Shown here piece after piece: positions 1 through 64,000 of a DNA stretch of 64,000 bases (positions are counted from its first letter, which is position 1; the number at the start of each line of letters is the position of its first letter). The position numbers and the translations under genes are program-made. Location of the stretch: NCBI GenBank assembly GCA_027306995.1, contig DAHUXS010000013.1:248001-312000 (forward strand). The letters are read 5' to 3'. Below the pieces are notes generated by a model. It did not search any database and was not told where the DNA came from. It saw only the letters and a list, made by a program, of their open reading frames with translations. This DNA comes from Lysobacter sp. (GTDB taxonomy: Bacteria > Pseudomonadota > Gammaproteobacteria > Xanthomonadales > Xanthomonadaceae).

Positions 1-360
1 CCGCTGCAGGCGACGCGCGACATCGGCATCGCCTTCGATCCGCATCGATCCCACCGGCGGCCCGGCATCGCGCTGGAACATGGGCAGGCGACCGAGCAAT
101 CCCGCCAGCGTGCTGCGCACCGAGAGATCGGCACGATCGGCATCCGGCACCGGCCCGACGCGCAGGCGATCCCCCTCCACCTTCAACTGCAGCGCCAGCG
201 GCGGCGATTCTAGCGTCAGCGCAACGGTGCGACCATCCAGCGCCGGCAATGCGGTGCGGGTGTCCTCGTCGAGCAGCAGCGCGCGATTGAGCGCGGCCTC
301 CAGCGCCTTGCCGGCAGGCACTTTCCAGTTGAACGGCAAATTGAAGGGCGCGTCGCTCAT
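1..360 (-). CDS. ubiJ: UbiJ-like SCP2-domain protein (partial, C-terminus outside window)
   Basis: The reading frame runs open from an ATG at 360 to the window edge (120 codons). It begins MSDAPFNLPFNWKVPAGKAL and ends in the window with a GSMRIEGDADVARRLQR stretch. An SCP2-type lipid-binding fold, with the 'I-x-GDAD-hydrophobic' turn near the middle, is what UbiJ accessory factors of ubiquinone biosynthesis look like; UbiJ binds the lipid intermediates for the soluble Ubi complex. It lies 34 bases downstream of oleD on the same strand, so it may be read with the ole genes. A generic SCP2 protein is the alternative, because the C-terminal half that would settle this is missing. Confidence 0.6.
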   Translation of the reverse strand, partial: MSDAPFNLPFNWKVPAGKALEAALNRALLLDEDTRTALPALDGRTVALTLESPPLALQLKVEGDRLRVGPVPDADRADLSVRSTLAGLLGRLPMFQRDAGPPVGSMRIEGDADVARRLQR

Positions 361-394
361 GCCTGCATTGTAGTGGTGGCGCGGCGGCCTCGCG

Positions 395-1393
395 TCACGC
401 AGCGTTGCGCCAGTACGCCGCGACCCGTTCCAGGCCTTCATCCATGCTCACGCGAGGCGTGTAGCCGAAATCGCGGAGCGCCGGCACCATGCTGTACCAG
501 TGCGGCGTGACCAGCTGTTCGGCGAGGAAGCGCGTCATCGGCGGCTCGCCGCGACGGCGCAGCAGGGGCCATAGCGTTTCCATCGTCGCGCCGATACCGT
601 AGGCCAGCGCGAACGGGATATGGCGATGCACTTCCGGCGCGCCCGCTGCGCGCAGCAGGTCATTGACGATGCGCTCCATCGCGCGCGGTTCGCCATTGCT
701 GATGAAATAGGCCTTGCCGGCACAGGCCGCGCCGACCTGCAGATGTTCGAAGGCGTCGAAATGCGCCTGTGCGGCGTTGTCGACATAGGTGGTGTCGACG
801 AGATTGAGACCGTTGCCGACCAGCGCGAGTCGTCCGGCGCGCGCGCGTTCGACCAGGCGCGGCAGCAACTGGTTGTCGCCGACGCCCCAGATCAGGCGCG
901 GGCGCAACGCGACCGTGGCCAGGGTGAGGCCGTTCGCCGCCAGCACTTCGCGTTCGGCGATTAGCTTGGTCGCCGCGTACGGCGCTTTCAGATGCTCGCC
1001 ATAGGCCACGTCGTCCGCCGTTCCGCCTTCGACCGGGTGCGTGGCCCGATGGGTCACGCTCGGCGTTGAGGTATAGACCAGGCGCGCGATGCCGTGCGCG
1101 CGACAGGCGGCGATCACGTTGCGGGTGCCGACCACGTTGGGCTGGAAATAGCTGTCGTAGCTGCCCCAGGCGCCCGCCTTGGCGGCGTTGTGGAAGATCG
1201 CTTCGCAACCTTCCGCCACGGCGAGCATGGCCTCGGGGTCGGCGAGATCGCCACGCACCTGTTCGACCCCGAGCACGTCGAGTTCCGGGTAGCGTCCGCG
1301 ATTGAAGCTGCGCACGCGATGGCCGCGCTCGACCAGCCCGCGGCACAGCGCCTGGCCGAGGAAACCGCCGCCACCGGTGACGAGAATGTTCAT
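395..1393 (-). CDS. oleD: OleD, NADPH-dependent 2-alkyl-3-ketoacid reductase (SDR/epimerase fold)
   Basis: 332 residues. The Rossmann motif TGGGGFLG is at residues 6-13 and the catalytic set is Ser109 (VYTST), Tyr139 and Lys143 (YAATK), an extended short-chain dehydrogenase. In olefin biosynthesis OleD reduces the 2-alkyl-3-ketoacid made by OleA to the beta-hydroxy acid that OleC turns into a beta-lactone. I chose the ATG at 1393 because the Rossmann strand starts there and the ATG overlaps the oleC stop (ATGA). The frame stays open 73 codons upstream, but that stretch lies inside oleC in another frame and is not protein-like. Context with oleA, oleB and oleC makes the assignment firm. Confidence 0.92.
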
Positions 1394-3063
1394 TGCGATC
1401 TGCTTCCTTGTGGGCTGCGTTGCGCGGCCCAGCGCGCCAATGCCTCGCGACCAATCTTGGCGTTGTGGCGAATATCGACCGGAAAGGCCTGGGGATAGTG
1501 CAGGAAGCCATCGACCTTGGCGGTATGCACGCCGCCATCGGCGAGATGGCGCAATTCGCCGGCGATGCGCGGCCACTGGTCGGCGGCGATGCCCTGTTTC
1601 AGTTCGACGCACAGGATCGGCTGTTGATGGCCGGCGTCACCCACACCGACCAATGCGGTACGCGCGACATCCGGATGGCTGTTGAATACCGGTTCGATCT
1701 GTTCGGTGCACAGCGTGGTGAGTTCGTCGACGACCACCCGCTGCGACTTGCGCCCGCAGAACCACAGCCGCCCTTCGTGATCGAAATAGCCGAGATCGCC
1801 CATGCGATGGACGATGCGTTCGCTGCCGTCGGCCAAACGTTCGCGAATCTTCGCCAGTCGCGTCTGTGCGTCGCGACCGTAGTAACTGTCGGTCGCGCTC
1901 GGTCCGGCAACGGTGATCTCGCCGACGATGCCCTGCCGCACTTCGCGCGCATCGCTCCAGTGCGCGATCTCGCCATCGCTGATCGCGATGATGCGCACCT
2001 CGTTGGGTGGCACCGGGCGACCAACGCAGGTACCGCTGCCGGCTTCGGTGCGTGTGCGCAGTGTCAGCAACTCGCGGCCTTCGATGACGGCGACCGGCAG
2101 GCATTCGGTCGCGCCATAGGGGGTCCAGAATTTCGCGTCGGCCGGCAACAGCTCCAGCAGCCTTGCCACGACATCCGGCGGCACCGGCGCGCCGGCACTG
2201 GTGGCGATGCGGATGCCGGGCAAGGGCTCGCCATGTTCGGCCAGCACGCGCATCAATGCCGGCGAACCGAACAATTGCGTCACGCCGAAGCGCTGCATCG
2301 CCGCGTGCAGCTTGCGCGGATTCGCACGTGCTGGACGCGTCGGATCCATGTCGGGAATGATCGAGGTGAGGCCGAGCGCGGGATCGAACAGCGCGAACGG
2401 CGGGAAGGTCGGCAGGTCGACGCCGCCCGCTTCCATCCCGAAGGCCGCGCGCAGCAATTCGATCTGCGCGCCGAAATGACGGCCGCGATAGACCACGCCC
2501 TTGGGCACGCCGGTCGATCCGCTGGTGAACAGGATCGCGGCCGTCGCTTCGGGATCGTTTTCCGCGAAGGCTTGCGGATGCGAGGCACCGTCGCGTTCAA
2601 CGTCGGCCAGCGTGGCATCGGCGAGCAACGCGCGCGATCCGGTGGTGATGGCGATTCGCGCCGATCGCGCCCAACCCAGCAGCCTGCGCGCCAGCAGCGC
2701 CAGCGGAATGCCGATGAAGGCCTGTGGCTGCGCTTCGTCCAGGCATTGCCGCAACGCTTTCTTCGAGATGCCCGGATCGACCAGCACCGGAACCGCGCCG
2801 GAGCGGAACAACGCGAACATCAGCAGGAAGAATTCCGGGGTCGGCCGCACCATCACCACCGTGCGCGATCCGGCCACGATCCCGCGACACGCCAGTCCCG
2901 ATGCGATCGCACGACTGCGCGCATCGAGTTCGCCATAGGTCAGCGCGATGGCGTAATCGCCACGCGGGCCGGGGCAGCGCATCGCCACCGCGTCCGGGCG
3001 TTCACGGGCCATGCGTTCGAGCGTGGTGGTGAGGGCTGCGGTCACGGCGTTATTGTCGCCCAC
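1390..3063 (-). CDS. oleC: OleC, AMP-dependent beta-lactone synthetase
   Basis: 557 residues of the adenylate-forming superfamily. The P-loop-like motif [15 protein letters not shown] is near residue 170, the 'PYGATE' A5 motif follows, and the C-terminal '[17 protein letters not shown]' region and lysine-bearing C-terminal domain are present. OleC adenylates the beta-hydroxy acid from OleD and closes it to a cis beta-lactone. It is followed by oleD with a 4-base ATGA overlap. The start used is a GTG at 3063, very close behind an AGGAG-like sequence; a second GTG at 3045 is also possible, so the first residues are uncertain. It is divergent from the YkgJ-type gene with only 20 bases between starts, so any own promoter must lie inside that gene. 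Confidence 0.92.
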
Positions 3064-3083
3064 TCCTACCGCACAATGACGAC

Positions 3084-3446
3084 ATGTCGTCTCGCGATTT
3101 CGTCCATCCCTGCATGAGTTGCGGCGCCTGCTGCGCGGCGTTCCGCGTCGCCTTCCACTGGAGCGAGGCCGACGACGCTCCCGGCGGCACCGTGCCTGTC
3201 GATCTCACCCAATCCTTGCGCAGCCACGAACGCGCGATGCGCGGCACCGACAGCGCCCAACCGCATTGCATCGCGTTGCGCGGAACGGTGGGCGAAGCCT
3301 GCGAATGCTCGATCTACGAATTGCGCCCGAGCCCGTGTCGTGCGGTGCAGGCCTCATGGGAACACGGCAGCGCCGACCCCCACTGCGATCGCGCACGGAC
3401 GCGTTACGGATTGCCGCTGCTGACGCCAGCGGACTGGATCGCTTAA
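3084..3446 (+). CDS. YkgJ-family cysteine-cluster protein
   Basis: 120 residues with the N-terminal cluster CMSCGACC (residues 10-17) and later cysteines CECSIYELRPSPCR, the YkgJ pattern (C-x2-C-G-x-CC ... C-x-C ... RP-x2-C) proposed to chelate zinc or an iron-sulfur cluster. Biochemical role is unknown for the family. It sits on the opposite strand inside the ole cluster: its stop overlaps the oleB stop by 4 bases (TTAA) and its start is 20 bases from the oleC start. An oleA-to-oleD transcript would therefore be antisense to the whole gene. Confidence 0.85.
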   Translation: MSSRDFVHPCMSCGACCAAFRVAFHWSEADDAPGGTVPVDLTQSLRSHERAMRGTDSAQPHCIALRGTVGEACECSIYELRPSPCRAVQASWEHGSADPHCDRARTRYGLPLLTPADWIA

Positions 3447-4378
3447 AGCGGATTTGCGTCCAGGAACGTGCGGATCATCGGCACCAGTTGCTCGTGCAGG
3501 TCCTCCAGCACGTAATGACCGGCTTCCCGGTACGGATGCACTTCGGCAGCGGGCAGCGCCGCACGGAACCCGTCGAGGAAGTGGCGATCGAACACGAAGT
3601 CACGCAACCCCCAGGCGATGAAGGCCGGACGATCGGCATATGCCGGCAACTGCGCCGCTACGGCCTGCAGCAGCGACCACGCACGATCGCCTTCGCCAAG
3701 TGGAATGTCCTGCATGAAGCGAAGCGTCGAGATCGCGCTGGTCCAGCCGTCGTACACGCCGGAATATGCCTGTATGACGTCCTGCGGCAGGGTGCGCACC
3801 GTGCCGTACAGCGCCGCGCCGCGCGCGAACAGGTTGAAGCGCCGAATGGCCCAACCGCCGATTTTCGAATCGCGACCGAGCGCCAATCGCTTCGGGAAAC
3901 GCTTTGCCGCCGGCAACGGGAAGGCCGCGGTATTGGTGATGACGAGGCGGCGCACCCGCGACGGATCGCGCAGCGCCCAGCCGAAACCGATCATGCCGCC
4001 CCAGTCGTGCACGACCAGCGTCACCGGTCCGTCGATGCCGAGATGCGCCAGCAGTGCATCGAGATCGTCAACGCGCGACTGCAGCGTGTAGTCGTAGCGC
4101 GGCGATGCGTTGACCGCATCGTCCGGCTTGTCGGAAAGGCCCATGCCGACATGGTCGGGCACGATGCAGCGATAGCGGTCGCGCAATCCCGTCACCAGAT
4201 GGCGCCAGTAATAGCTCCACGACGGATTGCCGTGCAGCATGACGATCACTTCGCCGTCGCGCGGACCTTCGTCGAGATACGACATCGCGATGCCCGGCCG
4301 CGCCTCGAAGCGCTGCGGGACGAAGGGATAATCGGGAAAGGTCTGTTGCACGGCGACCACGGCTGCGACGCGACTCAC
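3443..4378 (-). CDS. oleB: OleB, beta-lactone decarboxylase (haloalkane-dehalogenase-like)
   Basis: 311 residues of the alpha/beta hydrolase fold. [10 protein letters not shown] (49-58) forms the oxyanion region, the nucleophile is Asp125 in VVHDWGG, with acid Asp260 (WGLRD) and His288 (AGHY). An aspartate nucleophile is the haloalkane dehalogenase signature, and OleB uses it to decarboxylate the cis beta-lactone to the final alkene. The start is a GTG that overlaps the stop of the upstream zinc-ribbon gene (GTGA). OleB is separate from OleC here, not fused as in some actinobacteria. Confidence 0.9.
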
Positions 4379-4722
4379 GCCTTTTTCACGAACTCCGACT
4401 TCAGGCGCATTGCGCCGAAGCCGTCGATCTTGCAGTCGATGTTGTGGCCGTCGGCGCCATCGACCAGGCGGATGCCCTTGATGCGGGTGCCGACCTTGAG
4501 CGCATTCGACGCGCCCTTGACCTTGAGGTCCTTGACCACGGTGACACTGTCGCCGTCGACCAGCAGGTTGCCGACCGCATCGCGCACTTCGAGCGTCTCT
4601 TCAGCGACAGCCTCGCCCTGCTTCCACTCGTGGCCGCATTCGGGGCAGATCAACATCTCGCCATCGGCGTAGGTGTATGCCGAGGCGCATTGCGGGCACG
4701 CCGGCAGGACGGAATCGCTCAT
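4375..4722 (-). CDS. yjdM: YjdM/PhnA-type zinc-ribbon protein
   Basis: 115 residues. The N-terminal zinc ribbon is CPQC ... CPEC (residues 9-12 and 26-29), followed by the SH3-like domain '[15 protein letters not shown]' and '[17 protein letters not shown]' typical of YjdM. The old name PhnA comes from a neighbouring operon in E. coli and does not imply phosphonate metabolism. The gene is wedged between oleA (7-base gap) and oleB (4-base overlap), so it is almost certainly cotranscribed with olefin genes; what it would do there is not known. Confidence 0.88.
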
Positions 4723-4729
4723 CGCGAAC

Positions 4730-5746
4730 TCACCACTCCACTTCGGCCATGGTGCAGTTCAGGCCGGAACCGATGCCGAGCAGCGCGATGCGATCGCCCT
4801 TCTTCAGGCGGCCGAGTTCCTTGAGCTTGCTCAGCACGATCGGCACCGACGCCGGGCCGATGTTGCCGTGGTCGTTGAAGATCGTCATGACCTTCTTCGG
4901 ATCGATGCCGAAGGCCTTGATGAAGGCCTGCGTGTGCGGGCGGCTGACCTGGTGGATCACGAACTGGTCGAGCTCGTCCACGGCCCAGCCCAGCGCGATC
5001 TTGGCGGCGCTGAAGGTCTTGTTGGCCAGCTTCATGCCCTCGATCAGCAGCATGCGGGTGTCGGTGACCATGCGGTCGAGGTTGCCGCGGCACAGCTTGT
5101 TCCACTCGGTGGCGGAACGGGTCACGCCGCCCTTGTAGCGCGGGGCATCGGGCGCCAGGGCGCTGCGTGCCATCACCATCGCCACCGCGCCGCAGCCCAG
5201 GGTCAGCGCGGCGAGTTCGTCGCGGAACTGTTCCTGGGTGATGCCGGGCGCGTTCATGCGCTCGATGGTCTTTTCATAGACGAGGTTGGCGGTTTCGCCA
5301 TCCACCACCAATGCGTAGTCGATCTCGTCGCGCTCGATCATGCGCGCGGCGATGTCCATGCCGTTGATGAAGGCGAGGCAGGCGTTGGCGACGTCGAAGG
5401 TCTGGCAGTTCTCGGACACGCCGAGGTTGCCGCAGACGATGCTGGCAGTCGACGGTTCCAGGTAGTCGCGGCTGACCGAGGTATTGACCAGCAGGCCGAC
5501 CTGGTCGGCGCCGATTCCGGCATCGATCAGCGCCTTGCGCGCGGCCAGGGTCGCGGCGTCGGAGGCCTGCATGTCGGCATCCCACAGGCGACGCGAATTC
5601 ACGCCGGCGATGTCGTTGAGGACGTCGGTCTTGATGCCCAGGCGATCCAGCACCGGCTGGAGGCGGGTATTGATCTCGTCGGACGTCAGCGTGTGCGGCG
5701 CATCGATGTGGGCAAGACCAGCGATGGCGACATTCTTGAACAGCAT
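4730..5746 (-). CDS. oleA: OleA, thiolase-fold acyl-CoA head-to-head condensing enzyme
   Basis: 338 residues, KAS III/thiolase fold. Catalytic Cys123 (ANACLAF), Glu97 (SRDYLEPST), His265 (VIHQVS) and Asn295 (HGNIGPAS) have exactly the spacing of Cys143, Glu117, His285 and Asn315 in Xanthomonas campestris OleA. The glutamate separates OleA from ordinary FabH. OleA condenses two long-chain acyl-CoAs to a 2-alkyl-3-ketoacid, the first step of long-chain olefin synthesis. It is the first gene of the minus-strand cluster, so the promoter should lie in 5747-5837. Confidence 0.94.
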
Positions 5747-5837
5747 GGGGGCGGAACCTGAACAGGACCAAGCCGAATAGAATACCGCGTTTTCAGGGCT
5801 TCCCGGACGAATGTCCCCTGCCGTTCAGCCCCCGGCT

Positions 5838-6155
5838 TCAGCGCGCACAGCGCCAGGCTTCGAAACTCTGGCGGCCATCGGCGCTGGGGGCTTCCCGCGG
5901 GCTGACGGTATTGGCGCCGATCTTGGCGGCCTCCTGTCGGGCCAGGGTCTCCAGCTCATCCTTCACCCGCAACTGGTTGCGCTTGACCATGGCGAAGCCG
6001 CTGGTCGCCGAAACCTCGACCCGGCCGGCCGGTGTACAGCCGCTCGGCGGCGTGGCAACAACCCGGACGCGCTCGGCTTCCGGCGTCATCGGGGCGAGGG
6101 AGCAGCCGGCCAGCACGAGGACGGCGGCGGTCGAAGTCAGTGCGTATCGAAGCAT
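5838..6155 (-). CDS. DUF4156-type lipoprotein
   Basis: 105 residues. The N-terminus has a signal peptide ending in the lipobox LAGC (Cys18), then 'VRVVATPPSGCTPAGRVEVSA' and 'ELETLARQEAAKIGANTV'. This arrangement, a cysteine-containing first strand followed by a helix with 'A-x-x-GAN', fits the DUF4156 lipoprotein family of unknown function. It stands alone on the minus strand between oleA and the Lrp-type regulator. Confidence 0.75.
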   Translation of the reverse strand: MLRYALTSTAAVLVLAGCSLAPMTPEAERVRVVATPPSGCTPAGRVEVSATSGFAMVKRNQLRVKDELETLARQEAAKIGANTVSPREAPSADGRQSFEAWRCAR

Positions 6156-6207
6156 GGCCCGAGTCTAGCCCACGGGCGATGACACCAACCCAACCGAGGC
6201 GTAACGC

Positions 6208-6681
6208 CTACAGCGGCAATGCCGTGGTCTTCTTCACCGTGCGCAGTGTCAAGGTCGATTGCACGCGCACCACGCCGGGCAACTGGGTGAGGATTTCGGT
6301 GTGGATGCGTTCGAAATCGGCGGAATCCGCATACGCCACCCGCACCATGTAGTCGGCGGTGCCGGCGAGCAGGCAGCATTCGGTCACTTCCGGATGCCGG
6401 TGGATCGCCGCCTCGAAGGCGTCCAGCGCGGCGCGCCCCTGCTGGTCCAGCGTGACCAGTACGAAGGCGGTGCCGGGCAGGCCCGCCGCCTTCTCGTCCA
6501 GCAACATGACGTAACGCGCGATCAAGCCCGACTCCTCGAGCAGCTTCACCCGACGCAGGCAGGCCGAGGGCGACAGGTTGATCTTCTGGGCGAGCTCGAG
6601 ATTGGTCAGCCGCCCGTCTTCCTGGAGCAGGCGGAGGATGGCGCGGTCACGGTCGTCGATGGCAGGTTCGATTATTCGCAT
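6208..6681 (-). CDS. Lrp/AsnC-family transcriptional regulator
   Basis: 157 residues. An N-terminal winged helix (DRAILRLLQEDGRLTNLELA, then NLSPSACLRRVKLLEE as the recognition helix) is followed by the RAM ligand-binding domain with 'GTADYMVRVAYADSADFERI'. Length and layout match Lrp. It is divergent from alanine dehydrogenase, and a palindrome lies 13 bases upstream of its own start codon, which suggests it represses itself and controls ald in response to an amino acid. Which amino acid is inferred, not shown. Confidence 0.88.
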   Translation of the reverse strand: MRIIEPAIDDRDRAILRLLQEDGRLTNLELAQKINLSPSACLRRVKLLEESGLIARYVMLLDEKAAGLPGTAFVLVTLDQQGRAALDAFEAAIHRHPEVTECCLLAGTADYMVRVAYADSADFERIHTEILTQLPGVVRVQSTLTLRTVKKTTALPL

Positions 6682-6694
6682 CTGGTGCGATCAA

Positions 6695-6724
6695 TTGTCG
6701 AATTGTTGGCGAACAATGCGACAA
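6695..6724. promoter_or_regulatory. Candidate Lrp-type operator between the regulator and ald
   Basis: The 30-base element has arms TTGTCGAATTGTTGG and CGAACAATGCGACAA, which match as an inverted repeat at 13 of 15 positions. It lies between the divergent start codons of the Lrp-type gene and alanine dehydrogenase. An AT-rich continuation (AACAATTTTCG) follows at 6740-6750. Long, dyad-symmetric sites near their own gene are usual for Lrp/AsnC regulators. No binding is demonstrated. Confidence 0.6.
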
Positions 6725-6830
6725 ACCCGCCAGGCGATCAACAATTTTCGCGCCAAAATGCGCAATCCTTCACCCATACTGCCCCGATTCACCGTCGGCG
6801 CGCCGACACCCACCCATGGAGCACACAGTC

Positions 6831-7949
6831 ATGCGTATCGGCGTCCCCAAGGAAATCAAAGTCCACGAATACCGCGTCGGCCTCATCCCGTCGTCCGTGC
6901 ACGAGCTGGTGCACCACGGCCATGAAGTGCTGGTGGAAAAAGGCGCGGGCCTTGGCGCCGGCCTGACCGACGCCGACTACATCGCCGCCGGCGGCAAGAT
7001 CGTCGACACCGCCGACGAAATCTTCGCCAACGCCGACATGGTGGTGAAGGTGAAGGAACCGCAGGCCGTCGAACGCAAGAAGCTGCGCCCGGGCCAGATC
7101 CTTTTCACCTATCTCCATCTCGCCCCCGACGAACCGCAGACCAAGGACCTGATCGATTCGGGCGCGGTCTGCATCGCCTATGAAACCGTGACTGCAAACA
7201 ACGGCTCACTGCCGCTGCTGACGCCGATGTCGGAAGTCGCCGGTCGCCTCGCCCCGCAGGTCGGCGCGCATTCGCTGGAGAAGGCCCAGGGCGGCCGCGG
7301 CGTGCTGCTCGGCGGCGTGCCGGGCGTGCCGGCCGCGGAAGTCGTGATCCTCGGCGGCGGCGTGTCGGGCACGCATGCCGCGACGATCGCCGTCGGCAGG
7401 GGCGCCAAGGTGACCGTGGTCGATCGTTCGGCCGATGCGCTCAAGCGCCTGGCCGCGCAGTTCTGCACCTCGATCTCCACCGTGTTCTCGACCCGCGCCG
7501 CGATCGAGGAACTGGTCCGTCGCGCCGACCTGCTGATCGGCACCGTGCTGGTCCCGGGCGCCGCCGCGCCGAAGCTGGTGACGAAAGAAATGGTCAAGAC
7601 CATGAAGCCGGGCGCGGTGATCGTCGACGTCGCCATCGACCAGGGCGGCTGCGTGGAAACCTCGCACGCCACCACCCACGCCGATCCGACTTATGTCGTC
7701 GACGGCGTCGTCCACTACTGCGTGGCGAACATGCCGGGCGCGGTCGCGCGTACCTCGACCTTCGCGCTCAACAGCGTGACCCTGCCCTTCACCCTGGCGC
7801 TGGCCAACAACGGCTGGAAGAAGGCGCTGGTGCAGGACGTCCACCTGCGCAACGGCCTGAACGTGTGCGAAGGCAAGGTCACCTGCGAACCGGTGGCCGA
7901 AGCGCACCATCTGCCCTACGTGCCGGCGGAGCAGTTGATCGGCGCCTGA
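6831..7949 (+). CDS. ald: Alanine dehydrogenase
   Basis: 372 residues. Residues 1-15 (MRIGVPKEIKVHEYR) and the segment 'KVKEPQAVERKKLRPGQILFTYLHLA' are diagnostic of alanine dehydrogenase; the NAD-binding motif is 'VVILGGGVSGTHAA' and substrate residues include the 'NMPGAVARTST' loop. It interconverts L-alanine and pyruvate plus ammonia. I chose the ATG at 6831, preceded by GGAG at a 9-base gap, rather than the in-frame ATG at 6816. Control by the divergent Lrp-type regulator is likely. Confidence 0.95.
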   Translation: MRIGVPKEIKVHEYRVGLIPSSVHELVHHGHEVLVEKGAGLGAGLTDADYIAAGGKIVDTADEIFANADMVVKVKEPQAVERKKLRPGQILFTYLHLAPDEPQTKDLIDSGAVCIAYETVTANNGSLPLLTPMSEVAGRLAPQVGAHSLEKAQGGRGVLLGGVPGVPAAEVVILGGGVSGTHAATIAVGRGAKVTVVDRSADALKRLAAQFCTSISTVFSTRAAIEELVRRADLLIGTVLVPGAAAPKLVTKEMVKTMKPGAVIVDVAIDQGGCVETSHATTHADPTYVVDGVVHYCVANMPGAVARTSTFALNSVTLPFTLALANNGWKKALVQDVHLRNGLNVCEGKVTCEPVAEAHHLPYVPAEQLIGA

Positions 7950-7971
7950 GCCGACGCAAACGCCAGGCATG

Positions 7972-8010
7972 AAAAAAGGGACGGATCGCAGGATCCGTCC
8001 CTTTTTGTTT
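7972..8010. terminator. Bidirectional rho-independent terminator
   Basis: GGGACGGATC (7978-7987) pairs perfectly with GATCCGTCCC (7992-8001) around a GCAG loop. A-tract before and T-tract after the stem make it work for both ald (plus) and the M16 peptidase gene (minus), which converge here. Confidence 0.92.
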
Positions 8011-8021
8011 GACGCAACCTC

Positions 8022-10868
8022 TTACTTCTTGTCGCCGACCGGCTTGCCGTTGGCGTCGACCACCGTGACCTCACCGAGATTCAGCGCGCGCACCGGCGCC
8101 TCGATCTTCTTGAGGTCGCCGACCACCACCCAGGTCAACGCATCCGGATTGATCGCCTTGATCGCGTCGGCCGCCTGTGCCGGCGTCAGGTTGGCGATCT
8201 GCTCGTTGCGTACCTGGATCCAGTTGTCGGGACGACCGTAGCGCACGATCCCGGTCATGGTGCCAAGCACCGCACCGGCGGTTTCGTACGCACCCGGCTG
8301 GCCGCGCAGTTCGTTGTTGACCACCTTGGTCACTTCATCCTGCGTCGCCGGCTTCTTGCCGCTGGTGTAGTCGCTGATCTCGCGACGCGTCTCGGCGATC
8401 GACTCCGCGGTCTTGTCGATCTGCACCGGCGCCAGCGCCAACCACGGCCGCTGTCCCTGCGCATCCACCGCAGTGGTGAACGCACCGTAGGACCAGTGCT
8501 TGTCCTCGCGCAGGTTCATGTTGAGGCGCGAAGAGAACACGCCGCCGAGGATGTCGTTGGCCATCGACAGCTTCACCGCGCCCGGATCGCGGGTGGAAGG
8601 CACGAGTTCCGCCGCCATGATGTTGGCTTGCACCGCGCCCGGCTGGTCGATCAGGAACACGCGCGGCTTCGTCGGTAGCGCCACCTGCGGCACGCTCTTC
8701 GCCTTCATTGCCGCGCCTTCGCCCTTCCAGTCCCCGAGGTGGCGATTGAGCACCGGCAGCAACTTGTCCATGGTGGTATCGCCGACCACGACCAGCGTGG
8801 CGTTTTCCGGACGCAGCCAGGCGCGACGGTAGGCGTCGAGATCGTCGCGCGAAATCGTCGTCACCGACGCTTCGGTGCCGGAGCCGGTCAACGGCATCGC
8901 ATAGGGATGGCCCTCTCCGTACAGCAGCGGCGGCAGCACGCGCATCGCCGCGCTGTTCGGGCGCGCCTTCTCCTGACGGATGCCGGCGATGCGCATCGCC
9001 TTGACGCGATCGATGTCGGCCGGATTGAAGGCCGGCTTGCGCAGCATGTCGGCGAACAACCCGACCGAAGCGTCGAGCTTGCTGGTCAGCGCCGACAGGG
9101 TGGCGGCGGAACCGTCGATGCCCGCGCTGGAACCCAATTCCGCGCCCAGCGCCTCGGCATCCGACTTGAAGGTCAATGCATCGCGGCCGCCGGCGCCTTC
9201 GCGCAGCATGCCCATCGCGAACGATGCGGTGCCGAGCTTGCCGCCGAAGTCGCTGGAATAGCCGCCATCGAACAGATAGTTCATCTGCACCACGGGAATT
9301 TCGTGGCGCTCGGCGAGGATCACCGTGGTGCCGTTGTCGAGCTTGCCGCGCTGCATCGACGGGAAGCTCAGCGTCGGGTAGTGGTCGACCTTGGGCACGC
9401 CGGCCTTGCGATCGACGTCGCTGGCGATGGTCTTGTACTTGGGATCGACCTTCGGCATCACGAACGGCGCCGGCTTCACGCTCGGATCTTCCGCCAGCGG
9501 CTTGCGCTCGCCCGGCTCGATCACGAAGACATGGCTCGGCTTCTTCAGCCACGCGTTGCCGGCCTTGGTGACATCGGCGGCGGTCGCTGCCTGGACATTG
9601 GCGATGCTGTCGCGGAAGCAACCGGGATTGCCGGTGTAGATCGTGCACGATGCCAATGCGTCGGCCTTGCCGCCGAAGCCGCCGATGCGTTCGATGCCGC
9701 GAATGAAACCGGCTTCGAAGGTGGTGCGCGCGCGCGACAGTTCATCGGCGGTCGGACCTTCGCGCAACAGCTTCTGCAATTCCTCGTCGATCACCGCTTC
9801 AACCTTCTTGGGATCGACGCCCTGCTTGACCATCGCGGTGACGCTGAAATTGCCGCCGAGCTGCGAGGCATTGTTCGACACGCTCACCGAATCGACCAGC
9901 TTGTCCTGGTAGACGAGGCGACGATCGAGGCGCGAGCTGGCGCTGCCGCCCAGCACCTGCGCGAACAGGTCGAGCATGTCGGAATCGCGCGTGCCCACCT
10001 GCGCGACGTTCCATGCCCGCATCATCCGCACCTGCGGCACCTTGTCCTGCAACACGGTGCGACCGCTTTCCTTCAGCGGCGCGGGATTGGCCTTCACCGC
10101 CATCATGGTCGGCGTCGCCGGGATGTCGCCGAAGTAACGCGCGACCTTCTGCTTGGCGGTGGCGAGATCGATGTCGCCGGCCAGCACCAGCACCGCGTTG
10201 TTCGGGCCGTACCAGGTGCGGAACCAGTCCTTGACGTCATTGAGGCTGGCCGCGTTGAGATCGCTCATCGAGCCGATCACGGTGTGATGGTAGGGATGCC
10301 CCTTCGGGTACATCGTCTTGGTCATCACCTGCCACATCTGGCCATAGGGCTGGTTTTCGTTCTGGCGCTTTTCGTTCTGCACCACGCCGCGCTGTTCGTC
10401 GAGCACGCCCTGGTCGATCGCGCCGAGCAGGTGGCCCATGCGATCGGATTCCATCCACAACGCCATGTCGAGCGCGGTGGTCGGCACGTTTTCGAAATAG
10501 TTGGTGCGATCGGTATTGGTGGTGCCGTTCTGTCCGGTCGCGCCGGCCTGTTCGAACGGCGGGAAGTAATCGCCCGGATGGTTTTCAGAACCGTTGAACA
10601 TCAGGTGTTCGAACAGATGCGCGAAGCCGCTGCGACCCGCCGGCTCGTTGAGGCTGCCGACGTGGTACCAGATGTTGACCGCCACGATCGGTGCCTTGTG
10701 ATCCTCGTGCACGATCACCCGCAAGCCATTGGGCAAGGTGAACTGCTGGTAGGGGATATCCACCGCAGGCGTGCTGCCCTTGGCGAAAACGGTGGTCGGC
10801 ACGATGGCGCCGCAGGCGCTGGCAGCGATGGCAAGCGCGAGCGCGGCGTGGCGGGTCTTCAAACGCAT
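8022..10868 (-). CDS. M16-family zinc peptidase with two tandem pitrilysin-like halves
   Basis: 948 residues. A signal peptide (MRLKTRHAALALAIAASACG...) precedes a catalytic half with the inverted zinc motif HLFEH at 84-88 and a downstream glutamate region, and a second half without that motif, the usual layout of large periplasmic M16 proteins. The family degrades oligopeptides in a clamshell chamber; substrate is unknown. The ATG at 10868 has GGGGAG at a 6-base gap; the frame continues 24 codons upstream but without a better start. A PqqL-type role is possible but not supported by neighbours. Confidence 0.88.
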   Translation of the reverse strand: MRLKTRHAALALAIAASACGAIVPTTVFAKGSTPAVDIPYQQFTLPNGLRVIVHEDHKAPIVAVNIWYHVGSLNEPAGRSGFAHLFEHLMFNGSENHPGDYFPPFEQAGATGQNGTTNTDRTNYFENVPTTALDMALWMESDRMGHLLGAIDQGVLDEQRGVVQNEKRQNENQPYGQMWQVMTKTMYPKGHPYHHTVIGSMSDLNAASLNDVKDWFRTWYGPNNAVLVLAGDIDLATAKQKVARYFGDIPATPTMMAVKANPAPLKESGRTVLQDKVPQVRMMRAWNVAQVGTRDSDMLDLFAQVLGGSASSRLDRRLVYQDKLVDSVSVSNNASQLGGNFSVTAMVKQGVDPKKVEAVIDEELQKLLREGPTADELSRARTTFEAGFIRGIERIGGFGGKADALASCTIYTGNPGCFRDSIANVQAATAADVTKAGNAWLKKPSHVFVIEPGERKPLAEDPSVKPAPFVMPKVDPKYKTIASDVDRKAGVPKVDHYPTLSFPSMQRGKLDNGTTVILAERHEIPVVQMNYLFDGGYSSDFGGKLGTASFAMGMLREGAGGRDALTFKSDAEALGAELGSSAGIDGSAATLSALTSKLDASVGLFADMLRKPAFNPADIDRVKAMRIAGIRQEKARPNSAAMRVLPPLLYGEGHPYAMPLTGSGTEASVTTISRDDLDAYRRAWLRPENATLVVVGDTTMDKLLPVLNRHLGDWKGEGAAMKAKSVPQVALPTKPRVFLIDQPGAVQANIMAAELVPSTRDPGAVKLSMANDILGGVFSSRLNMNLREDKHWSYGAFTTAVDAQGQRPWLALAPVQIDKTAESIAETRREISDYTSGKKPATQDEVTKVVNNELRGQPGAYETAGAVLGTMTGIVRYGRPDNWIQVRNEQIANLTPAQAADAIKAINPDALTWVVVGDLKKIEAPVRALNLGEVTVVDANGKPVGDKK

Positions 10869-10978
10869 GGGTTCTCCCCTTGGACACGGAACCTTGAAGC
10901 GTACTGGTTCGCGCTGGCCGATACACTGGCCGAAGGTCATTGCCCCGACATCACGGCTGAATCGCTGAACACACCATC

Positions 10979-11443
10979 GTGCTCCACGTCATCCTCCACC
11001 AACCCGAAATCCCCCCCAACACCGGCAACGTGATCCGTCTGTGCGCCAACACCGGGGCGCGCCTGCACCTGGTGGAACCGCTGGGTTTCTCGATCGAGGA
11101 TCGCCAGTTGAAGCGCGCCGGCCTCGACTACCACGAGTACGCCGAGATGCGCGTGCATCCGTCGTTGGACGCCGCGCTGGCGGCGATCGGCCCGACCCGG
11201 GTCTTCGCATTGAGCACCCGGGGCCGGACCCGCCACGACCAGGTCGACTGGCGCGCGGACGACACCTTGTTGTTCGGCAGCGAAACTGCCGGATTGCCCA
11301 TGGCGGTCATGAATACGATTTCAGACGAACGGCGCATCCGCCTGCCGATGCGGCCTGAAAACCGCAGTTTGAACCTGTCGAATGCAGTCGCAATCACGGT
11401 TTTCGAGGCCTGGCGGCAGCTCGGTTTCCCCGGCGGAGCGTGA
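10979..11443 (+). CDS. trmL: tRNA (cytidine(34)-2'-O)-methyltransferase
   Basis: 154 residues of the SPOUT superfamily. '[20 protein letters not shown]' opens the protein, '[11 protein letters not shown]' and '[14 protein letters not shown]' form the trefoil-knot SAM site. TrmL methylates the wobble base of tRNA-Leu isoacceptors. The start is a GTG with no strong ribosome site. It is divergent from the M16 gene and is followed by the C-rich small RNA candidate. Confidence 0.92.
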
Positions 11444-11516
11444 CCCGGCTCCCCAATTTATGAACTGGCCGGTTTACATTCAGGCAAGCCTGCAATTTCA
11501 CCGTCATACTTCGCCA

Positions 11517-11616
11517 CGCAGCACGGATGACTCCCCTCATCAGCTGCACCGACGCGTCTCACCCCCTCCCCGGGACGCGTCCCAAGGCCCGGACCCTGTC
11601 CGGGCCTTGCCTTTTT
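11517..11616 (+). ncRNA. sX13-like small RNA with C-rich loops
   Basis: Three successive hairpins are visible. GATGA/TCATC (11526-11541) closes a CTCCCC loop. GACGCGTC/GACGCGTC (11551-11558 with 11574-11581) closes a 15-base loop containing CACCCCCTCCCC. AAGGCCCGGAC/GTCCGGGCCTT (11584-11594 with 11598-11608) is a terminator followed by GCCTTTTT. Small RNAs of Xanthomonas such as sX13 have this plan: C-rich hairpin loops that pair with G-rich ribosome-binding regions of target mRNAs, then a rho-independent terminator. A CATACT hexamer at 11505-11510 could be the -10 element; I see no good -35. The 5' end is estimated. Known sX13 lies near polA, so this may be a relocated or paralogous member. 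Confidence 0.65.
11584..11615 (+). terminator. Rho-independent terminator (end of the small RNA / trmL transcript)
   Basis: An 11-base-pair perfect stem with a 3-base CCT loop is followed by TTGCCTTTTTC. The tail touches the stop codon of the convergent gpsA gene. Confidence 0.85.
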
Positions 11617-12641
11617 CAGGCCCGTGAAAACAACGTGGCCGGATACTCGGGCTTCTGGTCGCGCGACAACAGGCGATGCAGGCCTTCGGCCGGCGAGTAG
11701 TCCCCATGCAGGACGTCACGCACGCTGCGACTGATCGGCAGGTCGATGCCGTGGCGATCGGCCAGGCGCATCACTTCATTGGCGGTTTGGATCGATTCGA
11801 CGACTTGGCCAATCGCACGCACCGCATCCTCGATCGACTGACCGCGTCCCAGCGCCAGCCCCAGGCGGCGGTTGCGCGACAGATCGCCGGTGCAGGTCAG
11901 CACCAGGTCGCCGAGGCCGGCGAGGCCCATCAGCGTTTCCGGTTGCGCGCCCATCGCCGCGGACAGACGCAGCATCTCGTTGAGGCCGCGGGTGATCAGG
12001 CCGGCGCGGGCGTTGAGGCCAAGCTCCATGCCATCGGCGACGCCGGTGGCCACTGCCAGCACGTTCTTCATCGCGCCGCCAAGCTCGGCGCCGACCATGT
12101 CCTGGCCGGTATAGGCGCGGAAATCGGGGCCATGCAGGATGTCGGCGACGGCCTGGCCGAATGCCGGCGTATCCGAATGCACGGTCAATGCCGTCGGCAG
12201 GCCGAGCGCGACTTCCTTGGCGAACGAAGGTCCTGTGACGACGGCCAGCGGCACGTCATCGCCAAGCATTTCTGCCGCGACTTCGTGGAGGAATCGTCCG
12301 GAGCCGGGCTCGAAGCCCTTGGTCGCCCACGCAAGACCGGTGCCGGGACGACGATGCGGCGCGATCGCCGCAATCGTCTCGGCAAATGCATGCGAGGGAA
12401 CGACGACCAGCAACAGATCCGCCGCGGCGACTGCCGCGACCAGATCGGTTGTCGCACGCAGGTTGCCGGGCAATGCGATGCCGGGCAGGTAGCGCGGATT
12501 TTCATGGCGTTGGTCGATTGCCTCGACCACCGCCGCATCGCGGCCCCACAGCAAGGTGTCCTTGCCGTGGCGCGCGATCAATGCGGCGAGCGCGGTGCCC
12601 CAGGAGCCCGCGCCCAGCACGACCACCGAAGTGGTTGCCAT
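11616..12641 (-). CDS. gpsA: Glycerol-3-phosphate dehydrogenase [NAD(P)+]
   Basis: 341 residues. The dinucleotide motif [14 protein letters not shown] is at the N-terminus, 'ATKGF' and 'GPSFAKEVA' follow, and '[14 protein letters not shown]' with 'SRNRRLG' is the GpsA C-terminal signature. It makes sn-glycerol-3-phosphate for phospholipid synthesis. The ATG at 12641 is preferred; an in-frame GTG lies three codons upstream and neither has a strong ribosome site. It follows secB by 27 bases, the same gene order as in many proteobacteria. Confidence 0.95.
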
Positions 12642-12668
12642 TGCCGTCACCGGCTTAGGGGGCCTTGA

Positions 12669-13193
12669 TCAGGCGTTCCCAGCCGTCTCCGTGCCCGACT
12701 CCAGCGCACCCTGTTCCTGCTGGGTCGCGCGCTGGCGCAGGCCTTCGGCATACAGCGCGTCGAAGTTGATCGGCTGCAGGTAGAACGGCGGGAAACCGCC
12801 GCCATTGATCAGCTCGCTGATCGCCTGGCGCGCGTAGGGATAGAGGATGTTCGGGCAATGCGCGCCGAGCATGGCGTCGAGGCCGGCGGCATCGAAACCG
12901 GCGAGGCCGAACACGCCAGCCTGCTGCACTTCGGCGAGGTAGGCGGTCTTGCCGTTCACGGTGCAGGTCAGGGTCACGCCCAGCACCACTTCATAAGCGT
13001 TTTCGCCAACCTGGCCAGCGCGCTGGTTGAGGTTCATCTGCAGGTCGGGCTGACCCTGTTCAGTGAACACGGCCGGTGCATTCGGGGCCTCGAAGGAGAC
13101 GTCGCGGGTGTAGATCTTTTCGACGCTGAAAGTCGCGCCCTGCTCATCGGCAGCGGCCGGCGCAACTGCGCCGTTGGTCGTCTCGTCGGACAT
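12669..13193 (-). CDS. secB: Protein-export chaperone SecB
   Basis: 174 residues. '[19 protein letters not shown]' at the N-terminus, '[11 protein letters not shown]' in the core and '[33 protein letters not shown]' near the C-terminus are the conserved SecB segments. It holds preproteins unfolded and hands them to SecA. GGAG sits 6 bases before the ATG. It heads a likely secB-gpsA operon. Confidence 0.97.
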
Positions 13194-13282
13194 GGAATGC
13201 TCCAGTAGCTGTTTCGTTTGGGAATCGTCGATTATCGCACGAAGGTACGACTATCCTTCTGTGGGGACGGTCGTCACACCAA

Positions 13283-13717
13283 TCAACGACCCTTGACCAA
13301 CGGCAAATCGGCCCCGATCCAGCCGCCGATGCCGCCATCCAGCACGTAGACCTTCTCGAAGCCGGCCTTGGCCAACCGTCCGGCGGCGCCACCGGCGGTC
13401 TGCCCGGTCTTGCAGACCAGGACCACCGGCAGGGTTTTCGCCCCGGCAAGCTGCTTGTTCTCGGGGTCGAACTGGCTCATCTGCACGTTGCGCGAACCGG
13501 CGATGTGCCCGGCTTGGAAATCGTTGATCGGGCGCAGATCGATCACCAGCGCGTTGTCGTGGTTCATCAGGCCGGTGAGCTGGGCCGGCTTCAGCGTCTT
13601 CCAGCCCTGCATCAGCCGCATCACTTCGGTGACGATCAACGCCAGGGTCAGGCCGACGAGGCCCAGCGACAGCATCAGGTGGCGGCCGGCGAATGCGATC
13701 AGGTCTTGCAGGGTCAC
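13283..13717 (-). CDS. Membrane-anchored rhodanese-like protein
   Basis: 144 residues. A single N-terminal membrane segment (about residues 12-30, LMLSLGLVGLTLALIVTEVM) is followed by one rhodanese domain with 'VIDLRPINDFQAGHIAGS' and the active-site loop Cys in 'VVLVCKTGQTAGGAA'. Sulfur transfer is the family activity. The gene lies just upstream of secB in many gammaproteobacteria, as here. The start is a GTG at 13717; the frame is open further upstream, but that part runs into the next gene's shadow. Confidence 0.85.
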   Translation of the reverse strand: MTLQDLIAFAGRHLMLSLGLVGLTLALIVTEVMRLMQGWKTLKPAQLTGLMNHDNALVIDLRPINDFQAGHIAGSRNVQMSQFDPENKQLAGAKTLPVVLVCKTGQTAGGAAGRLAKAGFEKVYVLDGGIGGWIGADLPLVKGR

Positions 13718-13788
13718 GAGAAATCCGAAGGTTGCGCGAGCGGACGGCGATTGTCGCCCAGCGCGGGCTTCCGCGCCATGCAGCTCGA

Positions 13789-14211
13789 TTATTGGCCGTT
13801 CCAGAAATCGGGGAGACCCGACGTCACCCACCACGTCTTGCCGGCGGCGTCGTAGTGCCAGATCTCGCGATAGGTCATCGTGCGCGCGGCCATGGTGTTG
13901 CGATTGGCGAGACCGATCTCGACGGTGCGGACGGCTTCATCGACATCGCCACCGCTGCTGTCCATCACCTGGTAGGAGGTGATCTGCAACTGCTTGTAGC
14001 GTTCCAGATCGAAATCGCTGAGCGGATGGGTGTTCCGCCATGTCGGGTCCTGCAGCATCCAGGCGCCACGGATATCGCCCCAGCGCAATGCCGCCGAATA
14101 GGCGTATTGGACTTTTTCCAGTGCGTTCGCCTTGCCACGGCTGCCGGCACTGGCGCAGGCGGCAACAAGCAGTCCAAGCAACAACAGCAGGGTGCGGGCA
14201 TGGCGTTTCAT
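13789..14211 (-). CDS. Small lipoprotein of unknown function
   Basis: 140 residues. The signal peptide ends in lipobox LVAAC (Cys19). The mature part contains 'EKVQYAYSAALRWGDI' and a C-terminal 'EIWHYDAAGKTWWVTSGLPDFW', which looks like a small alpha+beta (NTF2-like) domain, though this is a guess from pattern alone. It follows the thioesterase gene by 9 bases, so the two are probably cotranscribed. I do not recognise a characterised homologue. Confidence 0.7.
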   Translation of the reverse strand: MKRHARTLLLLLGLLVAACASAGSRGKANALEKVQYAYSAALRWGDIRGAWMLQDPTWRNTHPLSDFDLERYKQLQITSYQVMDSSGGDVDEAVRTVEIGLANRNTMAARTMTYREIWHYDAAGKTWWVTSGLPDFWNGQ

Positions 14212-14220
14212 GGCGCCATC

Positions 14221-14694
14221 CTACTCCGGCCCGATTTGATCGGGCACGACCGCGACGTAGCGCGACTCCATGCTGGTCGCGACGCGGCCATCGCTGCGCC
14301 GCACCTCGGCCCGGACCTGGAAGGACACCCGGCGCTTGTCGCCGAGCTCCCGCAGGACGGCATCGGCAGCGAACGATTCCGCGAACTGCGCGCGGGCATC
14401 GAGATCGTCGTACAGCGGCGCGCGGTATTTCACCTGGGAATCAGCGACGTAAACCTCGGCCTGGATGCCGCGGCGTTCCAGCCATGCCGTGACCAGTCCC
14501 CAGCCGGCCAGCGTCATCAACGACACCAGGCTGCCACCGAACGCGCAGCCCTTGTCGTTGATGTTGGCCGCGAGCGGCGCATGCAGATTGCAGCGGTCGT
14601 CATCGAGTTCGGTCAACCGCGGCTGCAAGGCCGCGACCGGCGGCATGGCGTGCAACAGGCCTTCGATGTGGGCGGAAAGTTCGGTCTCGGACAT
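14221..14694 (-). CDS. YiiD C-terminal-type hotdog thioesterase
   Basis: 157 residues. The hotdog-fold signature is 'NINDKGCAFGGSLVSLMTLAGWGLV' (around residues 45-69), where the conserved Asn/Gly and Gly-Gly line the acyl-CoA site in YiiD_C/PaaI relatives; 'VKYRAPLYDDL' follows. Likely an acyl-CoA thioesterase with unknown substrate. The ATG at 14694 was picked because the fold begins there; the open frame extends far upstream as antisense of hemD and is not real. Confidence 0.75.
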   Translation of the reverse strand: MSETELSAHIEGLLHAMPPVAALQPRLTELDDDRCNLHAPLAANINDKGCAFGGSLVSLMTLAGWGLVTAWLERRGIQAEVYVADSQVKYRAPLYDDLDARAQFAESFAADAVLRELGDKRRVSFQVRAEVRRSDGRVATSMESRYVAVVPDQIGPE

Positions 14695-14715
14695 CGGGTA
14701 TGCGATTCTTGGCGG

Positions 14716-15462
14716 ATGGCTTTGCTGCGCGAGCGCGAATGGTATGCGATCTCCCTGCGCCCGCAGGGACAGCACCAGCGATTGCGGAATGCAGTGACGC
14801 GCGCCGGCGGCCATCTGCTGGCGCTGTCGCCGCTGCGGATCGTTGCCCTCGACGACACGGATGCGTGTTCGCGATTGCGGGATGCACTCGCTGCGTCGCG
14901 ATGCGTCTTCTCCAGCCCCAACGCCGTGACCTGCGCTGCACGGCTGCAGCCATTGGCGACGGCGCATGCCATCGCCGTAGGCGCCGGGACAGCCGCGGCA
15001 CTGCGACGACACGGCATCGCCAATGTCATCGCGCCCGATCGCATGGACAGCGAAGGCGTGCTCGATCTCGCGGAGTTGCAGGCTGTCGCCAGCCAGCGCA
15101 TCGGACTGGTCAGTGGCGATGGCGGCCGCGGGCTGATCGAACGCAGCCTGCGCGAACGCGGCGCCGACATCGTGCGCGCGGATGTCTATCGGCGCGATGT
15201 GGCGAAATTTTCGCCAGCAGCATTGAGGCGGTTCGATGCCCTGCCTGCAGCTACGGCATTGTTCATCACCAGCGCGGAAGCATTGGATGCCGCGCTCGGA
15301 CAGCTGGATGGCGAGCGTCGTGCGAAATTGCTGGCGATGCACGCCATCGTGGCCAGCGAACGACTGCGTGAGGCATGCGTGCGCTCGGGGTTCGGCAGGA
15401 TCGTCGCCGCCGCATCAGCGCAACCGGCGGATCTGGCGCATGCCGCGACTGCCTCGATCTAG
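14716..15462 (+). CDS. hemD: Uroporphyrinogen-III synthase
   Basis: 248 residues. HemD sequences are poorly conserved, but 'WYAISLRPQGQHQRLRNAVTRAGG' at the start, 'CVFSSPNAVTCAA' and 'ALFITSAEALDAAL' in the two domains, and 'AVGAGTAAALRRHG' in between are the recognisable elements. It closes and inverts ring D of the tetrapyrrole. The ATG at 14716 has no strong ribosome site. Its stop shares CTAG with the stop of the convergent M1-like gene. Confidence 0.82.
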   Translation: MALLREREWYAISLRPQGQHQRLRNAVTRAGGHLLALSPLRIVALDDTDACSRLRDALAASRCVFSSPNAVTCAARLQPLATAHAIAVGAGTAAALRRHGIANVIAPDRMDSEGVLDLAELQAVASQRIGLVSGDGGRGLIERSLRERGADIVRADVYRRDVAKFSPAALRRFDALPAATALFITSAEALDAALGQLDGERRAKLLAMHAIVASERLREACVRSGFGRIVAAASAQPADLAHAATASI

Positions 15463-16736
15463 TTCTTGCCGTAGGCCCACTGGTTGAACAGGGCGGAGAG
15501 ATCGCGACCGCTCGCGCGCTCCATCGCTTGTTGCAGGTCACGCGTCTGCACCGATGCATTGAAGTGACTGCGGGTGTAATCGCGGATCGCGGTCCAGAAG
15601 ACGGCCTCGCCCAATTCTCCGCGCAGGACGTGGAGGAAATATGCGCCTTTCTGGTAGACCACCGCGCGATCGTCGCCGCTCGGCTTGTTCCAGTCCGGAA
15701 ACACCAGCGGCTTGTCTGCGCCTTTCGCGCGCAGGGCATCGATGCGCTCGCGCCAGCCCTTCACCGCTTCGGCATAGGCGGCTTCGCCATCGTGGTGCTG
15801 CAGATAGACCGCCGCCATGAAGGTGGCCATGCCTTCGTTCAACCAGAATTCGTTCCAGTCGCGGCAGGTCACCGCATTGCCCCACCACTGGTGCGCGGCT
15901 TCGTGCGCGACCAGGCCGATCGAGCGCTCGCCACTCGCGACTTTTTCGACGTAGTCGCTCGACAGCAATGACAAGCCCGCCATCTCCTGGCCAATGGTGT
16001 CGGTGACGACGGCTTGCCCGTAACGACGATATGGGTATGGAACGCCGGCTTTTTCCGCAAAGAAAGACAGCATGTCGGCGGTCGCGGCGAACGCGGTGCG
16101 CGCCTGTTGGGTGTGTGCGGCGTCGACAAGCAGATCGAGCCTGGCGCCTGGCTGCGGCAACTCCACGCGCTGGAATTCACCCGCAACGAAGCCATAGACG
16201 TAACTCGGCATCGGTGTCGCCAGACGCCAGCGATGGAGGTCGTGTTCGCGATCGACAGGCTTCGTCGGCCGTGCATCGCCCGTCGCCAGCGCCGACCATG
16301 CCTTCGGCAGCACCAGCGCAAGATCGAGCGTCGCGCGTTCGGACGGCGCATCCACCGCGACCATCCACTGGCTGGTCGAGAAGATCGTGTAGACCTGCCG
16401 CTGCTCCGGGTGGAATTCCAGGCCGTATTTCGGTGCGCCGTGGTAGCGAAGTTCCAGGGACAGCGCGCGTTGCGCCAGTTGCTCGCTGCCAAGGTCGACG
16501 ATCAATTTCTTGCCATCGCGACGGAACTGCAGATCGTGCCCATGCAAACGGACGCGTTCGATCTCCAGAACGCCGGCGTCGAAGGCGATTTCGCGCCCCT
16601 TTGCCATCAGATCGAGATCGATCCGCTCCTCGCCGCGAATGCCTTGCGTCGCCAGATCCGGCTCGAGCCGGACCGTGTATTGACGGACATCGAACGGGAC
16701 GAACGCGAGTCCCGCCGCCAGCGCAGCCGCGAACAC
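15459..16736 (-). CDS. M1-type metallopeptidase, short form
   Basis: 425 residues. The zinc motif HEAAH lies in 'LVAHEAAHQWWGN' and the third ligand Glu in 'FWLNEGMATFMA', 18 residues on, as in M1 aminopeptidases. The exopeptidase GxMEN motif is replaced by 'GQEMAG', so the N-terminal recognition may differ. It stops after the catalytic domain and lacks the long helical C-terminal domain (full M1 enzymes are about 850 residues). The GTG start lies one base after the thiolase stop (TGA-G-GTG), so translation is coupled to that gene. Confidence 0.82.
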   Translation of the reverse strand: MFAAALAAGLAFVPFDVRQYTVRLEPDLATQGIRGEERIDLDLMAKGREIAFDAGVLEIERVRLHGHDLQFRRDGKKLIVDLGSEQLAQRALSLELRYHGAPKYGLEFHPEQRQVYTIFSTSQWMVAVDAPSERATLDLALVLPKAWSALATGDARPTKPVDREHDLHRWRLATPMPSYVYGFVAGEFQRVELPQPGARLDLLVDAAHTQQARTAFAATADMLSFFAEKAGVPYPYRRYGQAVVTDTIGQEMAGLSLLSSDYVEKVASGERSIGLVAHEAAHQWWGNAVTCRDWNEFWLNEGMATFMAAVYLQHHDGEAAYAEAVKGWRERIDALRAKGADKPLVFPDWNKPSGDDRAVVYQKGAYFLHVLRGELGEAVFWTAIRDYTRSHFNASVQTRDLQQAMERASGRDLSALFNQWAYGKN

Positions 16737-16737
16737 C

Positions 16738-18015
16738 TCAGCGCTCGAGGATCGCCACCACGCCCATGCCGCCCGCGGTACAGATGCTGATCAGGCAACG
16801 GCCGCCGCCACGCAGTTCCAGTTCCTTCGCGGCAGTCGCGACGATGCGCGCGCCGGTCGCGGCGAACGGATGCCCCGCCGCCAGCGACGAGCCGTTCGGA
16901 TTGATCTTCGCCGGATCGATCGAGCCCATCGCGCCGGACAGTCCAAGCCGGTTGCGGCAGTAGTCGTCGCTCTCCCACGCCTTCAATGTGCACAGCACCT
17001 GCGCGGCGAAGGCTTCGTGGATCTCGTAGATGTCGAAGTCCTGCAGCGTCAAGCCGTTGCGCGCCAGCATCTGCGGGACTGCAATCGTCGGCGCCATCAG
17101 CAAGCCCTCGCCACCGACGAAATCGACCGCAGCAACCTGGGCGTCGCGCAAATACGCCATCGGCTGCAGGCCATGCGCGCGCGCCCAGTCGTCGCTGGCG
17201 AGCAGGCAGGCCGCCGCGCCATCGGTGAGCGGCGTGGAATTACCGGCAGTCAGCGTGCCGCGGCCGGAGGTCTTGTCGAATGCCGGCTTCAGCGTCGCCA
17301 GTTTTTCGATGGTCGAGTCCGGACGCAGAATGTTGTCGCGCTTCACCCCGCGGAATTCGACGACGAGATCGTCGAAAAAGCCGCGATCGTAGGCCGCCGC
17401 CAGCTTGTGGTGCGATGCCACCGCCAACGCATCCTGCGCCTCGCGGCTGATCTGCCATTCCTTGGCCATGTCCTCGCAGTGCTGGCCCATGCTCTTGCCG
17501 GTGCGCGGCTCGGCGACGCCCGGGAAATCCGGCTTCAGCCAGCGCGGCGAGAAGCCCTTGAACGCGCGCAACTTGTCCATCGTGGTCTTGGCGGCATTCG
17601 CGCGCAAGATGGCGCCGCGCAACGCCTTGCCGTAGACGATCGGCACATCGGACGTGGTATCGCTGCCGCCACCGATGCCGACTTCGATCTGGCCTGCGGC
17701 GATCTTGTTGCCGACGGTGACGATCGAATCCAGCGAGGTGCCGCAGGCGCGCTGCAGGGTGATGCCCGGCGTCAGCGGGGACAACCCCGACGACAGCGCC
17801 GCTTCGCGCCCGAGGTTCCAGTCCGAGGAATGCTTGATCACTGCCCCCATCGCGACTTCGCCCAGCACCTCGCCCTGCAGGTGGAATTTCTCGACCACGG
17901 CGCCCAGCGCGCGGATCGACAGGTCGAGGTTGCCGACACCTGCGTAGGCGGTGTTCTGGCGGCAGAAGGGAATGCGTGCGCCGCCGAGCACGGCGACCGG
18001 TTTCGCGAAAGGCAT
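16738..18015 (-). CDS. Acetyl-CoA C-acyltransferase (thiolase, FadI-like)
   Basis: 425 residues. The acyl-accepting Cys91 is in 'LQRACGTSLDSI', the general-base region is 'EIHEAFAAQ', and 'CTAGGMGVVAILER' carries the second catalytic Cys at the C-terminus. Length and the 'INPNGSSLAAGHPFAATGAR' segment are closer to the FadI/trifunctional type than to PhaA. Likely the last step of fatty-acid beta-oxidation. No fadJ partner is in the window. Confidence 0.88.
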   Translation of the reverse strand: MPFAKPVAVLGGARIPFCRQNTAYAGVGNLDLSIRALGAVVEKFHLQGEVLGEVAMGAVIKHSSDWNLGREAALSSGLSPLTPGITLQRACGTSLDSIVTVGNKIAAGQIEVGIGGGSDTTSDVPIVYGKALRGAILRANAAKTTMDKLRAFKGFSPRWLKPDFPGVAEPRTGKSMGQHCEDMAKEWQISREAQDALAVASHHKLAAAYDRGFFDDLVVEFRGVKRDNILRPDSTIEKLATLKPAFDKTSGRGTLTAGNSTPLTDGAAACLLASDDWARAHGLQPMAYLRDAQVAAVDFVGGEGLLMAPTIAVPQMLARNGLTLQDFDIYEIHEAFAAQVLCTLKAWESDDYCRNRLGLSGAMGSIDPAKINPNGSSLAAGHPFAATGARIVATAAKELELRGGGRCLISICTAGGMGVVAILER

Positions 18016-18104
18016 GGCAAAGCTTCCGTGGCAGGCCGTGCCTGCGATACTGGCAGTCTAGTCGCGCCTTCGGCGCTTGCAAACCCTACCGTATGGAGAC
18101 CCGA

Positions 18105-18986
18105 ATGACGAGTGTGGGGGCGGCGTCCGAATCGCATCTTCCCGGCGTGATTGCGCTGGAACTGTCGCCCGAGAGCACGCCACCACGTGCCGCGATCGAC
18201 AGCGACCAGGCCGGACAGCTGCTCGACCATCTCGCCCGCGATCTCGCCCTGCTGGTGCCCGGGTTGGAAAAACTCGACCTCACCCTTGCCGGCGCCCACT
18301 TCGATGTCGCCGAGGCCTTGCGTCCGGGCTGGCCGCTGCATCGTCGCCTCGACGAATTGCGCGCCCGCGCGCCGGGACAGACAACGCGCAAGGACGCACA
18401 GCTGATCGCATTCGGCACCGACGCCAACGGCGACATTCCGCAACCGTTGCAATGCGATCCGGCGTTGGCCGGCGCTTCGTTGCGCGTACTGCCGTTCCTG
18501 ATCAGTGGCGATGAAGCCGCGATCGCCGCCGCCGGCGACATCCTCGAAACCGAATTGCTCGATCGCGGCATGGCCAGTGCGTCCACCGCATTGCTGGCGC
18601 AGGAAGCCTTCGCGACGCGCATCGAACACATGCGCTATCTCACCCTGCACGACCTGTTGGCGATGACGTCGATGCAGTACGGCCACATGGGCCTCGATCC
18701 GCTGTGGCCGATCCTCGAAGCCGCGTTGCTGGCGCCGGGAGAAGATGCCGAGATCGATGCGCCGCCGGAGCCACTGCTGCGACTGCGCGGCGGCGAAGTC
18801 TCGATCACGTTGTTTCCACCGCAGGAATGGAGTCGTCGCTATGCCGCGAACGAACCGGACTGCGATCGCATGCAGCGGCAGATGAGTCGCTTCGAAGCAC
18901 GGCAGCGCCAGTTCGCCGCCGTGCTGGAAGCGCACGGCATTCCCGTCGTCTACGACTACCTGCCGGGCACCGCACTCAGTTCGTGA
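18105..18986 (+). CDS. Conserved-looking protein of unknown function
   Basis: 293 residues, soluble, acidic, no signal peptide or membrane segment. GGAG at a 7-base gap supports the ATG at 18105 over the ATG at 18093. Visible features are a first half with 'LLDHLARDLALLVPGLEKLDLTLAGAHFDVAEAL' and a central 'TRIEHMRYLTLHDLLAMTSMQYGHMGLDPLWPILEAAL', helical in appearance. I do not recognise a family. It is divergent from the thiolase with a 90-base gap, and its stop abuts the stop of the small lipoprotein on the other strand. Confidence 0.75.
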   Translation: MTSVGAASESHLPGVIALELSPESTPPRAAIDSDQAGQLLDHLARDLALLVPGLEKLDLTLAGAHFDVAEALRPGWPLHRRLDELRARAPGQTTRKDAQLIAFGTDANGDIPQPLQCDPALAGASLRVLPFLISGDEAAIAAAGDILETELLDRGMASASTALLAQEAFATRIEHMRYLTLHDLLAMTSMQYGHMGLDPLWPILEAALLAPGEDAEIDAPPEPLLRLRGGEVSITLFPPQEWSRRYAANEPDCDRMQRQMSRFEARQRQFAAVLEAHGIPVVYDYLPGTALSS

Positions 18987-19169
18987 TCACTTCGGTGGTG
19001 GCGTCGGCGCAGGTGTTGAGGCGGGTGCCGGTTCCGATGCAGGCGGAGGCGTCGTGGTCGAACTGGGCGTCGTGCTTGGGGGCGTGGAACTGTCGGACGA
19101 ACCGGTACTGGCACAACCGCCCAGCACCGCTACCAAAGAAAGAATTGCGGGAATTGCAATCACTCGCAT
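18987..19169 (-). CDS. Very small Ser/Thr/Pro-rich lipoprotein
   Basis: 60 residues. The signal peptide MRVIAIPAILSLVAVLGGC has lipobox LGGC (Cys19), and everything after it is a low-complexity Ser/Thr then Pro/Ala tail ending PTPPPK. The leader is strikingly like that of the neighbouring SodC lipoprotein (LS-x-AVLGGCAST), so it may be a truncated duplicate. A spacer-like wall- or membrane-associated peptide is possible; no function can be assigned. Confidence 0.6.
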   Translation of the reverse strand: MRVIAIPAILSLVAVLGGCASTGSSDSSTPPSTTPSSTTTPPPASEPAPASTPAPTPPPK

Positions 19170-19237
19170 CGTTCACTTCCTCAAGCATGGATGGAGGCGA
19201 CAGATTGCATGCGCGCATGAAACATTCCATTAAGGGC

Positions 19238-19259
19238 CATTCATTGCACGCAATGAATG
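19238..19259. repeat. 22-base inverted repeat in a 123-base intergenic region
   Basis: CATTCATTGC and GCAATGAATG are perfect 10-base arms around AC. It lies 68 bases upstream of the small lipoprotein start and downstream of the SodC gene. No T-tract follows, so an operator is more likely than a terminator, but this is only a candidate. Confidence 0.45.
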
Positions 19260-19292
19260 CGTAGTTCGATTCACGGCAAAACGTGTGCCCGC

Positions 19293-19823
19293 TTACTTCG
19301 TGATCACTCCGCAAGCGACGCGCTTGCCCGCATTGCCCGCGGGTTGCGAGGTGTAGTCGTCGGGATCGGCATGCACCACCAGCGCACGACCCATCACGTC
19401 GTTGGCTTGGCCACTGCCGAGCGTGACACCGGCGAAATGCGCGTCCACCATCGCGTCGCCGTTGGCATCGGCGTGGATGTTCATCTGGTCCCCGAGATGA
19501 TGCGGTGATGCGCCGATCTTGCCGTGCGGTTGTCCGCCCGGATTGAAGTGTCCGCCGGCGCTGCTGGCATCGGCGGCACTGCAATCGCCTTTGTCGTGGA
19601 TGTGGAAGCCGTGGTCGCTGTTCGGTGCGAGGCCGCTGATCCGGCCACCGACATGCACGCCATCCGTCATCGCGCTGACCTGCAGCGTTCCTGCGACCTG
19701 GCTGCCGGAACGCGCTTCGAGGCTGGCATGCGCGCCGGATGCAGAGGTTGCCGGCGCACCGGCATTGGTGCTGGCGCAGCCGCCAAGCACCGCAATCATC
19801 GAAAGAATCGCGACGGTACGCAT
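19293..19823 (-). CDS. sodC: Cu/Zn superoxide dismutase, lipoprotein form
   Basis: 176 residues. The signal peptide ends in LGGC (Cys16). Metal-site segments are 'GFHIHDKGDC', 'GGHFNPGGQPHG', 'MNIHADANGDA' and 'RALVVHADPDDY', with the disulfide partner in 'VACGVI'. It dismutes superoxide at the periplasmic face. AGGAG lies 7 bases before the ATG at 19823; the longer open frame upstream has no leader and is rejected. Confidence 0.93.
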   Translation of the reverse strand: MRTVAILSMIAVLGGCASTNAGAPATSASGAHASLEARSGSQVAGTLQVSAMTDGVHVGGRISGLAPNSDHGFHIHDKGDCSAADASSAGGHFNPGGQPHGKIGASPHHLGDQMNIHADANGDAMVDAHFAGVTLGSGQANDVMGRALVVHADPDDYTSQPAGNAGKRVACGVITK

Positions 19824-19894
19824 CGTTCGCTCCTGGTTCGCATGGGGTCGCAACAGCATGCGCCGATCGCGTTCAATGTTCCATTGCGCACCAT

Positions 19895-21289
19895 TCATTT
19901 GCGACGGGTGCGCGACGACCCCAGCTTGCGCGTCACCGTGTTGCGCCCGAGCCCCAGTCGATCGGCGGCGTGACCGCGATGGCCATCGGTGGCATCCAGC
20001 GCAGCCTGCAACAGCACCGTATCGAAACGCTCGCGCGCCCTGGCGTGGAGATCGTCGACATCCATCGCCAGCTGCGACCGCGCCCAATCGGCGAGCGCGC
20101 GTTCCCAGTCGGCACCGGCGGCCTGCGTTCGCAGCGTGGTCAATTGCAGGTCATCAACGCCGATGCGCGCATCGGGCGCCATCGCCGCCAATCGCCAGCA
20201 CAGGTTTTCCAGTTCGCGAACATTGCCGGGCCAGTCGTGCGCCTGCAGCTTTTGCAGCGCGGCACGCGTGAAGCGCTTGGGCGCCACGTCCAGTCGTTGC
20301 GCCGCCCGCTGCAGGAAGCCTTCGGCCAGGCGCGGGATATCATCGCGGCGTTCGCGCAACGGCGGAATGGCAAGACGCACCACGTCGAGGCGATGCAGCA
20401 GGTCGGCGCGGAAACGGCCCTGCACGACCAATTGCTCCAGCGACTGGTGGGTCGCCGCGATGATGCGCACGTCGACGCGGATCAGTTCACGCCCGCCGAC
20501 GCGGAAGAATTCGCCTTCGGCCAGCACGCGCAGCAAGCGCGTCTGCAGCGATGCCGGCATGTCGCCGATTTCGTCGAGGAACAGCGTGCCGCCATCGGCC
20601 TGTTCGAAACGTCCGACGTGACGCCGCGCCGCGCCGGTGAAGGCGCCGGCTTCATGGCCGAACAATTCCGACTCGAGCAGTTCGGCGGGAATCGCCGCGG
20701 TGTTGAGCGCCACGAACGGACGCGCCGCACGCGGCGATTCGAGATGGATCGCGCGCGCCACCAGTTCCTTGCCGGTGCCGGTCTCGCCGGTGATCAACAC
20801 GTTCAGCGGCGCCTGGGCGACGCGACCGATGCTGCGGAACAAGGCCTGCATCGCCGGGGTATCGCCGATCAGCAAGGGTGCTTGCGGTGATTCGGGCACG
20901 ACTTCGGCATCGACCGTCGGCGTGTCGAGCACACGCGCCGCCAATCCGACGGCATCGTCGAGATCGAATGGCTTGGACAGGAATTCGTAGGCGCCTCCAC
21001 GGAACGCACCCGCGGTGGACGAGACATCGGTATGCGCCGACATCACCACCACCGGCAATTCCGCATGCAGGCCTTTGATGCGCTCGAGCAGCTTCAAGCC
21101 ATCGTCGCCGGGCATGCGCACGTCGGTGAACAGCAATGCCGGGGGCGATGCTGCCTGTTGCAGCGCCAACCACGCCGACGCGCCATCGGCGAATTCGCGC
21201 ACCTGATGCCCGGCATCGCGCAACGCGGTGGCCAGCACGAAGCGTACCGAGGCGTCGTCGTCCACCACCCAGAGTTCAGGCTGCTGCAT
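19895..21289 (-). CDS. ntrC: Nitrogen regulation response regulator NtrC
   Basis: 464 residues. Receiver domain with Asp56 as phosphate acceptor (LLFTDVRMP), AAA+ domain with Walker A GETGTGKE, the sigma-54 contact GAFTGA and Walker B 'LFLDEIGDMP', and a Fis-type helix-turn-helix at the C-terminus (AADRLGLGRNTVTRKL). It activates sigma-54 promoters under nitrogen limitation. It overlaps the end of ntrB by 14 bases. Candidate boxes for it stand in front of ntrB and glnA in this window. Confidence 0.95.
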   Translation of the reverse strand: MQQPELWVVDDDASVRFVLATALRDAGHQVREFADGASAWLALQQAASPPALLFTDVRMPGDDGLKLLERIKGLHAELPVVVMSAHTDVSSTAGAFRGGAYEFLSKPFDLDDAVGLAARVLDTPTVDAEVVPESPQAPLLIGDTPAMQALFRSIGRVAQAPLNVLITGETGTGKELVARAIHLESPRAARPFVALNTAAIPAELLESELFGHEAGAFTGAARRHVGRFEQADGGTLFLDEIGDMPASLQTRLLRVLAEGEFFRVGGRELIRVDVRIIAATHQSLEQLVVQGRFRADLLHRLDVVRLAIPPLRERRDDIPRLAEGFLQRAAQRLDVAPKRFTRAALQKLQAHDWPGNVRELENLCWRLAAMAPDARIGVDDLQLTTLRTQAAGADWERALADWARSQLAMDVDDLHARARERFDTVLLQAALDATDGHRGHAADRLGLGRNTVTRKLGSSRTRRK

Positions 21290-22310
21290 CGCTGCCCTCC
21301 TCCTGCACCGGCAACAACAGGGTGAATACGGTATGGCCCGGGCGCGAGCGATAACTCACGGTGCCGCGATGTTCGCGCGCCACCTGCTGCGCCAGCGCCA
21401 GTCCGAGCCCGCTGCCATCGGCGCGACCGCTGACCAACGGCAGGAACACCTGTTCCGCCAGTTCCGGCGGCACCCCGGGACCGTCGTCGACGATGTCGAA
21501 ACGCAGGGCCAACGGCACCTGTTCCGCGCCGATGCGCGCGCCATGTTCGGCACGCGTACGCAAGGTGATGTTGGTGGCGCCCGCCTCGATCGCATTGCGC
21601 ACCAGGTTCCACGCCGCCTGGCTCAGGCGATCGGCGTCGCCGAGCAATTCCGGCAAGCTGGGATCGTAATCGCGACCAATACGCACCGCCCAGCCGGCAT
21701 CGCTTTCGGCGAGCCGCAACACCCGCTCCAACACCGCGTGCACGTTCACCGGCGCGTGCGGTTCCTGCGGACGCGGCGACATCAGGCGTTCCAGCAATGC
21801 GGTCAGGCGCTCCACCTCCGACTGGATCAGCTGGCTGAGCTCCAGCGTCGACTCGCCGCCACGGCGTGCGATCAGTTGCGCCGCGCCCTTGATCCCGGCC
21901 AGCGGATTGCGCAATTCGTGCGCGAGGCCCTTCAACGCCGCGGCAACCGCGGCCGGCAAGGCTTCACCATCGTGATGCGCGAACTCGTCGACCGGATGCA
22001 CTTCCAGCAGCCAGCCATCCTCTCGCGACGACAGCCAGAGATCGGCGAAGCGCGGCTCGCCGACGGCGGGCACCTGCATCGGGACCCGGCGCAGGCGCCG
22101 TGACGGCACATCGTCACCGGCATCGGCCAGCGCGGTGGCCAGGGCATCTCCGCTCACCTCCAGCGCCGCCAGCGGCAGGCCCAATGGCCGCCGCAGGCCG
22201 ACGCCGAGCCAGCGCGCGAAGGCCGGATTGCAGCTAACGATCCGGCCTTCGCCATCGGTCCAGGCCAGGGGCGTGGTCAGCAGGTCGGCGGCGGGCTGGG
22301 ACTCGGTCAT
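21276..22310 (-). CDS. ntrB: Nitrogen regulation histidine kinase NtrB
   Basis: 344 residues, soluble. An N-terminal PAS-like domain (TTPLAWTDGEGRIVSCNPAF) precedes the H-box 'LAHELRNPLAGIKGAA' and an ATPase domain with 'GPGVPPEL' and 'GSGLGLALAQ'. It phosphorylates NtrC unless bound by PII. A candidate NtrC box sits 12 bases upstream of its start codon, which suggests NtrC represses its own operon, as in enterics. Confidence 0.94.
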   Translation of the reverse strand: MTESQPAADLLTTPLAWTDGEGRIVSCNPAFARWLGVGLRRPLGLPLAALEVSGDALATALADAGDDVPSRRLRRVPMQVPAVGEPRFADLWLSSREDGWLLEVHPVDEFAHHDGEALPAAVAAALKGLAHELRNPLAGIKGAAQLIARRGGESTLELSQLIQSEVERLTALLERLMSPRPQEPHAPVNVHAVLERVLRLAESDAGWAVRIGRDYDPSLPELLGDADRLSQAAWNLVRNAIEAGATNITLRTRAEHGARIGAEQVPLALRFDIVDDGPGVPPELAEQVFLPLVSGRADGSGLGLALAQQVAREHRGTVSYRSRPGHTVFTLLLPVQEEGSDAAA

Positions 22311-22321
22311 CGCAGCGAGTG

Positions 22322-22338
22322 TGCATCATTTTGGTGCA
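22322..22338. promoter_or_regulatory. Candidate NtrC box upstream of ntrB
   Basis: TGCATCATTTTGGTGCA is a dyad that differs from the enterobacterial consensus TGCACCA-N3-TGGTGCA at one base. It lies between divergent ntrB and ada. Distance to the ntrB start suggests repression of ntrBC by NtrC. Confidence 0.7.
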
Positions 22339-22417
22339 AACAGCGCATGTTCCCCGCTCGGATTCGACCGCAAGACCCGGGAGGCGCCACACTGGTGGCG
22401 GACGCAGACTGCGCACC

Positions 22418-23509
22418 ATGGACATGACGCCCGCAATGCATCGAGACGCCCTTGCCGCCGCCACGCTGAGCGATCCGCGCTGGCCCGACGTGCAAGCCCA
22501 CAACAGTGCCGCCGACGGTCGCTTCTGGTTCGGCGTCGCCACCACCGGCGTGTTCTGCCGCCCCGGCTGCGGTGCCCGCACGCCACGGCCGGAGAACGTG
22601 CGCTTCTTCGAGAGCATCGAGGCGGCGAAGCTCGCGGGCTTCCGCGCCTGCAAGCGCTGCCGCCCGGAAGGACTGTCGGACGCCCAAGCCAATCGCGTAC
22701 TGGTCGAAGCCGCCTGCCAGCGCATCGACGGCGCGGAACGCGAACCGACCCTGGCCGAACTCGCCGCCGACGCCGGCATGAGCCCGTTCCATTTCCAGCG
22801 CATGTTCAAGGCCGTGCTCGGCATCAGCCCCAAGCAGTACGCCAAGGCGCACCGCCTGCAACGGGCGCGCGAACGCCTCGACGCCGGCAGCGATGTCACC
22901 ACGGCCATGCACGATGCCGGTTTCGGTTCGGCCTCGCGTTTCCACGCCGATGCCCGCAGTGGTCTCGGCATGGCCGCGCACGTCCGTCGCGACAGCGCGC
23001 GCGGCGAACGCATCCGCTATGCGCTTGGCGACACGTCCCTGGGGCGCGTGCTAATCGCCGAAACCGATCACGGCCTGTGCACCATTCTGTTTGGCGAAGA
23101 CGACGACGCCCTGGTCGCCGACCTGCATACCCGCTTCGCCCGCGCCGAATGCATTTCCGACGACACCGCGCTGGCGCAGCATTTCGCCGACGTGATCCGA
23201 CTGGTCGACGATCCCGCGCATGGCCTCGACCTGCCGCTCGACATCCGCGGCACCGCCTTCCAGCAGAAGGTGTGGTCGGAATTGCGGCGCATTCCCGCCG
23301 GCAAGACCGTCAGCTATTCCGAACTGGCGACACAGATCGGCGCACCGGATGCCGCGCGTGCGATTGCCGGCGCCTGCGCGGCGAATCCGCTGGCCGTCGC
23401 GATTCCCTGTCATCGCGTGGTGCGTGCCGATGGCGCGCTGTCGGGGTATCGCTGGGGCGTGCAACGCAAGAAGAAACTGCTGCAACGCGAAGGGGCGATC
23501 GAACGATGA
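22418..23509 (+). CDS. ada: Ada-type bifunctional regulator / O6-methylguanine-DNA methyltransferase
   Basis: 363 residues. The zinc and phosphotriester-repair cysteines are Cys47, Cys51, Cys78 and Cys81 (VFCRPGC, ACKRC). An AraC-type helix-turn-helix follows (LAADAGMSPFHFQRMF), then the alkyltransferase domain with Cys331 in IPCHRVV. It repairs methylated DNA and becomes an activator of the adaptive response. ATG at 22418 is used; an ATG two codons later is equally possible. It overlaps the DUF1203 gene by 4 bases. Confidence 0.95.
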   Translation: MDMTPAMHRDALAAATLSDPRWPDVQAHNSAADGRFWFGVATTGVFCRPGCGARTPRPENVRFFESIEAAKLAGFRACKRCRPEGLSDAQANRVLVEAACQRIDGAEREPTLAELAADAGMSPFHFQRMFKAVLGISPKQYAKAHRLQRARERLDAGSDVTTAMHDAGFGSASRFHADARSGLGMAAHVRRDSARGERIRYALGDTSLGRVLIAETDHGLCTILFGEDDDALVADLHTRFARAECISDDTALAQHFADVIRLVDDPAHGLDLPLDIRGTAFQQKVWSELRRIPAGKTVSYSELATQIGAPDAARAIAGACAANPLAVAIPCHRVVRADGALSGYRWGVQRKKKLLQREGAIER

Positions 23510-23985
23510 GCACGTTGGGCTATCGCATCCGCGGCCTTGATCCCGCACCCTTCCAGTCTCTGTACGGTCTCGACGACGCGGCGCTCGCGGCACGCCATGT
23601 CGTCCGCTGTCGCGTCGATGGCCCGGGCTTTCCCGAACGCGTCGAACTGCGCGACATGCAACCCGGCGAAACCGCGCTGCTGGTCAATCACGAGCACCTG
23701 GCCGTCGACACGCCCTATCGTTCGCGCCACGCCATCTATGTCCGCGAGGGCGCGACGCAAGCTGCGGAATTCCGCAACGAGATTCCCGATGTTCTGCAGC
23801 GCCGGCGGATGCTGTCGCTGCGCGCCTTCAATGGCGACGGGATGATGCTCGACGCCGACCTGTGCAGCGGCGATGCCATCGAAGCCTTGATCGAACGCAT
23901 GCTCACACGCAAGGACGTCGCCTTCCTGCATGCGCATTCGGCCAGCCACGGCTGCTACCTCGCTGTGGTCGAACGCAGCGACTGA
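23506..23985 (+). CDS. DUF1203-family protein
   Basis: 159 residues. The pattern 'GYRIRGLDPAPFQSLYGLDDAALAARHVVR' followed by 'PGETALLVNHEHL' and 'SRHAIYVREGA' is that of DUF1203, a family of unknown function. It is translationally coupled to ada (ATGA), so it probably belongs to the adaptive response to alkylation or is at least co-induced. Confidence 0.8.
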   Translation: MSTLGYRIRGLDPAPFQSLYGLDDAALAARHVVRCRVDGPGFPERVELRDMQPGETALLVNHEHLAVDTPYRSRHAIYVREGATQAAEFRNEIPDVLQRRRMLSLRAFNGDGMMLDADLCSGDAIEALIERMLTRKDVAFLHAHSASHGCYLAVVERSD

Positions 23986-23988
23986 GCC

Positions 23989-24738
23989 TCAGCTGCCCGG
24001 CCGGGTCAGCGCGTAGAGGATCTTGAGGTCGTCGGGCTGGAATTCCGGCGCGAGGTCCTTGCCGTCATCGCGGGCGCGGTAGTGCATGCGGAACGCGCGC
24101 AACGCGGCGGCGCGATCGCGGATGTCGTAACCGACCACGCGCATCGCCATCCAACCATCGAAGCCAGTCGGCGGATCCACCAGTTCACCTTGCGGCCATT
24201 GCCCGTAACCGGCATCGGCCAGGCGCTTCCATGGGAACAGCGGGCCCGGATCGATCTTGCGCGTCGGTGCCAAGTCCTGGTGACCGATCACATTGCCCTT
24301 GGGGATATGCAGCCGCGTGGTGAGATCGCCGAGCAATGTCAACAACGCCTGCACCTGCGACTCGGTGAACGGTTCGCTGCCGTTGTTGTCGATCTCGATG
24401 CCGATCGATGCGCTGTTGAGTTCGGTCATCGTGCCCCAGCGTCCGGCGCCGGCCTGCCATGCGCGCAAGCCATCGGGCACCAACTGGTAGATGTGGCCGT
24501 CCTTGCCCAGCAGATAGTGCGCGCTGACCGGATGCGCGGCCTTTGCATCGCTGAGCGTTTGCAGGCTTTCGTCCACCGAACCCTGTTCGGTGTAGTGGAC
24601 GACGATCAGCTGCGCCTTGCGGTCATCGACATTCGGCGACTTCACGAAGGTGGCGATGGGATTGCGCGGCGGTTGGGTGGCGCAGGCAGTGAGGCCCAGC
24701 GCGAGCGAGGCGATCAGCAGTGTCGGAATCTTGCTCAT
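23989..24738 (-). CDS. N-acetylmuramoyl-L-alanine amidase lipoprotein (AmiD-like, Amidase_2)
   Basis: 249 residues. Lipobox LTAC (Cys19), then the amidase core: 'LIVVHYTEQ' with a zinc His, 'AHYLLGKDGHIYQLV', 'SIGIEIDN' and 'GHQDLAPTRKIDPGPLFPW' with the second His and Asp. A C-terminal helical region resembles a peptidoglycan-binding domain. AmiD cleaves muropeptides at the outer membrane. Start at 24738 because the lipoprotein leader begins there. Confidence 0.88.
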   Translation of the reverse strand: MSKIPTLLIASLALGLTACATQPPRNPIATFVKSPNVDDRKAQLIVVHYTEQGSVDESLQTLSDAKAAHPVSAHYLLGKDGHIYQLVPDGLRAWQAGAGRWGTMTELNSASIGIEIDNNGSEPFTESQVQALLTLLGDLTTRLHIPKGNVIGHQDLAPTRKIDPGPLFPWKRLADAGYGQWPQGELVDPPTGFDGWMAMRVVGYDIRDRAAALRAFRMHYRARDDGKDLAPEFQPDDLKILYALTRPGS

Positions 24739-24745
24739 GGCTGGA

Positions 24746-25264
24746 TCATGCCACGGCCGGGTCCTCGAGTCGTATTTGCCAATAACCGACATCGATCCAG
24801 CGCCCAAGCTTCCAGCCGACTTCGCGGAACGCGCCGATCGCCTCGAAGCCGAGGCCTTCGTGCAAGGCGACGCTCGCTGCATTCGGCAGCGACACGCCAC
24901 CGATCACGACATGAATGCCGCATTCGCGCAGGCGTTCAATCAACTCCGCATACAGATATCTGCCGAGCCCGCGACCGCAGGCGGCATCGGCGAGATAGAT
25001 CGAACTCTCGACCGTGCGCGCATAGGCCGCGCGCGCCTTCCACTGACCACCATAGGCATAACCGATCACCACGCTCGCTTCTTCCAGCACCAGCCACGGC
25101 AGGCCGAGATCGCGCACCTGCGCCATCCGTCGCGTCATTTCATCCGCGTCCACTTCGTCGAGCTCGAAGGTGACGATGGTGTCGCGCACGTGCACGTTGT
25201 AGATCGCAGCGATGGCGGCGGCATCCGCCGCCACCGCATCGCGAATCAGGACATTGCCGGTCAT
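24746..25264 (-). CDS. GNAT acetyltransferase, phosphinothricin N-acetyltransferase-like
   Basis: 172 residues. 'AAIAAIYNVHVRDTIVTFEL' at the start, the acetyl-CoA loop 'CGRGLGRYLY', and 'GVSLPNAASVALHEGLGFEAIGAFREVGWKLGRW' at the end match the PAT/BAR subgroup of GNATs, which acetylates phosphinothricin or methionine sulfoximine, both glutamine-synthetase inhibitors. Its start codon shares a base with the amtB stop (TGATG), so it is translated with the ammonium transporter. Confidence 0.85.
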   Translation of the reverse strand: MTGNVLIRDAVAADAAAIAAIYNVHVRDTIVTFELDEVDADEMTRRMAQVRDLGLPWLVLEEASVVIGYAYGGQWKARAAYARTVESSIYLADAACGRGLGRYLYAELIERLRECGIHVVIGGVSLPNAASVALHEGLGFEAIGAFREVGWKLGRWIDVGYWQIRLEDPAVA

Positions 25265-26682
25265 CACAGGTCGTACGCCGATTCGCCGTGCGAGGTGATG
25301 TCGAGGCCTTCGCGCTCGTCTTCCTCGCTGACGCGCAGACCCACCAGCTTGTCGGCGATCTTGAACGCGACGAAGGCGACGACCGCCGTCCACGCGATCG
25401 TGATCCCCACGGCCTTGGCCTGGATCAGCAGCTGCGCGCCAATGCCGGGGAAGCCAGTGGTCACCTTTACCCAATCCTGCACCGATCCCGGACCACCGAG
25501 ACTCGGCGAATTGAAGACGCCCGTCAGCAGCGCACCGCAGATGCCGCCCAGTGCATGCACGCCAAACACGTCGAGCGCGTCGTCGGCCTTGATCAGCCGC
25601 TTCAGGCCGGTCACGCCCCACAGGCAGATCACGCCCGCCAGCAGCCCGATCGCGAACGCGCCGGGAATGCCGACGTTGCCGGCGGCCGGCGTGATCGCGA
25701 CCAGTCCAGCCACTGCACCCGACGCCGCACCGAGCATCGACGGCTTGCCCTTGTGGATCCATTCCGCGAAGGTCCACGACAACACCGCGCAAGCGGTTGC
25801 GAGATAGGTGTTGATGAAGGCAAGTCCGGCGGTTCCGTTCGCCTCGAGCGCGGAGCCGGCGTTGAATCCGAACCAACCGAACCACAACAGCGAAGCGCCG
25901 ATCATCGTCATCGTCAGGCTGTGCGGCTTGATCGCTTCACGGCCGTAGCCGAGGCGCTTGCCGAGCACGAACGCGCCCACCAATCCGGCGACGCCGGCAT
26001 TGATGTGCACCACCGTGCCACCGGCGAAATCGAGCGCGCCCATCTGCCAGATGAAACCCGCGGTCGAATTGACGGCATCGACCTTGCCGGCGTCGCTGTA
26101 GGCATCCGGACCGGCCCAGAACCACACCATGTGCGCGACCGGCAGATAGCTGAAGGTGAACCAGATCACCGTGAAAATCAGCACGGCCGAGAACTTCACG
26201 CGCTCGACGATCGAACCGAGGATTAGGCAAACGGTGATCGCCGCGAAGGTGGCCTGGAACGCGACGAAGACCAGTTCGTACATCGGCGTGTTCTTGGAGA
26301 ACGTCGCCGCCATCGAGAACGAACCGTCCGCCGGATTGAAGGTGCCGTTGAGGAACAGTCGCGACAAGCCGCCGATGAAGGCATTGCCCTCGGTGAACAC
26401 CAGGCTGTAGCCGTAGATGCACCACAGCACCGTGACCAGCGAGAACACCATGAACACCTGCATCAGCACCGACAGCATGTTCTTAGTGCGCACCAGCCCG
26501 CCGTAGAACAGGCCCAGCGCCGGCACGCTCATCAGCAACACCAGCGCGGTCGACATCAGCATCCATGCGGTGTCACCCTTGTTGGGCGTCGGCGCCGTGG
26601 CGGCGGTTTGCGCCAGCGCGATGCCCGGCACCAGCAATGTCGCCACGGCCAGCGCGCGCGCATATCGAAAGATTTCTTTCAT
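25264..26682 (-). CDS. amtB: Ammonium transporter AmtB
   Basis: 472 residues. A cleavable signal peptide (ends near Ala24, IALAQ) is followed by 11 hydrophobic segments. 'AGGTVVHINAGVAGLVGA' and 'DALDVFGVHALGGICGALL' carry the two pore histidines. It conducts ammonium and is blocked by non-uridylylated PII. It starts 11 bases after glnK. AGGGGA lies 6 bases before the ATG at 26682. Confidence 0.96.
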   Translation of the reverse strand: MKEIFRYARALAVATLLVPGIALAQTAATAPTPNKGDTAWMLMSTALVLLMSVPALGLFYGGLVRTKNMLSVLMQVFMVFSLVTVLWCIYGYSLVFTEGNAFIGGLSRLFLNGTFNPADGSFSMAATFSKNTPMYELVFVAFQATFAAITVCLILGSIVERVKFSAVLIFTVIWFTFSYLPVAHMVWFWAGPDAYSDAGKVDAVNSTAGFIWQMGALDFAGGTVVHINAGVAGLVGAFVLGKRLGYGREAIKPHSLTMTMIGASLLWFGWFGFNAGSALEANGTAGLAFINTYLATACAVLSWTFAEWIHKGKPSMLGAASGAVAGLVAITPAAGNVGIPGAFAIGLLAGVICLWGVTGLKRLIKADDALDVFGVHALGGICGALLTGVFNSPSLGGPGSVQDWVKVTTGFPGIGAQLLIQAKAVGITIAWTAVVAFVAFKIADKLVGLRVSEEDEREGLDITSHGESAYDL

Positions 26683-26693
26683 GTCCTTCCCCT

Positions 26694-27837
<1,144 letters not shown>

Positions 27838-27946
27838 GACACAGGCTCCTAGATGATGGACCTTCCCCAAGTCGACGGTTTTTCGTTCTCTATCCATTGG
27901 CGTGTGATGCGGTCTGGTGGTTCACCTCCCTTGTTCGTGAGAGGGC

Positions 27947-27969
27947 GCCACCGCTCGATGCGCGGTGGC
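27947..27969. other. Stem-loop between glnA and the porin gene
   Basis: GCCACCGC and GCGGTGGC form an 8-base stem around a 7-base loop, 27 bases past the glnA stop. There is no T-tract, so it may be an mRNA processing or stability element rather than a terminator. I find no convincing sigma-54 element for the porin-glnK-amtB operon in 27838-27995. Confidence 0.35.
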
Positions 27970-27995
27970 TGCCCGGGTTGCCGTTGCTGCAGGAA

Positions 27996-29405
27996 TCAGA
28001 TCGTGTAGTACATCTGGTATTCGAGCGGATGCGTCGCCGCGCGGAAGCTGGTGACTTCCTTCATCTTCAGCGCGATGTAGGAATCGATGAAGTCGTCGGT
28101 GAACACGCCGCCGGCCTTCAGGAACTCGCGATCGGTATCGAGGGCTTCCAGCGCCTGGTCCAGCGAATGGCAGACGGTCGGGATGTTCTTCTCTTCTTCC
28201 GGCGGCAGGTCGTACAGGTCCTTGTCGCTGGGCGAACCCGGATCGATCTTGTTCTTGATGCCGTCGAGGCCGGCCATCATCAGCGCGGCGAAGGTGAGGT
28301 AACCGGTGTTCATCGGATCGGGGAAGCGGATCTCGATGCGGCGCGCCTTCGGATTGGCGACGTACGGAATGCGGCACGAAGCCGAACGGTTCGACGCCGA
28401 ATACGCCAGCATCACCGGCGCTTCGAAACCGGGCACCAGGCGCTTGTACGAGTTGGTGGTCGAGTTGGCGAACGCGTTGATCGCGCGCGCATGCTTGAAG
28501 ATGCCGCCGATGTACCACAGCGCCATCTGCGACAGGCCACCATAGCCATCGCCGGTGAACAGGTTCTGGCCGCCCTTGGCCAGCGACTGGTGCACGTGCA
28601 TGCCGCTGCCGTTGTCGCCGACGATCGGCTTGGGCATGAAGGTCACGGTCTTGCCATAGCGATGCGCGACGTTCTTGAGGATGTACTTCATCGTCAGGAG
28701 GTCGTCGGCCTTCTTGGTCAGCGTGTCGAAACGCGTGCCGATTTCGCACTGGCCGGCGTTGGCCACTTCATGGTGGTGCACTTCGACTTCGATGCCGGCC
28801 TGCTGCAGTGTCTTGCACATCTCGGCGCGGATGTCGTGCAGCGAATCCAGCGGCGCCACCGGGAAGTAGCCGCCCTTCACCATCGGGCGATAACCGTGGT
28901 TGCGGCCGTCGTAGTCGCGCGCGGAGTTCCAGTGCGCTTCTTCCGAATCGATCTGGTAGAAGACATGGCCCATGTCGTTGCCGAAACGCACGGAATCGAA
29001 GATGAAGAATTCCGGTTCCGGACCGAAGAACGCGGTATCGGCGATGCCGCTGGCCTTGAGATAAGCCTCGGCGCGCTTGGCGACGCCGCGCGGATCGCGG
29101 CTGTAGGCCTGCATCGTGGTCGGATCGAGGATGTCGCAGGTCAGGATCAGGGTCGGATCGGCGGTGAACGGATCGATCAACGCGGTCGACGGATCCGGCA
29201 GCAGGACCATGTCGGAGTTCTGGATGCCGCGCCAGCCGCTGATCGAACTGCCGTCGAACATCTTGCCGTCCTCGAACAGCGAGGCATCGACCACGCTGGC
29301 CGGGAAGGTGACGTGGTGTTGCACGCCGCGCATGTCGGCGAAGCGCAGGTCGACCCACTCGACCTTGTGATCCTTGATGAGTTTTTCGACGTGTTCGAGC
29401 GACAT
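27996..29405 (-). CDS. glnA: Glutamine synthetase type I
   Basis: 469 residues, the usual length. '[17 protein letters not shown]' near the start, the metal/ATP site '[17 protein letters not shown]' and the adenylylation Tyr in '[12 protein letters not shown]' are present, so activity is probably controlled by GlnE. It makes glutamine from glutamate and ammonia. The ATG at 29405 is chosen because [11 protein letters not shown] is the normal N-terminus; the 11-codon longer frame runs into the leader region. Transcription is from the sigma-54 promoter just upstream. Confidence 0.97.
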
Positions 29406-29443
29406 GGCGGTGTTCCCGGGATGAAGTTGGATAGCCAAGCTAT

Positions 29444-29460
29444 CGCAAGGAACGTGCCAA
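29444..29460 (-). promoter_or_regulatory. Sigma-54 (RpoN) promoter of glnA
   Basis: Read on the minus strand the sequence is TTGGCACGTTCCTTGCG, which matches TGGCACG-N4-TTGC with the invariant GG and GC at -24/-12. The predicted start of transcription is about 29432, some 27 bases before the glnA ATG. Confidence 0.88.
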
Positions 29461-29520
29461 TGTCTGGATTCTTGTAATTATCTGATTTTATTGAATTCCT
29501 TTATTCCTTTCACACCAAAT

Positions 29521-29558
29521 TGCACTGTTTTGGCATTGAATATCACTGTTTTGGTGCA
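29521..29558. promoter_or_regulatory. Tandem NtrC-type boxes upstream of glnA
   Basis: Two related dyads, TGCACTGTTTTGGCA (29521-29535) and TCACTGTTTTGGTGCA (29543-29558), lie about 90-125 bases upstream of the predicted start site on the same helix face spacing (22 bases apart). They resemble TGCACCA-N3-TGGTGCA, and the second is close to the box in front of ntrB. This is the normal position for an NtrC enhancer. Confidence 0.7.
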
Positions 29559-29637
29559 TTGACCTACATGACCTTGCTGGAATTCAAGCGAAAGCCATGA
29601 CGGGCTATCCTCCGCCATCCCCTCACGAGACCCGACG

Positions 29638-30510
29638 ATGCTTGCAACGCTGTCCGCCCTGCCCGATTCGCTGCAAGCGATCCTTCTCGGCATCATCGAA
29701 GGCATCACCGAATTCCTGCCGATCTCCAGCACGGGACACCTGTTGGTCGCCGAGCACTGGCTGGGCGCGCGCAGCGAACTGTTCAACATCGCGATCCAGG
29801 CCGGCGCCATCCTTGCCGTTGTCTTCATCTACTGGCGCAAGTTGTGGGCACTGGCGCTGGCCTTCCTCGGCCGCCGCGACATGATCGATCCCGACACCGG
29901 CACTCTCCTGCAAGTCGGTGAGGCGCGTGCCTATGTGTTGAAGTTGCTCGGCGCATTCGCGGTGACCGCCGTCGGCGGCCTGCTGGTGAAGAAGCTCGGC
30001 TGGGAATTGCCCAAGGAAATCCACCCGATCGCCTGGGCCTTCATCATCGGTGCGGTGTGGATGGTCGTCGCCGAACAACTGGCTGCCCGTCGCGCCCTCG
30101 CCACTGGCGAGCGCACCGAAGTGTCATGGACCACCACCGTCCTGGTCGGCATCGCGCAAGTCGTCGCTGGCGTGTTCCCGGGCACTTCGCGCTCGGCCAC
30201 CACCATCTTCATCGCCCTGCTGACCGGCACCACCTCGCGCGCCGCCGCCACTGAATTCGCCTTCCTGGTCGGCATCCCGACCATGTTCGCCGCCACCGGC
30301 TACGATCTTCTGAAGGTGTTCAAGAACGGCGAAGCGATGCACGAGGACTGGTCGTCTCTCGGCATCGCCTTCGTGGTCTCGATGATCACCGCCTTCATCG
30401 CTGTGAAATGGTTGCTGCGCTATATCCGCAGTCACCGCTTCACCGCCTTCGCCGTGTACCGCATCGTGTTGGGTGTCGCGCTGTTGTTGCTGTTGCCCGC
30501 CACTGCCTGA
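29638..30510 (+). CDS. uppP: Undecaprenyl-diphosphate phosphatase
   Basis: 290 residues with about eight membrane segments. The active-site motifs 'EGITEFLPISSTGHL' and 'PGTSRSATTIF' are complete. It recycles the lipid carrier for peptidoglycan and O-antigen synthesis. It is divergent from glnA and followed after 11 bases by the META-domain lipoprotein. Confidence 0.96.
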   Translation: MLATLSALPDSLQAILLGIIEGITEFLPISSTGHLLVAEHWLGARSELFNIAIQAGAILAVVFIYWRKLWALALAFLGRRDMIDPDTGTLLQVGEARAYVLKLLGAFAVTAVGGLLVKKLGWELPKEIHPIAWAFIIGAVWMVVAEQLAARRALATGERTEVSWTTTVLVGIAQVVAGVFPGTSRSATTIFIALLTGTTSRAAATEFAFLVGIPTMFAATGYDLLKVFKNGEAMHEDWSSLGIAFVVSMITAFIAVKWLLRYIRSHRFTAFAVYRIVLGVALLLLLPATA

Positions 30511-30521
30511 GGAGTTTGATC

Positions 30522-31343
30522 ATGACGAAACTGTCCCCCATCGTCCCGGCCCTGCTCGCCTGCGCACTGGCCGCCTGCGTCGGCACCGGCTCTTCCGACA
30601 AGGCGACGTCGCAGCAACAGACGCAAGCCACATCGCAAGCCGTCGACGCCACGCAATTGCCGCGCTACCACTGGAAGCTACAGGATGCGCGCGCCAGCGA
30701 CGGCAAGCGCATCGATGCATTGTTCGCACGCGAGGACAGGCCGCTGACGCTGGATTTCCACGACGGCAATGTGTCTGTCCGCAACGCCTGCAACGGCATC
30801 GGCGGCAGCTACAAGCTGGAAGGCGACACGCTGACCTTCGGCCCGATGATGGGCACGATGATGGCCTGCGCCGACCCCAAGCTGACCGCGCTCGACGGCG
30901 CCGTCACCACGCGCTTGAACGGCAAGTCGCAGGTCGTGCTCGCCGCCGGTGCATCTCCGTCATTGAAGATCACGCTCGCCAGCGGCGACGTGCTCAGCTT
31001 CGCCGGCGAGGAGACCGCGGAAACCAAATATGGCGGCCCCGGCAAGCAGACCTTCCTCGAAGTCGCGCCGCAGCGCGTCGCCTGCAGCCATCCGCTGATC
31101 CCGAACCACCAGTGCCTCAACGTGCGCGAGATCGCCTACGGCGACAACGGCGTCAAGACGTCGACCGGACAGTGGCATCCGCTGTACGAGGAGATCGAGG
31201 GCTACAGCTTCCAGCCCGGCACGCGCAACGTGCTGCGGCTGAAGCAGTTCGAGCGCAAGAACGTGCCAGCCGACGCCTCGCGCACGGTGTACGTCCTGGA
31301 CATGGTTGTGGAATCGGAATTGGTGTCGCCCGCGAAGGGCTGA
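30522..31343 (+). CDS. Lipoprotein with META domain and DUF4377-like C-terminus
   Basis: 273 residues. Signal peptide with lipobox LAAC (Cys19); residues about 45-155 form a META/HslJ-type domain ('YHWKLQDARASDGKRIDAL', 'RNACNGIGGSYKLEGDTLTFG', 'MMACADPKLTALD'); the rest, with 'ETKYGGPGKQTFLEVAPQRVACSHPLIPNHQCLNVREI', is the DUF4377 pattern. META-domain proteins often relate to stress or antibiotic tolerance. GGAG lies 8 bases before the ATG. Confidence 0.85.
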   Translation: MTKLSPIVPALLACALAACVGTGSSDKATSQQQTQATSQAVDATQLPRYHWKLQDARASDGKRIDALFAREDRPLTLDFHDGNVSVRNACNGIGGSYKLEGDTLTFGPMMGTMMACADPKLTALDGAVTTRLNGKSQVVLAAGASPSLKITLASGDVLSFAGEETAETKYGGPGKQTFLEVAPQRVACSHPLIPNHQCLNVREIAYGDNGVKTSTGQWHPLYEEIEGYSFQPGTRNVLRLKQFERKNVPADASRTVYVLDMVVESELVSPAKG

Positions 31344-31350
31344 TCGCCAA

Positions 31351-31953
31351 TTACGCGTGCAGCGAGTAGGTCGCGTAGATCGCGACTTCGTCCAGCACGT
31401 GCCCGTGCATCGCACGCTGCGCGTCGGCCGCGGTGAACGACGCAGGCACGTCGAGCTTGTCCACGTCCAGAGCGTACAACCGGAAGAAATAGCGATGCGT
31501 GCGCAGATCGTTCGGCGGCGGATAGGGGCCGTCGTAGCCGTGGTATTGCCCGCGCATGCCGCCGGCATCGCCGGCGAACCAGCCGGTGTAGTCGTTCAAG
31601 CCTTCGCGCATGCCCGCGCCATCGCGCGATGATTTTCCGCCTTTGGTCACGCCGTCACTGGCGCTGCCTGCGGCGATTTCATGCACATCTGCTGGAATAT
31701 CGATCACCGCCCAGTGGACGAAGTCGCCACGCGGATGCTCGACCGGGATTTCCACGCCTTCCTTGCCGGCCAGCGAGGCATCGGTCGGTGCATCGGTATC
31801 GATGCACAACAGGGCGAACGATTTCGTGCCCGCGGGCGCATCGCTCCACGCCAGGTGCGGATTGCGGTTGCCGCCGAACCCGTCGGGGGCGCCCATCGCA
31901 AACTCGGGCCGGATCGCGCCGCGATGTTCAAAACTGTCGCTGGTGATTTTCAT
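31351..31953 (-). CDS. YbhB/YbcL-type PEBP family protein
   Basis: 200 residues. 'NRNPHLAWSDAPAGTKSFALLCIDTDAP' and 'HWAVIDIPADV', then 'YDGPYPPPNDLRTHRYFFRLYALD', are the ligand-site segments of phosphatidylethanolamine-binding proteins. Bacterial roles are unclear. Its ATG overlaps the stop of the hydrolase gene (ATGA), third in a three-gene operon. Confidence 0.88.
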   Translation of the reverse strand: MKITSDSFEHRGAIRPEFAMGAPDGFGGNRNPHLAWSDAPAGTKSFALLCIDTDAPTDASLAGKEGVEIPVEHPRGDFVHWAVIDIPADVHEIAAGSASDGVTKGGKSSRDGAGMREGLNDYTGWFAGDAGGMRGQYHGYDGPYPPPNDLRTHRYFFRLYALDVDKLDVPASFTAADAQRAMHGHVLDEVAIYATYSLHA

Positions 31954-32996
31954 GCCGGATCTCCGTCGTCGTCACGGGCAGTCTGCCCCAAGCCACGTTC
32001 GTTGGCGATGACCCGTTCGACGATCCAGCGCTCGCCATAGCCGTGCATCGCCCAATCCTCGATGAAGCCGCAGTGGCCGCCGTGCTCCGCCAGTTCCAGG
32101 CGCACGTTCACCTGCTGCGCCAGCGCATCGAAATCGGCCAGCGGCACCACCGGATCATCCGCCGCCATCAGCACGTCGACCGGCACGCCGCTCGCGCCCA
32201 GGGCCGCGACATCGACGTGATAGGCGCTGAAATAGGCATCGAGCGATCCGTACTCGGTATGTGCTTCGACCATCCACGCCGTCAGCGCACGCAGTGGCAA
32301 TTTCAGGATCGCGTCGGCAAAGCCGTGGCGCTGCGGAAACAGTTCGCGTTTGCGCCGCAATGATCGCCGCCATTCCTGTTCGAAATGGCGGATATAGGGC
32401 CACCACCCCGCTTCCATCGCATCCATGGTGCGCGCGGGATCGAGTGGCGGACAGACCGCCAGCGCCTGCACCACCGGCAACCCGGCCGAACGCGCGTGTA
32501 TCGCCGTACGCAAGGCGAAATTGCCACCCAGCGAAAATCCCGCGACCACCAACCGCGCCGGCTGCCAGCGCGCCATCGCATCCGACGCTGCGTTGAGCAC
32601 GTCCTCGATGCGGCCGGAATGGAACATCTCCTCGTTGAGATGGTAGGTGTCGCCGTGATCGCGGAAATTCAGGCGCAGCACCGTGAATCCGGCGTCCAGC
32701 AACCATGCCGCGCTCAAGCGCATGTAATTGGAATCGATGCTGCCTTCCCAGCCATGCAGCAACAGCACCAGGGTGTCGGAACACCGCGCGCGTGGCTGGC
32801 TGTAAATGCCCTGCAGGCGCGCGTCGCCGCCAGCCGCCAACGTCACTTCCTCGTGCGTGGCGTCGCAACGCGCAAGTTCGCGGCGGGCGAGCCGACCGCG
32901 CCGAAACCCGCTGCCGAGAAATGTCTGGAGATGACGATTGCCCAGGCCGCGCGCAGGCCGAAATGCACTGGTAACGGGGTTGGCGACCCGACTCAC
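31950..32996 (-). CDS. YheT-like alpha/beta hydrolase
   Basis: 348 residues. N-terminal 'ARGLGNRHLQTFLGS' is the YheT/EMB8 hallmark; 'LLLHGWEGSIDSNYM' forms the oxyanion region, the nucleophile is Ser in 'AGFSLGGN', and 'AEHGGHCGF' has the catalytic His. Likely an esterase or lipase. A GTG start overlaps the upstream acyltransferase stop (GTGA). Confidence 0.87.
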   Translation of the reverse strand: MSRVANPVTSAFRPARGLGNRHLQTFLGSGFRRGRLARRELARCDATHEEVTLAAGGDARLQGIYSQPRARCSDTLVLLLHGWEGSIDSNYMRLSAAWLLDAGFTVLRLNFRDHGDTYHLNEEMFHSGRIEDVLNAASDAMARWQPARLVVAGFSLGGNFALRTAIHARSAGLPVVQALAVCPPLDPARTMDAMEAGWWPYIRHFEQEWRRSLRRKRELFPQRHGFADAILKLPLRALTAWMVEAHTEYGSLDAYFSAYHVDVAALGASGVPVDVLMAADDPVVPLADFDALAQQVNVRLELAEHGGHCGFIEDWAMHGYGERWIVERVIANERGLGQTARDDDGDPA

Positions 32997-33769
32997 GATC
33001 CGTGCAGCGCGCCGCCAATGCGTTCGCGCGCCAGTTCAGCGATGCGGCGGCGGCCTTCGGCTTCGCCCGGCAGGATCGGCGTGAGATAGATCACGTCGAC
33101 CGTGCGCGCCGGCTCGCCCAGCAGTCGCCAGAAGTTCTGCGCGAAGCTTTCGCGCTTGGCGAACGCCACGATGGTCTGGGCATCGCCGCGCGTGCCGTAG
33201 CACAGGGCAACCGGCTGCACCGCCACGTCCGCTTCGACCGATGCGTAGAACAGACGTGCGTGGAACGGCCCGAGCTCATGACCGTCGCGGGTGCCGCCTT
33301 CCGGAAATGCTCCGACCGAATGGCCTTCGCGCAGGCGTTCCACCATCTGCTGCAACACGTCGCCCAGCGATTCCTGGCTGCCACGCTGGTGGAAGATGGT
33401 CTGTCCCTTCTTGGCCATCCAGCCCACCACCGGCCAACCGGCGATCTCGCGCTTGGCGACGAACCCCATCATCCGCGTGCTGTGGAGGACCACGATGTCG
33501 GTCCAGCTGACGTGATTGGCGACGAACAGCACCGGATCCAGCAATTGGGCGCCACTGGCGCGCACGTCGAGTCCGTAAATGCGCAACAACCAGCGCGACC
33601 ACCAGCGCACCGCGCGATGATCGATGCGGACGCCGCCGATGGTTTTTTCGCCCCACGGTTCCGCCATCAGCAGGATCGCGATCGGCAGATCGACGACGGC
33701 GTGCCAGATCAACAAGGGGATGCGCCAGATGTAGCGCAGGGCGCGGCGGAACGGAGAATTCATCCGCAT
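32993..33769 (-). CDS. PlsC-type 1-acylglycerol-3-phosphate acyltransferase
   Basis: 258 residues. One or two N-terminal membrane segments, then block I NHVSWTD (85-91), where the usual HX4D is present, and block III FPEGGT (155-160). It transfers acyl groups to lysophospholipid. It heads an operon with the hydrolase and PEBP genes (two 4-base overlaps). The start could be 33769 or 33763; neither has a strong ribosome site, and a structured leader lies just upstream. Confidence 0.85.
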   Translation of the reverse strand: MRMNSPFRRALRYIWRIPLLIWHAVVDLPIAILLMAEPWGEKTIGGVRIDHRAVRWWSRWLLRIYGLDVRASGAQLLDPVLFVANHVSWTDIVVLHSTRMMGFVAKREIAGWPVVGWMAKKGQTIFHQRGSQESLGDVLQQMVERLREGHSVGAFPEGGTRDGHELGPFHARLFYASVEADVAVQPVALCYGTRGDAQTIVAFAKRESFAQNFWRLLGEPARTVDVIYLTPILPGEAEGRRRIAELARERIGGALHGS

Positions 33770-33788
33770 TAGGTTAACGGGTTACAGA

Positions 33789-33925
33789 AGGAAGCGGGCG
33801 CGATTGCTCGCGCCCGCCTCTCGACACTCCTTGTCTTCTTACTCCCTCAGCGGAGCTTCGGCCGGACAAAGCTGCATCCTGCAGCCCCTCCCGAGTCCGG
33901 CCGTCGCCCTCATGGACAACTCCCC
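33789..33925 (-). ncRNA. Candidate GGA-loop RNA (CsrA/RsmA-binding sRNA or structured leader)
   Basis: Read on the minus strand, hairpins carry GGA in their loops: GCTGCA-GGA-TGCAGC (33871-33885) inside an outer stem GGCCGGAC/GTCCGGCC (33860-33902), CTCC...GGAG (33842-33855), and GACA-AGGAG-TGTC (33823-33835). Additional GGGAG and GGGGAG motifs are in the same strand. The last hairpin (33794-33817, 10-base stem) is followed by TTCCTTCT and can act as a terminator. Several GGA loops in about 135 bases, with an end hairpin, is how Rsm/Csr sRNAs look. Alternatively it is the leader of the acyltransferase mRNA. Only the sequence pattern supports this. Confidence 0.45.
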
Positions 33926-33930
33926 GCTCA

Positions 33931-33959
33931 TAGATAAATAACGGATTCCGATCGCAAAA
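33931..33959 (-). promoter_or_regulatory. Candidate sigma-70 promoter of the GGA-loop RNA / acyltransferase operon
   Basis: On the minus strand TTTTGC (33959-33954) and TATCTA (33936-33931) stand 17 bases apart. The -10 element matches at four positions, the -35 weakly. Transcription would start near 33925. Confidence 0.4.
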
Positions 33960-34008
33960 CCCGACATTGGCTTGCCCGGACGGCCCCGATGGACGCAGAA
34001 TCAATGGG

Positions 34009-34560
34009 ATGAAGCGGTCCGACCCCCCAGCCGATGGCCTCCGGGACGGTCCGCTCGCAGGGGGGGGCTCGGGATGGCCGGACGTCTATGCGGCAGCCTA
34101 TGAGGACCTGAAGCGGGCGGCCCACCTGCAACTGCGCCGCTCTTCCCGCGCCTTCGATACCACGGCCCTGGTCAACGAGACCTTCCTCAAGCTGTCGAGC
34201 GAGGGCGCACTCAAGCCCGAAGATCGCCGCCAGCTGCTGGCCCTGTCCGCGCGCGCGATGCGCCACGTCCTGGTGGACGAGGTGCGCCGACTGCACGCCG
34301 GCAAGCGCAAGGGCGAACAGGTCACGCTGGTCACCCAGATCGGCGGCCCGGACCCGGCCTTCGGCGTGCTGGAGGTGGACGAGATGCTGGCGACCCTGGC
34401 CCAGGCCGATCCGCGCGCCGCCTCGGTAGTGGAATTGCGTTGCTTCGGTGGCTACACCGAGGAGGAGATCGCCGAATTGCTGGTGATCACCACCCGCACC
34501 GTGCAGCGTGACTGGCGCAAGGCCCGCGCCTTCCTGATCGCGCAACTGGCCAACGAATGA
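34009..34560 (+). CDS. ECF RNA polymerase sigma factor, ECF43/TIGR02999 type (pair 1)
   Basis: 183 residues with sigma2 and sigma4 regions. Region 2.2 reads FDTTALVNETFLKL (49-62): a Thr-Thr pair at 51-52 replaces the acidic DAED motif normally used to contact core polymerase. In ECF43 factors such as Vibrio EcfP, a Thr here is phosphorylated by a partner kinase to activate the factor. Sigma4 carries 'FGGYTEEEIAELLVITTRTVQRDWRKARAFL'. It overlaps the kinase gene by 4 bases (ATGA). The ATG at 34009 is chosen over a TTG at 33967. Confidence 0.9.
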   Translation: MKRSDPPADGLRDGPLAGGGSGWPDVYAAAYEDLKRAAHLQLRRSSRAFDTTALVNETFLKLSSEGALKPEDRRQLLALSARAMRHVLVDEVRRLHAGKRKGEQVTLVTQIGGPDPAFGVLEVDEMLATLAQADPRAASVVELRCFGGYTEEEIAELLVITTRTVQRDWRKARAFLIAQLANE

Positions 34561-37343
34561 CCACGAACGCCAGCCGCCTGCAACGCGCGCTGGCGCTGTT
34601 CGAGGCGGTGGCCGACCTGCCTGCGGACGAACGCAAGCGCCTACTGGACGAGGCCTGCACCGACGACCCCGAACTGCGCAGAACGGTCGAGGCCATGCTG
34701 CTGGCGGACCGCACCGCCGACAGCCTGCCGACCGAACCCTCGGCATGGCTCGATGGAAGCTCGTCGCCACCGGTGGACGACAACGAAGACATTTCCGCGC
34801 TGCGTTTCGGACCATGGCAAGTGACCGGCGTACTCGGCCGCGGCGGCATGGGCGCGGTGTATCGCGTCGAACGCGCCGATGGCGCCTACCAGCAAAGCGC
34901 GGCGCTCAAGCGCATCCGCATGGGGCTGGATACCGGCGACGCGCAGCAACGCTTCCTGCGCGAACGCCAGATCCTTGCAACGCTTCGCCATCCCAACATC
35001 GCGCGCCTGATCGACGGTGGCGTCGCCGGCGAAACGCCCTACTTCGCGATGGAACTGGTCGAGGGCGAACGCATCGACCGCTGGTGCGACACCCGCAAGC
35101 TCAACCTGCGCGATCGCGCGCAACTGTTCCTGCAGGTGCTGGACGCGGTGAGCGAGGCGCATCGCAACCTGATCGTCCATCGCGACCTCAAGCCATCCAA
35201 CGTGCTGGTCGATGATGGTGGCCAGGCCCATTTGCTCGACTTCGGCATCGCCCAATTGCTCGAGGAAGACGCAGACGCCACGCAGACGCAACATCGCGCC
35301 TTCACTCCCGATTTCGCCTCGCCCGAACAACTACGCGCCGAACCTGTCACCACCGCGTCCGACGTCTACCAGCTTGGCGTGATGCTCTACCTGCTGATCT
35401 GCGGCCGCCATCCGTTCGGGATGGAAGCCGACACGCCCTGGCATCGCAAGATCGCCTTGCTCGATCGCCCCGCGATCCCGCCGTCACGAGCGCTCGACGG
35501 CAATGCCGCGGCCGAACGCGGCGGAACGCAAAAAACCCTGTCGAAACAGATTTCAGGCGATCTCGAAGCCATCCTGCTGCGCGCGATCGCGCGCGTGCCG
35601 AGCGCGCGCTATCCCTCCGTCGATGCCTTCCGCAGCGACCTGCGCGCGTGGCTGGATGGGTATCGCGTGCAGGCGCGCCTGCCCAGTCGACGCGAACGCC
35701 TGATGCGGATGATCCGCCGCAACCGCCTGCTGTTCGCCGCGGGCACGGCGGTGATCGCGGCACTCACGGTCGGCCTCGGCGTCGCCCTGCTGGAGGCACG
35801 GCGCGCGCATCGCAGCGAAACCGTCGCCCTGCAGCAGCAATCGCTGGCGGAACACAATGCGCGCCAGTCCGCGGCGATCCAGGAAACCTTCGAACGCATG
35901 TTGATGCACGCGATGGCGGTGGACGGCGGCCGCAAGACCACCGTGCGCGAAATGGCCGATGGTGCCATGCGCAGCGTCGATACCAAATCCGGGCGCGGGG
36001 ACGAAGCCCGCATCTCGTTGCTGCTCGACCTCATCCATGTCTATACCGTTGCCGGCCAGAAGGACGGCGCGCGCGAAATGCTGCAGAAGGTACGCCCGCA
36101 GGCGATGGCGATGGCCGCGGACCAACCGGTGTTCGCATTCCGCATCAAGGCGCTGGAAGCCGACCTACTGGAAGAAACCGACCCGGACAAGATCCCGCGT
36201 TATCGCGACGCGTATGCATTCGCCGGAAAGTGGATCGGCAAGGCCGACGAATCATCGTTCGAGAGCGTCCGGGCCTCGATCATCAATTATCTGTATTCGC
36301 TCGACTGGCGCGGCATGTCGATCGAGCAAAATACCGTTGCCAGTCAAATCCACGCGATGACGCTCGCACGCTACGGCGAGCAGAACCCGCGCACGGTCCA
36401 GATGGCCATGTCGTATGCGCGCGCGCTGGCCGCCATTGGCCGCCATCGCGATGCGGACCGCATGCTGCAACAGCAATTGGCGCTGACCTCCAGTCATTTC
36501 GGCGCCAGCGGGCAACTCGCCATCAGCTCGCAATCCATGATGATCGGCAACGAGATTTCAATCGACGGTCGCTGGCCACGCGCCGAGTCCGAGCTGCACG
36601 ACCTGTTGCAGAAATACCGCGATCGCCACGCCGATGTTCTCGGCGTGCACAAAGTGAAGTCGCGAATCATGCTAGTTCGCCTGCTGCAGCGGGAACGCAG
36701 GGATGCCGAAGCCCACGCCGAACTGGCACGCATCGAATCGGATCTCGCGATGGCGATGGGCGACGATATCGATGAGATGCATCTCGACCTGCTAGTGCTT
36801 CAGTCCGAACAGGCCTGGAACGAAGGAAATGCATCGAAGTCGCTCGAGCACGCCGAGGCCGGACTGCTGATCCCGTGGAAGCCGCTCGCATACGACGACG
36901 CCACTTCCCACAACGCTGCACTGTTCTCGGCTGCACGCGCCCAGGCGGCGCTGGGTCGGTGCAAGGCCGCGACGCGCCGGGTCGCCGAAGCCCTGCAGAT
37001 TCGTGCCAGCTTCACCCAGCGACTGGATTTCACCTCGGACTGGACGCGGGCAGCGGACGTCGAGCGCGTTTGCGGCCAACCTGATGCCGCGCTGAAACTC
37101 GCGCGCCTTGCTTCCAACAATGTCTCACGCCTGTCGGAGCCCGACAGCTGGCGCATCGGCACCGTCCAGCTTGCGCTCGCGCGTGCACTGGTCGCAGCCA
37201 ACCAGCCTGGAAGCGCATCCGCCTATCAGCGCGCCGATACCGCATTCGCGCGCCTGATCCCCGCGACGCACCCATATCGCGTGGCGATTGCGACGGAATA
37301 CAAGACGGTCGATCTGCCGCACACCAGTGAAGCACCGTGGTGA
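34557..37343 (+). CDS. Membrane Ser/Thr protein kinase with TPR-like sensor half (pair 1)
   Basis: 928 residues. An N-terminal helical region (1-80, 'LPADERKRLLDEAC') is followed by a Hanks-type kinase: G-loop GRGGMG (94-99), Lys118, HRDLKPSN (208-215), DFG (228-230), 'SPEQLR' and 'ASDVYQLGVMLY'. One membrane segment spans about 390-412, and the remaining 515 residues are helical and TPR-like, expected in the periplasm. All catalytic residues are present. Overlap with the sigma gene makes it that factor's probable activator, by analogy with PknT/EcfP and PknS/EcfK. Confidence 0.92.
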   Translation: MTTNASRLQRALALFEAVADLPADERKRLLDEACTDDPELRRTVEAMLLADRTADSLPTEPSAWLDGSSSPPVDDNEDISALRFGPWQVTGVLGRGGMGAVYRVERADGAYQQSAALKRIRMGLDTGDAQQRFLRERQILATLRHPNIARLIDGGVAGETPYFAMELVEGERIDRWCDTRKLNLRDRAQLFLQVLDAVSEAHRNLIVHRDLKPSNVLVDDGGQAHLLDFGIAQLLEEDADATQTQHRAFTPDFASPEQLRAEPVTTASDVYQLGVMLYLLICGRHPFGMEADTPWHRKIALLDRPAIPPSRALDGNAAAERGGTQKTLSKQISGDLEAILLRAIARVPSARYPSVDAFRSDLRAWLDGYRVQARLPSRRERLMRMIRRNRLLFAAGTAVIAALTVGLGVALLEARRAHRSETVALQQQSLAEHNARQSAAIQETFERMLMHAMAVDGGRKTTVREMADGAMRSVDTKSGRGDEARISLLLDLIHVYTVAGQKDGAREMLQKVRPQAMAMAADQPVFAFRIKALEADLLEETDPDKIPRYRDAYAFAGKWIGKADESSFESVRASIINYLYSLDWRGMSIEQNTVASQIHAMTLARYGEQNPRTVQMAMSYARALAAIGRHRDADRMLQQQLALTSSHFGASGQLAISSQSMMIGNEISIDGRWPRAESELHDLLQKYRDRHADVLGVHKVKSRIMLVRLLQRERRDAEAHAELARIESDLAMAMGDDIDEMHLDLLVLQSEQAWNEGNASKSLEHAEAGLLIPWKPLAYDDATSHNAALFSAARAQAALGRCKAATRRVAEALQIRASFTQRLDFTSDWTRAADVERVCGQPDAALKLARLASNNVSRLSEPDSWRIGTVQLALARALVAANQPGSASAYQRADTAFARLIPATHPYRVAIATEYKTVDLPHTSEAPW

Positions 37344-37365
37344 TGCGGCAGGTGTCGCGATTGCC

Positions 37366-37629
37366 TTAGCCGTGGCAAATATTGCACTGCGGATTGCTAT
37401 CGCCCGTCAGCGATTGCATTTTCGGTGCGGTTTTGCCCCCATGCAGGATCAAGATCGCCTGGGTAAGCAATGAACGGTCCTGGTTGTCAACCGCAGTCGC
37501 GCTTGCCTTCGGTGGTGCCGACGCTTCGGGTTTCCTCGCGGCTTCCCTGGTGTCGGTGGCCGCGTCGGCCAGCGCACCGACGCTCATCATCCCCAACACC
37601 ATCGCGCAGAGCAGTGAACGCTTGAACAT
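37366..37629 (-). CDS. Small exported protein ending in a CxxCH motif
   Basis: 87 residues. Signal peptide MFKRSLLCAMVLGMMSVGALA, an Ala/Lys/Pro-rich linker, and a C-terminal end that reads PQCNICHG, with Cys82, Cys85 and His86. The CxxCH motif attaches heme c, but here it is only one residue from the C-terminus and no distal Met domain follows. It could bind heme or another metal as a tiny c-type protein, or be a remnant of one. GGAGG lies 8 bases before the ATG. Confidence 0.6.
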   Translation of the reverse strand: MFKRSLLCAMVLGMMSVGALADAATDTREAARKPEASAPPKASATAVDNQDRSLLTQAILILHGGKTAPKMQSLTGDSNPQCNICHG

Positions 37630-37712
37630 TGCGTGATCCTCCCTCGAGATTGTTCGGACGCTATACCAGCCCGACCATCTCCGCAACTTGAACGCGCGGA
37701 AACGCCCTGGCG

Positions 37713-38279
37713 TCAGCGCGGCCGCTCGAAGACTTGGAACGCCAGGTCGCGGGGCCACGGATACCACGACAGCAACGACACGCCATTGATCACGAAGGCC
37801 TGTCCGCCCGCATAGCTGTCACCGGCCGGACCGGGCCAGAGCATGCACGCGCCACCGATCGCCTCGACGGTGAAGGCATAGTCGTCGGCGCGCATCAGCC
37901 GCGACGACTGGAATTCCACCATGCGCATGCTCTGCATGCCGTTGGCGGACGTCCATGAATCCAGCACATAACCCGGCACATCCTGCGTCGCCAGCACCGT
38001 GCCGGACGGCATGCCATTGCGCAGGGACTGGAGGGTCACCCGCACGCTCGTGGCCGTGGAGCAGTTGATCGGCAACATGATGTGGCTGACCACGCCCGTT
38101 CGCGGCAGGTTGAAGGTCTGTGCGTATTTGAAATTGGCATTCCCGTTCTGGCCCAGCACGAAACCACCGGTATTGAAGTCGTGCATCACCTGCTCGGCCG
38201 CCACCTCGGGTGGAACGGTCTGCGCCATGACGGGCGCGGTCGCGGATGTCAGCAACAGGAAGAGGAATTGCTTGTGCAT
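37713..38279 (-). CDS. Exported protein of unknown function
   Basis: 188 residues. Signal peptide ends near PVMAQ. The mature part is beta-rich, e.g. 'FKYAQTFNLPRTGVVSHIMLPINC' and 'DDYAFTVEAIGGACMLWPG', reminiscent of jelly-roll lectin-like domains, but I cannot name a family. It lies 31 bases after the RCC1 gene and is likely the last gene of the adhesin operon. Confidence 0.7.
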   Translation of the reverse strand: MHKQFLFLLLTSATAPVMAQTVPPEVAAEQVMHDFNTGGFVLGQNGNANFKYAQTFNLPRTGVVSHIMLPINCSTATSVRVTLQSLRNGMPSGTVLATQDVPGYVLDSWTSANGMQSMRMVEFQSSRLMRADDYAFTVEAIGGACMLWPGPAGDSYAGGQAFVINGVSLLSWYPWPRDLAFQVFERPR

Positions 38280-38310
38280 GGAAGTCTCCTTTGTGTGTGG
38301 TTGGTCGGAA

Positions 38311-39633
38311 TCAGTGTTCGAGCACGACGGGCGCTTTTACGTTCGGCCTGCGTCCGGGCGCGACCGGAATCGGCGTCCCCCAGTGCCACAAGCGACCGTC
38401 GCCAGTGGTGGCGAACACGCGATAGCCACCGGCATTGATGTTCACCACCTTCGCCAGCGACGGAATCCGCGTCGGCGACATGTGATAGCCACCGGAGGTC
38501 CCGACGCCGATTTCGCCGTAGCCATCGAAGCCCCAGGCGCGCAGGCTTCCATCGCCCAGCAGCGCGAGCGCGAAACCTTCTCCGGCCGCAATGGCGCGCG
38601 CGTTCGCCACGCCGTTTACTGCAACGGGCGTGAGCGCATTGCCGTCCGCACTGCTGCCTCCGCGCCTGCCATTGCCCAGCATCGCGCTCTGGTTGGATCC
38701 CCAGGCCCGAACGCTGCCATCGCGCTTCAGCGCCAGCGATGTCTGCAATCCCGCGGCAATGGCGACGACGTCTTCCAGTCCCGGCACCACGGCAGGTGCG
38801 GCCGGCGCACCGGCAGATCCGTTGCCCAACTCGCCGCGACTGTTGCCACCCCATGCATAGACGCGGCCATCGCGTCCAAGCGCGAGACTGTGCCGCGCGG
38901 CAGTCGCCACCTGCGCAATCGTGGGCAAGCCCGGCACCCGCGTCACCGCAGCATGCGTGCTTTGCGCATCTCCACGCAATCCGTCGACGTCCTCGCCCCA
39001 GGCGAACACCGCGCCATCGCGACGCAGCGCCAGGGCATGGCCGTATGTCGCGGCGATTTGCATGATGTCGTGCAGGCCCGGAATCGCCACCGGCGCACTC
39101 GCGCCATCACCCGCAGTCCCCAGGGATTGGTAATTGTTCTTTCCCAACCCCATCACGGTGCCATCGTCGAGCAGGATGAAAGCCGTGTATTGATGGACCG
39201 CGGCGCCGACCGCCTTGCGCGACAGCGCGACATGCATCGCCTGTCCGTCGGCTTCGTCCGGCCATGCGGTGACCGAGCCATCTGCATTGACCACGACCGT
39301 GCCCCACGACGCGGCTGCAGCCATCGGCAACTTTGGAATCGACATCGACACCATTTCGCCCGCCGGGCTGTCGCTGGAGGCATCGGCACGGGCCGTGTTG
39401 TCCCGCGCCTGCTTAGCATCATTCCCGCGCTTTCCGTTGTCGCCATCCAGCGCGCTTTCGACCGGCCGGGTGACCGTCTCCTTCGCCTTGTTTTCGACCT
39501 TGTGCGTGATGTCGTCCTGCACCTGTTTCGCGGCGCGCTTCAACCAGCCGCCGACGTCCTGCGCATGCGACTGCGCCGGCGAGACCACAAGCACACACAG
39601 CATCACGGTGATTGCCAGGGAATGTCGTTTCAT
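38311..39633 (-). CDS. Exported RCC1-repeat (beta-propeller) protein
   Basis: 440 residues. Signal peptide MKRHSLAITVMLCVLVVSPAQSHA is followed by a charged helical stretch and about six RCC1 repeats, recognisable by the recurring 'ALALRRDGAVFAWG-x(n)-LG' and 'G...G.G.......P..V..' pattern. RCC1 propellers are typical of eukaryotes and are found in some bacteria. An export signal places it outside the cytoplasm, where it could bind a surface partner or host ligand. Its ATG overlaps the upstream lipoprotein stop (ATGA). Confidence 0.88.
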   Translation of the reverse strand: MKRHSLAITVMLCVLVVSPAQSHAQDVGGWLKRAAKQVQDDITHKVENKAKETVTRPVESALDGDNGKRGNDAKQARDNTARADASSDSPAGEMVSMSIPKLPMAAAASWGTVVVNADGSVTAWPDEADGQAMHVALSRKAVGAAVHQYTAFILLDDGTVMGLGKNNYQSLGTAGDGASAPVAIPGLHDIMQIAATYGHALALRRDGAVFAWGEDVDGLRGDAQSTHAAVTRVPGLPTIAQVATAARHSLALGRDGRVYAWGGNSRGELGNGSAGAPAAPAVVPGLEDVVAIAAGLQTSLALKRDGSVRAWGSNQSAMLGNGRRGGSSADGNALTPVAVNGVANARAIAAGEGFALALLGDGSLRAWGFDGYGEIGVGTSGGYHMSPTRIPSLAKVVNINAGGYRVFATTGDGRLWHWGTPIPVAPGRRPNVKAPVVLEH

Positions 39634-41231
39634 TTCCCCGCTCCGCAGTCGTCGACCTTGGTCCAGATCGCGGTGCCGGTGCGTGCCGGCGTGCACACCG
39701 TCCTGCCTCCGGCATGGCCGCAGGCGCTGGGCGTGGTGTACGTCGCGGTCATTCTTTCCTCGGGACCGCTCAGGGTGTACGTGCCGCTGGCGTCGACCGT
39801 GCCGCCGCCACCCGCGAAGTGCATGGAATAGGTGCCGCCCTTGTCGCCGGTGGGCGTCTGCGTGAGCGTGATGTATTTGCAGACATGCACCGTGACCGGC
39901 TTGTCGAGGTCGCAGACGTCGTAGGACTCGTTGCAGCCACCATTGCCGATCGGCGTGACGCGATAACCGCCTTTCTTGGTATCGAACTGCAAACTCGCCT
40001 TGCCGACGCCGCGCCTGCTGCGCGCCTCGAAGTCGATGGTCGCCGACTGGTCCTTCTTTTCCGGATTCTGGTAGTCGAATTGCGCGTCGGCCGGCACCTT
40101 CTTGTCGCGGGGATTGAGCATGTGTTCGCCGCTCAATGTCGCCTTGACCGTGCCGCGGGTCGGCGCGCCATCGGATTTCGCACGCGGCTCCGCGAACAGC
40201 GTGTACGCCGTGTTCGGCTTCGCTCCCGTGCGCTTGGCGGGATCGCTGCGCACGTCCAGCTTGACGCACCTGCCGGATTCCCAGGCTTTCTTCGCCGCAT
40301 CGAGTGCACTCATCGCGGCCATGCGGCCGACCGTCGCCAATCCTTTCGCCAACTGCACGTCTTCGTCGCTCGTGCCGTGACTGCGGCCGTTCACCTTGGC
40401 GCCCATCTCGCCACGGCTGGTGGACAGCGCATCACTCACATCCACATGGCTTCCGCTGCCGGTGGTCTGTTCGACATGCACGTCGGAATCCATGTCGTCG
40501 TCGATCAGGTTGGCATCGTCGTCGAGATGCTTGACCAGATTCGAAGTGACCTTGGTTTGCGCGCTGCCGTCACCGCCGCTGAGGTCGGAGGTTGATTCGA
40601 ACTCGACCTCGATCTTGCCCTGCGCATCGGGGCAAGCGATCGACTTGACCTTGGTGACGACCTTGCCTTTCAGTCCCTCCGGCATGTTGCCTTCGAATGT
40701 CGTGGTCGTGGTGTAACTGTTCTCTGTCCAATCCACCTTGGCGGTTCCATCGGAATTGGTATAGGAGCCCGATGTTTTGCCATCCTCTTGCGCCTGCTCC
40801 CAGGCCTGTTCTCCCGCCGCGTTCTGGATGCCGGCAGTCACCGAAGACGCCGCCATGCCGCCAACTCCGGCATAACCGCCACTGCCCAAGCCTCCGCCAC
40901 CACCGGATCGCTTGTCGAACAGCGTCGGCAGTTCCGCCGCGAATGCGCGACTCTTCTGCTCATACAACACGAACAACCCCTGTAATGCCGCGTCCGCCTT
41001 GGCTTCGCCACCAAGCACGGCATCCAGCCCACCTGCTTTCATCAGGCTGCGCGCTGCCGGATATTCGATCTTTGTGATTTCGCGCGCGGTCGCATCCACC
41101 CCCTGCTTCTGCCAGCGCGCGAATTCCGCGTTGGCCTGGGCGACGCCGGCGCTCGCCGGCGACTTCGATGACGAGCACGCCGCCATCGTCACGATGGCGG
41201 CCAGTACTGTGATGCCCTTGAACTTGTGCAT
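39630..41231 (-). CDS. Large lipoprotein of unknown function
   Basis: 533 residues. Lipobox MAAC (Cys19). There is a Gly-rich stretch ('SGGGGGLGSGGYAGVGG', about 110-125), an acidic stretch ('HLDDDANLIDDDMDSDVHVE'), and a Cys-containing C-terminal part with several Cys pairs ('CNESYDVCDLDKPVTVHVCKY', 'CGHAGGRTVC'). No family recognised. It is translated with the RCC1 gene and sits 21 bases after the 411-residue gene, so it probably works with them at the outer membrane. Confidence 0.72.
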   Translation of the reverse strand: MHKFKGITVLAAIVTMAACSSSKSPASAGVAQANAEFARWQKQGVDATAREITKIEYPAARSLMKAGGLDAVLGGEAKADAALQGLFVLYEQKSRAFAAELPTLFDKRSGGGGGLGSGGYAGVGGMAASSVTAGIQNAAGEQAWEQAQEDGKTSGSYTNSDGTAKVDWTENSYTTTTTFEGNMPEGLKGKVVTKVKSIACPDAQGKIEVEFESTSDLSGGDGSAQTKVTSNLVKHLDDDANLIDDDMDSDVHVEQTTGSGSHVDVSDALSTSRGEMGAKVNGRSHGTSDEDVQLAKGLATVGRMAAMSALDAAKKAWESGRCVKLDVRSDPAKRTGAKPNTAYTLFAEPRAKSDGAPTRGTVKATLSGEHMLNPRDKKVPADAQFDYQNPEKKDQSATIDFEARSRRGVGKASLQFDTKKGGYRVTPIGNGGCNESYDVCDLDKPVTVHVCKYITLTQTPTGDKGGTYSMHFAGGGGTVDASGTYTLSGPEERMTATYTTPSACGHAGGRTVCTPARTGTAIWTKVDDCGAGK

Positions 41232-41252
41232 GGATTCCCCTCCGGAATGGAA

Positions 41253-42488
41253 TCAGTTCCTGCGGAACAGTCCCTTCAGCAACTTCTTCGCACCGCTTTC
41301 CTGCGGCTGCTCGCCCTGCGGTTGGTCGCCGCGTTGTTGCCGCATGCCCGACATGTCGACGCCGAGCAGCGCAGTGGCGGTGGACTTGGTGCGCACGCGC
41401 ACGTTCCATTCCGGATTCCACGCCTGCTTGGGATTGGCCGGTCGCGGCGGGTACGCGATGTTGGTTTCCGGCCCGTAGGCGATCATGTTGAGCGCGCCCA
41501 TGCCCTGCTTGCCGCCTTCGCCGGCGAAGATGCCCTTCGGGATCGCGCAATGGCTGGCGGTGGTCGGCAGCAACACTTTCTGCTTCACCCACTTGTCCAC
41601 GCTGGAGCCCGGCAGGTAGTTGAGCAATTCGGCGCCGGCGCCCGCCACCTCCGAACTGCTCCAGACCACGAAGTGGTGTTCGTCCTGCATCGCCATCGCT
41701 GCGAGGAAATAGCCGCGCGCACGCGCCACCGGCTGCCATGACGCATCGATGCTGTCGCTCATCGCGCCGCGCGTGGACAGCGCGATCTTCGGCATGAAGT
41801 CGGCATCCGCGCCGAGATCGAACTTCAGCGATTCCGGCACGCCATTGCCGCTGATGCGATGCGTTCCCACCATGGAAGCGTCATCGGAGACGCGCTTGTC
41901 GTTCTTCTGGTTCGGCCACAGCGCGTACTTCGGCTCGGCATCGATATCGCGGTCGGGAACGAACACGCCGGGCGCAAGACCGCCTTCCGCGCTGGCCTTG
42001 CCGCCCTTCATCCGCGCCGTCAGCACCTTGGGCTGGCCAGGCCGCACGTTCGCCCCGCAGCCCCAATACTGGCGGATGGTAACTTCGACGTCCTGCACCT
42101 TGTCCGGGGCGTATTGCCTTCTGCTTTCCTCGGTCGGTGGCGGCAGCAACGGCAACGACTTGCCGATATCGAGTCCCGCCGGCACCCAGTCTTCCGCGGC
42201 GATACCTGGCTTCAAGCTGTTGTACATGGCGATGTCGAGCAACTTGCCTTGGGTGGCGGGCACCTTGCGCGATTGCGGATAGCCTTGCGGTCCATTGCCA
42301 CCCGCCATTTTCCGCATCATGAAACCGCCGAGCCCGCCCATGTCGGGCATGCCGGCCATGCTGTGGGTGGCGACATCGATCCATACCTGCGTTTTCGGTG
42401 CGGATGGTGCGCTGCCGGCGGGTAGAACAACGAAGGCAGTAGCGGCTGCGAGCGCGGTGACGCGCAACAAACATTGACGTGCGTGCAT
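41253..42488 (-). CDS. Exported protein of unknown function with Met/Gly-rich segment
   Basis: 411 residues. Signal peptide at the N-terminus, no lipobox. A Met/Gly-rich segment 'HSMAGMPDMGGLGGFMMRK' lies near residue 45. 'VTIRQYWGCGANVRPGQP' and 'FFLAAM...HHFVVWSSSEVAG' are the most structured-looking parts. The ATG at 42488 is preferred, with AGGAGG at an 8-base gap; the earlier ATG at 42494 is too close. It lies 25 bases after the adhesin stop, so it is in its operon. Confidence 0.72.
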   Translation of the reverse strand: MHARQCLLRVTALAAATAFVVLPAGSAPSAPKTQVWIDVATHSMAGMPDMGGLGGFMMRKMAGGNGPQGYPQSRKVPATQGKLLDIAMYNSLKPGIAAEDWVPAGLDIGKSLPLLPPPTEESRRQYAPDKVQDVEVTIRQYWGCGANVRPGQPKVLTARMKGGKASAEGGLAPGVFVPDRDIDAEPKYALWPNQKNDKRVSDDASMVGTHRISGNGVPESLKFDLGADADFMPKIALSTRGAMSDSIDASWQPVARARGYFLAAMAMQDEHHFVVWSSSEVAGAGAELLNYLPGSSVDKWVKQKVLLPTTASHCAIPKGIFAGEGGKQGMGALNMIAYGPETNIAYPPRPANPKQAWNPEWNVRVRTKSTATALLGVDMSGMRQQRGDQPQGEQPQESGAKKLLKGLFRRN

Positions 42489-42513
42489 GTCCATTCCCTC
42501 CTGATGGGTGCGC

Positions 42514-45500
42514 TTACCAGCCAAAGCCGCCGCCGACGCCGACGGATTTGTCTCCGCCGCTGAAAGCGCCGCCGATGGTCAACGTGGCGCGATCACTGAT
42601 GGCGCGCTGGTAGCCGATCGACAACGCCTTGCGCCCGTTCTGGAATCCCGCGCCGACACCCACGCGGTTCTGCGTGCGGATGCCCGACAGGCTCGAACTC
42701 ATCGTCGCCATCGCGGTGCCCATCGCACCCATGGTGTCGATGCGGCGATCGGTCTGGTGGAAACGTCGATCCATGTCGGTGCGCAACTGGTCGAAGCCCG
42801 CGGTGGAGAAGGTGGAGAATTTGGCGTCGGTATAGGCCTTGGCCGACGACAGCGTGGCGGCATCACCGGATTTCATCTGGCTGACGTTCACGGCATCGGT
42901 ATCGGCCGTACCGGCGGCAACATGGATCACCTGATGCTCCGCACCGGTGGCGCCAACCGACACCGCGTAATCGCGATCTGCCACGGACTGATAACCGATG
43001 GCGGTACTGCCGACGTTCAACGCCTGCGACTGGAAACCGACCGCGGTGCTCTGGTTGCCGCTGGCGGTATTGCCGGCACCGATCGCGCTGCTGTTCACGC
43101 CGCTGGATTTGTTGAGCAATCCCATTGCAACGGTGCTGCTGCCGCTGGCGGTATTGAAGCGCCCGAATGCCGTGGTGCCGTCGCCGTCGGCAACATTCGT
43201 ATCGCCGTAGGCCGCGGCATGTTCGCCGGTCGCCTGGTTATTGATGCCGACTGCATGGGCAAACGTCGCGCTTGCGGTATTGGAGACGCCGAAGGCGCCG
43301 CTCCAGTCGCCGCTGACGGTGTTGTTGCTGCCGACGGCGGTGCTGCCATTGCCGCTGGCGGTACTCGGGCCAACTGCGGTGGCATCCGTCCCGCTGGCCC
43401 CATCGTTGTTGTAGTTGGGCGCGGAACTGTTGCTGGAATTGACGCTGAAGAAATGCGATGTGGCGCTGCCACCCGTGCCCGTTCCGCTGCCCAAGGCGGT
43501 CAGCTTGCTATCGACCGCCGCAAACGCCGAAGCGACATCGCCGTAGCTCGCACCCTGGATGGTGAACGTCGGCGCGGTGAACACGCCGCCGGAGGAGCTG
43601 GCACCGCCGCCAAACCAGTTCACCAACGTGTTCAACTGGCTCACGTTCACCGCGTCGGTATTGTTGATGCCGGCAGCGACGTGAACCAGGCGGGCGTTGA
43701 GATCGCTGCCGAAGGGAACGCCATAGGCGGTATCCATGTCACCCGCCGCGTGGCCGAAGGACACCACGCCGGATTCCGTTGCAACCGCCTGGTAACCGAT
43801 CGCCGTGCTCTTGTCCGCCGAGGCGATGCTGTCGTAACCGAGCGCGCTGCTGAATTCGCCGCTCGCCGTGCTCACGTAACCGAACGCGCTGCTGCCACCG
43901 CCACTGGCCGTGCTGGCATTGCCGAACACGCTGCTGGCATCTCCGCTGGCGGTATTCCAACCGCCAACTGCACTGGCGCCGACGCCACTCGCGACATTGC
44001 CAATGCCGAACGCGCTGCCTTCCTCGCCGCTGGCGGTGCTGCCCACGCCGACTGCCGTGGCGGAGTTGCCCTTGGCCCACACGCCCGTCCCCACCGCCAC
44101 TGCGCTGTTGCCGCTGGCGATGGCGGTATGGCTGTTGGCATCGTTGATGCCATCGCCGTCGAGATCGAGATCGTAGTCCGTCGGCGAACCTTCGACCTGG
44201 AAGAACGTCGAGACCGCCAAGCTGCCCTTGCCGGTCGCCAAGCCATATGCACCCAGCGCGGAACCGTACTCGCCGCTGGCGCGGCTACCGATGCCGACCG
44301 CGGACGCATTGGCACCCGTCGCGCCGTCATTGTTGTAATTGCCGGCAGTGGTGTCGGTGGAGTTGACGCTGAAGAAATGCAGCGGCGTGCCACCGCCGCC
44401 GCCCACACCTGCGATGGCCGCGTTCAACTGGCCCAGGTTCACGGCATCGGTTGCTTGCGTACCGGCGGCGACATGGATGATCTGGCGTTCCGTGCCGGTC
44501 TGTCCGACGGAAACCGCGTAATCGCGATCGGCGATCGCCTGGTAACCGATCGCGGTGCTCCCGGTATTGAGCGCCTGTGACTGGTAGCCGAAGGCGCTGC
44601 TCCACTGGCCATTGGCGATGTTGCCATTGCCGAACGCGTTGCTGCCGGGGCCGCCAGCGGTATTGCTGGTGCCGAATGCATTGCTGATGTCGCCATTCGC
44701 GGTGTTGCCGATGCCGAAGGCATTGCTGCTCCTGGCGTTGGCGTTGATCGTATTGCCGCTGCCGAAGGCATTGCTCTCGCCAAAGTAATCGGCGAGCGCG
44801 ACGTTATTGCCGCTACCGAAGGCGTTGCCGATGGTGGCGTTGTTGCCGCTGCCGAAGGCGTTGCCGTCGCTGGCGGTGTTGCTGCTGCCGAAGGCCTGGC
44901 TGCCGCCTTCACCGCCATTGGCATGGTTGTTGAAGCCCACGGCATTGCTTTCACGCATGACCGTTTCGTTGCCGAAACCAAAGGTGCTGCTGCGATCGCC
45001 ACGCGTGGTGTTGTTCACGCCCACGGCGGTGTCGTAGTTGTAGCCATTCGCGCCCGCCACGACGCCCGCGCCCAGCGCAACGGAAGAGGTGCCAGCGGCC
45101 ACGGCGGTTTCGCTGGAGGCATCCATCGTGCCGTCGTTGTTCAGATCGAGATCGAAATCCACCCCGCCGTTGTTGTTGCGGTCGTAGAACGACGATATCG
45201 CCAGGCTGTATGCACCCCGGGCCTGTCCCCGGTAACCGAAGGCGCTGCTCCACAGACCGGTGGCGAGGTTGAGCACGCCGAAGGCATTGCTGGCCACGCC
45301 GATCGTGGTGTTGCCCCAGCCGAATGCATTGCTGGAAATGCCGCTGGCATTGTTGCCGTTGCCGTAAGCACTGGTATCCGCAAAGCAGGTGGCATTGTCG
45401 GTGCCGTGCTCGTTGCCCTGGTTGGTCGATGGCGCCGGCGTGACCGGATTGCCGTTGGCATCCAGGCAAGGACCATCTGCGGCAAACACCGGCATCGACA

Positions 45501-45570
45501 TCGCGCCCAGCAGGGCCAGGCTCAACACGGACAGGACCGGCAGCGGCCGGCGACGGTGATTCGATTTCAT
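42514..45570 (-). CDS. Trimeric autotransporter adhesin (YadA-like), larger copy
   Basis: 1018 residues. Signal peptide (MKSNHRRR...PVFA), then long head regions made of 14-residue YadA/Hia repeats (pattern ASG..S.AFG..N.A, .A.A.G..A), two 'FFSVNS...NYNNDGA' modules, a short neck/stalk with 'DAVNVSQL' connectors, and a C-terminal YadA anchor of four strands ending GVGGGFGW. Three identical chains would form the barrel and display the head for adhesion. Two inserts contain Asp/Asn-Gly loops (e.g. DLNNDGTMD near residues 142-150). It is 170 bases from the second copy, from which it clearly duplicated. Confidence 0.93.
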   Translation of the reverse strand: MKSNHRRRPLPVLSVLSLALLGAMSMPVFAADGPCLDANGNPVTPAPSTNQGNEHGTDNATCFADTSAYGNGNNASGISSNAFGWGNTTIGVASNAFGVLNLATGLWSSAFGYRGQARGAYSLAISSFYDRNNNGGVDFDLDLNNDGTMDASSETAVAAGTSSVALGAGVVAGANGYNYDTAVGVNNTTRGDRSSTFGFGNETVMRESNAVGFNNHANGGEGGSQAFGSSNTASDGNAFGSGNNATIGNAFGSGNNVALADYFGESNAFGSGNTINANARSSNAFGIGNTANGDISNAFGTSNTAGGPGSNAFGNGNIANGQWSSAFGYQSQALNTGSTAIGYQAIADRDYAVSVGQTGTERQIIHVAAGTQATDAVNLGQLNAAIAGVGGGGGTPLHFFSVNSTDTTAGNYNNDGATGANASAVGIGSRASGEYGSALGAYGLATGKGSLAVSTFFQVEGSPTDYDLDLDGDGINDANSHTAIASGNSAVAVGTGVWAKGNSATAVGVGSTASGEEGSAFGIGNVASGVGASAVGGWNTASGDASSVFGNASTASGGGSSAFGYVSTASGEFSSALGYDSIASADKSTAIGYQAVATESGVVSFGHAAGDMDTAYGVPFGSDLNARLVHVAAGINNTDAVNVSQLNTLVNWFGGGASSSGGVFTAPTFTIQGASYGDVASAFAAVDSKLTALGSGTGTGGSATSHFFSVNSSNSSAPNYNNDGASGTDATAVGPSTASGNGSTAVGSNNTVSGDWSGAFGVSNTASATFAHAVGINNQATGEHAAAYGDTNVADGDGTTAFGRFNTASGSSTVAMGLLNKSSGVNSSAIGAGNTASGNQSTAVGFQSQALNVGSTAIGYQSVADRDYAVSVGATGAEHQVIHVAAGTADTDAVNVSQMKSGDAATLSSAKAYTDAKFSTFSTAGFDQLRTDMDRRFHQTDRRIDTMGAMGTAMATMSSSLSGIRTQNRVGVGAGFQNGRKALSIGYQRAISDRATLTIGGAFSGGDKSVGVGGGFGW

Positions 45571-45648
45571 GGTTTTCCCCTCGGAATGACGTCGGCGGAA
45601 TGCCGGCCTCGTACTTGGGTATGCGCAATCCGGTGGCGAAACCGGTCA
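45571..45648 (-). promoter_or_regulatory. Upstream block of adhesin 1, duplicated at adhesin 2
   Basis: This 78-base block is nearly the same as 47748-47823. On the minus strand both contain TGACCGGTTTCGC, then about 12 bases on a TTGCGCATACCC / TTTCGCATACCC element, and CATTCCG twice just before the ribosome site GAGGGGAAA. The first two elements are spaced like a -35/-10 pair. The block starts right after the adhesin 2 terminator. Confidence 0.55.
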
Positions 45649-45654
45649 TCCCCC

Positions 45655-45684
45655 GAAAAGAACCAGGGCGCCGAAGCGCCCTGG
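45655..45684 (-). terminator. Rho-independent terminator of adhesin 2
   Basis: On the minus strand CCAGGGCGC-TTCG-GCGCCCTGG (45684-45663) has a perfect 9-base stem with a stable UUCG tetraloop, followed by TTCTTTTC. It lies 57 bases past the adhesin 2 stop and just upstream of the adhesin 1 promoter block. Confidence 0.85.
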
Positions 45685-45740
45685 CGATCTGCTCATGGCC
45701 GACCCCGTCAAGGGAGGGGAGCCTTCACGGCAGCCGGCAG

Positions 45741-47747
45741 TCACAGATCCAGACCGAAACCGGCACCTGCGGTGCCCTTGCCGCCACTGAAGGCCGCGCC
45801 GAAGCTGATCGAACCGCGACCGACGCGCACGCCATAGCCGACCGAAATCGCCTTCTGTCCGCTGGTCACGCCGAAGCCCACCGCAACGCGCCCGTTCTTC
45901 GATCCGCCATTGGCGGCATTGGCGCTCATCTGCGTCATGGCGGTGGCCATCGACGACATCTGGTTGATATGGCGATCGGTCTGGTAGAAGCGCTGGTTCA
46001 CTTCGCCACGGAACTGGTCGAATCCCTGCGACAGGCCGTTGAGCTTCGAGTCGGTATAGGCATTCGCGGCGGTCAGGGTCGATGCCGACTTTGCTTCGGT
46101 GTACGACTTCGATGCAGTGAGGGTGGCGGCATCGCCTGCGGTCATGTCGGTGCGAATCGCAGCTTCGCGGCCATCGGTATAGGCGTTCGCGGCACCGACT
46201 GCATTGTTCGCGGTCGCCAACGCGGTATCCGCCGTGGCCTGCGCTGCATCCGCCTTGGTCACCGCGATATTGGCCGTTGCCTGTGCCGCGTTGGCCGCCG
46301 TCAACGCCGTATTGGCGGTGGACTGCGCGGTGGCGGCGTTCGTCAGCGCGGTATTGGCGGTCGATTGCGCCGCGGCGGCATTGCCATTGGCCGTGGCAAG
46401 ACCGGCATCGAGTTGCCCTTTGTTCACGGCATCGGTGGCGACAACGCCATTGGCAACGCCACCCACCACGTTGCCGCCCATGTTGACGACAGTGTTGTTG
46501 ACGATGGTGAAGCTGCCACCTGCTCCACCCACGGTCAGGCCGGTGAATGTCGGCGCGCTTGCGAATCCATAGGTGATCGTGTTGCCGCTGCGACTTGCCG
46601 TCAGGTTGCCGTTGGCATCGCTCGTCCTGAAGTCCACCGTCTCGCCGCTACCGACGACTTTCGCGACGCCACCATTCGCACTCAGGCTCCAGCCGGCATA
46701 GCCGCCGATGCCCGAGATGGCGGCATTCAACTGGCCAAGATTCACCGCGTCGGTATCCGCGGTGCCGGCGGCGAGATGGATGATCTGGTGTTCGTCACCA
46801 GTCTGGCCCACGGAGATTGCGTAGTCGCGATCGGCGATTGCCTGATAGCCAATTGCCATGCCACCCGTGTTCAAGGCTTGCGAGCTGTAACCGAATGCAC
46901 CGCCCCACTGGCTACTGGCCGTATTGAAGCTGCCGATGGCCGTGCTGTTGAGGCCCGAGGCCGTATTGCCGATGCCGAAACTGCTGGCGCCGCTCGTGCT
47001 GGACAGATTGTTCACACCCACCGCGCTGGCAACCGAAGCGGTCGCTTGCACGCCCGCGCCCACGGCGACCGAGCTGGTTCCGGTGGCACTCGCGGTTTCG
47101 CTGGAGGCGACACCCGAGATGTCGAGATCTTCGTGGCCGTTGCCGTTGCGGTCGAAGAAGCCTGCCAGCGCCACGCTGCCAATGCCGGTCGCATAGCCGC
47201 GCAAACCGATCGCGGTGGCGTATTTCGCGCTGCGGCTCCACAAGCCAAACGCGTTGCTGTAATCGCCGGTGGCATAGTTGCCATCGCCGAAGGCGCTGGA
47301 ATCCTGGCCCAGGGCCGCGTTGTTGTGGCCGAAAGCATTGCTGCTGACGCCCGTCGCGCTGTTCGATACCCCGAACGCACTGCTTTCCCATTCACCGGCG
47401 GTGTTCTGGTAGCCAAAGGCATTGCCGTATGCGCCGCTGGCGATATTTTTCGCGCCAAATGCACTGGCGGCCTCGTTCAATGCGCTGTTCTCCCAGCCGA
47501 ACGCATTGCTGATGTCGCCACTGGCGTTGTTGTACTGGCCGAAGGCACTGGCGAACATGCGGCAGGTCGTGTTGTCGCCGCCGCCTTCGCTGCCCTGGTT
47601 GGTGCTGGGCGGCGGCGACATGGTGCTGCCATCCGGATTCTTGCAGGGATCATCAGTGGCGAATGCCGGCAACGACATCGCGCTCAACAGGGCCAGCGCA
47701 AGAATGGACAGCACCGGCGATCGCCGGTGACGACGGTTGGGCTTCAT
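45741..47747 (-). CDS. Trimeric autotransporter adhesin (YadA-like), smaller copy
   Basis: 668 residues. The signal peptide and N-terminal 60 residues parallel the larger copy, with a shared 'PSTNQG' segment and 'DN-x-TC' pair. One head of YadA repeats, a single insert with DRNGNGHEDLD, then a coiled-coil stalk with alternating 'AAQSTANTALT' heptads (about residues 440-500), and a C-terminal anchor ending GAGFGLDL. The stalk distinguishes it from copy 1, which has more head. It is divergent from the second sigma factor gene. Confidence 0.93.
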   Translation of the reverse strand: MKPNRRHRRSPVLSILALALLSAMSLPAFATDDPCKNPDGSTMSPPPSTNQGSEGGGDNTTCRMFASAFGQYNNASGDISNAFGWENSALNEAASAFGAKNIASGAYGNAFGYQNTAGEWESSAFGVSNSATGVSSNAFGHNNAALGQDSSAFGDGNYATGDYSNAFGLWSRSAKYATAIGLRGYATGIGSVALAGFFDRNGNGHEDLDISGVASSETASATGTSSVAVGAGVQATASVASAVGVNNLSSTSGASSFGIGNTASGLNSTAIGSFNTASSQWGGAFGYSSQALNTGGMAIGYQAIADRDYAISVGQTGDEHQIIHLAAGTADTDAVNLGQLNAAISGIGGYAGWSLSANGGVAKVVGSGETVDFRTSDANGNLTASRSGNTITYGFASAPTFTGLTVGGAGGSFTIVNNTVVNMGGNVVGGVANGVVATDAVNKGQLDAGLATANGNAAAAQSTANTALTNAATAQSTANTALTAANAAQATANIAVTKADAAQATADTALATANNAVGAANAYTDGREAAIRTDMTAGDAATLTASKSYTEAKSASTLTAANAYTDSKLNGLSQGFDQFRGEVNQRFYQTDRHINQMSSMATAMTQMSANAANGGSKNGRVAVGFGVTSGQKAISVGYGVRVGRGSISFGAAFSGGKGTAGAGFGLDL

Positions 47748-47823
47748 GGTTTCCCCTCGGAATGGCGCCGGCGGAATGCCGGTCTCTCTGGGGTATGCGA
47801 AACTCGACCGCGAAACCGGTCAC
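47748..47823 (-). promoter_or_regulatory. Upstream block of adhesin 2, duplicated at adhesin 1
   Basis: See 45571-45648: the same TGACCGGTTTCGC, CGCATACCC and tandem CATTCCG elements are found here, reading towards adhesin 2. This block is also the region directly before sigma factor 2 on the plus strand, so a divergent promoter must share it. Confidence 0.55.
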
Positions 47824-47838
47824 GCCGAGGGGGTCGTC

Positions 47839-48392
47839 GTGGAATCCGTTCCGTCCGCAGAAGTCACTGTCCTGCTTGCCCGCGCCCGCGCGGGCGATGC
47901 CGTTGCGCTCGGCGATGCCTACGCTGCCGTGTATGGCGAACTCAAGCGCGCCGCGCGCCTGCAGCTGCGGCGCATGCGCGATCCCATCGAGACCACGGCC
48001 CTCGTCCACGAGGCCTATCTCAAGCTGAGCGGATCGAGCCTGTCGGCCGCCGATCGCAATCACCTGCTGGCATTGTCCGCGCGTGCGATGCGCCAGGTGC
48101 TGGTGGACGACGCCCGCGCGCGCAAGGCCGACAAGCGCGGCGGTGGCCAGGAATTGCTGTCGCTCACGGCGGCGGCGAATTCCGGCGAGCTCGCCGCGAT
48201 CGAGGTGTTGAAACTCGATGACCTGCTGGAAGCGCTGCACGCGCTGGACGAGCGCGCGGCGCAAATCGTCGAACTGCGCTATTTCGGCGGCTATACCGAG
48301 CCCGAGATCGCCGACATGCTCGACATCAGCGAAAGCACCCTTCGTCGCGACTGGCGCCGCGCCCGCGCCTTCCTGTTGAAAGAGATGACGTC

Positions 48393-48396
<4 letters not shown>
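47839..48396 (+). CDS. ECF RNA polymerase sigma factor, ECF43/TIGR02999 type (pair 2)
   Basis: 185 residues, close in plan to the first copy. Region 2.2 is IETTALVHEAYLKLS with Thr-Thr at 52-53, where acidic residues are expected; sigma4 reads 'FGGYTEPEIADMLDISESTLRRDWRRARAFL'. The GTG at 47839 follows GAGGGGG by 6 bases; the open frame extends upstream but lies in the shared adhesin promoter. It overlaps the second kinase by 4 bases. Phosphorylation by that kinase is inferred from the ECF43 precedent. Confidence 0.9.
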
Positions 48397-50801
<2,405 letters not shown>

Positions 50802-50831
50802 ACTCTGCTCCCCTTTCAATCCCCGATACCG

Positions 50832-51833
50832 ATGCGCGCCGCTTTCGCAACCGCCCTGTTCGCCACCCTGCTCACCGCCTGCGCCAGCGCGCCGAAGACC
50901 GACACCCGCGCGCATGCTGTGCCCGTCACGGTCGCCCCGGTGAAAGTGGGCATCGCGCTGGGTGGTGGCGCAGCCAAGGGCTTTGCCCACATCGGCGTGA
51001 TCAAGATGTTGGAAGCCAACGGCATCACCCCGGTGGTGGTCTCCGGCACCAGCGCTGGCAGCGTGGTCGGCGCGCTCTACGCCAGCGGCATGGATGCCTA
51101 TGCCATGCAGGAAAAAGCATTCGCGCTGGACGAATCGCGCATCCGCGACGTCAGCCTGTTTTCCGGCGGCGTGGTGAAGGGCCAGAAACTGCAGGATTAC
51201 GTGAACGGACTGGTGGGTGGCCGCAGCATCGAGATGTTGCGCAAGCCGTTCGCCGCCGTGGCGACGAACCTCGCGAATGGCGAACGCACCGTGTTCGTGC
51301 GCGGCAATACCGGGCAGGCGGTGCGTGCATCCAGCTCGATTCCGGGCGTGTTCGAGCCTGCCGTCATCGGCAATGCGCGTTACGTCGATGGCGGCGTGGT
51401 CAGCCCGGTGCCGGTGGACGCCGCGCGCGAACTCGGCGCCGACTTCGTGATCGCGGTCGACATCAGCAGCAAGGCCGATGGCAGCGCGTCAAACGGCAGC
51501 ATGCTCGGCAACATCAACCAGAGCATCAAGATCATGGGCCAGAAACTGGGCGCGCAGGAACTCGCGCGTGCCGACATCGTGATCCGCCCGAAGGTGAACG
51601 ATATCGGCGCCGCCGATTTCGAACAGAAGAACCGCGCCATCCTGGAAGGGGAACGCGCCGCGCAAGCCGCGCTGCCGCAGATCCGGGCGAAACTGGCCGC
51701 ATTGCAAAACGCGCGCCAGGCCAAGGCGCAACAGGCCGTCGACGCGCGCGCCGAGCAGGCGCGCAAGGCACGCTGCGCACAGCAGGGCTGGATGGACAAG
51801 CTGCGCCGCGATCCGGAATGTCGCGTCGATTGA
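50832..51833 (+). CDS. Patatin-like phospholipase lipoprotein
   Basis: 333 residues. Lipobox LTAC (Cys17). The catalytic dyad is Ser in GTSAGS and Asp in VDGGVVSP; the oxyanion loop is 'GGGAAKGFAHIGV'. An RssA-like acyl hydrolase anchored at a membrane. A C-terminal coiled stretch (ALQNARQAKAQQAVDARAEQA) follows. Proximity to the kinase suggests it is in that operon. Confidence 0.9.
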   Translation: MRAAFATALFATLLTACASAPKTDTRAHAVPVTVAPVKVGIALGGGAAKGFAHIGVIKMLEANGITPVVVSGTSAGSVVGALYASGMDAYAMQEKAFALDESRIRDVSLFSGGVVKGQKLQDYVNGLVGGRSIEMLRKPFAAVATNLANGERTVFVRGNTGQAVRASSSIPGVFEPAVIGNARYVDGGVVSPVPVDAARELGADFVIAVDISSKADGSASNGSMLGNINQSIKIMGQKLGAQELARADIVIRPKVNDIGAADFEQKNRAILEGERAAQAALPQIRAKLAALQNARQAKAQQAVDARAEQARKARCAQQGWMDKLRRDPECRVD

Positions 51834-51842
51834 CCGTGCGGC

Positions 51843-53732
51843 CTACGCCGCGCGTTCCCGCCTTGCGCGCGTCAGGTGGACGAGCAGCAATGAAATCGCC
51901 GCCGGTGTGACGCCAGGAATGCGCGCCGCCTGCCCAATGCTCTGCGGCTGCACGCGCGAGAGTTTCTGCAGTACTTCCGCCGAGAGTCCGCGCACCGCGG
52001 CGTAATCGAACCCATCAGGGATTGCGGTGTCCTCGTTGCGGCGCGCGCGCGCGATCTCCTCGCGCTGGCGATCGAGGTAGCCGGAATACTTGACCTCGAT
52101 CTCCACCTGTTCGGCCGCCTTGGCATCGGCGACGGCAGGCGCGAGTTCAGGCACTTGCATCAATTTCGCGTAATCGAGTTCGGGACGGCGCAGCAGGTCG
52201 ATCGCGCTGGTTTCGCGCGAGACCTCGACGCCGATATGGCGCTTGAGCGCATCGCCCAGCGCGTTGTTCGGTGCCGCCCAGATCGTCTTCAGGCGCGCGG
52301 TTTCCCGGTCGACCATGTCGCGCTTGGCATTGAAGGCGTCCCAGCGCGCGTCATCGACCAACCCCATCTCCCGGCCGACCGGCGTCAGTCGCGCGTCGGC
52401 ATTGTCCTCGCGCAATTGCAGGCGATATTCCGCGCGCGAAGTGAACATGCGATACGGCTCGCTGGTGCCCTGGGTGATCAGGTCGTCGACCAGCACGCCG
52501 ATATAGGCTTCGTCGCGACGCGGTGACCACGCGTCCTGCTGTTGCACGAAACGTGCAGCGTTGACGCCCGCGAGCAATCCCTGCGCCGCCGCTTCCTCGT
52601 AGCCGGTGGTGCCGTTGATCTGCCCGGCGAAGAACAGCCCGGCGACCGCCTTGGTTTCCAGCGAAGCCTTCAGTCCGCGCGGATCGAAGAAGTCGTATTC
52701 GATGGCGTAACCGGGGCGGGTGATGTGCGCGTGCTCGAAGCCGGTGATGCTGCGCACCAGTTCCAGCTGCACGTCGAACGGCAGCGAGGTGCTGATGCCG
52801 TTGGGATAGATCTCGATGACGCCCAGGCCTTCCGGCTCGACGAAGATCTGGTGCGAGGCCTTCTCGGCGAAGCGCACCACCTTGTCCTCGATCGACGGGC
52901 AATAGCGCGGGCCGATGCCTTCGATCTGCCCGGAATACAGCGGCGAACGATGCAGCGCGTTGCGGATGATCTCGTGCGTGCGCTCGGTAGTGTGGGTGAT
53001 CCAGCAACTGACCTGCGCCGGATGATCGGCCGTGCTGCCCATGAACGAGAACACCGGGCGCGGCGTGTCGCCGGGCTGTTCGTCCATCTTCGAATAGTCG
53101 AGCGTGCGGCCGTCGATGCGTGGCGGCGTGCCGGTCTTGAGGCGATCGACGACGAAGGCACCTTCGCGCAGGCGCTGCGCCAATGCGCTGGCCGGCGGAT
53201 CACCCATGCGTCCGGCGGCATATTGGGTTTCGCCGATGTGGATCTTGCCGGCGAGGAAGGTTCCAGCGGTCAACACCACCGCAGGCGCGTCGAAGCGGAT
53301 TCCCGTGTTCGTGATCGCGCCGCGTACGCTTCCATGTTCGATGACAACGTCGTCGACTGCGGCCTGGAACACGGTGAGATTCGCCTGCGTCTCCACCGCG
53401 TGGCGGATGAACTGGCGATACAGCGAACGATCGGCCTGGCAACGCGTCGCGCGTACCGCCGGGCCTTTCGATGCATTGAGCGTGCGCCACTGGATGCCGG
53501 CGGCATCGGCCGCGCGTGCCATCACGCCACCGAGCGCATCGATCTCCTTCACCAGATGGCCCTTGCCGATCCCGCCAATCGCGGGATTGCAGCTCATTGC
53601 ACCGACGGTTTCGATGTTGTGGGTGAGCAGCAACGTACGCGCACCCGCGCGCGCGGACGCAAGCGCGGCTTCGGTGCCGGAATGCCCGCCGCCGATCACG
53701 ATCACGTCGAAGTTGTGGAAGTCGCTGTTCAT
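51843..53732 (-). CDS. mnmG: tRNA uridine-5-carboxymethylaminomethyl modification enzyme MnmG
   Basis: 629 residues. FAD motif '[19 protein letters not shown]', '[17 protein letters not shown]', '[12 protein letters not shown]' and '[20 protein letters not shown]' are the MnmG blocks. With MnmE it modifies the wobble uridine of several tRNAs. It converges with the patatin gene, 9 bases apart. Confidence 0.97.
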
Positions 53733-54361
53733 TTCGTTTCAATCAAACGTTTTTCTTTTGCATGTGAATTGTGCGCCGATTCGCAAAACATCGCAGCGCC
53801 GCCATCGTTCATGCAGCCATGTGCGGCCAATGCTGCCGAATGATGTTGCGCGTCGACGCTGTGCGTCACTTCCGCCACGTCGTCATCTTCCATTTCCGCG
53901 GCCGCCGCGAAAACTGCGAACCCGTTGTGTGTGCGGTGTGAAACCGCTGTTGTCACATTCTCGCGCCGTTGTCGCCGAACTTGCTCGCCATCACGGTGTG
54001 CTCACCACGACCGGCGTCAAAGTATGAACTGCCCCGCAAAAACGAAAGGCTGGTCATCGACACGCTTGCGGCTGGCACGCCGCCTGCTTGGAATACGTTT
54101 GCACCCAGGTCGGCAACGTGCCACGCACGGATCGGATTGGAACAGGGCCGATCGGTACGACCGGGGAAGCAAGAGGGGCTGGATGTCGGGGGACATCCAG
54201 CCCCTCACCTTTTTCCGATATCGGATAAAGGTGCCGGCACCCGGCCGAACCCGGAACAGGGGGGATCCGGAGCGGTTAGGCCGAATGCCGGCATGGCCGA
54301 TGACAACGTTGGCGCAGAGAGTGCATGGAAGCCCCCACCAACGCAAGCCCCATCTGTGGTG
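53733..54361. other. Gene-poor region of 629 bases
   Basis: No convincing coding sequence. A 75-codon open frame on the minus strand (53956-53729, GTG start) ends in an ATGA overlap with the mnmG start and could be a small leader gene, but its composition (His-rich, no family) is not persuasive. The middle part has a strong plus-strand terminator at 54174-54214, so an RNA of unknown identity may end there; it does not look like 6S, SRP or tmRNA. Short palindromes CCGATATCGG (54215-54224) and GGTGCCGGCACC (54230-54241) follow. Confidence 0.5.
54174..54214 (+). terminator. Strong rho-independent terminator with no known upstream gene
   Basis: AGGGGCTGGATGTC (54174-54187) pairs perfectly with GACATCCAGCCCCT (54192-54205) around GGGG, followed by CACCTTTTT. 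The orientation of the T-tract fits a plus-strand transcript; none of the plus-strand frames upstream looks like a gene. Confidence 0.8.
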
Positions 54362-54748
54362 TCAGCGCTTGGCGCCCGGGAACAGGTCGCGGAAGGTGCG
54401 CGGCGGGTTGTTGGGCGTCTTCGCCTGGCCGCTCTGTTGCGACGGCCGATGGTGATGGCGCGGCGGCAGGAACACCGGACCAGGTCCGTAATAGCCGCCG
54501 TACCACGGCGACCCATATCCATATGCGCCATAGCCGAAGCCGCCACCGTAGTAATACGGGCCGGGATATCCGTACATGCCATAGGGAACGATGATCACCG
54601 GGCGATCCGACTCCATCTCGGCGGCACGGACGCGGGCATCGGGATCATAGGTGCCGCCGGGACGCAGGCTGGTACGCGGCGCGTCGGTCACGCAGCCGGA
54701 CAACAACACTGCGGTAAAGGCGCAGGCAGCGAGCAAGGATGTTTTCAT
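54362..54748 (-). CDS. Small Gly/Tyr-rich lipoprotein
   Basis: 128 residues. Signal peptide with lipobox LSGC (Cys19). The mature part has 'RPVIIVPYGMYGYPGPYYYGGGFGYGAYG' and a His-Pro stretch (PPRHHHRP). Such Gly-Tyr tails are flexible and sometimes surface-exposed, but no function is known. The ATG at 54748 has GGGG at an 8-base gap; the ATG at 54754 is too close. Confidence 0.7.
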   Translation of the reverse strand: MKTSLLAACAFTAVLLSGCVTDAPRTSLRPGGTYDPDARVRAAEMESDRPVIIVPYGMYGYPGPYYYGGGFGYGAYGYGSPWYGGYYGPGPVFLPPRHHHRPSQQSGQAKTPNNPPRTFRDLFPGAKR

Positions 54749-54891
54749 CGTCATATCCCCTGTGGTACCTGTGACAGCATGCGCGCAGTCGGCTGACTGC
54801 AATGTGCAAGCCGCCATCGCCGGATGGCGAAGATTCAGCTAGCGGGATCCGACAGCGTGCAGTCCGTCCGTCCAAGCTTTAGGCTGGCGCG

Positions 54892-55878
54892 ATGCCCGAA
54901 GCCTCCCCTCGCCTCCCCGCCATCGCCGATGTCCGCCAGGCGGCCGCACGCATCGCCGGCCATGCCCATGTCACCCCGGTCCTGCGATCGCAAGGCCTCG
55001 ACGCCCTCGCCGGCTGCGAACTCCTGTTCAAATGCGAGAACCTGCAGCGCGCGGGCGCGTTCAAGTTCCGCGGCGCCTGCAACGCGGTATTGGCCCTGGA
55101 CGATGAAGCCGCCCGCGCCGGCGTAGTCACCCAGAGTTCCGGCAACCATGGCGCGGCGATCGCCCTGGCTTGCAAGCTGCGGGGGATCCCCGCGACGGTA
55201 GTCGTACCGGAAGGCGCACCGCAGTCCAAGCTCGATGCCATCGTCGCCTACAGTGCGCGACTGGTGCGCTGCGCCCCCGGCATGGCCGCGCGCGACGCCG
55301 CGGTCGCCGACATCCTCGCGCGCGAGGGTGGCACCCTGATTCATCCCTTCGACAACGCCGAGGTGATTGCCGGCCAGGGCACCGCGGCGCTGGAACTGTT
55401 TGGACACGTCGGCACCTTGGACGTATTAATGACGCCGGTCGGCGGCGGCGGTCTGCTGTCAGGTTCGGCACTGGTGGCGCGGGCGCAGGCCGATCGCGTC
55501 GAAGTGCTGGGCGCGGAGCCGGAAGGCGCACGTGACGCCCACGACGCGCTGGAAATCGGCCGTCCGATCACCGATCGCAGCGCCGATACGGTCTGCGACG
55601 GATTGCGCGGCCATCTCGCGCAACGCACCTACGATCTGCTCGAACGCAACATCGACGGCATTCTCCTCGCCGACGATGCCGCCGTGCTCGCGGCGATGCG
55701 CCTGGTGTGGACGCGCATGAAGCTGCTGGTCGAACCATCCTCAGCGGTGCCGCTGGCCTGCGTGCTGGCGAACCCGCAGCGCTTCCGCGGGCGTCGCGTC
55801 GGTATCATTTTGAGCGGTGGCAACGTCGATCCGGCGATGGCCGGCCAGTGGTTCTCCTCCCCCGATAGCGGCGCATGA
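54892..55878 (+). CDS. PLP-dependent threonine/serine dehydratase
   Basis: 328 residues, single domain without ACT. The PLP lysine is in 'AGAFKFRGA', the phosphate loop is 'PVGGGGLLSG', and the Asn in 'SSGNHGAA' binds the cofactor. The length fits catabolic threonine dehydratase or serine racemase; which substrate is preferred cannot be read from sequence. Its stop overlaps the glycosyltransferase start (ATGA). Confidence 0.88.
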   Translation: MPEASPRLPAIADVRQAAARIAGHAHVTPVLRSQGLDALAGCELLFKCENLQRAGAFKFRGACNAVLALDDEAARAGVVTQSSGNHGAAIALACKLRGIPATVVVPEGAPQSKLDAIVAYSARLVRCAPGMAARDAAVADILAREGGTLIHPFDNAEVIAGQGTAALELFGHVGTLDVLMTPVGGGGLLSGSALVARAQADRVEVLGAEPEGARDAHDALEIGRPITDRSADTVCDGLRGHLAQRTYDLLERNIDGILLADDAAVLAAMRLVWTRMKLLVEPSSAVPLACVLANPQRFRGRRVGIILSGGNVDPAMAGQWFSSPDSGA

Positions 55879-57413
55879 GCTCGATCCAGAAACCCTTCCA
55901 GTGGCGCGCTTGGCACGTCCTGCTCGCGGCATCGCTGCTGGCGCTGTTGTTCCTCGGCATGCGCGGCCTGTGGGACCCCGATGAAGGTCGCTACACCAAT
56001 GTCGCGCTCAACATGCTCGACACCGGCAACTGGCTGTTCCCGCAGCGCACCGACGACGTCGGCCACTGGACCAAGCCGCCGCTGACCTATTGGGCGATCG
56101 CCGCCAGCATCGCCACCTTCGGCGCCAACGCCTGGGCCGCGCGCCTGCCCTCGGCGCTGGCCTATTTGCTGTGCGTGCTGCTAGTGCGGCAGATTTCCTC
56201 GCGCCTGATTCCCGATCGCCGCAACGAAACGGCATTGCTGTTCGCGACGATGTTCATGCCCGCCGGCGCCTCGCAACTCATCACCACCGATTTCGTGCTC
56301 GCCGCCTGCGAAACGCTGGCGATCTGCGGCTTCGTCTGCGCGCGCTTCGGCGATCCGCCGGCATTGCAGCGGCGCGCGTGGTGGTTGGCGATGTGGCTGG
56401 GCTTCGGCCTCGCCTTCCTTACCAAGGGGCCGCCCGGATTGCTGCCGGCACTGTCGCTGGTCGCGTTCTCGTTGTGGGTGCGCGAACCCGGCCGCCCACG
56501 CGATCCGCTGGTGCATGTCGGCGGGTTCGTGCTGTTCGCGCTGGTGGCATTGCCCTGGTACCTGGTGGTGACGCAACGCACGCCGGGACTGCTGCAATAC
56601 TTCACCGGCAGCGAAGTGGTCGATCGCGTCGCCAGCGACGTCCATCGCCGCAACGGCGAGTGGTACGGCTGGCTGGTGGTGTATGGCCCGACGATCCTGA
56701 TCGGTGCGCTGCCGTGGACGTGGTACGTCATTCGCTGGTTTGGCACGTTGCCGGCATCGTTCCGGCGCTGGTGGCGCAATGCGGCAATCCGTCGCGCCGA
56801 GGCCGGCGACGTGCTGATCGCGTTGTGGATCCTGCTGCCACTGCTGGTGTTCTGCCTGTCGCGCTCGCGCCTGCCGCTGTACGTGTTGCCGCTGTTCCCG
56901 GCCCTGGCGATCGGAGCGATGCGCATGCGTCGTGGCGCCGCCTTGCCCAACTGGCTGTGGATGATCGTGCTGGTTGCGGTGATGAAGATCGGTTCGCTGC
57001 TGATCCCGGCGACGCTCGATGTCCGCACCTTCGTCGCCGAAATCCACAAGCGCAGCGGCGACGTGCCGGTGAAGCGCGTGGTCTTCATCGACGACACCCA
57101 GCGTTATGCCCTGCATCTCTACCTCGGCCTGCCGGCGCGCGTCGATCGCGTCGGCATGGATGCCGTTGCGCAGGCACGCTTCAATCCCGATTTCGACCGT
57201 TCCGCCGCCGAGGAGCTGGCGCGCTTCCGCGGCGATCCCGGCGTGCTGTGGGTGACGAAGCTGCGCCACTGGCCGCAGGTGCAGCAGTGGATGACGGATC
57301 GTGGCGCGCGCGCGGTCATGCTCGGCGATGCCTTCGCGGAGTATCCGCAGGATATTGGCAAGGACGGCAAGCCGAAGCCGGACGACGCCCGGGTGATGTT
57401 CCGGGTGGAGTGA
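55875..57413 (+). CDS. ArnT-like (GT83) membrane glycosyltransferase
   Basis: 512 residues with about ten hydrophobic segments. The periplasmic loop motif 'WDPDEGRYTNVALNML' with the catalytic Asp-Glu and Arg, then 'HWTKPPLTYW', is diagnostic of the ArnT/PMT group using undecaprenyl-phosphate sugars. The usual target is lipid A or a surface glycan. Coupling with the dehydratase is unusual and unexplained. Confidence 0.87.
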   Translation: MSSIQKPFQWRAWHVLLAASLLALLFLGMRGLWDPDEGRYTNVALNMLDTGNWLFPQRTDDVGHWTKPPLTYWAIAASIATFGANAWAARLPSALAYLLCVLLVRQISSRLIPDRRNETALLFATMFMPAGASQLITTDFVLAACETLAICGFVCARFGDPPALQRRAWWLAMWLGFGLAFLTKGPPGLLPALSLVAFSLWVREPGRPRDPLVHVGGFVLFALVALPWYLVVTQRTPGLLQYFTGSEVVDRVASDVHRRNGEWYGWLVVYGPTILIGALPWTWYVIRWFGTLPASFRRWWRNAAIRRAEAGDVLIALWILLPLLVFCLSRSRLPLYVLPLFPALAIGAMRMRRGAALPNWLWMIVLVAVMKIGSLLIPATLDVRTFVAEIHKRSGDVPVKRVVFIDDTQRYALHLYLGLPARVDRVGMDAVAQARFNPDFDRSAAEELARFRGDPGVLWVTKLRHWPQVQQWMTDRGARAVMLGDAFAEYPQDIGKDGKPKPDDARVMFRVE

Positions 57414-57414
57414 G

Positions 57415-58311
57415 TCAGCGCCGCCGGATCGGAATGCGATCGAGCGGCACCGATGCAAGCTCGCCACCGGGAACGCGGATCGGCGTACCGGGTTCCGGCC
57501 CCCACGCCTGCGCGTAGATCGCTTCCCACGTCAGCGGAAAGCCGCCCGCGCCATCGCGCGGATAGGCGGCATCGGCGGCGGCGAAACGTGCGCGTCCGCT
57601 CAGGCTGTGGCGGCGCGCATGCAGGGCATTGGTCGCGCCCATCGCCTTGAGGCCGCGCAACACGCTGGAAAAATCCGGCAGTGTTTCCACCAGCAGGTCG
57701 CGGTCGAGCACCGGCTCGCGGAATCCCGCGGCCACCAGCGCATCGCCGAATCCCGCGATGTCGACGAAGGGACTGACGTGCGGCACTGCATCAGCCGCCG
57801 CGAAGGCTTCGCGCAGTTCGTACAGGGTGTCGGTACCGAAGGTCGTGCACAGCAGCAGGCCACCCGGCTTCAACACTCGGCGAAAACCGGCGAAAGCGGC
57901 CGGCAAGTCATCAATCCACTGCAGAGCGAGGTTGCAGAACAGGACGTCGACGCTGGCATCGGCCAGCGGCAATGCGCGCAGGTCGGCGCAGATGCGTTCG
58001 ACCGGCTTGCGGCGAAGCCATTGGCCACGCGTGTTGGCATTCGCGATCTGCAGCATCGGCAAGGCGGCATCGATCGCGAGCACCCGCGCATCCGGCAACT
58101 GCTTGCGGAACCATGCCGCCGCATGCGCCGGGCCACAGCCGAGATCGACCACGACCTGCGGCTTGGCATCGCCATGGCGGATGGCGTAGTGATCGAACGA
58201 TTCCAGCAGGCGCGTTTCGATCTCGCGTTGCAAGGCCGAAGCATCCTCGTACCCGTGGGCGGCGCGACCGAAGGCATGGCGTACCTGGCGCGTGTCGAAC
58301 ATCTCGTTCAC
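57415..58311 (-). CDS. bioC: Malonyl-ACP O-methyltransferase
   Basis: 298 residues. SAM motif 'VVVDLGCGPAHAAAWF', then 'CADLRALPLADASVDVLFCNLALQWIDDLPAAFA' as in BioC. It methylates malonyl-ACP to disguise it for chain extension to pimeloyl-ACP. Start is a GTG overlapping the bioH stop (GTGA); an ATG lies three codons later. Confidence 0.92.
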   Translation of the reverse strand: MNEMFDTRQVRHAFGRAAHGYEDASALQREIETRLLESFDHYAIRHGDAKPQVVVDLGCGPAHAAAWFRKQLPDARVLAIDAALPMLQIANANTRGQWLRRKPVERICADLRALPLADASVDVLFCNLALQWIDDLPAAFAGFRRVLKPGGLLLCTTFGTDTLYELREAFAAADAVPHVSPFVDIAGFGDALVAAGFREPVLDRDLLVETLPDFSSVLRGLKAMGATNALHARRHSLSGRARFAAADAAYPRDGAGGFPLTWEAIYAQAWGPEPGTPIRVPGGELASVPLDRIPIRRR

Positions 58312-59069
58312 GGCAGGATTCGCCCGAGCGCGGTCGCGACGACTTCGGCGTGGGTGAGGAACGGCGCGTGGCCGGCATGATCGACCACTTCGATGGCGGC
58401 ATCGGGCGTCAGCTCGACCGCCGCCTGCATCGCGCGCGGATCAACCAGGCGATCGCGGCGGCCACCGATCCATAGGCTCGGCAGTTCCAACGACGGAAGG
58501 CCCGGCCGCAGGTCGCTGGTTTCCAACAATTCCAGGCCATCGGCGAGCACCGATGTCGCGGGTTCGCCACGCGCGAACAACGCGTCGCGCAGATGGCGCA
58601 ATTCTTCCTTGGCGCGATCAGAACCGAAAGCTTCCAGCGCAAGGAAACGATCGAGCGTACCGCGCCAATCGCTGCGCAGTCCTTCGGCGAAGTCGCGGAA
58701 GATTTCCGGGGACATGCCCCAGCGCCAGTCATCCTTGCGCACGAAGCACGGCGTCGCGCACAGCATCGCCAGCGCGCGCATCGACACCCCATGTTGCGCG
58801 GCGTGCAAGGCGATCAGTCCGCCCAGCGACCAGCCACACCATGTCGCGCCTTGCGGCACTTGCCCGGCGATCGCCGCAGCGCAGGCATCGAGCCTCAACG
58901 GAACATCGCTGTCGCGCGATCCGCCGTGCCCGGGCAAATCGACCACATGCAGCGTGCAGCGGTCGCGCAGGCGCTCGACCAGCGGCGCGAACACGCCACC
59001 GTGCATTGCCCAACCGTGCAGCAGGACCAGGTCGGGGCCGCTGCCGACGCGTTCGATATGCAGACTCAT
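58308..59069 (-). CDS. bioH: Pimeloyl-ACP methyl ester esterase
   Basis: 253 residues. '[17 protein letters not shown]' at the start, nucleophile Ser in '[12 protein letters not shown]', acid Asp in 'GGRRDRLVD' and His in 'DHAGHAPFL'. It removes the methyl group to end pimeloyl synthesis. ATG at 59069 overlaps the bioF stop (ATGA). Confidence 0.93.
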
Positions 59070-60250
59070 CGCGACGGCAGGCTGTCGCGTGCGCGCGCCA
59101 GTGCCTGCACCAGCGCATTGACTTCGCTCGGCGTGTGCAGGGCCGACAAGGTGACGCGCAGGCGCGAAGCATTGTCGGGAACCGTTGGCGGACGGATCGC
59201 CGTCACCCACAAGCCTTCGTCTTCCAGCGCCGCCGACATCGCCAACGCGCTTTGTTCGTCGCCGCAGGGCACCGGCTGGATCGGCGTATCGCTGGCGGGC
59301 AACTCGAAACCCAGTTGCTGCATCTTTTCGCGGAAGCGCGCGATCAATGATTCCAGGCGTTCGCGGCGCCAATGGTCGCTGCGCGCCATCTTCACCGCCT
59401 GCAGCGATGCTACCGCCAATGCCGGTGGCGGCGCGGTGGAATAGACGAATCCGCGCGCGGCTTGCACGAGGTGCTCGATGTAATCCGCTTCACCCACCAC
59501 CACGGCGCCGTATCCGCCCAAAGCCTTGCCGAGCGTGACCAGTTGCAGCGGCACTTCGGTGGGCCCGAGCTTGGCGGCGGCGACGCAGCCATGCCCCTCG
59601 TCACCGACGACGCCGATGCCGTGGGCATCGTCGACATACAGGGTGGCGTGTTGCACGCGCGCGATCAGCGCCAGTTGCTTCAGCGGCGCGATGTCACCGT
59701 CCATGCTGAAGACGCCATCGGTGGCCACCATCGCGGCGCCATCGACATTGGAACGCAGTTGTCGCAACGCGCCTTCGGCATCGCCGTGCGGATACCGCCG
59801 CAACATCGCCCCGGACAGGCGGGCGCCATCGATCAGGCTGGCGTGGTCGAGGCGATCCTGCACGCAGATGTCGCCTTCGCCGAGGAAGGCCTGCAATACC
59901 GCGAGGTTCGCCACGTACCCGCTATCGAACAAGAGGGCGCGCGGATAACCCAGCCATTCGGCGACCGCGCACTCCAGCGCCGCATGCGCGGCATGGCGAC
60001 CGCAGACCAGCGGCGAACCGGTGCTGCCGTAGCCATTGCGCGCGGCACCATCCTGCAACGCCGAGTTGATCGAGAAGTGTTGCGACAACCCGAGATAATC
60101 GTTGCCGCAGAAGTTCAGAAGCAAGCGGCCATCGACCTCGCAGCCGATTCCATCGCGACGCACCACCGTGCGCAACCGGCGCACGCGATGTTGCGCTTCG
60201 CGCTGCGCGCGTTGTTCGGCAACGCGCGCGCGGATCGAAGGCCGCGCCAT
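59066..60250 (-). CDS. bioF: 8-amino-7-oxononanoate synthase
   Basis: 394 residues. PLP lysine in '[15 protein letters not shown]', '[12 protein letters not shown]' and '[12 protein letters not shown]' are the BioF markers. It joins pimeloyl-ACP and alanine. One base separates it from bioB. Confidence 0.95.
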
Positions 60251-60251
60251 C

Positions 60252-61289
60252 TCAGGCCGCGTTCTGGACGGTAATGTCGGCGTGCACGGTATCGCTGCAT
60301 GACGACGCTTCGGTCAACTGCATCGGACGCAGGCCGAGGCGCTCGAACAGCTTGGCGTCGTGATCGACATCGGGGTTGCCGGTCGTCAGCAATTTTTCGC
60401 CGTGGAAGATCGAGTTGGCGCCGGCAAGGAAGCACAGCGCCTGCAACTCGTCGCTCATGGTTTCGCGTCCGGCCGACAGGCGCACCATCGACTTCGGCAT
60501 GATGATGCGGGCGACCGCGATCGTCCGCACGAATTCGAAGGAATCGAGTTCGGCGACGGTGTTCTTGGCGGCGAGCGGCGTGCCGGCGACCTGCACCAGG
60601 CGATTGATCGGCACCGAATCCGGATGCGCCGGCAGGTTGGCCAGCGTGCGCAGCAGGCCGGCGCGTTGCGCGCGCGATTCGCCCATGCCGACGATACCGC
60701 CGCAGCAGGTCTTCATGCCGGCGTCGCGAACGTGCGTCAGCGTGTCGAGGCGATCCTGGTAGTCACGCGTGGTGATGACATCGCCATAGAAATCCGGCGC
60801 GGTATCGAGATTGTGGTTGTAGTAGTCGAGGCCGGCATCCTTCAAGGCATCGGCCTGCGGCGCGCTGAGCATGCCGAGGGTGGCGCAAGTCTCGAGGCCG
60901 AGCGCCTTCACGCCGCGGATCATTTCGGCGACCTTGGGGATATCGCGATCCTTGGGCGAACGCCACGCCGCGCCCATGCAGAAGCGCGAGGCGCCGGCTG
61001 CCTTGGCCGCGCGCGCGCGTTCCAGTACGTCGTCGGCGTCCATCAGCTTGGTCGCCTCGACGCCGGTGTGATAGCGCTGCGCCTGCGGGCAATAGCCGCA
61101 ATCCTCGGGGCAGCCGCCGGTCTTCACCGACAGCAGGGTGCTGATCTGCACCTCGGCCGGATCGAAATGCTCGCGGTGGACCGTGGCGGCGCGCTGGACC
61201 AGCTCGGTGAACGGCAGCGCGAACAGAGCCTCGACCTCGGACTGGTTCCAGTCGTGGCGCAGGGCGGGGACAGGTCCGACATCAGGCAT
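60252..61289 (-). CDS. bioB: Biotin synthase
   Basis: 345 residues. The radical-SAM motif is CPEDCGYC, followed by '[13 protein letters not shown]' and 'GGIVGMGE'. It inserts sulfur into dethiobiotin. First gene of the bioB-F-H-C operon. The ATG at 61289 fits the family's N-terminus ('[17 protein letters not shown]'); the frame is open 27 codons upstream. Confidence 0.96.
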
Positions 61290-61338
61290 GGGGATTTTCC
61301 GAGGGTGCGGGAATGCTGGGCCTGCCAGTCTGGAAACC

Positions 61339-62094
61339 ATGTCCAGTGCTGTCAACCTGAACCCCATCACGAAAGTTGACTGGCCTGCCCGCCGGGGTGG
61401 CTGGCGGCGCGCCGTCGATGCCGCGATCGACGCCTTCTATCCTCGTCGCTGCCTGGCCTGCGACGGCGATGGCCAGCCCGGTCTCGACTTGTGCCGGCTA
61501 TGCGAGGCCGAACTGCCGTGGCTGCCGCCGGCCTGCCCGCGCTGCGCCCTGCCCTCGATGTTCGGCCTGCCCTGCGAGCGCTGCAGCGGTCGCGCCTCGC
61601 CGATCCAGCGCACCCGCGCCGCCTTTCTCTACAACGCACCGATCGACCGCCTGCTGCCGCGCCTGAAATTCCACGAGGACCTGTGCGCCGGACGGCTGGC
61701 GTCGTCGTTGATGCTTCGGGTGCTGCAACGCACCGACCGTCCCGACGCCGTCGTCGCGATCCCGCTGCATCGCAAGCGCCTGCGCAAGCGCGGCTACAAC
61801 CAGGCGTTGGAGCTGGCCAAGCCGATCGCGCAGGCATTCGACCTGCCGCTGCGTGGCGACCTCCTGCATCGGCGCCAGCACACCACCGCGCAATCGAGCC
61901 TCGACAAGGAGGCTCGCGCAGTAAACATGCAGGACGTGTTCGTCGGCTTGCGGGGAAAGCGCGAGGTGCCGCGCCACGTCGCACTGGTGGATGACGTGAT
62001 GACCACCGGCGCCACGCTCGAGGCCGCGGCGATCGCGCTCAAGGCGATCGGCGTGCAGCGCGTCGATGCCTGGGTGTGCGCCCGGGTTCCCTAG
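61339..62094 (+). CDS. comF: ComF-family phosphoribosyltransferase-like protein
   Basis: 251 residues. N-terminal zinc-finger cysteines (CLACDG, CRLCE, CPRCALP, CERC) and a C-terminal PRTase motif '[18 protein letters not shown]'. Linked to DNA uptake and recombination of single strands. Its stop shares CTAG with the stop of ubiA. Start at 61339 leaves 49 bases to bioB. Confidence 0.9.
61350..61381. promoter_or_regulatory. Candidate BirA-type biotin operator
   Basis: TGTCAACC (61350-61357) and AGTTGACT (61374-61381) form an inverted repeat with a core GTCAAC/GTTGAC and a 16-base spacer. The bacterial BirA consensus is TTGTAAACC-N14/15-GGTTTACAA, so the left half fits well and the right half has two changes. 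It lies 60 bases upstream of bioB and inside the first codons of comF, which could then be controlled as well. Confidence 0.45.
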
Positions 62095-63005
62095 TTCCGC
62101 CAGAAATCCAGCGCGATGCCGGCGAAGATCGCCAGCCCCACCCAGTTGTTGTGGCGGAACGCGCGGAAGCAGCCGTCGCGGTCGCGATCCTTCGCCATCC
62201 GGAATTCCCATGCCACGAGCAGCGCGGCGAGCAGCAGCCCGCCCCAGTACCAGATGCCACGATGGGCATCGTGGCCGACCAGCGCCAGCGTCGCGAACAT
62301 GCAGGCATACAGCACGCCCTGCGCGACCAGGTCGGCATCGCCGAACAGGATCGCCGTCGACTTCGCGCCCATGCGGATGTCGTCGTCACGATCGACCATC
62401 GCATACCAGGTGTCGTAGGCCGTCGACCACAGGATGTTGGCGATGTAGATCAGCCACGCCAGCTTCGGCACGCCGCCGGTGATCGCCGCGAACGCCATCG
62501 GGATGCCCCAGCCAAAGGCCATGCCGAGATAGACCTGCGGAAAATAGGTGTAGCGCTTGAGATAGGGATAACTCGCGGCCAGCACCACGCCGACCACGCT
62601 CATCGCGATGGTCAGGCGATTTTGCGTCAGCACCAGCACGAATGCCGCCAGCATCAGCACCGCGAACAGCGCCAACGCCTCGCGCCCACTCACTTCGCCG
62701 GTCGCCAGCGGTCGTCCACGCGTGCGCTCGACCGATCCGTCCAGCCAGCGATCGGCGTAATCGTTGATCACGCAGCCAGCCGCGCGCGTCAACCACACGC
62801 CCAGCGTGAATATGATGAGAGGCTTCCACGCCGGCATGCCGTTCGCCGCGAACCACAAGCCCCACCACGTCGGCCACAGCAACAACAGCCAGCCGATCGG
62901 CTTGTCGGCGCGCATCAAGCGCAGGTAGAGACGCAACTTGCGTCGCCATTCCGGTTCCGATGGTTGCACCCAGGCGTCGGGGATTTGCGGAGATGACATG
63001 CGCAT
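62091..63005 (-). CDS. ubiA: 4-hydroxybenzoate octaprenyltransferase
   Basis: 304 residues, about eight membrane segments. The two aspartate motifs are '[21 protein letters not shown]' and '[20 protein letters not shown]', which bind prenyl diphosphate with magnesium. It prenylates 4-hydroxybenzoate in ubiquinone synthesis. Confidence 0.95.
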
Positions 63006-63069
63006 AGCCTAGCAGCGCGGATGACCCTTACAGTAGCGGTGCACGCTCGCACGCCACGGGACCCCGCGA

Positions 63070-64000
63070 ATGAGGTTCGACCGCCGCATATTGTCCGCCT
63101 TCCTGCTTGCTGCCTCCCTGCTGCCGTCCGTGGCGATGCCGACACAGGTGCGCGACGCGGATGCCGAACGCATCGCACGCTGGCAGCGCCTGGGCTACGG
63201 CATGTTCGTGCACTGGGGCCTGTATTCGGAACTCGGCGGCGTGTGGCAGGACAAGCCGGTGACGAAGGGCTATTCCGAACAGATCCAGGGCTGGGCGAAT
63301 ATCCCGACGGACGATTACCTCAAGGTTGCGTCGCGCTTTTCCGCAGCGAAATTCGACGCCGACGCCATCTGCAAGCTGGCCAAGGAAGGTGGCGCCCGCT
63401 ACATCGTCGTCACCAGCAAGCACCACGACGGCTTCGCGATGTTCGATACGAAGTCCACCGACTACAACGTGGTCAAGCGCACGCCGTTTGCACGGGACCC
63501 GCTGAAGCTGTTGTCGACCGCATGCCGGAAGATCGGCGTCGGGTTCGGCGTGTACTTCTCGCTGGTCGATTGGAATGCTGGCCATTCGCCCGAGGTGCAG
63601 CACAACAGCAATCCGATTCCACCGACGATGGAACCCCTGATCGAACGGCAACTGACCGAGCTGATGTCGAACTACGGCCCGGTCACCGAAGTGTGGTTCG
63701 ACATGTCGGCGCCGACGGCAGAACAGAGCCGCAAGTTCGCCGCGATCGTGCGCAAGCTGCAGCCACAGGCTGCGATCAACGGGCGCATCTGGAACAATCG
63801 AGGCGATTTCGTCACCCTCGGCGACAACGAATTGCCGCCGGAAACGATGCAACCCCCGTTCGAAGTGCCGGCGTCGATCTATCACGCCACCTGGGGCTAT
63901 CGCAGCTGGCAACAACGCGACGACCTCGCCGGCAAGATCCGCGAGCTTGCCAATGGCCTGATGCAGACGCGCGCCGCGGGCGGCAACTACCTGCTCAACA
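63070..64000 (+). CDS. GH29 alpha-L-fucosidase (partial, cut by the window end)
   Basis: 310 codons are visible. Signal peptide (MRFDRRILSAFLLAASLLPSVAM), then 'GYGMFVHWGLYSELGG', 'YIVVTSKHHDGFAMFDT' and the nucleophile region 'VTEVWFDMSAP', where the Asp is the GH29 catalytic residue. It releases fucose from glycans outside the cytoplasm. It is divergent from ubiA with a 64-base gap; the C-terminus lies beyond the window. Confidence 0.88.
   Translation, partial: MRFDRRILSAFLLAASLLPSVAMPTQVRDADAERIARWQRLGYGMFVHWGLYSELGGVWQDKPVTKGYSEQIQGWANIPTDDYLKVASRFSAAKFDADAICKLAKEGGARYIVVTSKHHDGFAMFDTKSTDYNVVKRTPFARDPLKLLSTACRKIGVGFGVYFSLVDWNAGHSPEVQHNSNPIPPTMEPLIERQLTELMSNYGPVTEVWFDMSAPTAEQSRKFAAIVRKLQPQAAINGRIWNNRGDFVTLGDNELPPETMQPPFEVPASIYHATWGYRSWQQRDDLAGKIRELANGLMQTRAAGGNYLLN

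Follow-up and report, generated by a model that had tools for sequence, protein, structure and literature searches.

Two predicted ECF43-type sigma factor/kinase switches flank a trimeric adhesin gene set in Lysobacter sp.: a shared promoter-like element and a candidate structured RNA

According to published accounts, the sigma factors of group ECF43 lack part of the acidic motif of region 2.2 and are activated by kinase phosphorylation of a conserved threonine (PMC13147305, PMC8999054). For EcfK/PknS from Xanthomonas citri, the sigma factor gene is reported to lie beside that of a membrane Hanks-type kinase, with a threonine in region 2.2 and an adjacent surface-related gene set, the type VI secretion system, under its control (PMC13147305, PMC6653060). 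Linker sites have also been reported for EcfK. For EcfP/PknT from Vibrio parahaemolyticus, the published work describes a kinase-activated sigma factor without the acidic DAED motif, which functions in the polymyxin response and is phosphorylated at the second threonine of STTA (PMC8999054). In this report, we describe two gene pairs of the same kind from Lysobacter sp. They are found in a window of 64,000 nucleotides, which is the whole stretch of DNA that was analyzed (assembly GCA_027306995.1, contig DAHUXS010000013.1, positions 248,001 to 312,000). The predicted target differs from that of EcfK/PknS in being a set of adhesins rather than type VI secretion, and the regulons are predicted to be local, in contrast to the polymyxin response of EcfP/PknT. 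The region 2.2 motif also differs; it is QATE in EcfK and either DTTA or ETTA in the window, where, unlike in EcfP, one acidic residue (D or E) is retained at the first position, directly before the two threonines. Within the titles and opening lines of abstracts that were searched, there was neither an ECF43 pair that controls adhesins nor an RNA driven by ECF43. No ECF43 promoter sequence is given in the portions covered of the literature on EcfK, EcfP, and the ECF43 factor of Hyphomonas neptunium, and such a motif may already be published elsewhere. The explanation that we consider quite probable is that the window encodes two kinase-gated, locally acting sigma switches, with sigma2 directed to the adhesins and sigma1 to an RNA. 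The features are collected in Table 1.

Table 1. Positions of the genes, promoter-like elements, and candidate RNA within the window
Feature	Position	Strand	Remarks
Candidate small RNA, or acyltransferase leader	33786..33929	-	predicted three-way junction and two further hairpins
Sigma1-type promoter-like element TGTCGGGTTTTGCGATCGGAATCCGTTATT	33937..33966	-	faces away from sigma1
Sigma1	34009..34560	+	ECF43-like sigma factor, motif DTTA
Kinase1	34557..37343	+	membrane Ser/Thr kinase, large C-terminal domain
CxxCH protein	37366..37629	-	small, exported, C-terminal CNICHG; homologues in L011-L014
P11	37713..38279	-	exported, family not assigned; homologues in 7 other loci
RCC1-like propeller	38311..39633	-	exported
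P9	39630..41231	-	lipoprotein-like, family not assigned; recurrent near sigma2-type pairs
P8	41253..42494	-	exported, family not assigned; recurrent near sigma2-type pairs
Adhesin B	42514..45570	-	trimeric autotransporter, 1018 aa; YadA_head and YadA_stalk above cut-off
Promoter-like element TGACCGGTTTCGCCACCGGATTGCGCATAC	45619..45648	-	before adhesin B
Adhesin A	45741..47747	-	trimeric autotransporter, 668 aa; YadA_stalk above cut-off, YadA_head below
Promoter-like element TGACCGGTTTCGCGGTCGAGTTTCGCATAC	47793..47822	-	precedes adhesin A, within the 91 bp up to sigma2
Sigma2	47839..48396	+	ECF43-like sigma factor, motif ETTA
Kinase2	48393..50801	+	membrane Ser/Thr kinase, TPR C-terminal domain
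Patatin-like phospholipase	50832..51833	+	flanking gene, cassette border

An earlier note on this DNA had proposed that two ECF43-like sigma/kinase pairs with 4-base overlaps bracket a minus-strand set of exported proteins with two trimeric adhesins, and the gene set was found to be as described. Sigma1 and sigma2 both score above the cut-offs of Pfam Sigma70_ECF and NCBIfam TIGR02999, a model that we take to correspond to ECF43. Each sigma gene overlaps a Hanks-type Ser/Thr kinase gene by 4 bp (34557-34560 and 48393-48396), which is the gene arrangement of ECF43, and the region 2.2 threonines of this group (consensus QTTA instead of the acidic DAED) are present in both. Translation of sigma2 most likely begins at GTG 47839, judging from the same register of the starts of its relatives. 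With this start the two threonines are Thr52 and Thr53, and the pair is invariant in 17 of 17 sigma2-type proteins. Both kinases contain a Pkinase domain, and a reading of the translations by eye located GxGGMG, HRDLKPSN, DFG, and SPE, together with a single hydrophobic stretch near residue 400, in each of them. The TPR matches that follow this stretch are strong for kinase2 and below the cut-off for kinase1, and the anatomy of the two proteins fits that of a receptor kinase. The pairing of kinase and sigma factor in the window is inferred from adjacency; a kinase was found in 38 of the 40 loci L031-L070. The genome of 2.83 Mb has 10 matches to Sigma70_ECF, and two of the four strong ones (E below 1e-28) are sigma1 and sigma2. 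The named relatives of sigma2 come from Thermomonas, Luteimonas, Pseudoxanthomonas, Arenimonas, Dokdonella, and others, and the genome of the window appears, by similarity, to be related to Thermomonas. Weak matches in the family, near 1e-18, may be EcfK.

The block between the two pairs encodes seven exported proteins on the minus strand, and adhesin A begins 91 bp from the divergent start of sigma2 (47747 and 47839). Adhesins A and B share head and stalk repeats and a signal-peptide-like start (by eye) with the YadA-type trimeric autotransporter adhesins. They differ in the predicted control by a kinase-gated sigma factor. For the anchor domain, no Pfam match was obtained at E 0.001, and the alignment of adhesin B reaches the end of the BimA models with a score below the cut-off. 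No family in Pfam or NCBIfam was matched by P8 or P11 at the thresholds used, and the Pfam matches of P9 and the CxxCH protein are all below the cut-off. The segment from 37366 to 50801 behaves as one cassette between kinase1 and the patatin gene. Versions of it occur in G002 and G007, and it is absent from G006 (locus L018), where the patatin gene directly follows kinase1. A clean empty site was not found in the nine genomes of the genus that are without sigma1 (L171-L175 and L177-L180), in which the 15-16 kb that surround the patatin gene yielded no mnmG, acyltransferase, or sigma gene.

The regions upstream of the two adhesins in the window have ACCGGTTTCGC-N10-CGCATA in common, and there is no other exact match to this sequence in the genome. 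The consensus before adhesins that are linked to ECF43 genes is bipartite, TGTCcGgtTT-N13-CGcATA, and the same bipartite element precedes adhesins of other genera. It was found within 130 bp of the start in 17 of 33 ECF43-linked adhesins (1.42 expected) and in none of six unlinked adhesins (0.2 expected), and 15 of the 17 matches are located 74-88 bp before the start. The strict scan left 16 of the 33 linked adhesins without the element, although approximately five of these (L031, L034, L035, L051, and L068) do have it, the start codon having been missed by the script. Two adhesins belong to neither group: that of L017, with an element found by eye and no sigma gene detected, and that of L026, with no element and a distance of ~3.3 kb to the ECF43 gene. 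That the element goes with the adhesin, and not with the sigma gene, is seen from adhesin B, from L046 (its second adhesin), and from L049, L056, and L059, where it is carried far from the start of a sigma gene.

The same pattern was counted from the side of the sigma genes. A divergent TGTC-N19-CG is present no more than 300 bp upstream of 28 of 63 ECF43 genes (those of the window and of L011-L070), versus 3.7 expected from shuffles, and the same pattern on the same strand is found for five of the 63; the versions with TGAC or TGAA (sigma2 of the window, L011, and L032) were left uncounted. The -10 part of the element varies with the type of sigma factor. It is CGCATA for sigma2-like genes (CGCATG in L037) and CGTTAT for sigma1, with CGCATG in L035b, L044, and L045 and GCGAG in L046, L047, and L051. 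For 25 pairs of sigma factor and element, which were chosen for having the element and from which near-duplicates and weaker sites (such as L015, L052, and L058) were left out, the Mantel r was 0.64, with none of 5000 permutations as high. It was 0.58 when pairs of different genera were compared and 0.81 for those of the same genus. Given the relatedness of the loci, independence is overstated by the shuffle and Mantel figures, and shared descent of whole loci would also account for part of the correlation.

The element could instead be an operator or UTR element of some other regulator, and in close relatives the sequence identity does run on into the adhesin leader. We regard this as improbable; the element is bipartite with a spacing from TGTC to CG that is fixed at 19 bp, its distance to the start is 74-88 bp in 15 of the 17 matches, and its -10 part tracks the type of sigma factor. 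Even less probable is that these genes are co-located through descent or the travel of a cassette, without any regulation. The adhesin/sigma2 segment does act as a cassette that is missing from G006, yet the layouts of the loci vary between genera (divergent, convergent, or in the order sigma-kinase-adhesin) and the element is kept before many of the adhesins. A sigma promoter is thus our preferred reading of the element. It provides a concrete proposal for an ECF43 promoter, TGTC-N19-CG with a sigma-specific -10 part.

A few loci have the element and no adhesin. Two elements ending in CTCGATTGG are found beside a sigma2-like gene in L043 (10249 and 11058), and there is no YadA-type adhesin in that stretch. 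Near the first sigma gene of L104 there is another element with the ending CTCGATTGG, again with no YadA-type adhesin, and the divergent gene resembles another exported protein. In L037, a sigma2-like pair has a sigma2-type element on each side (9679 and 13323). Adhesin matches are absent from this genome, which points to targets other than adhesins.

Within the 2.83-Mb genome, the CGCATA-type pattern with no more than one mismatch has two sites, and these are the ones before adhesins A and B. With up to three mismatches there are 21 sites versus nine for the reversed control. For the CGTTAT-type pattern there is one exact match (the sigma1 element), one site with two mismatches, and eight with three mismatches, versus 0 for the control, and none of these ten sites is by the adhesins. 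The distribution suggests a local regulon for sigma2, and because there are so few close sites in the genome, each sigma factor would seem to act mainly on its neighbor. If this local rule holds, targets may be predicted from neighboring genes.

The earlier note had proposed, from position, that both pairs control the adhesin locus. The shared promoter-like element is in favor of this claim for sigma2. For sigma1, the sequence points instead to the divergent RNA, and control of the adhesins by both pairs is probably not so. It is true that both pairs flank adhesins in G000, G002, G007, and G014, and that the -35 parts of the sigma1 and sigma2 elements are alike. Cross-regulation of the adhesin set by the two pairs, or an additional action of sigma1 on the adhesins, is nevertheless unlikely, as the -10 parts differ (CGTTAT versus CGCATA), none of the ten CGTTAT-type sites with up to three mismatches is by the adhesins, and sigma1 and the RNA are retained in G006 without adhesins. 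Moreover, L016, L031, L032, L034, and L039 have an adhesin and a sigma2-type gene with no sigma1-type gene in the stretch examined. Control of either target by the neighboring sigma gene is predicted from position and sequence.

The proposed target of sigma1 lies outside the interval 34009..51833 that the earlier note covered. Six loci of the sigma1 type were found in the genus. Each of them has a CGTTAT element that faces away from sigma1, and the block of ~145 nt downstream of this element is nearly invariant, more so than both flanks (by eye). The z-score of the RNA fold against shuffles was determined to be -5.2, and the last hairpin is GC-rich and terminator-like and is followed by a T-rich stretch. 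For an alignment from six genomes, 99.7% of the cells are paired over the 48 pairs, and pairing falls to 39-50% when the partners are slid. Two pairs in helix 4 are changed on both sides (C-G to U-A and U-A to C-G), and the covariation score was reached by none of 500 shuffles. However, no variation is seen in 41 of the 48 pairs. The count of pairs changed on both sides is not above that of shuffles (168 of 500 as high), nor is that of additional pair types (500 of 500). The fold was also derived from one of the aligned sequences, and the covariation support is therefore real but small.

There was no relevant Rfam match in the 23 kb searched. With stricter filters, which lose weak matches, a model of this RNA (R1) gave more than 160 bits in three of 247 genomes of the family, all beside sigma1, and no strong match in nine other genomes of the genus in the same draw. 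Occurrence beyond the genus was considered and rejected; 19 rows under 30 bits look like chance, and the 17 of them that were examined as loci of ~3 kb contained no ECF43 gene or kinase. A sponge for CsrA/RsmA was also set aside, as the three GGA loop motifs are not above the level of shuffles (2.26, with 196 of 500 as high). So was a peptide-coding reading, since in the alignment (by eye) the stop moves and L018 is without a start codon, and the changes in helix 4 preserve pairing yet alter codons.

The order of genes in G006 is hydrolase, acyltransferase, RNA, sigma1, kinase1, patatin, and mnmG, with neither an adhesin nor sigma2; the sigma1 element and the RNA are thus kept with sigma1 despite the missing cassette. 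In each of the sigma1 loci that were checked, five in number (the window, L011, L012, L013, and L018), the acyltransferase gene comes after the RNA, and the RNA at 33929-33786 may therefore be the 5' leader of this gene rather than an independent RNA. The start of the acyltransferase in the window is ~20-25 bp past the hairpin. We find this possible, though rather doubtful, given that the RNA terminates in a terminator-like hairpin and that in L018 the conserved block stops at the hairpin, with diverging sequence beyond. An independent RNA would make a candidate regulatory RNA under predicted kinase control. A further proposal, possible but less likely than not, is that kinase-gated sigma1 has a single predicted target in the genome, a new and highly structured small RNA that is produced divergently, while kinase-gated sigma2 runs the adhesin cassette, such that surface attachment would be controlled by two envelope signals, one in transcription and one at the level of RNA.

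The earlier note had called for a search for the bracket in other genomes, and had reasoned that its proposal would fail if such pairs never occur next to adhesins in relatives. They do recur there, both within the genus and across several further genera of the same family. The 17 genomes of the genus, for which the lists are complete, contain 35 ECF43-like genes and 18 anchors from adhesins of the query type. No more than 10 kb separates 11 of the 18 anchors from an ECF43 gene (0.46 would be expected by chance), and an anchor is nearby for 10 of the 35 ECF43 genes. Beyond the window genome (G000), the bracket with both types of sigma factor around adhesins is conserved in G002, G007, and G014, and the P8, P9, and RCC1 genes are absent from the stretch examined in G014. 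In G015, the sigma1 pair is accompanied by three adhesin frames, and the second ECF43 pair is a different one.

Outside the genus, 20 loci were taken from the upper end of a list ranked by similarity to sigma2 and 20 from lower ranks (the G065 row was skipped, and L035 comprises two rows). All 40 were picked before their content was viewed, except that G024, G029, and G030 were already known to be without YadA_stalk matches. An adhesin is present in 10 of the 20 loci nearest to sigma2 and in four of the 20 lower-ranked loci; L036-L038 and L040-L042 are sigma2-type loci without one in the stretch. For 80 named ECF43 loci, a set that partly overlaps the unnamed one, the number with an adhesin is seven, and none of these adhesins is in a record named as a phylum other than Proteobacteria. 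Of the 15 named loci closest to the sigma2 type (L091-L105), 10 contain a homologue of P8 or P9; the remaining 65 contain none. YadA-type anchors are common across the family, occurring in 150 of 247 genomes. At least eight of ~150 rows are beside an ECF43 gene (by eye, among the matches listed). Most of the anchors listed have no listed ECF43 gene next to them; the link therefore characterizes a subset of these sigma factors, and it is not a general feature of the adhesin family.

The reactions that we envision for the two switches can be described as follows. Kinase2 would have a cytoplasmic kinase domain, one membrane pass, and an outer TPR domain with which a signal from the envelope or from contact could be sensed. 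Sigma2 would then be phosphorylated by kinase2 in the T-T motif and bind RNA polymerase, and both adhesin genes would be transcribed from the two copies of the predicted promoter TGWCCGGTTT-N13-CGCATA, one of which sits in the gap between adhesin A and sigma2. The exported set behind the adhesins could be transcribed by read-through. Kinase1 and sigma1 are proposed to operate in the same mode on the CGTTAT promoter that faces away from sigma1, leading to the structured RNA of ~145 nt. Adhesins would be a new predicted output for ECF43 pairs.

The third strong ECF43 gene of the genome (C16:445379) has a trimeric adhesin of 2398 aa without the element at a distance of ~3.3 kb; in this stretch (L026, G000:C16:438500-458400), the additional ECF43/kinase pair is at 6859-7548 and the adhesin at 10860-18056. 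The adhesin frame beside the sigma2-like gene of L034 (7623-9577) is split into two in the assembly, and the element is present.
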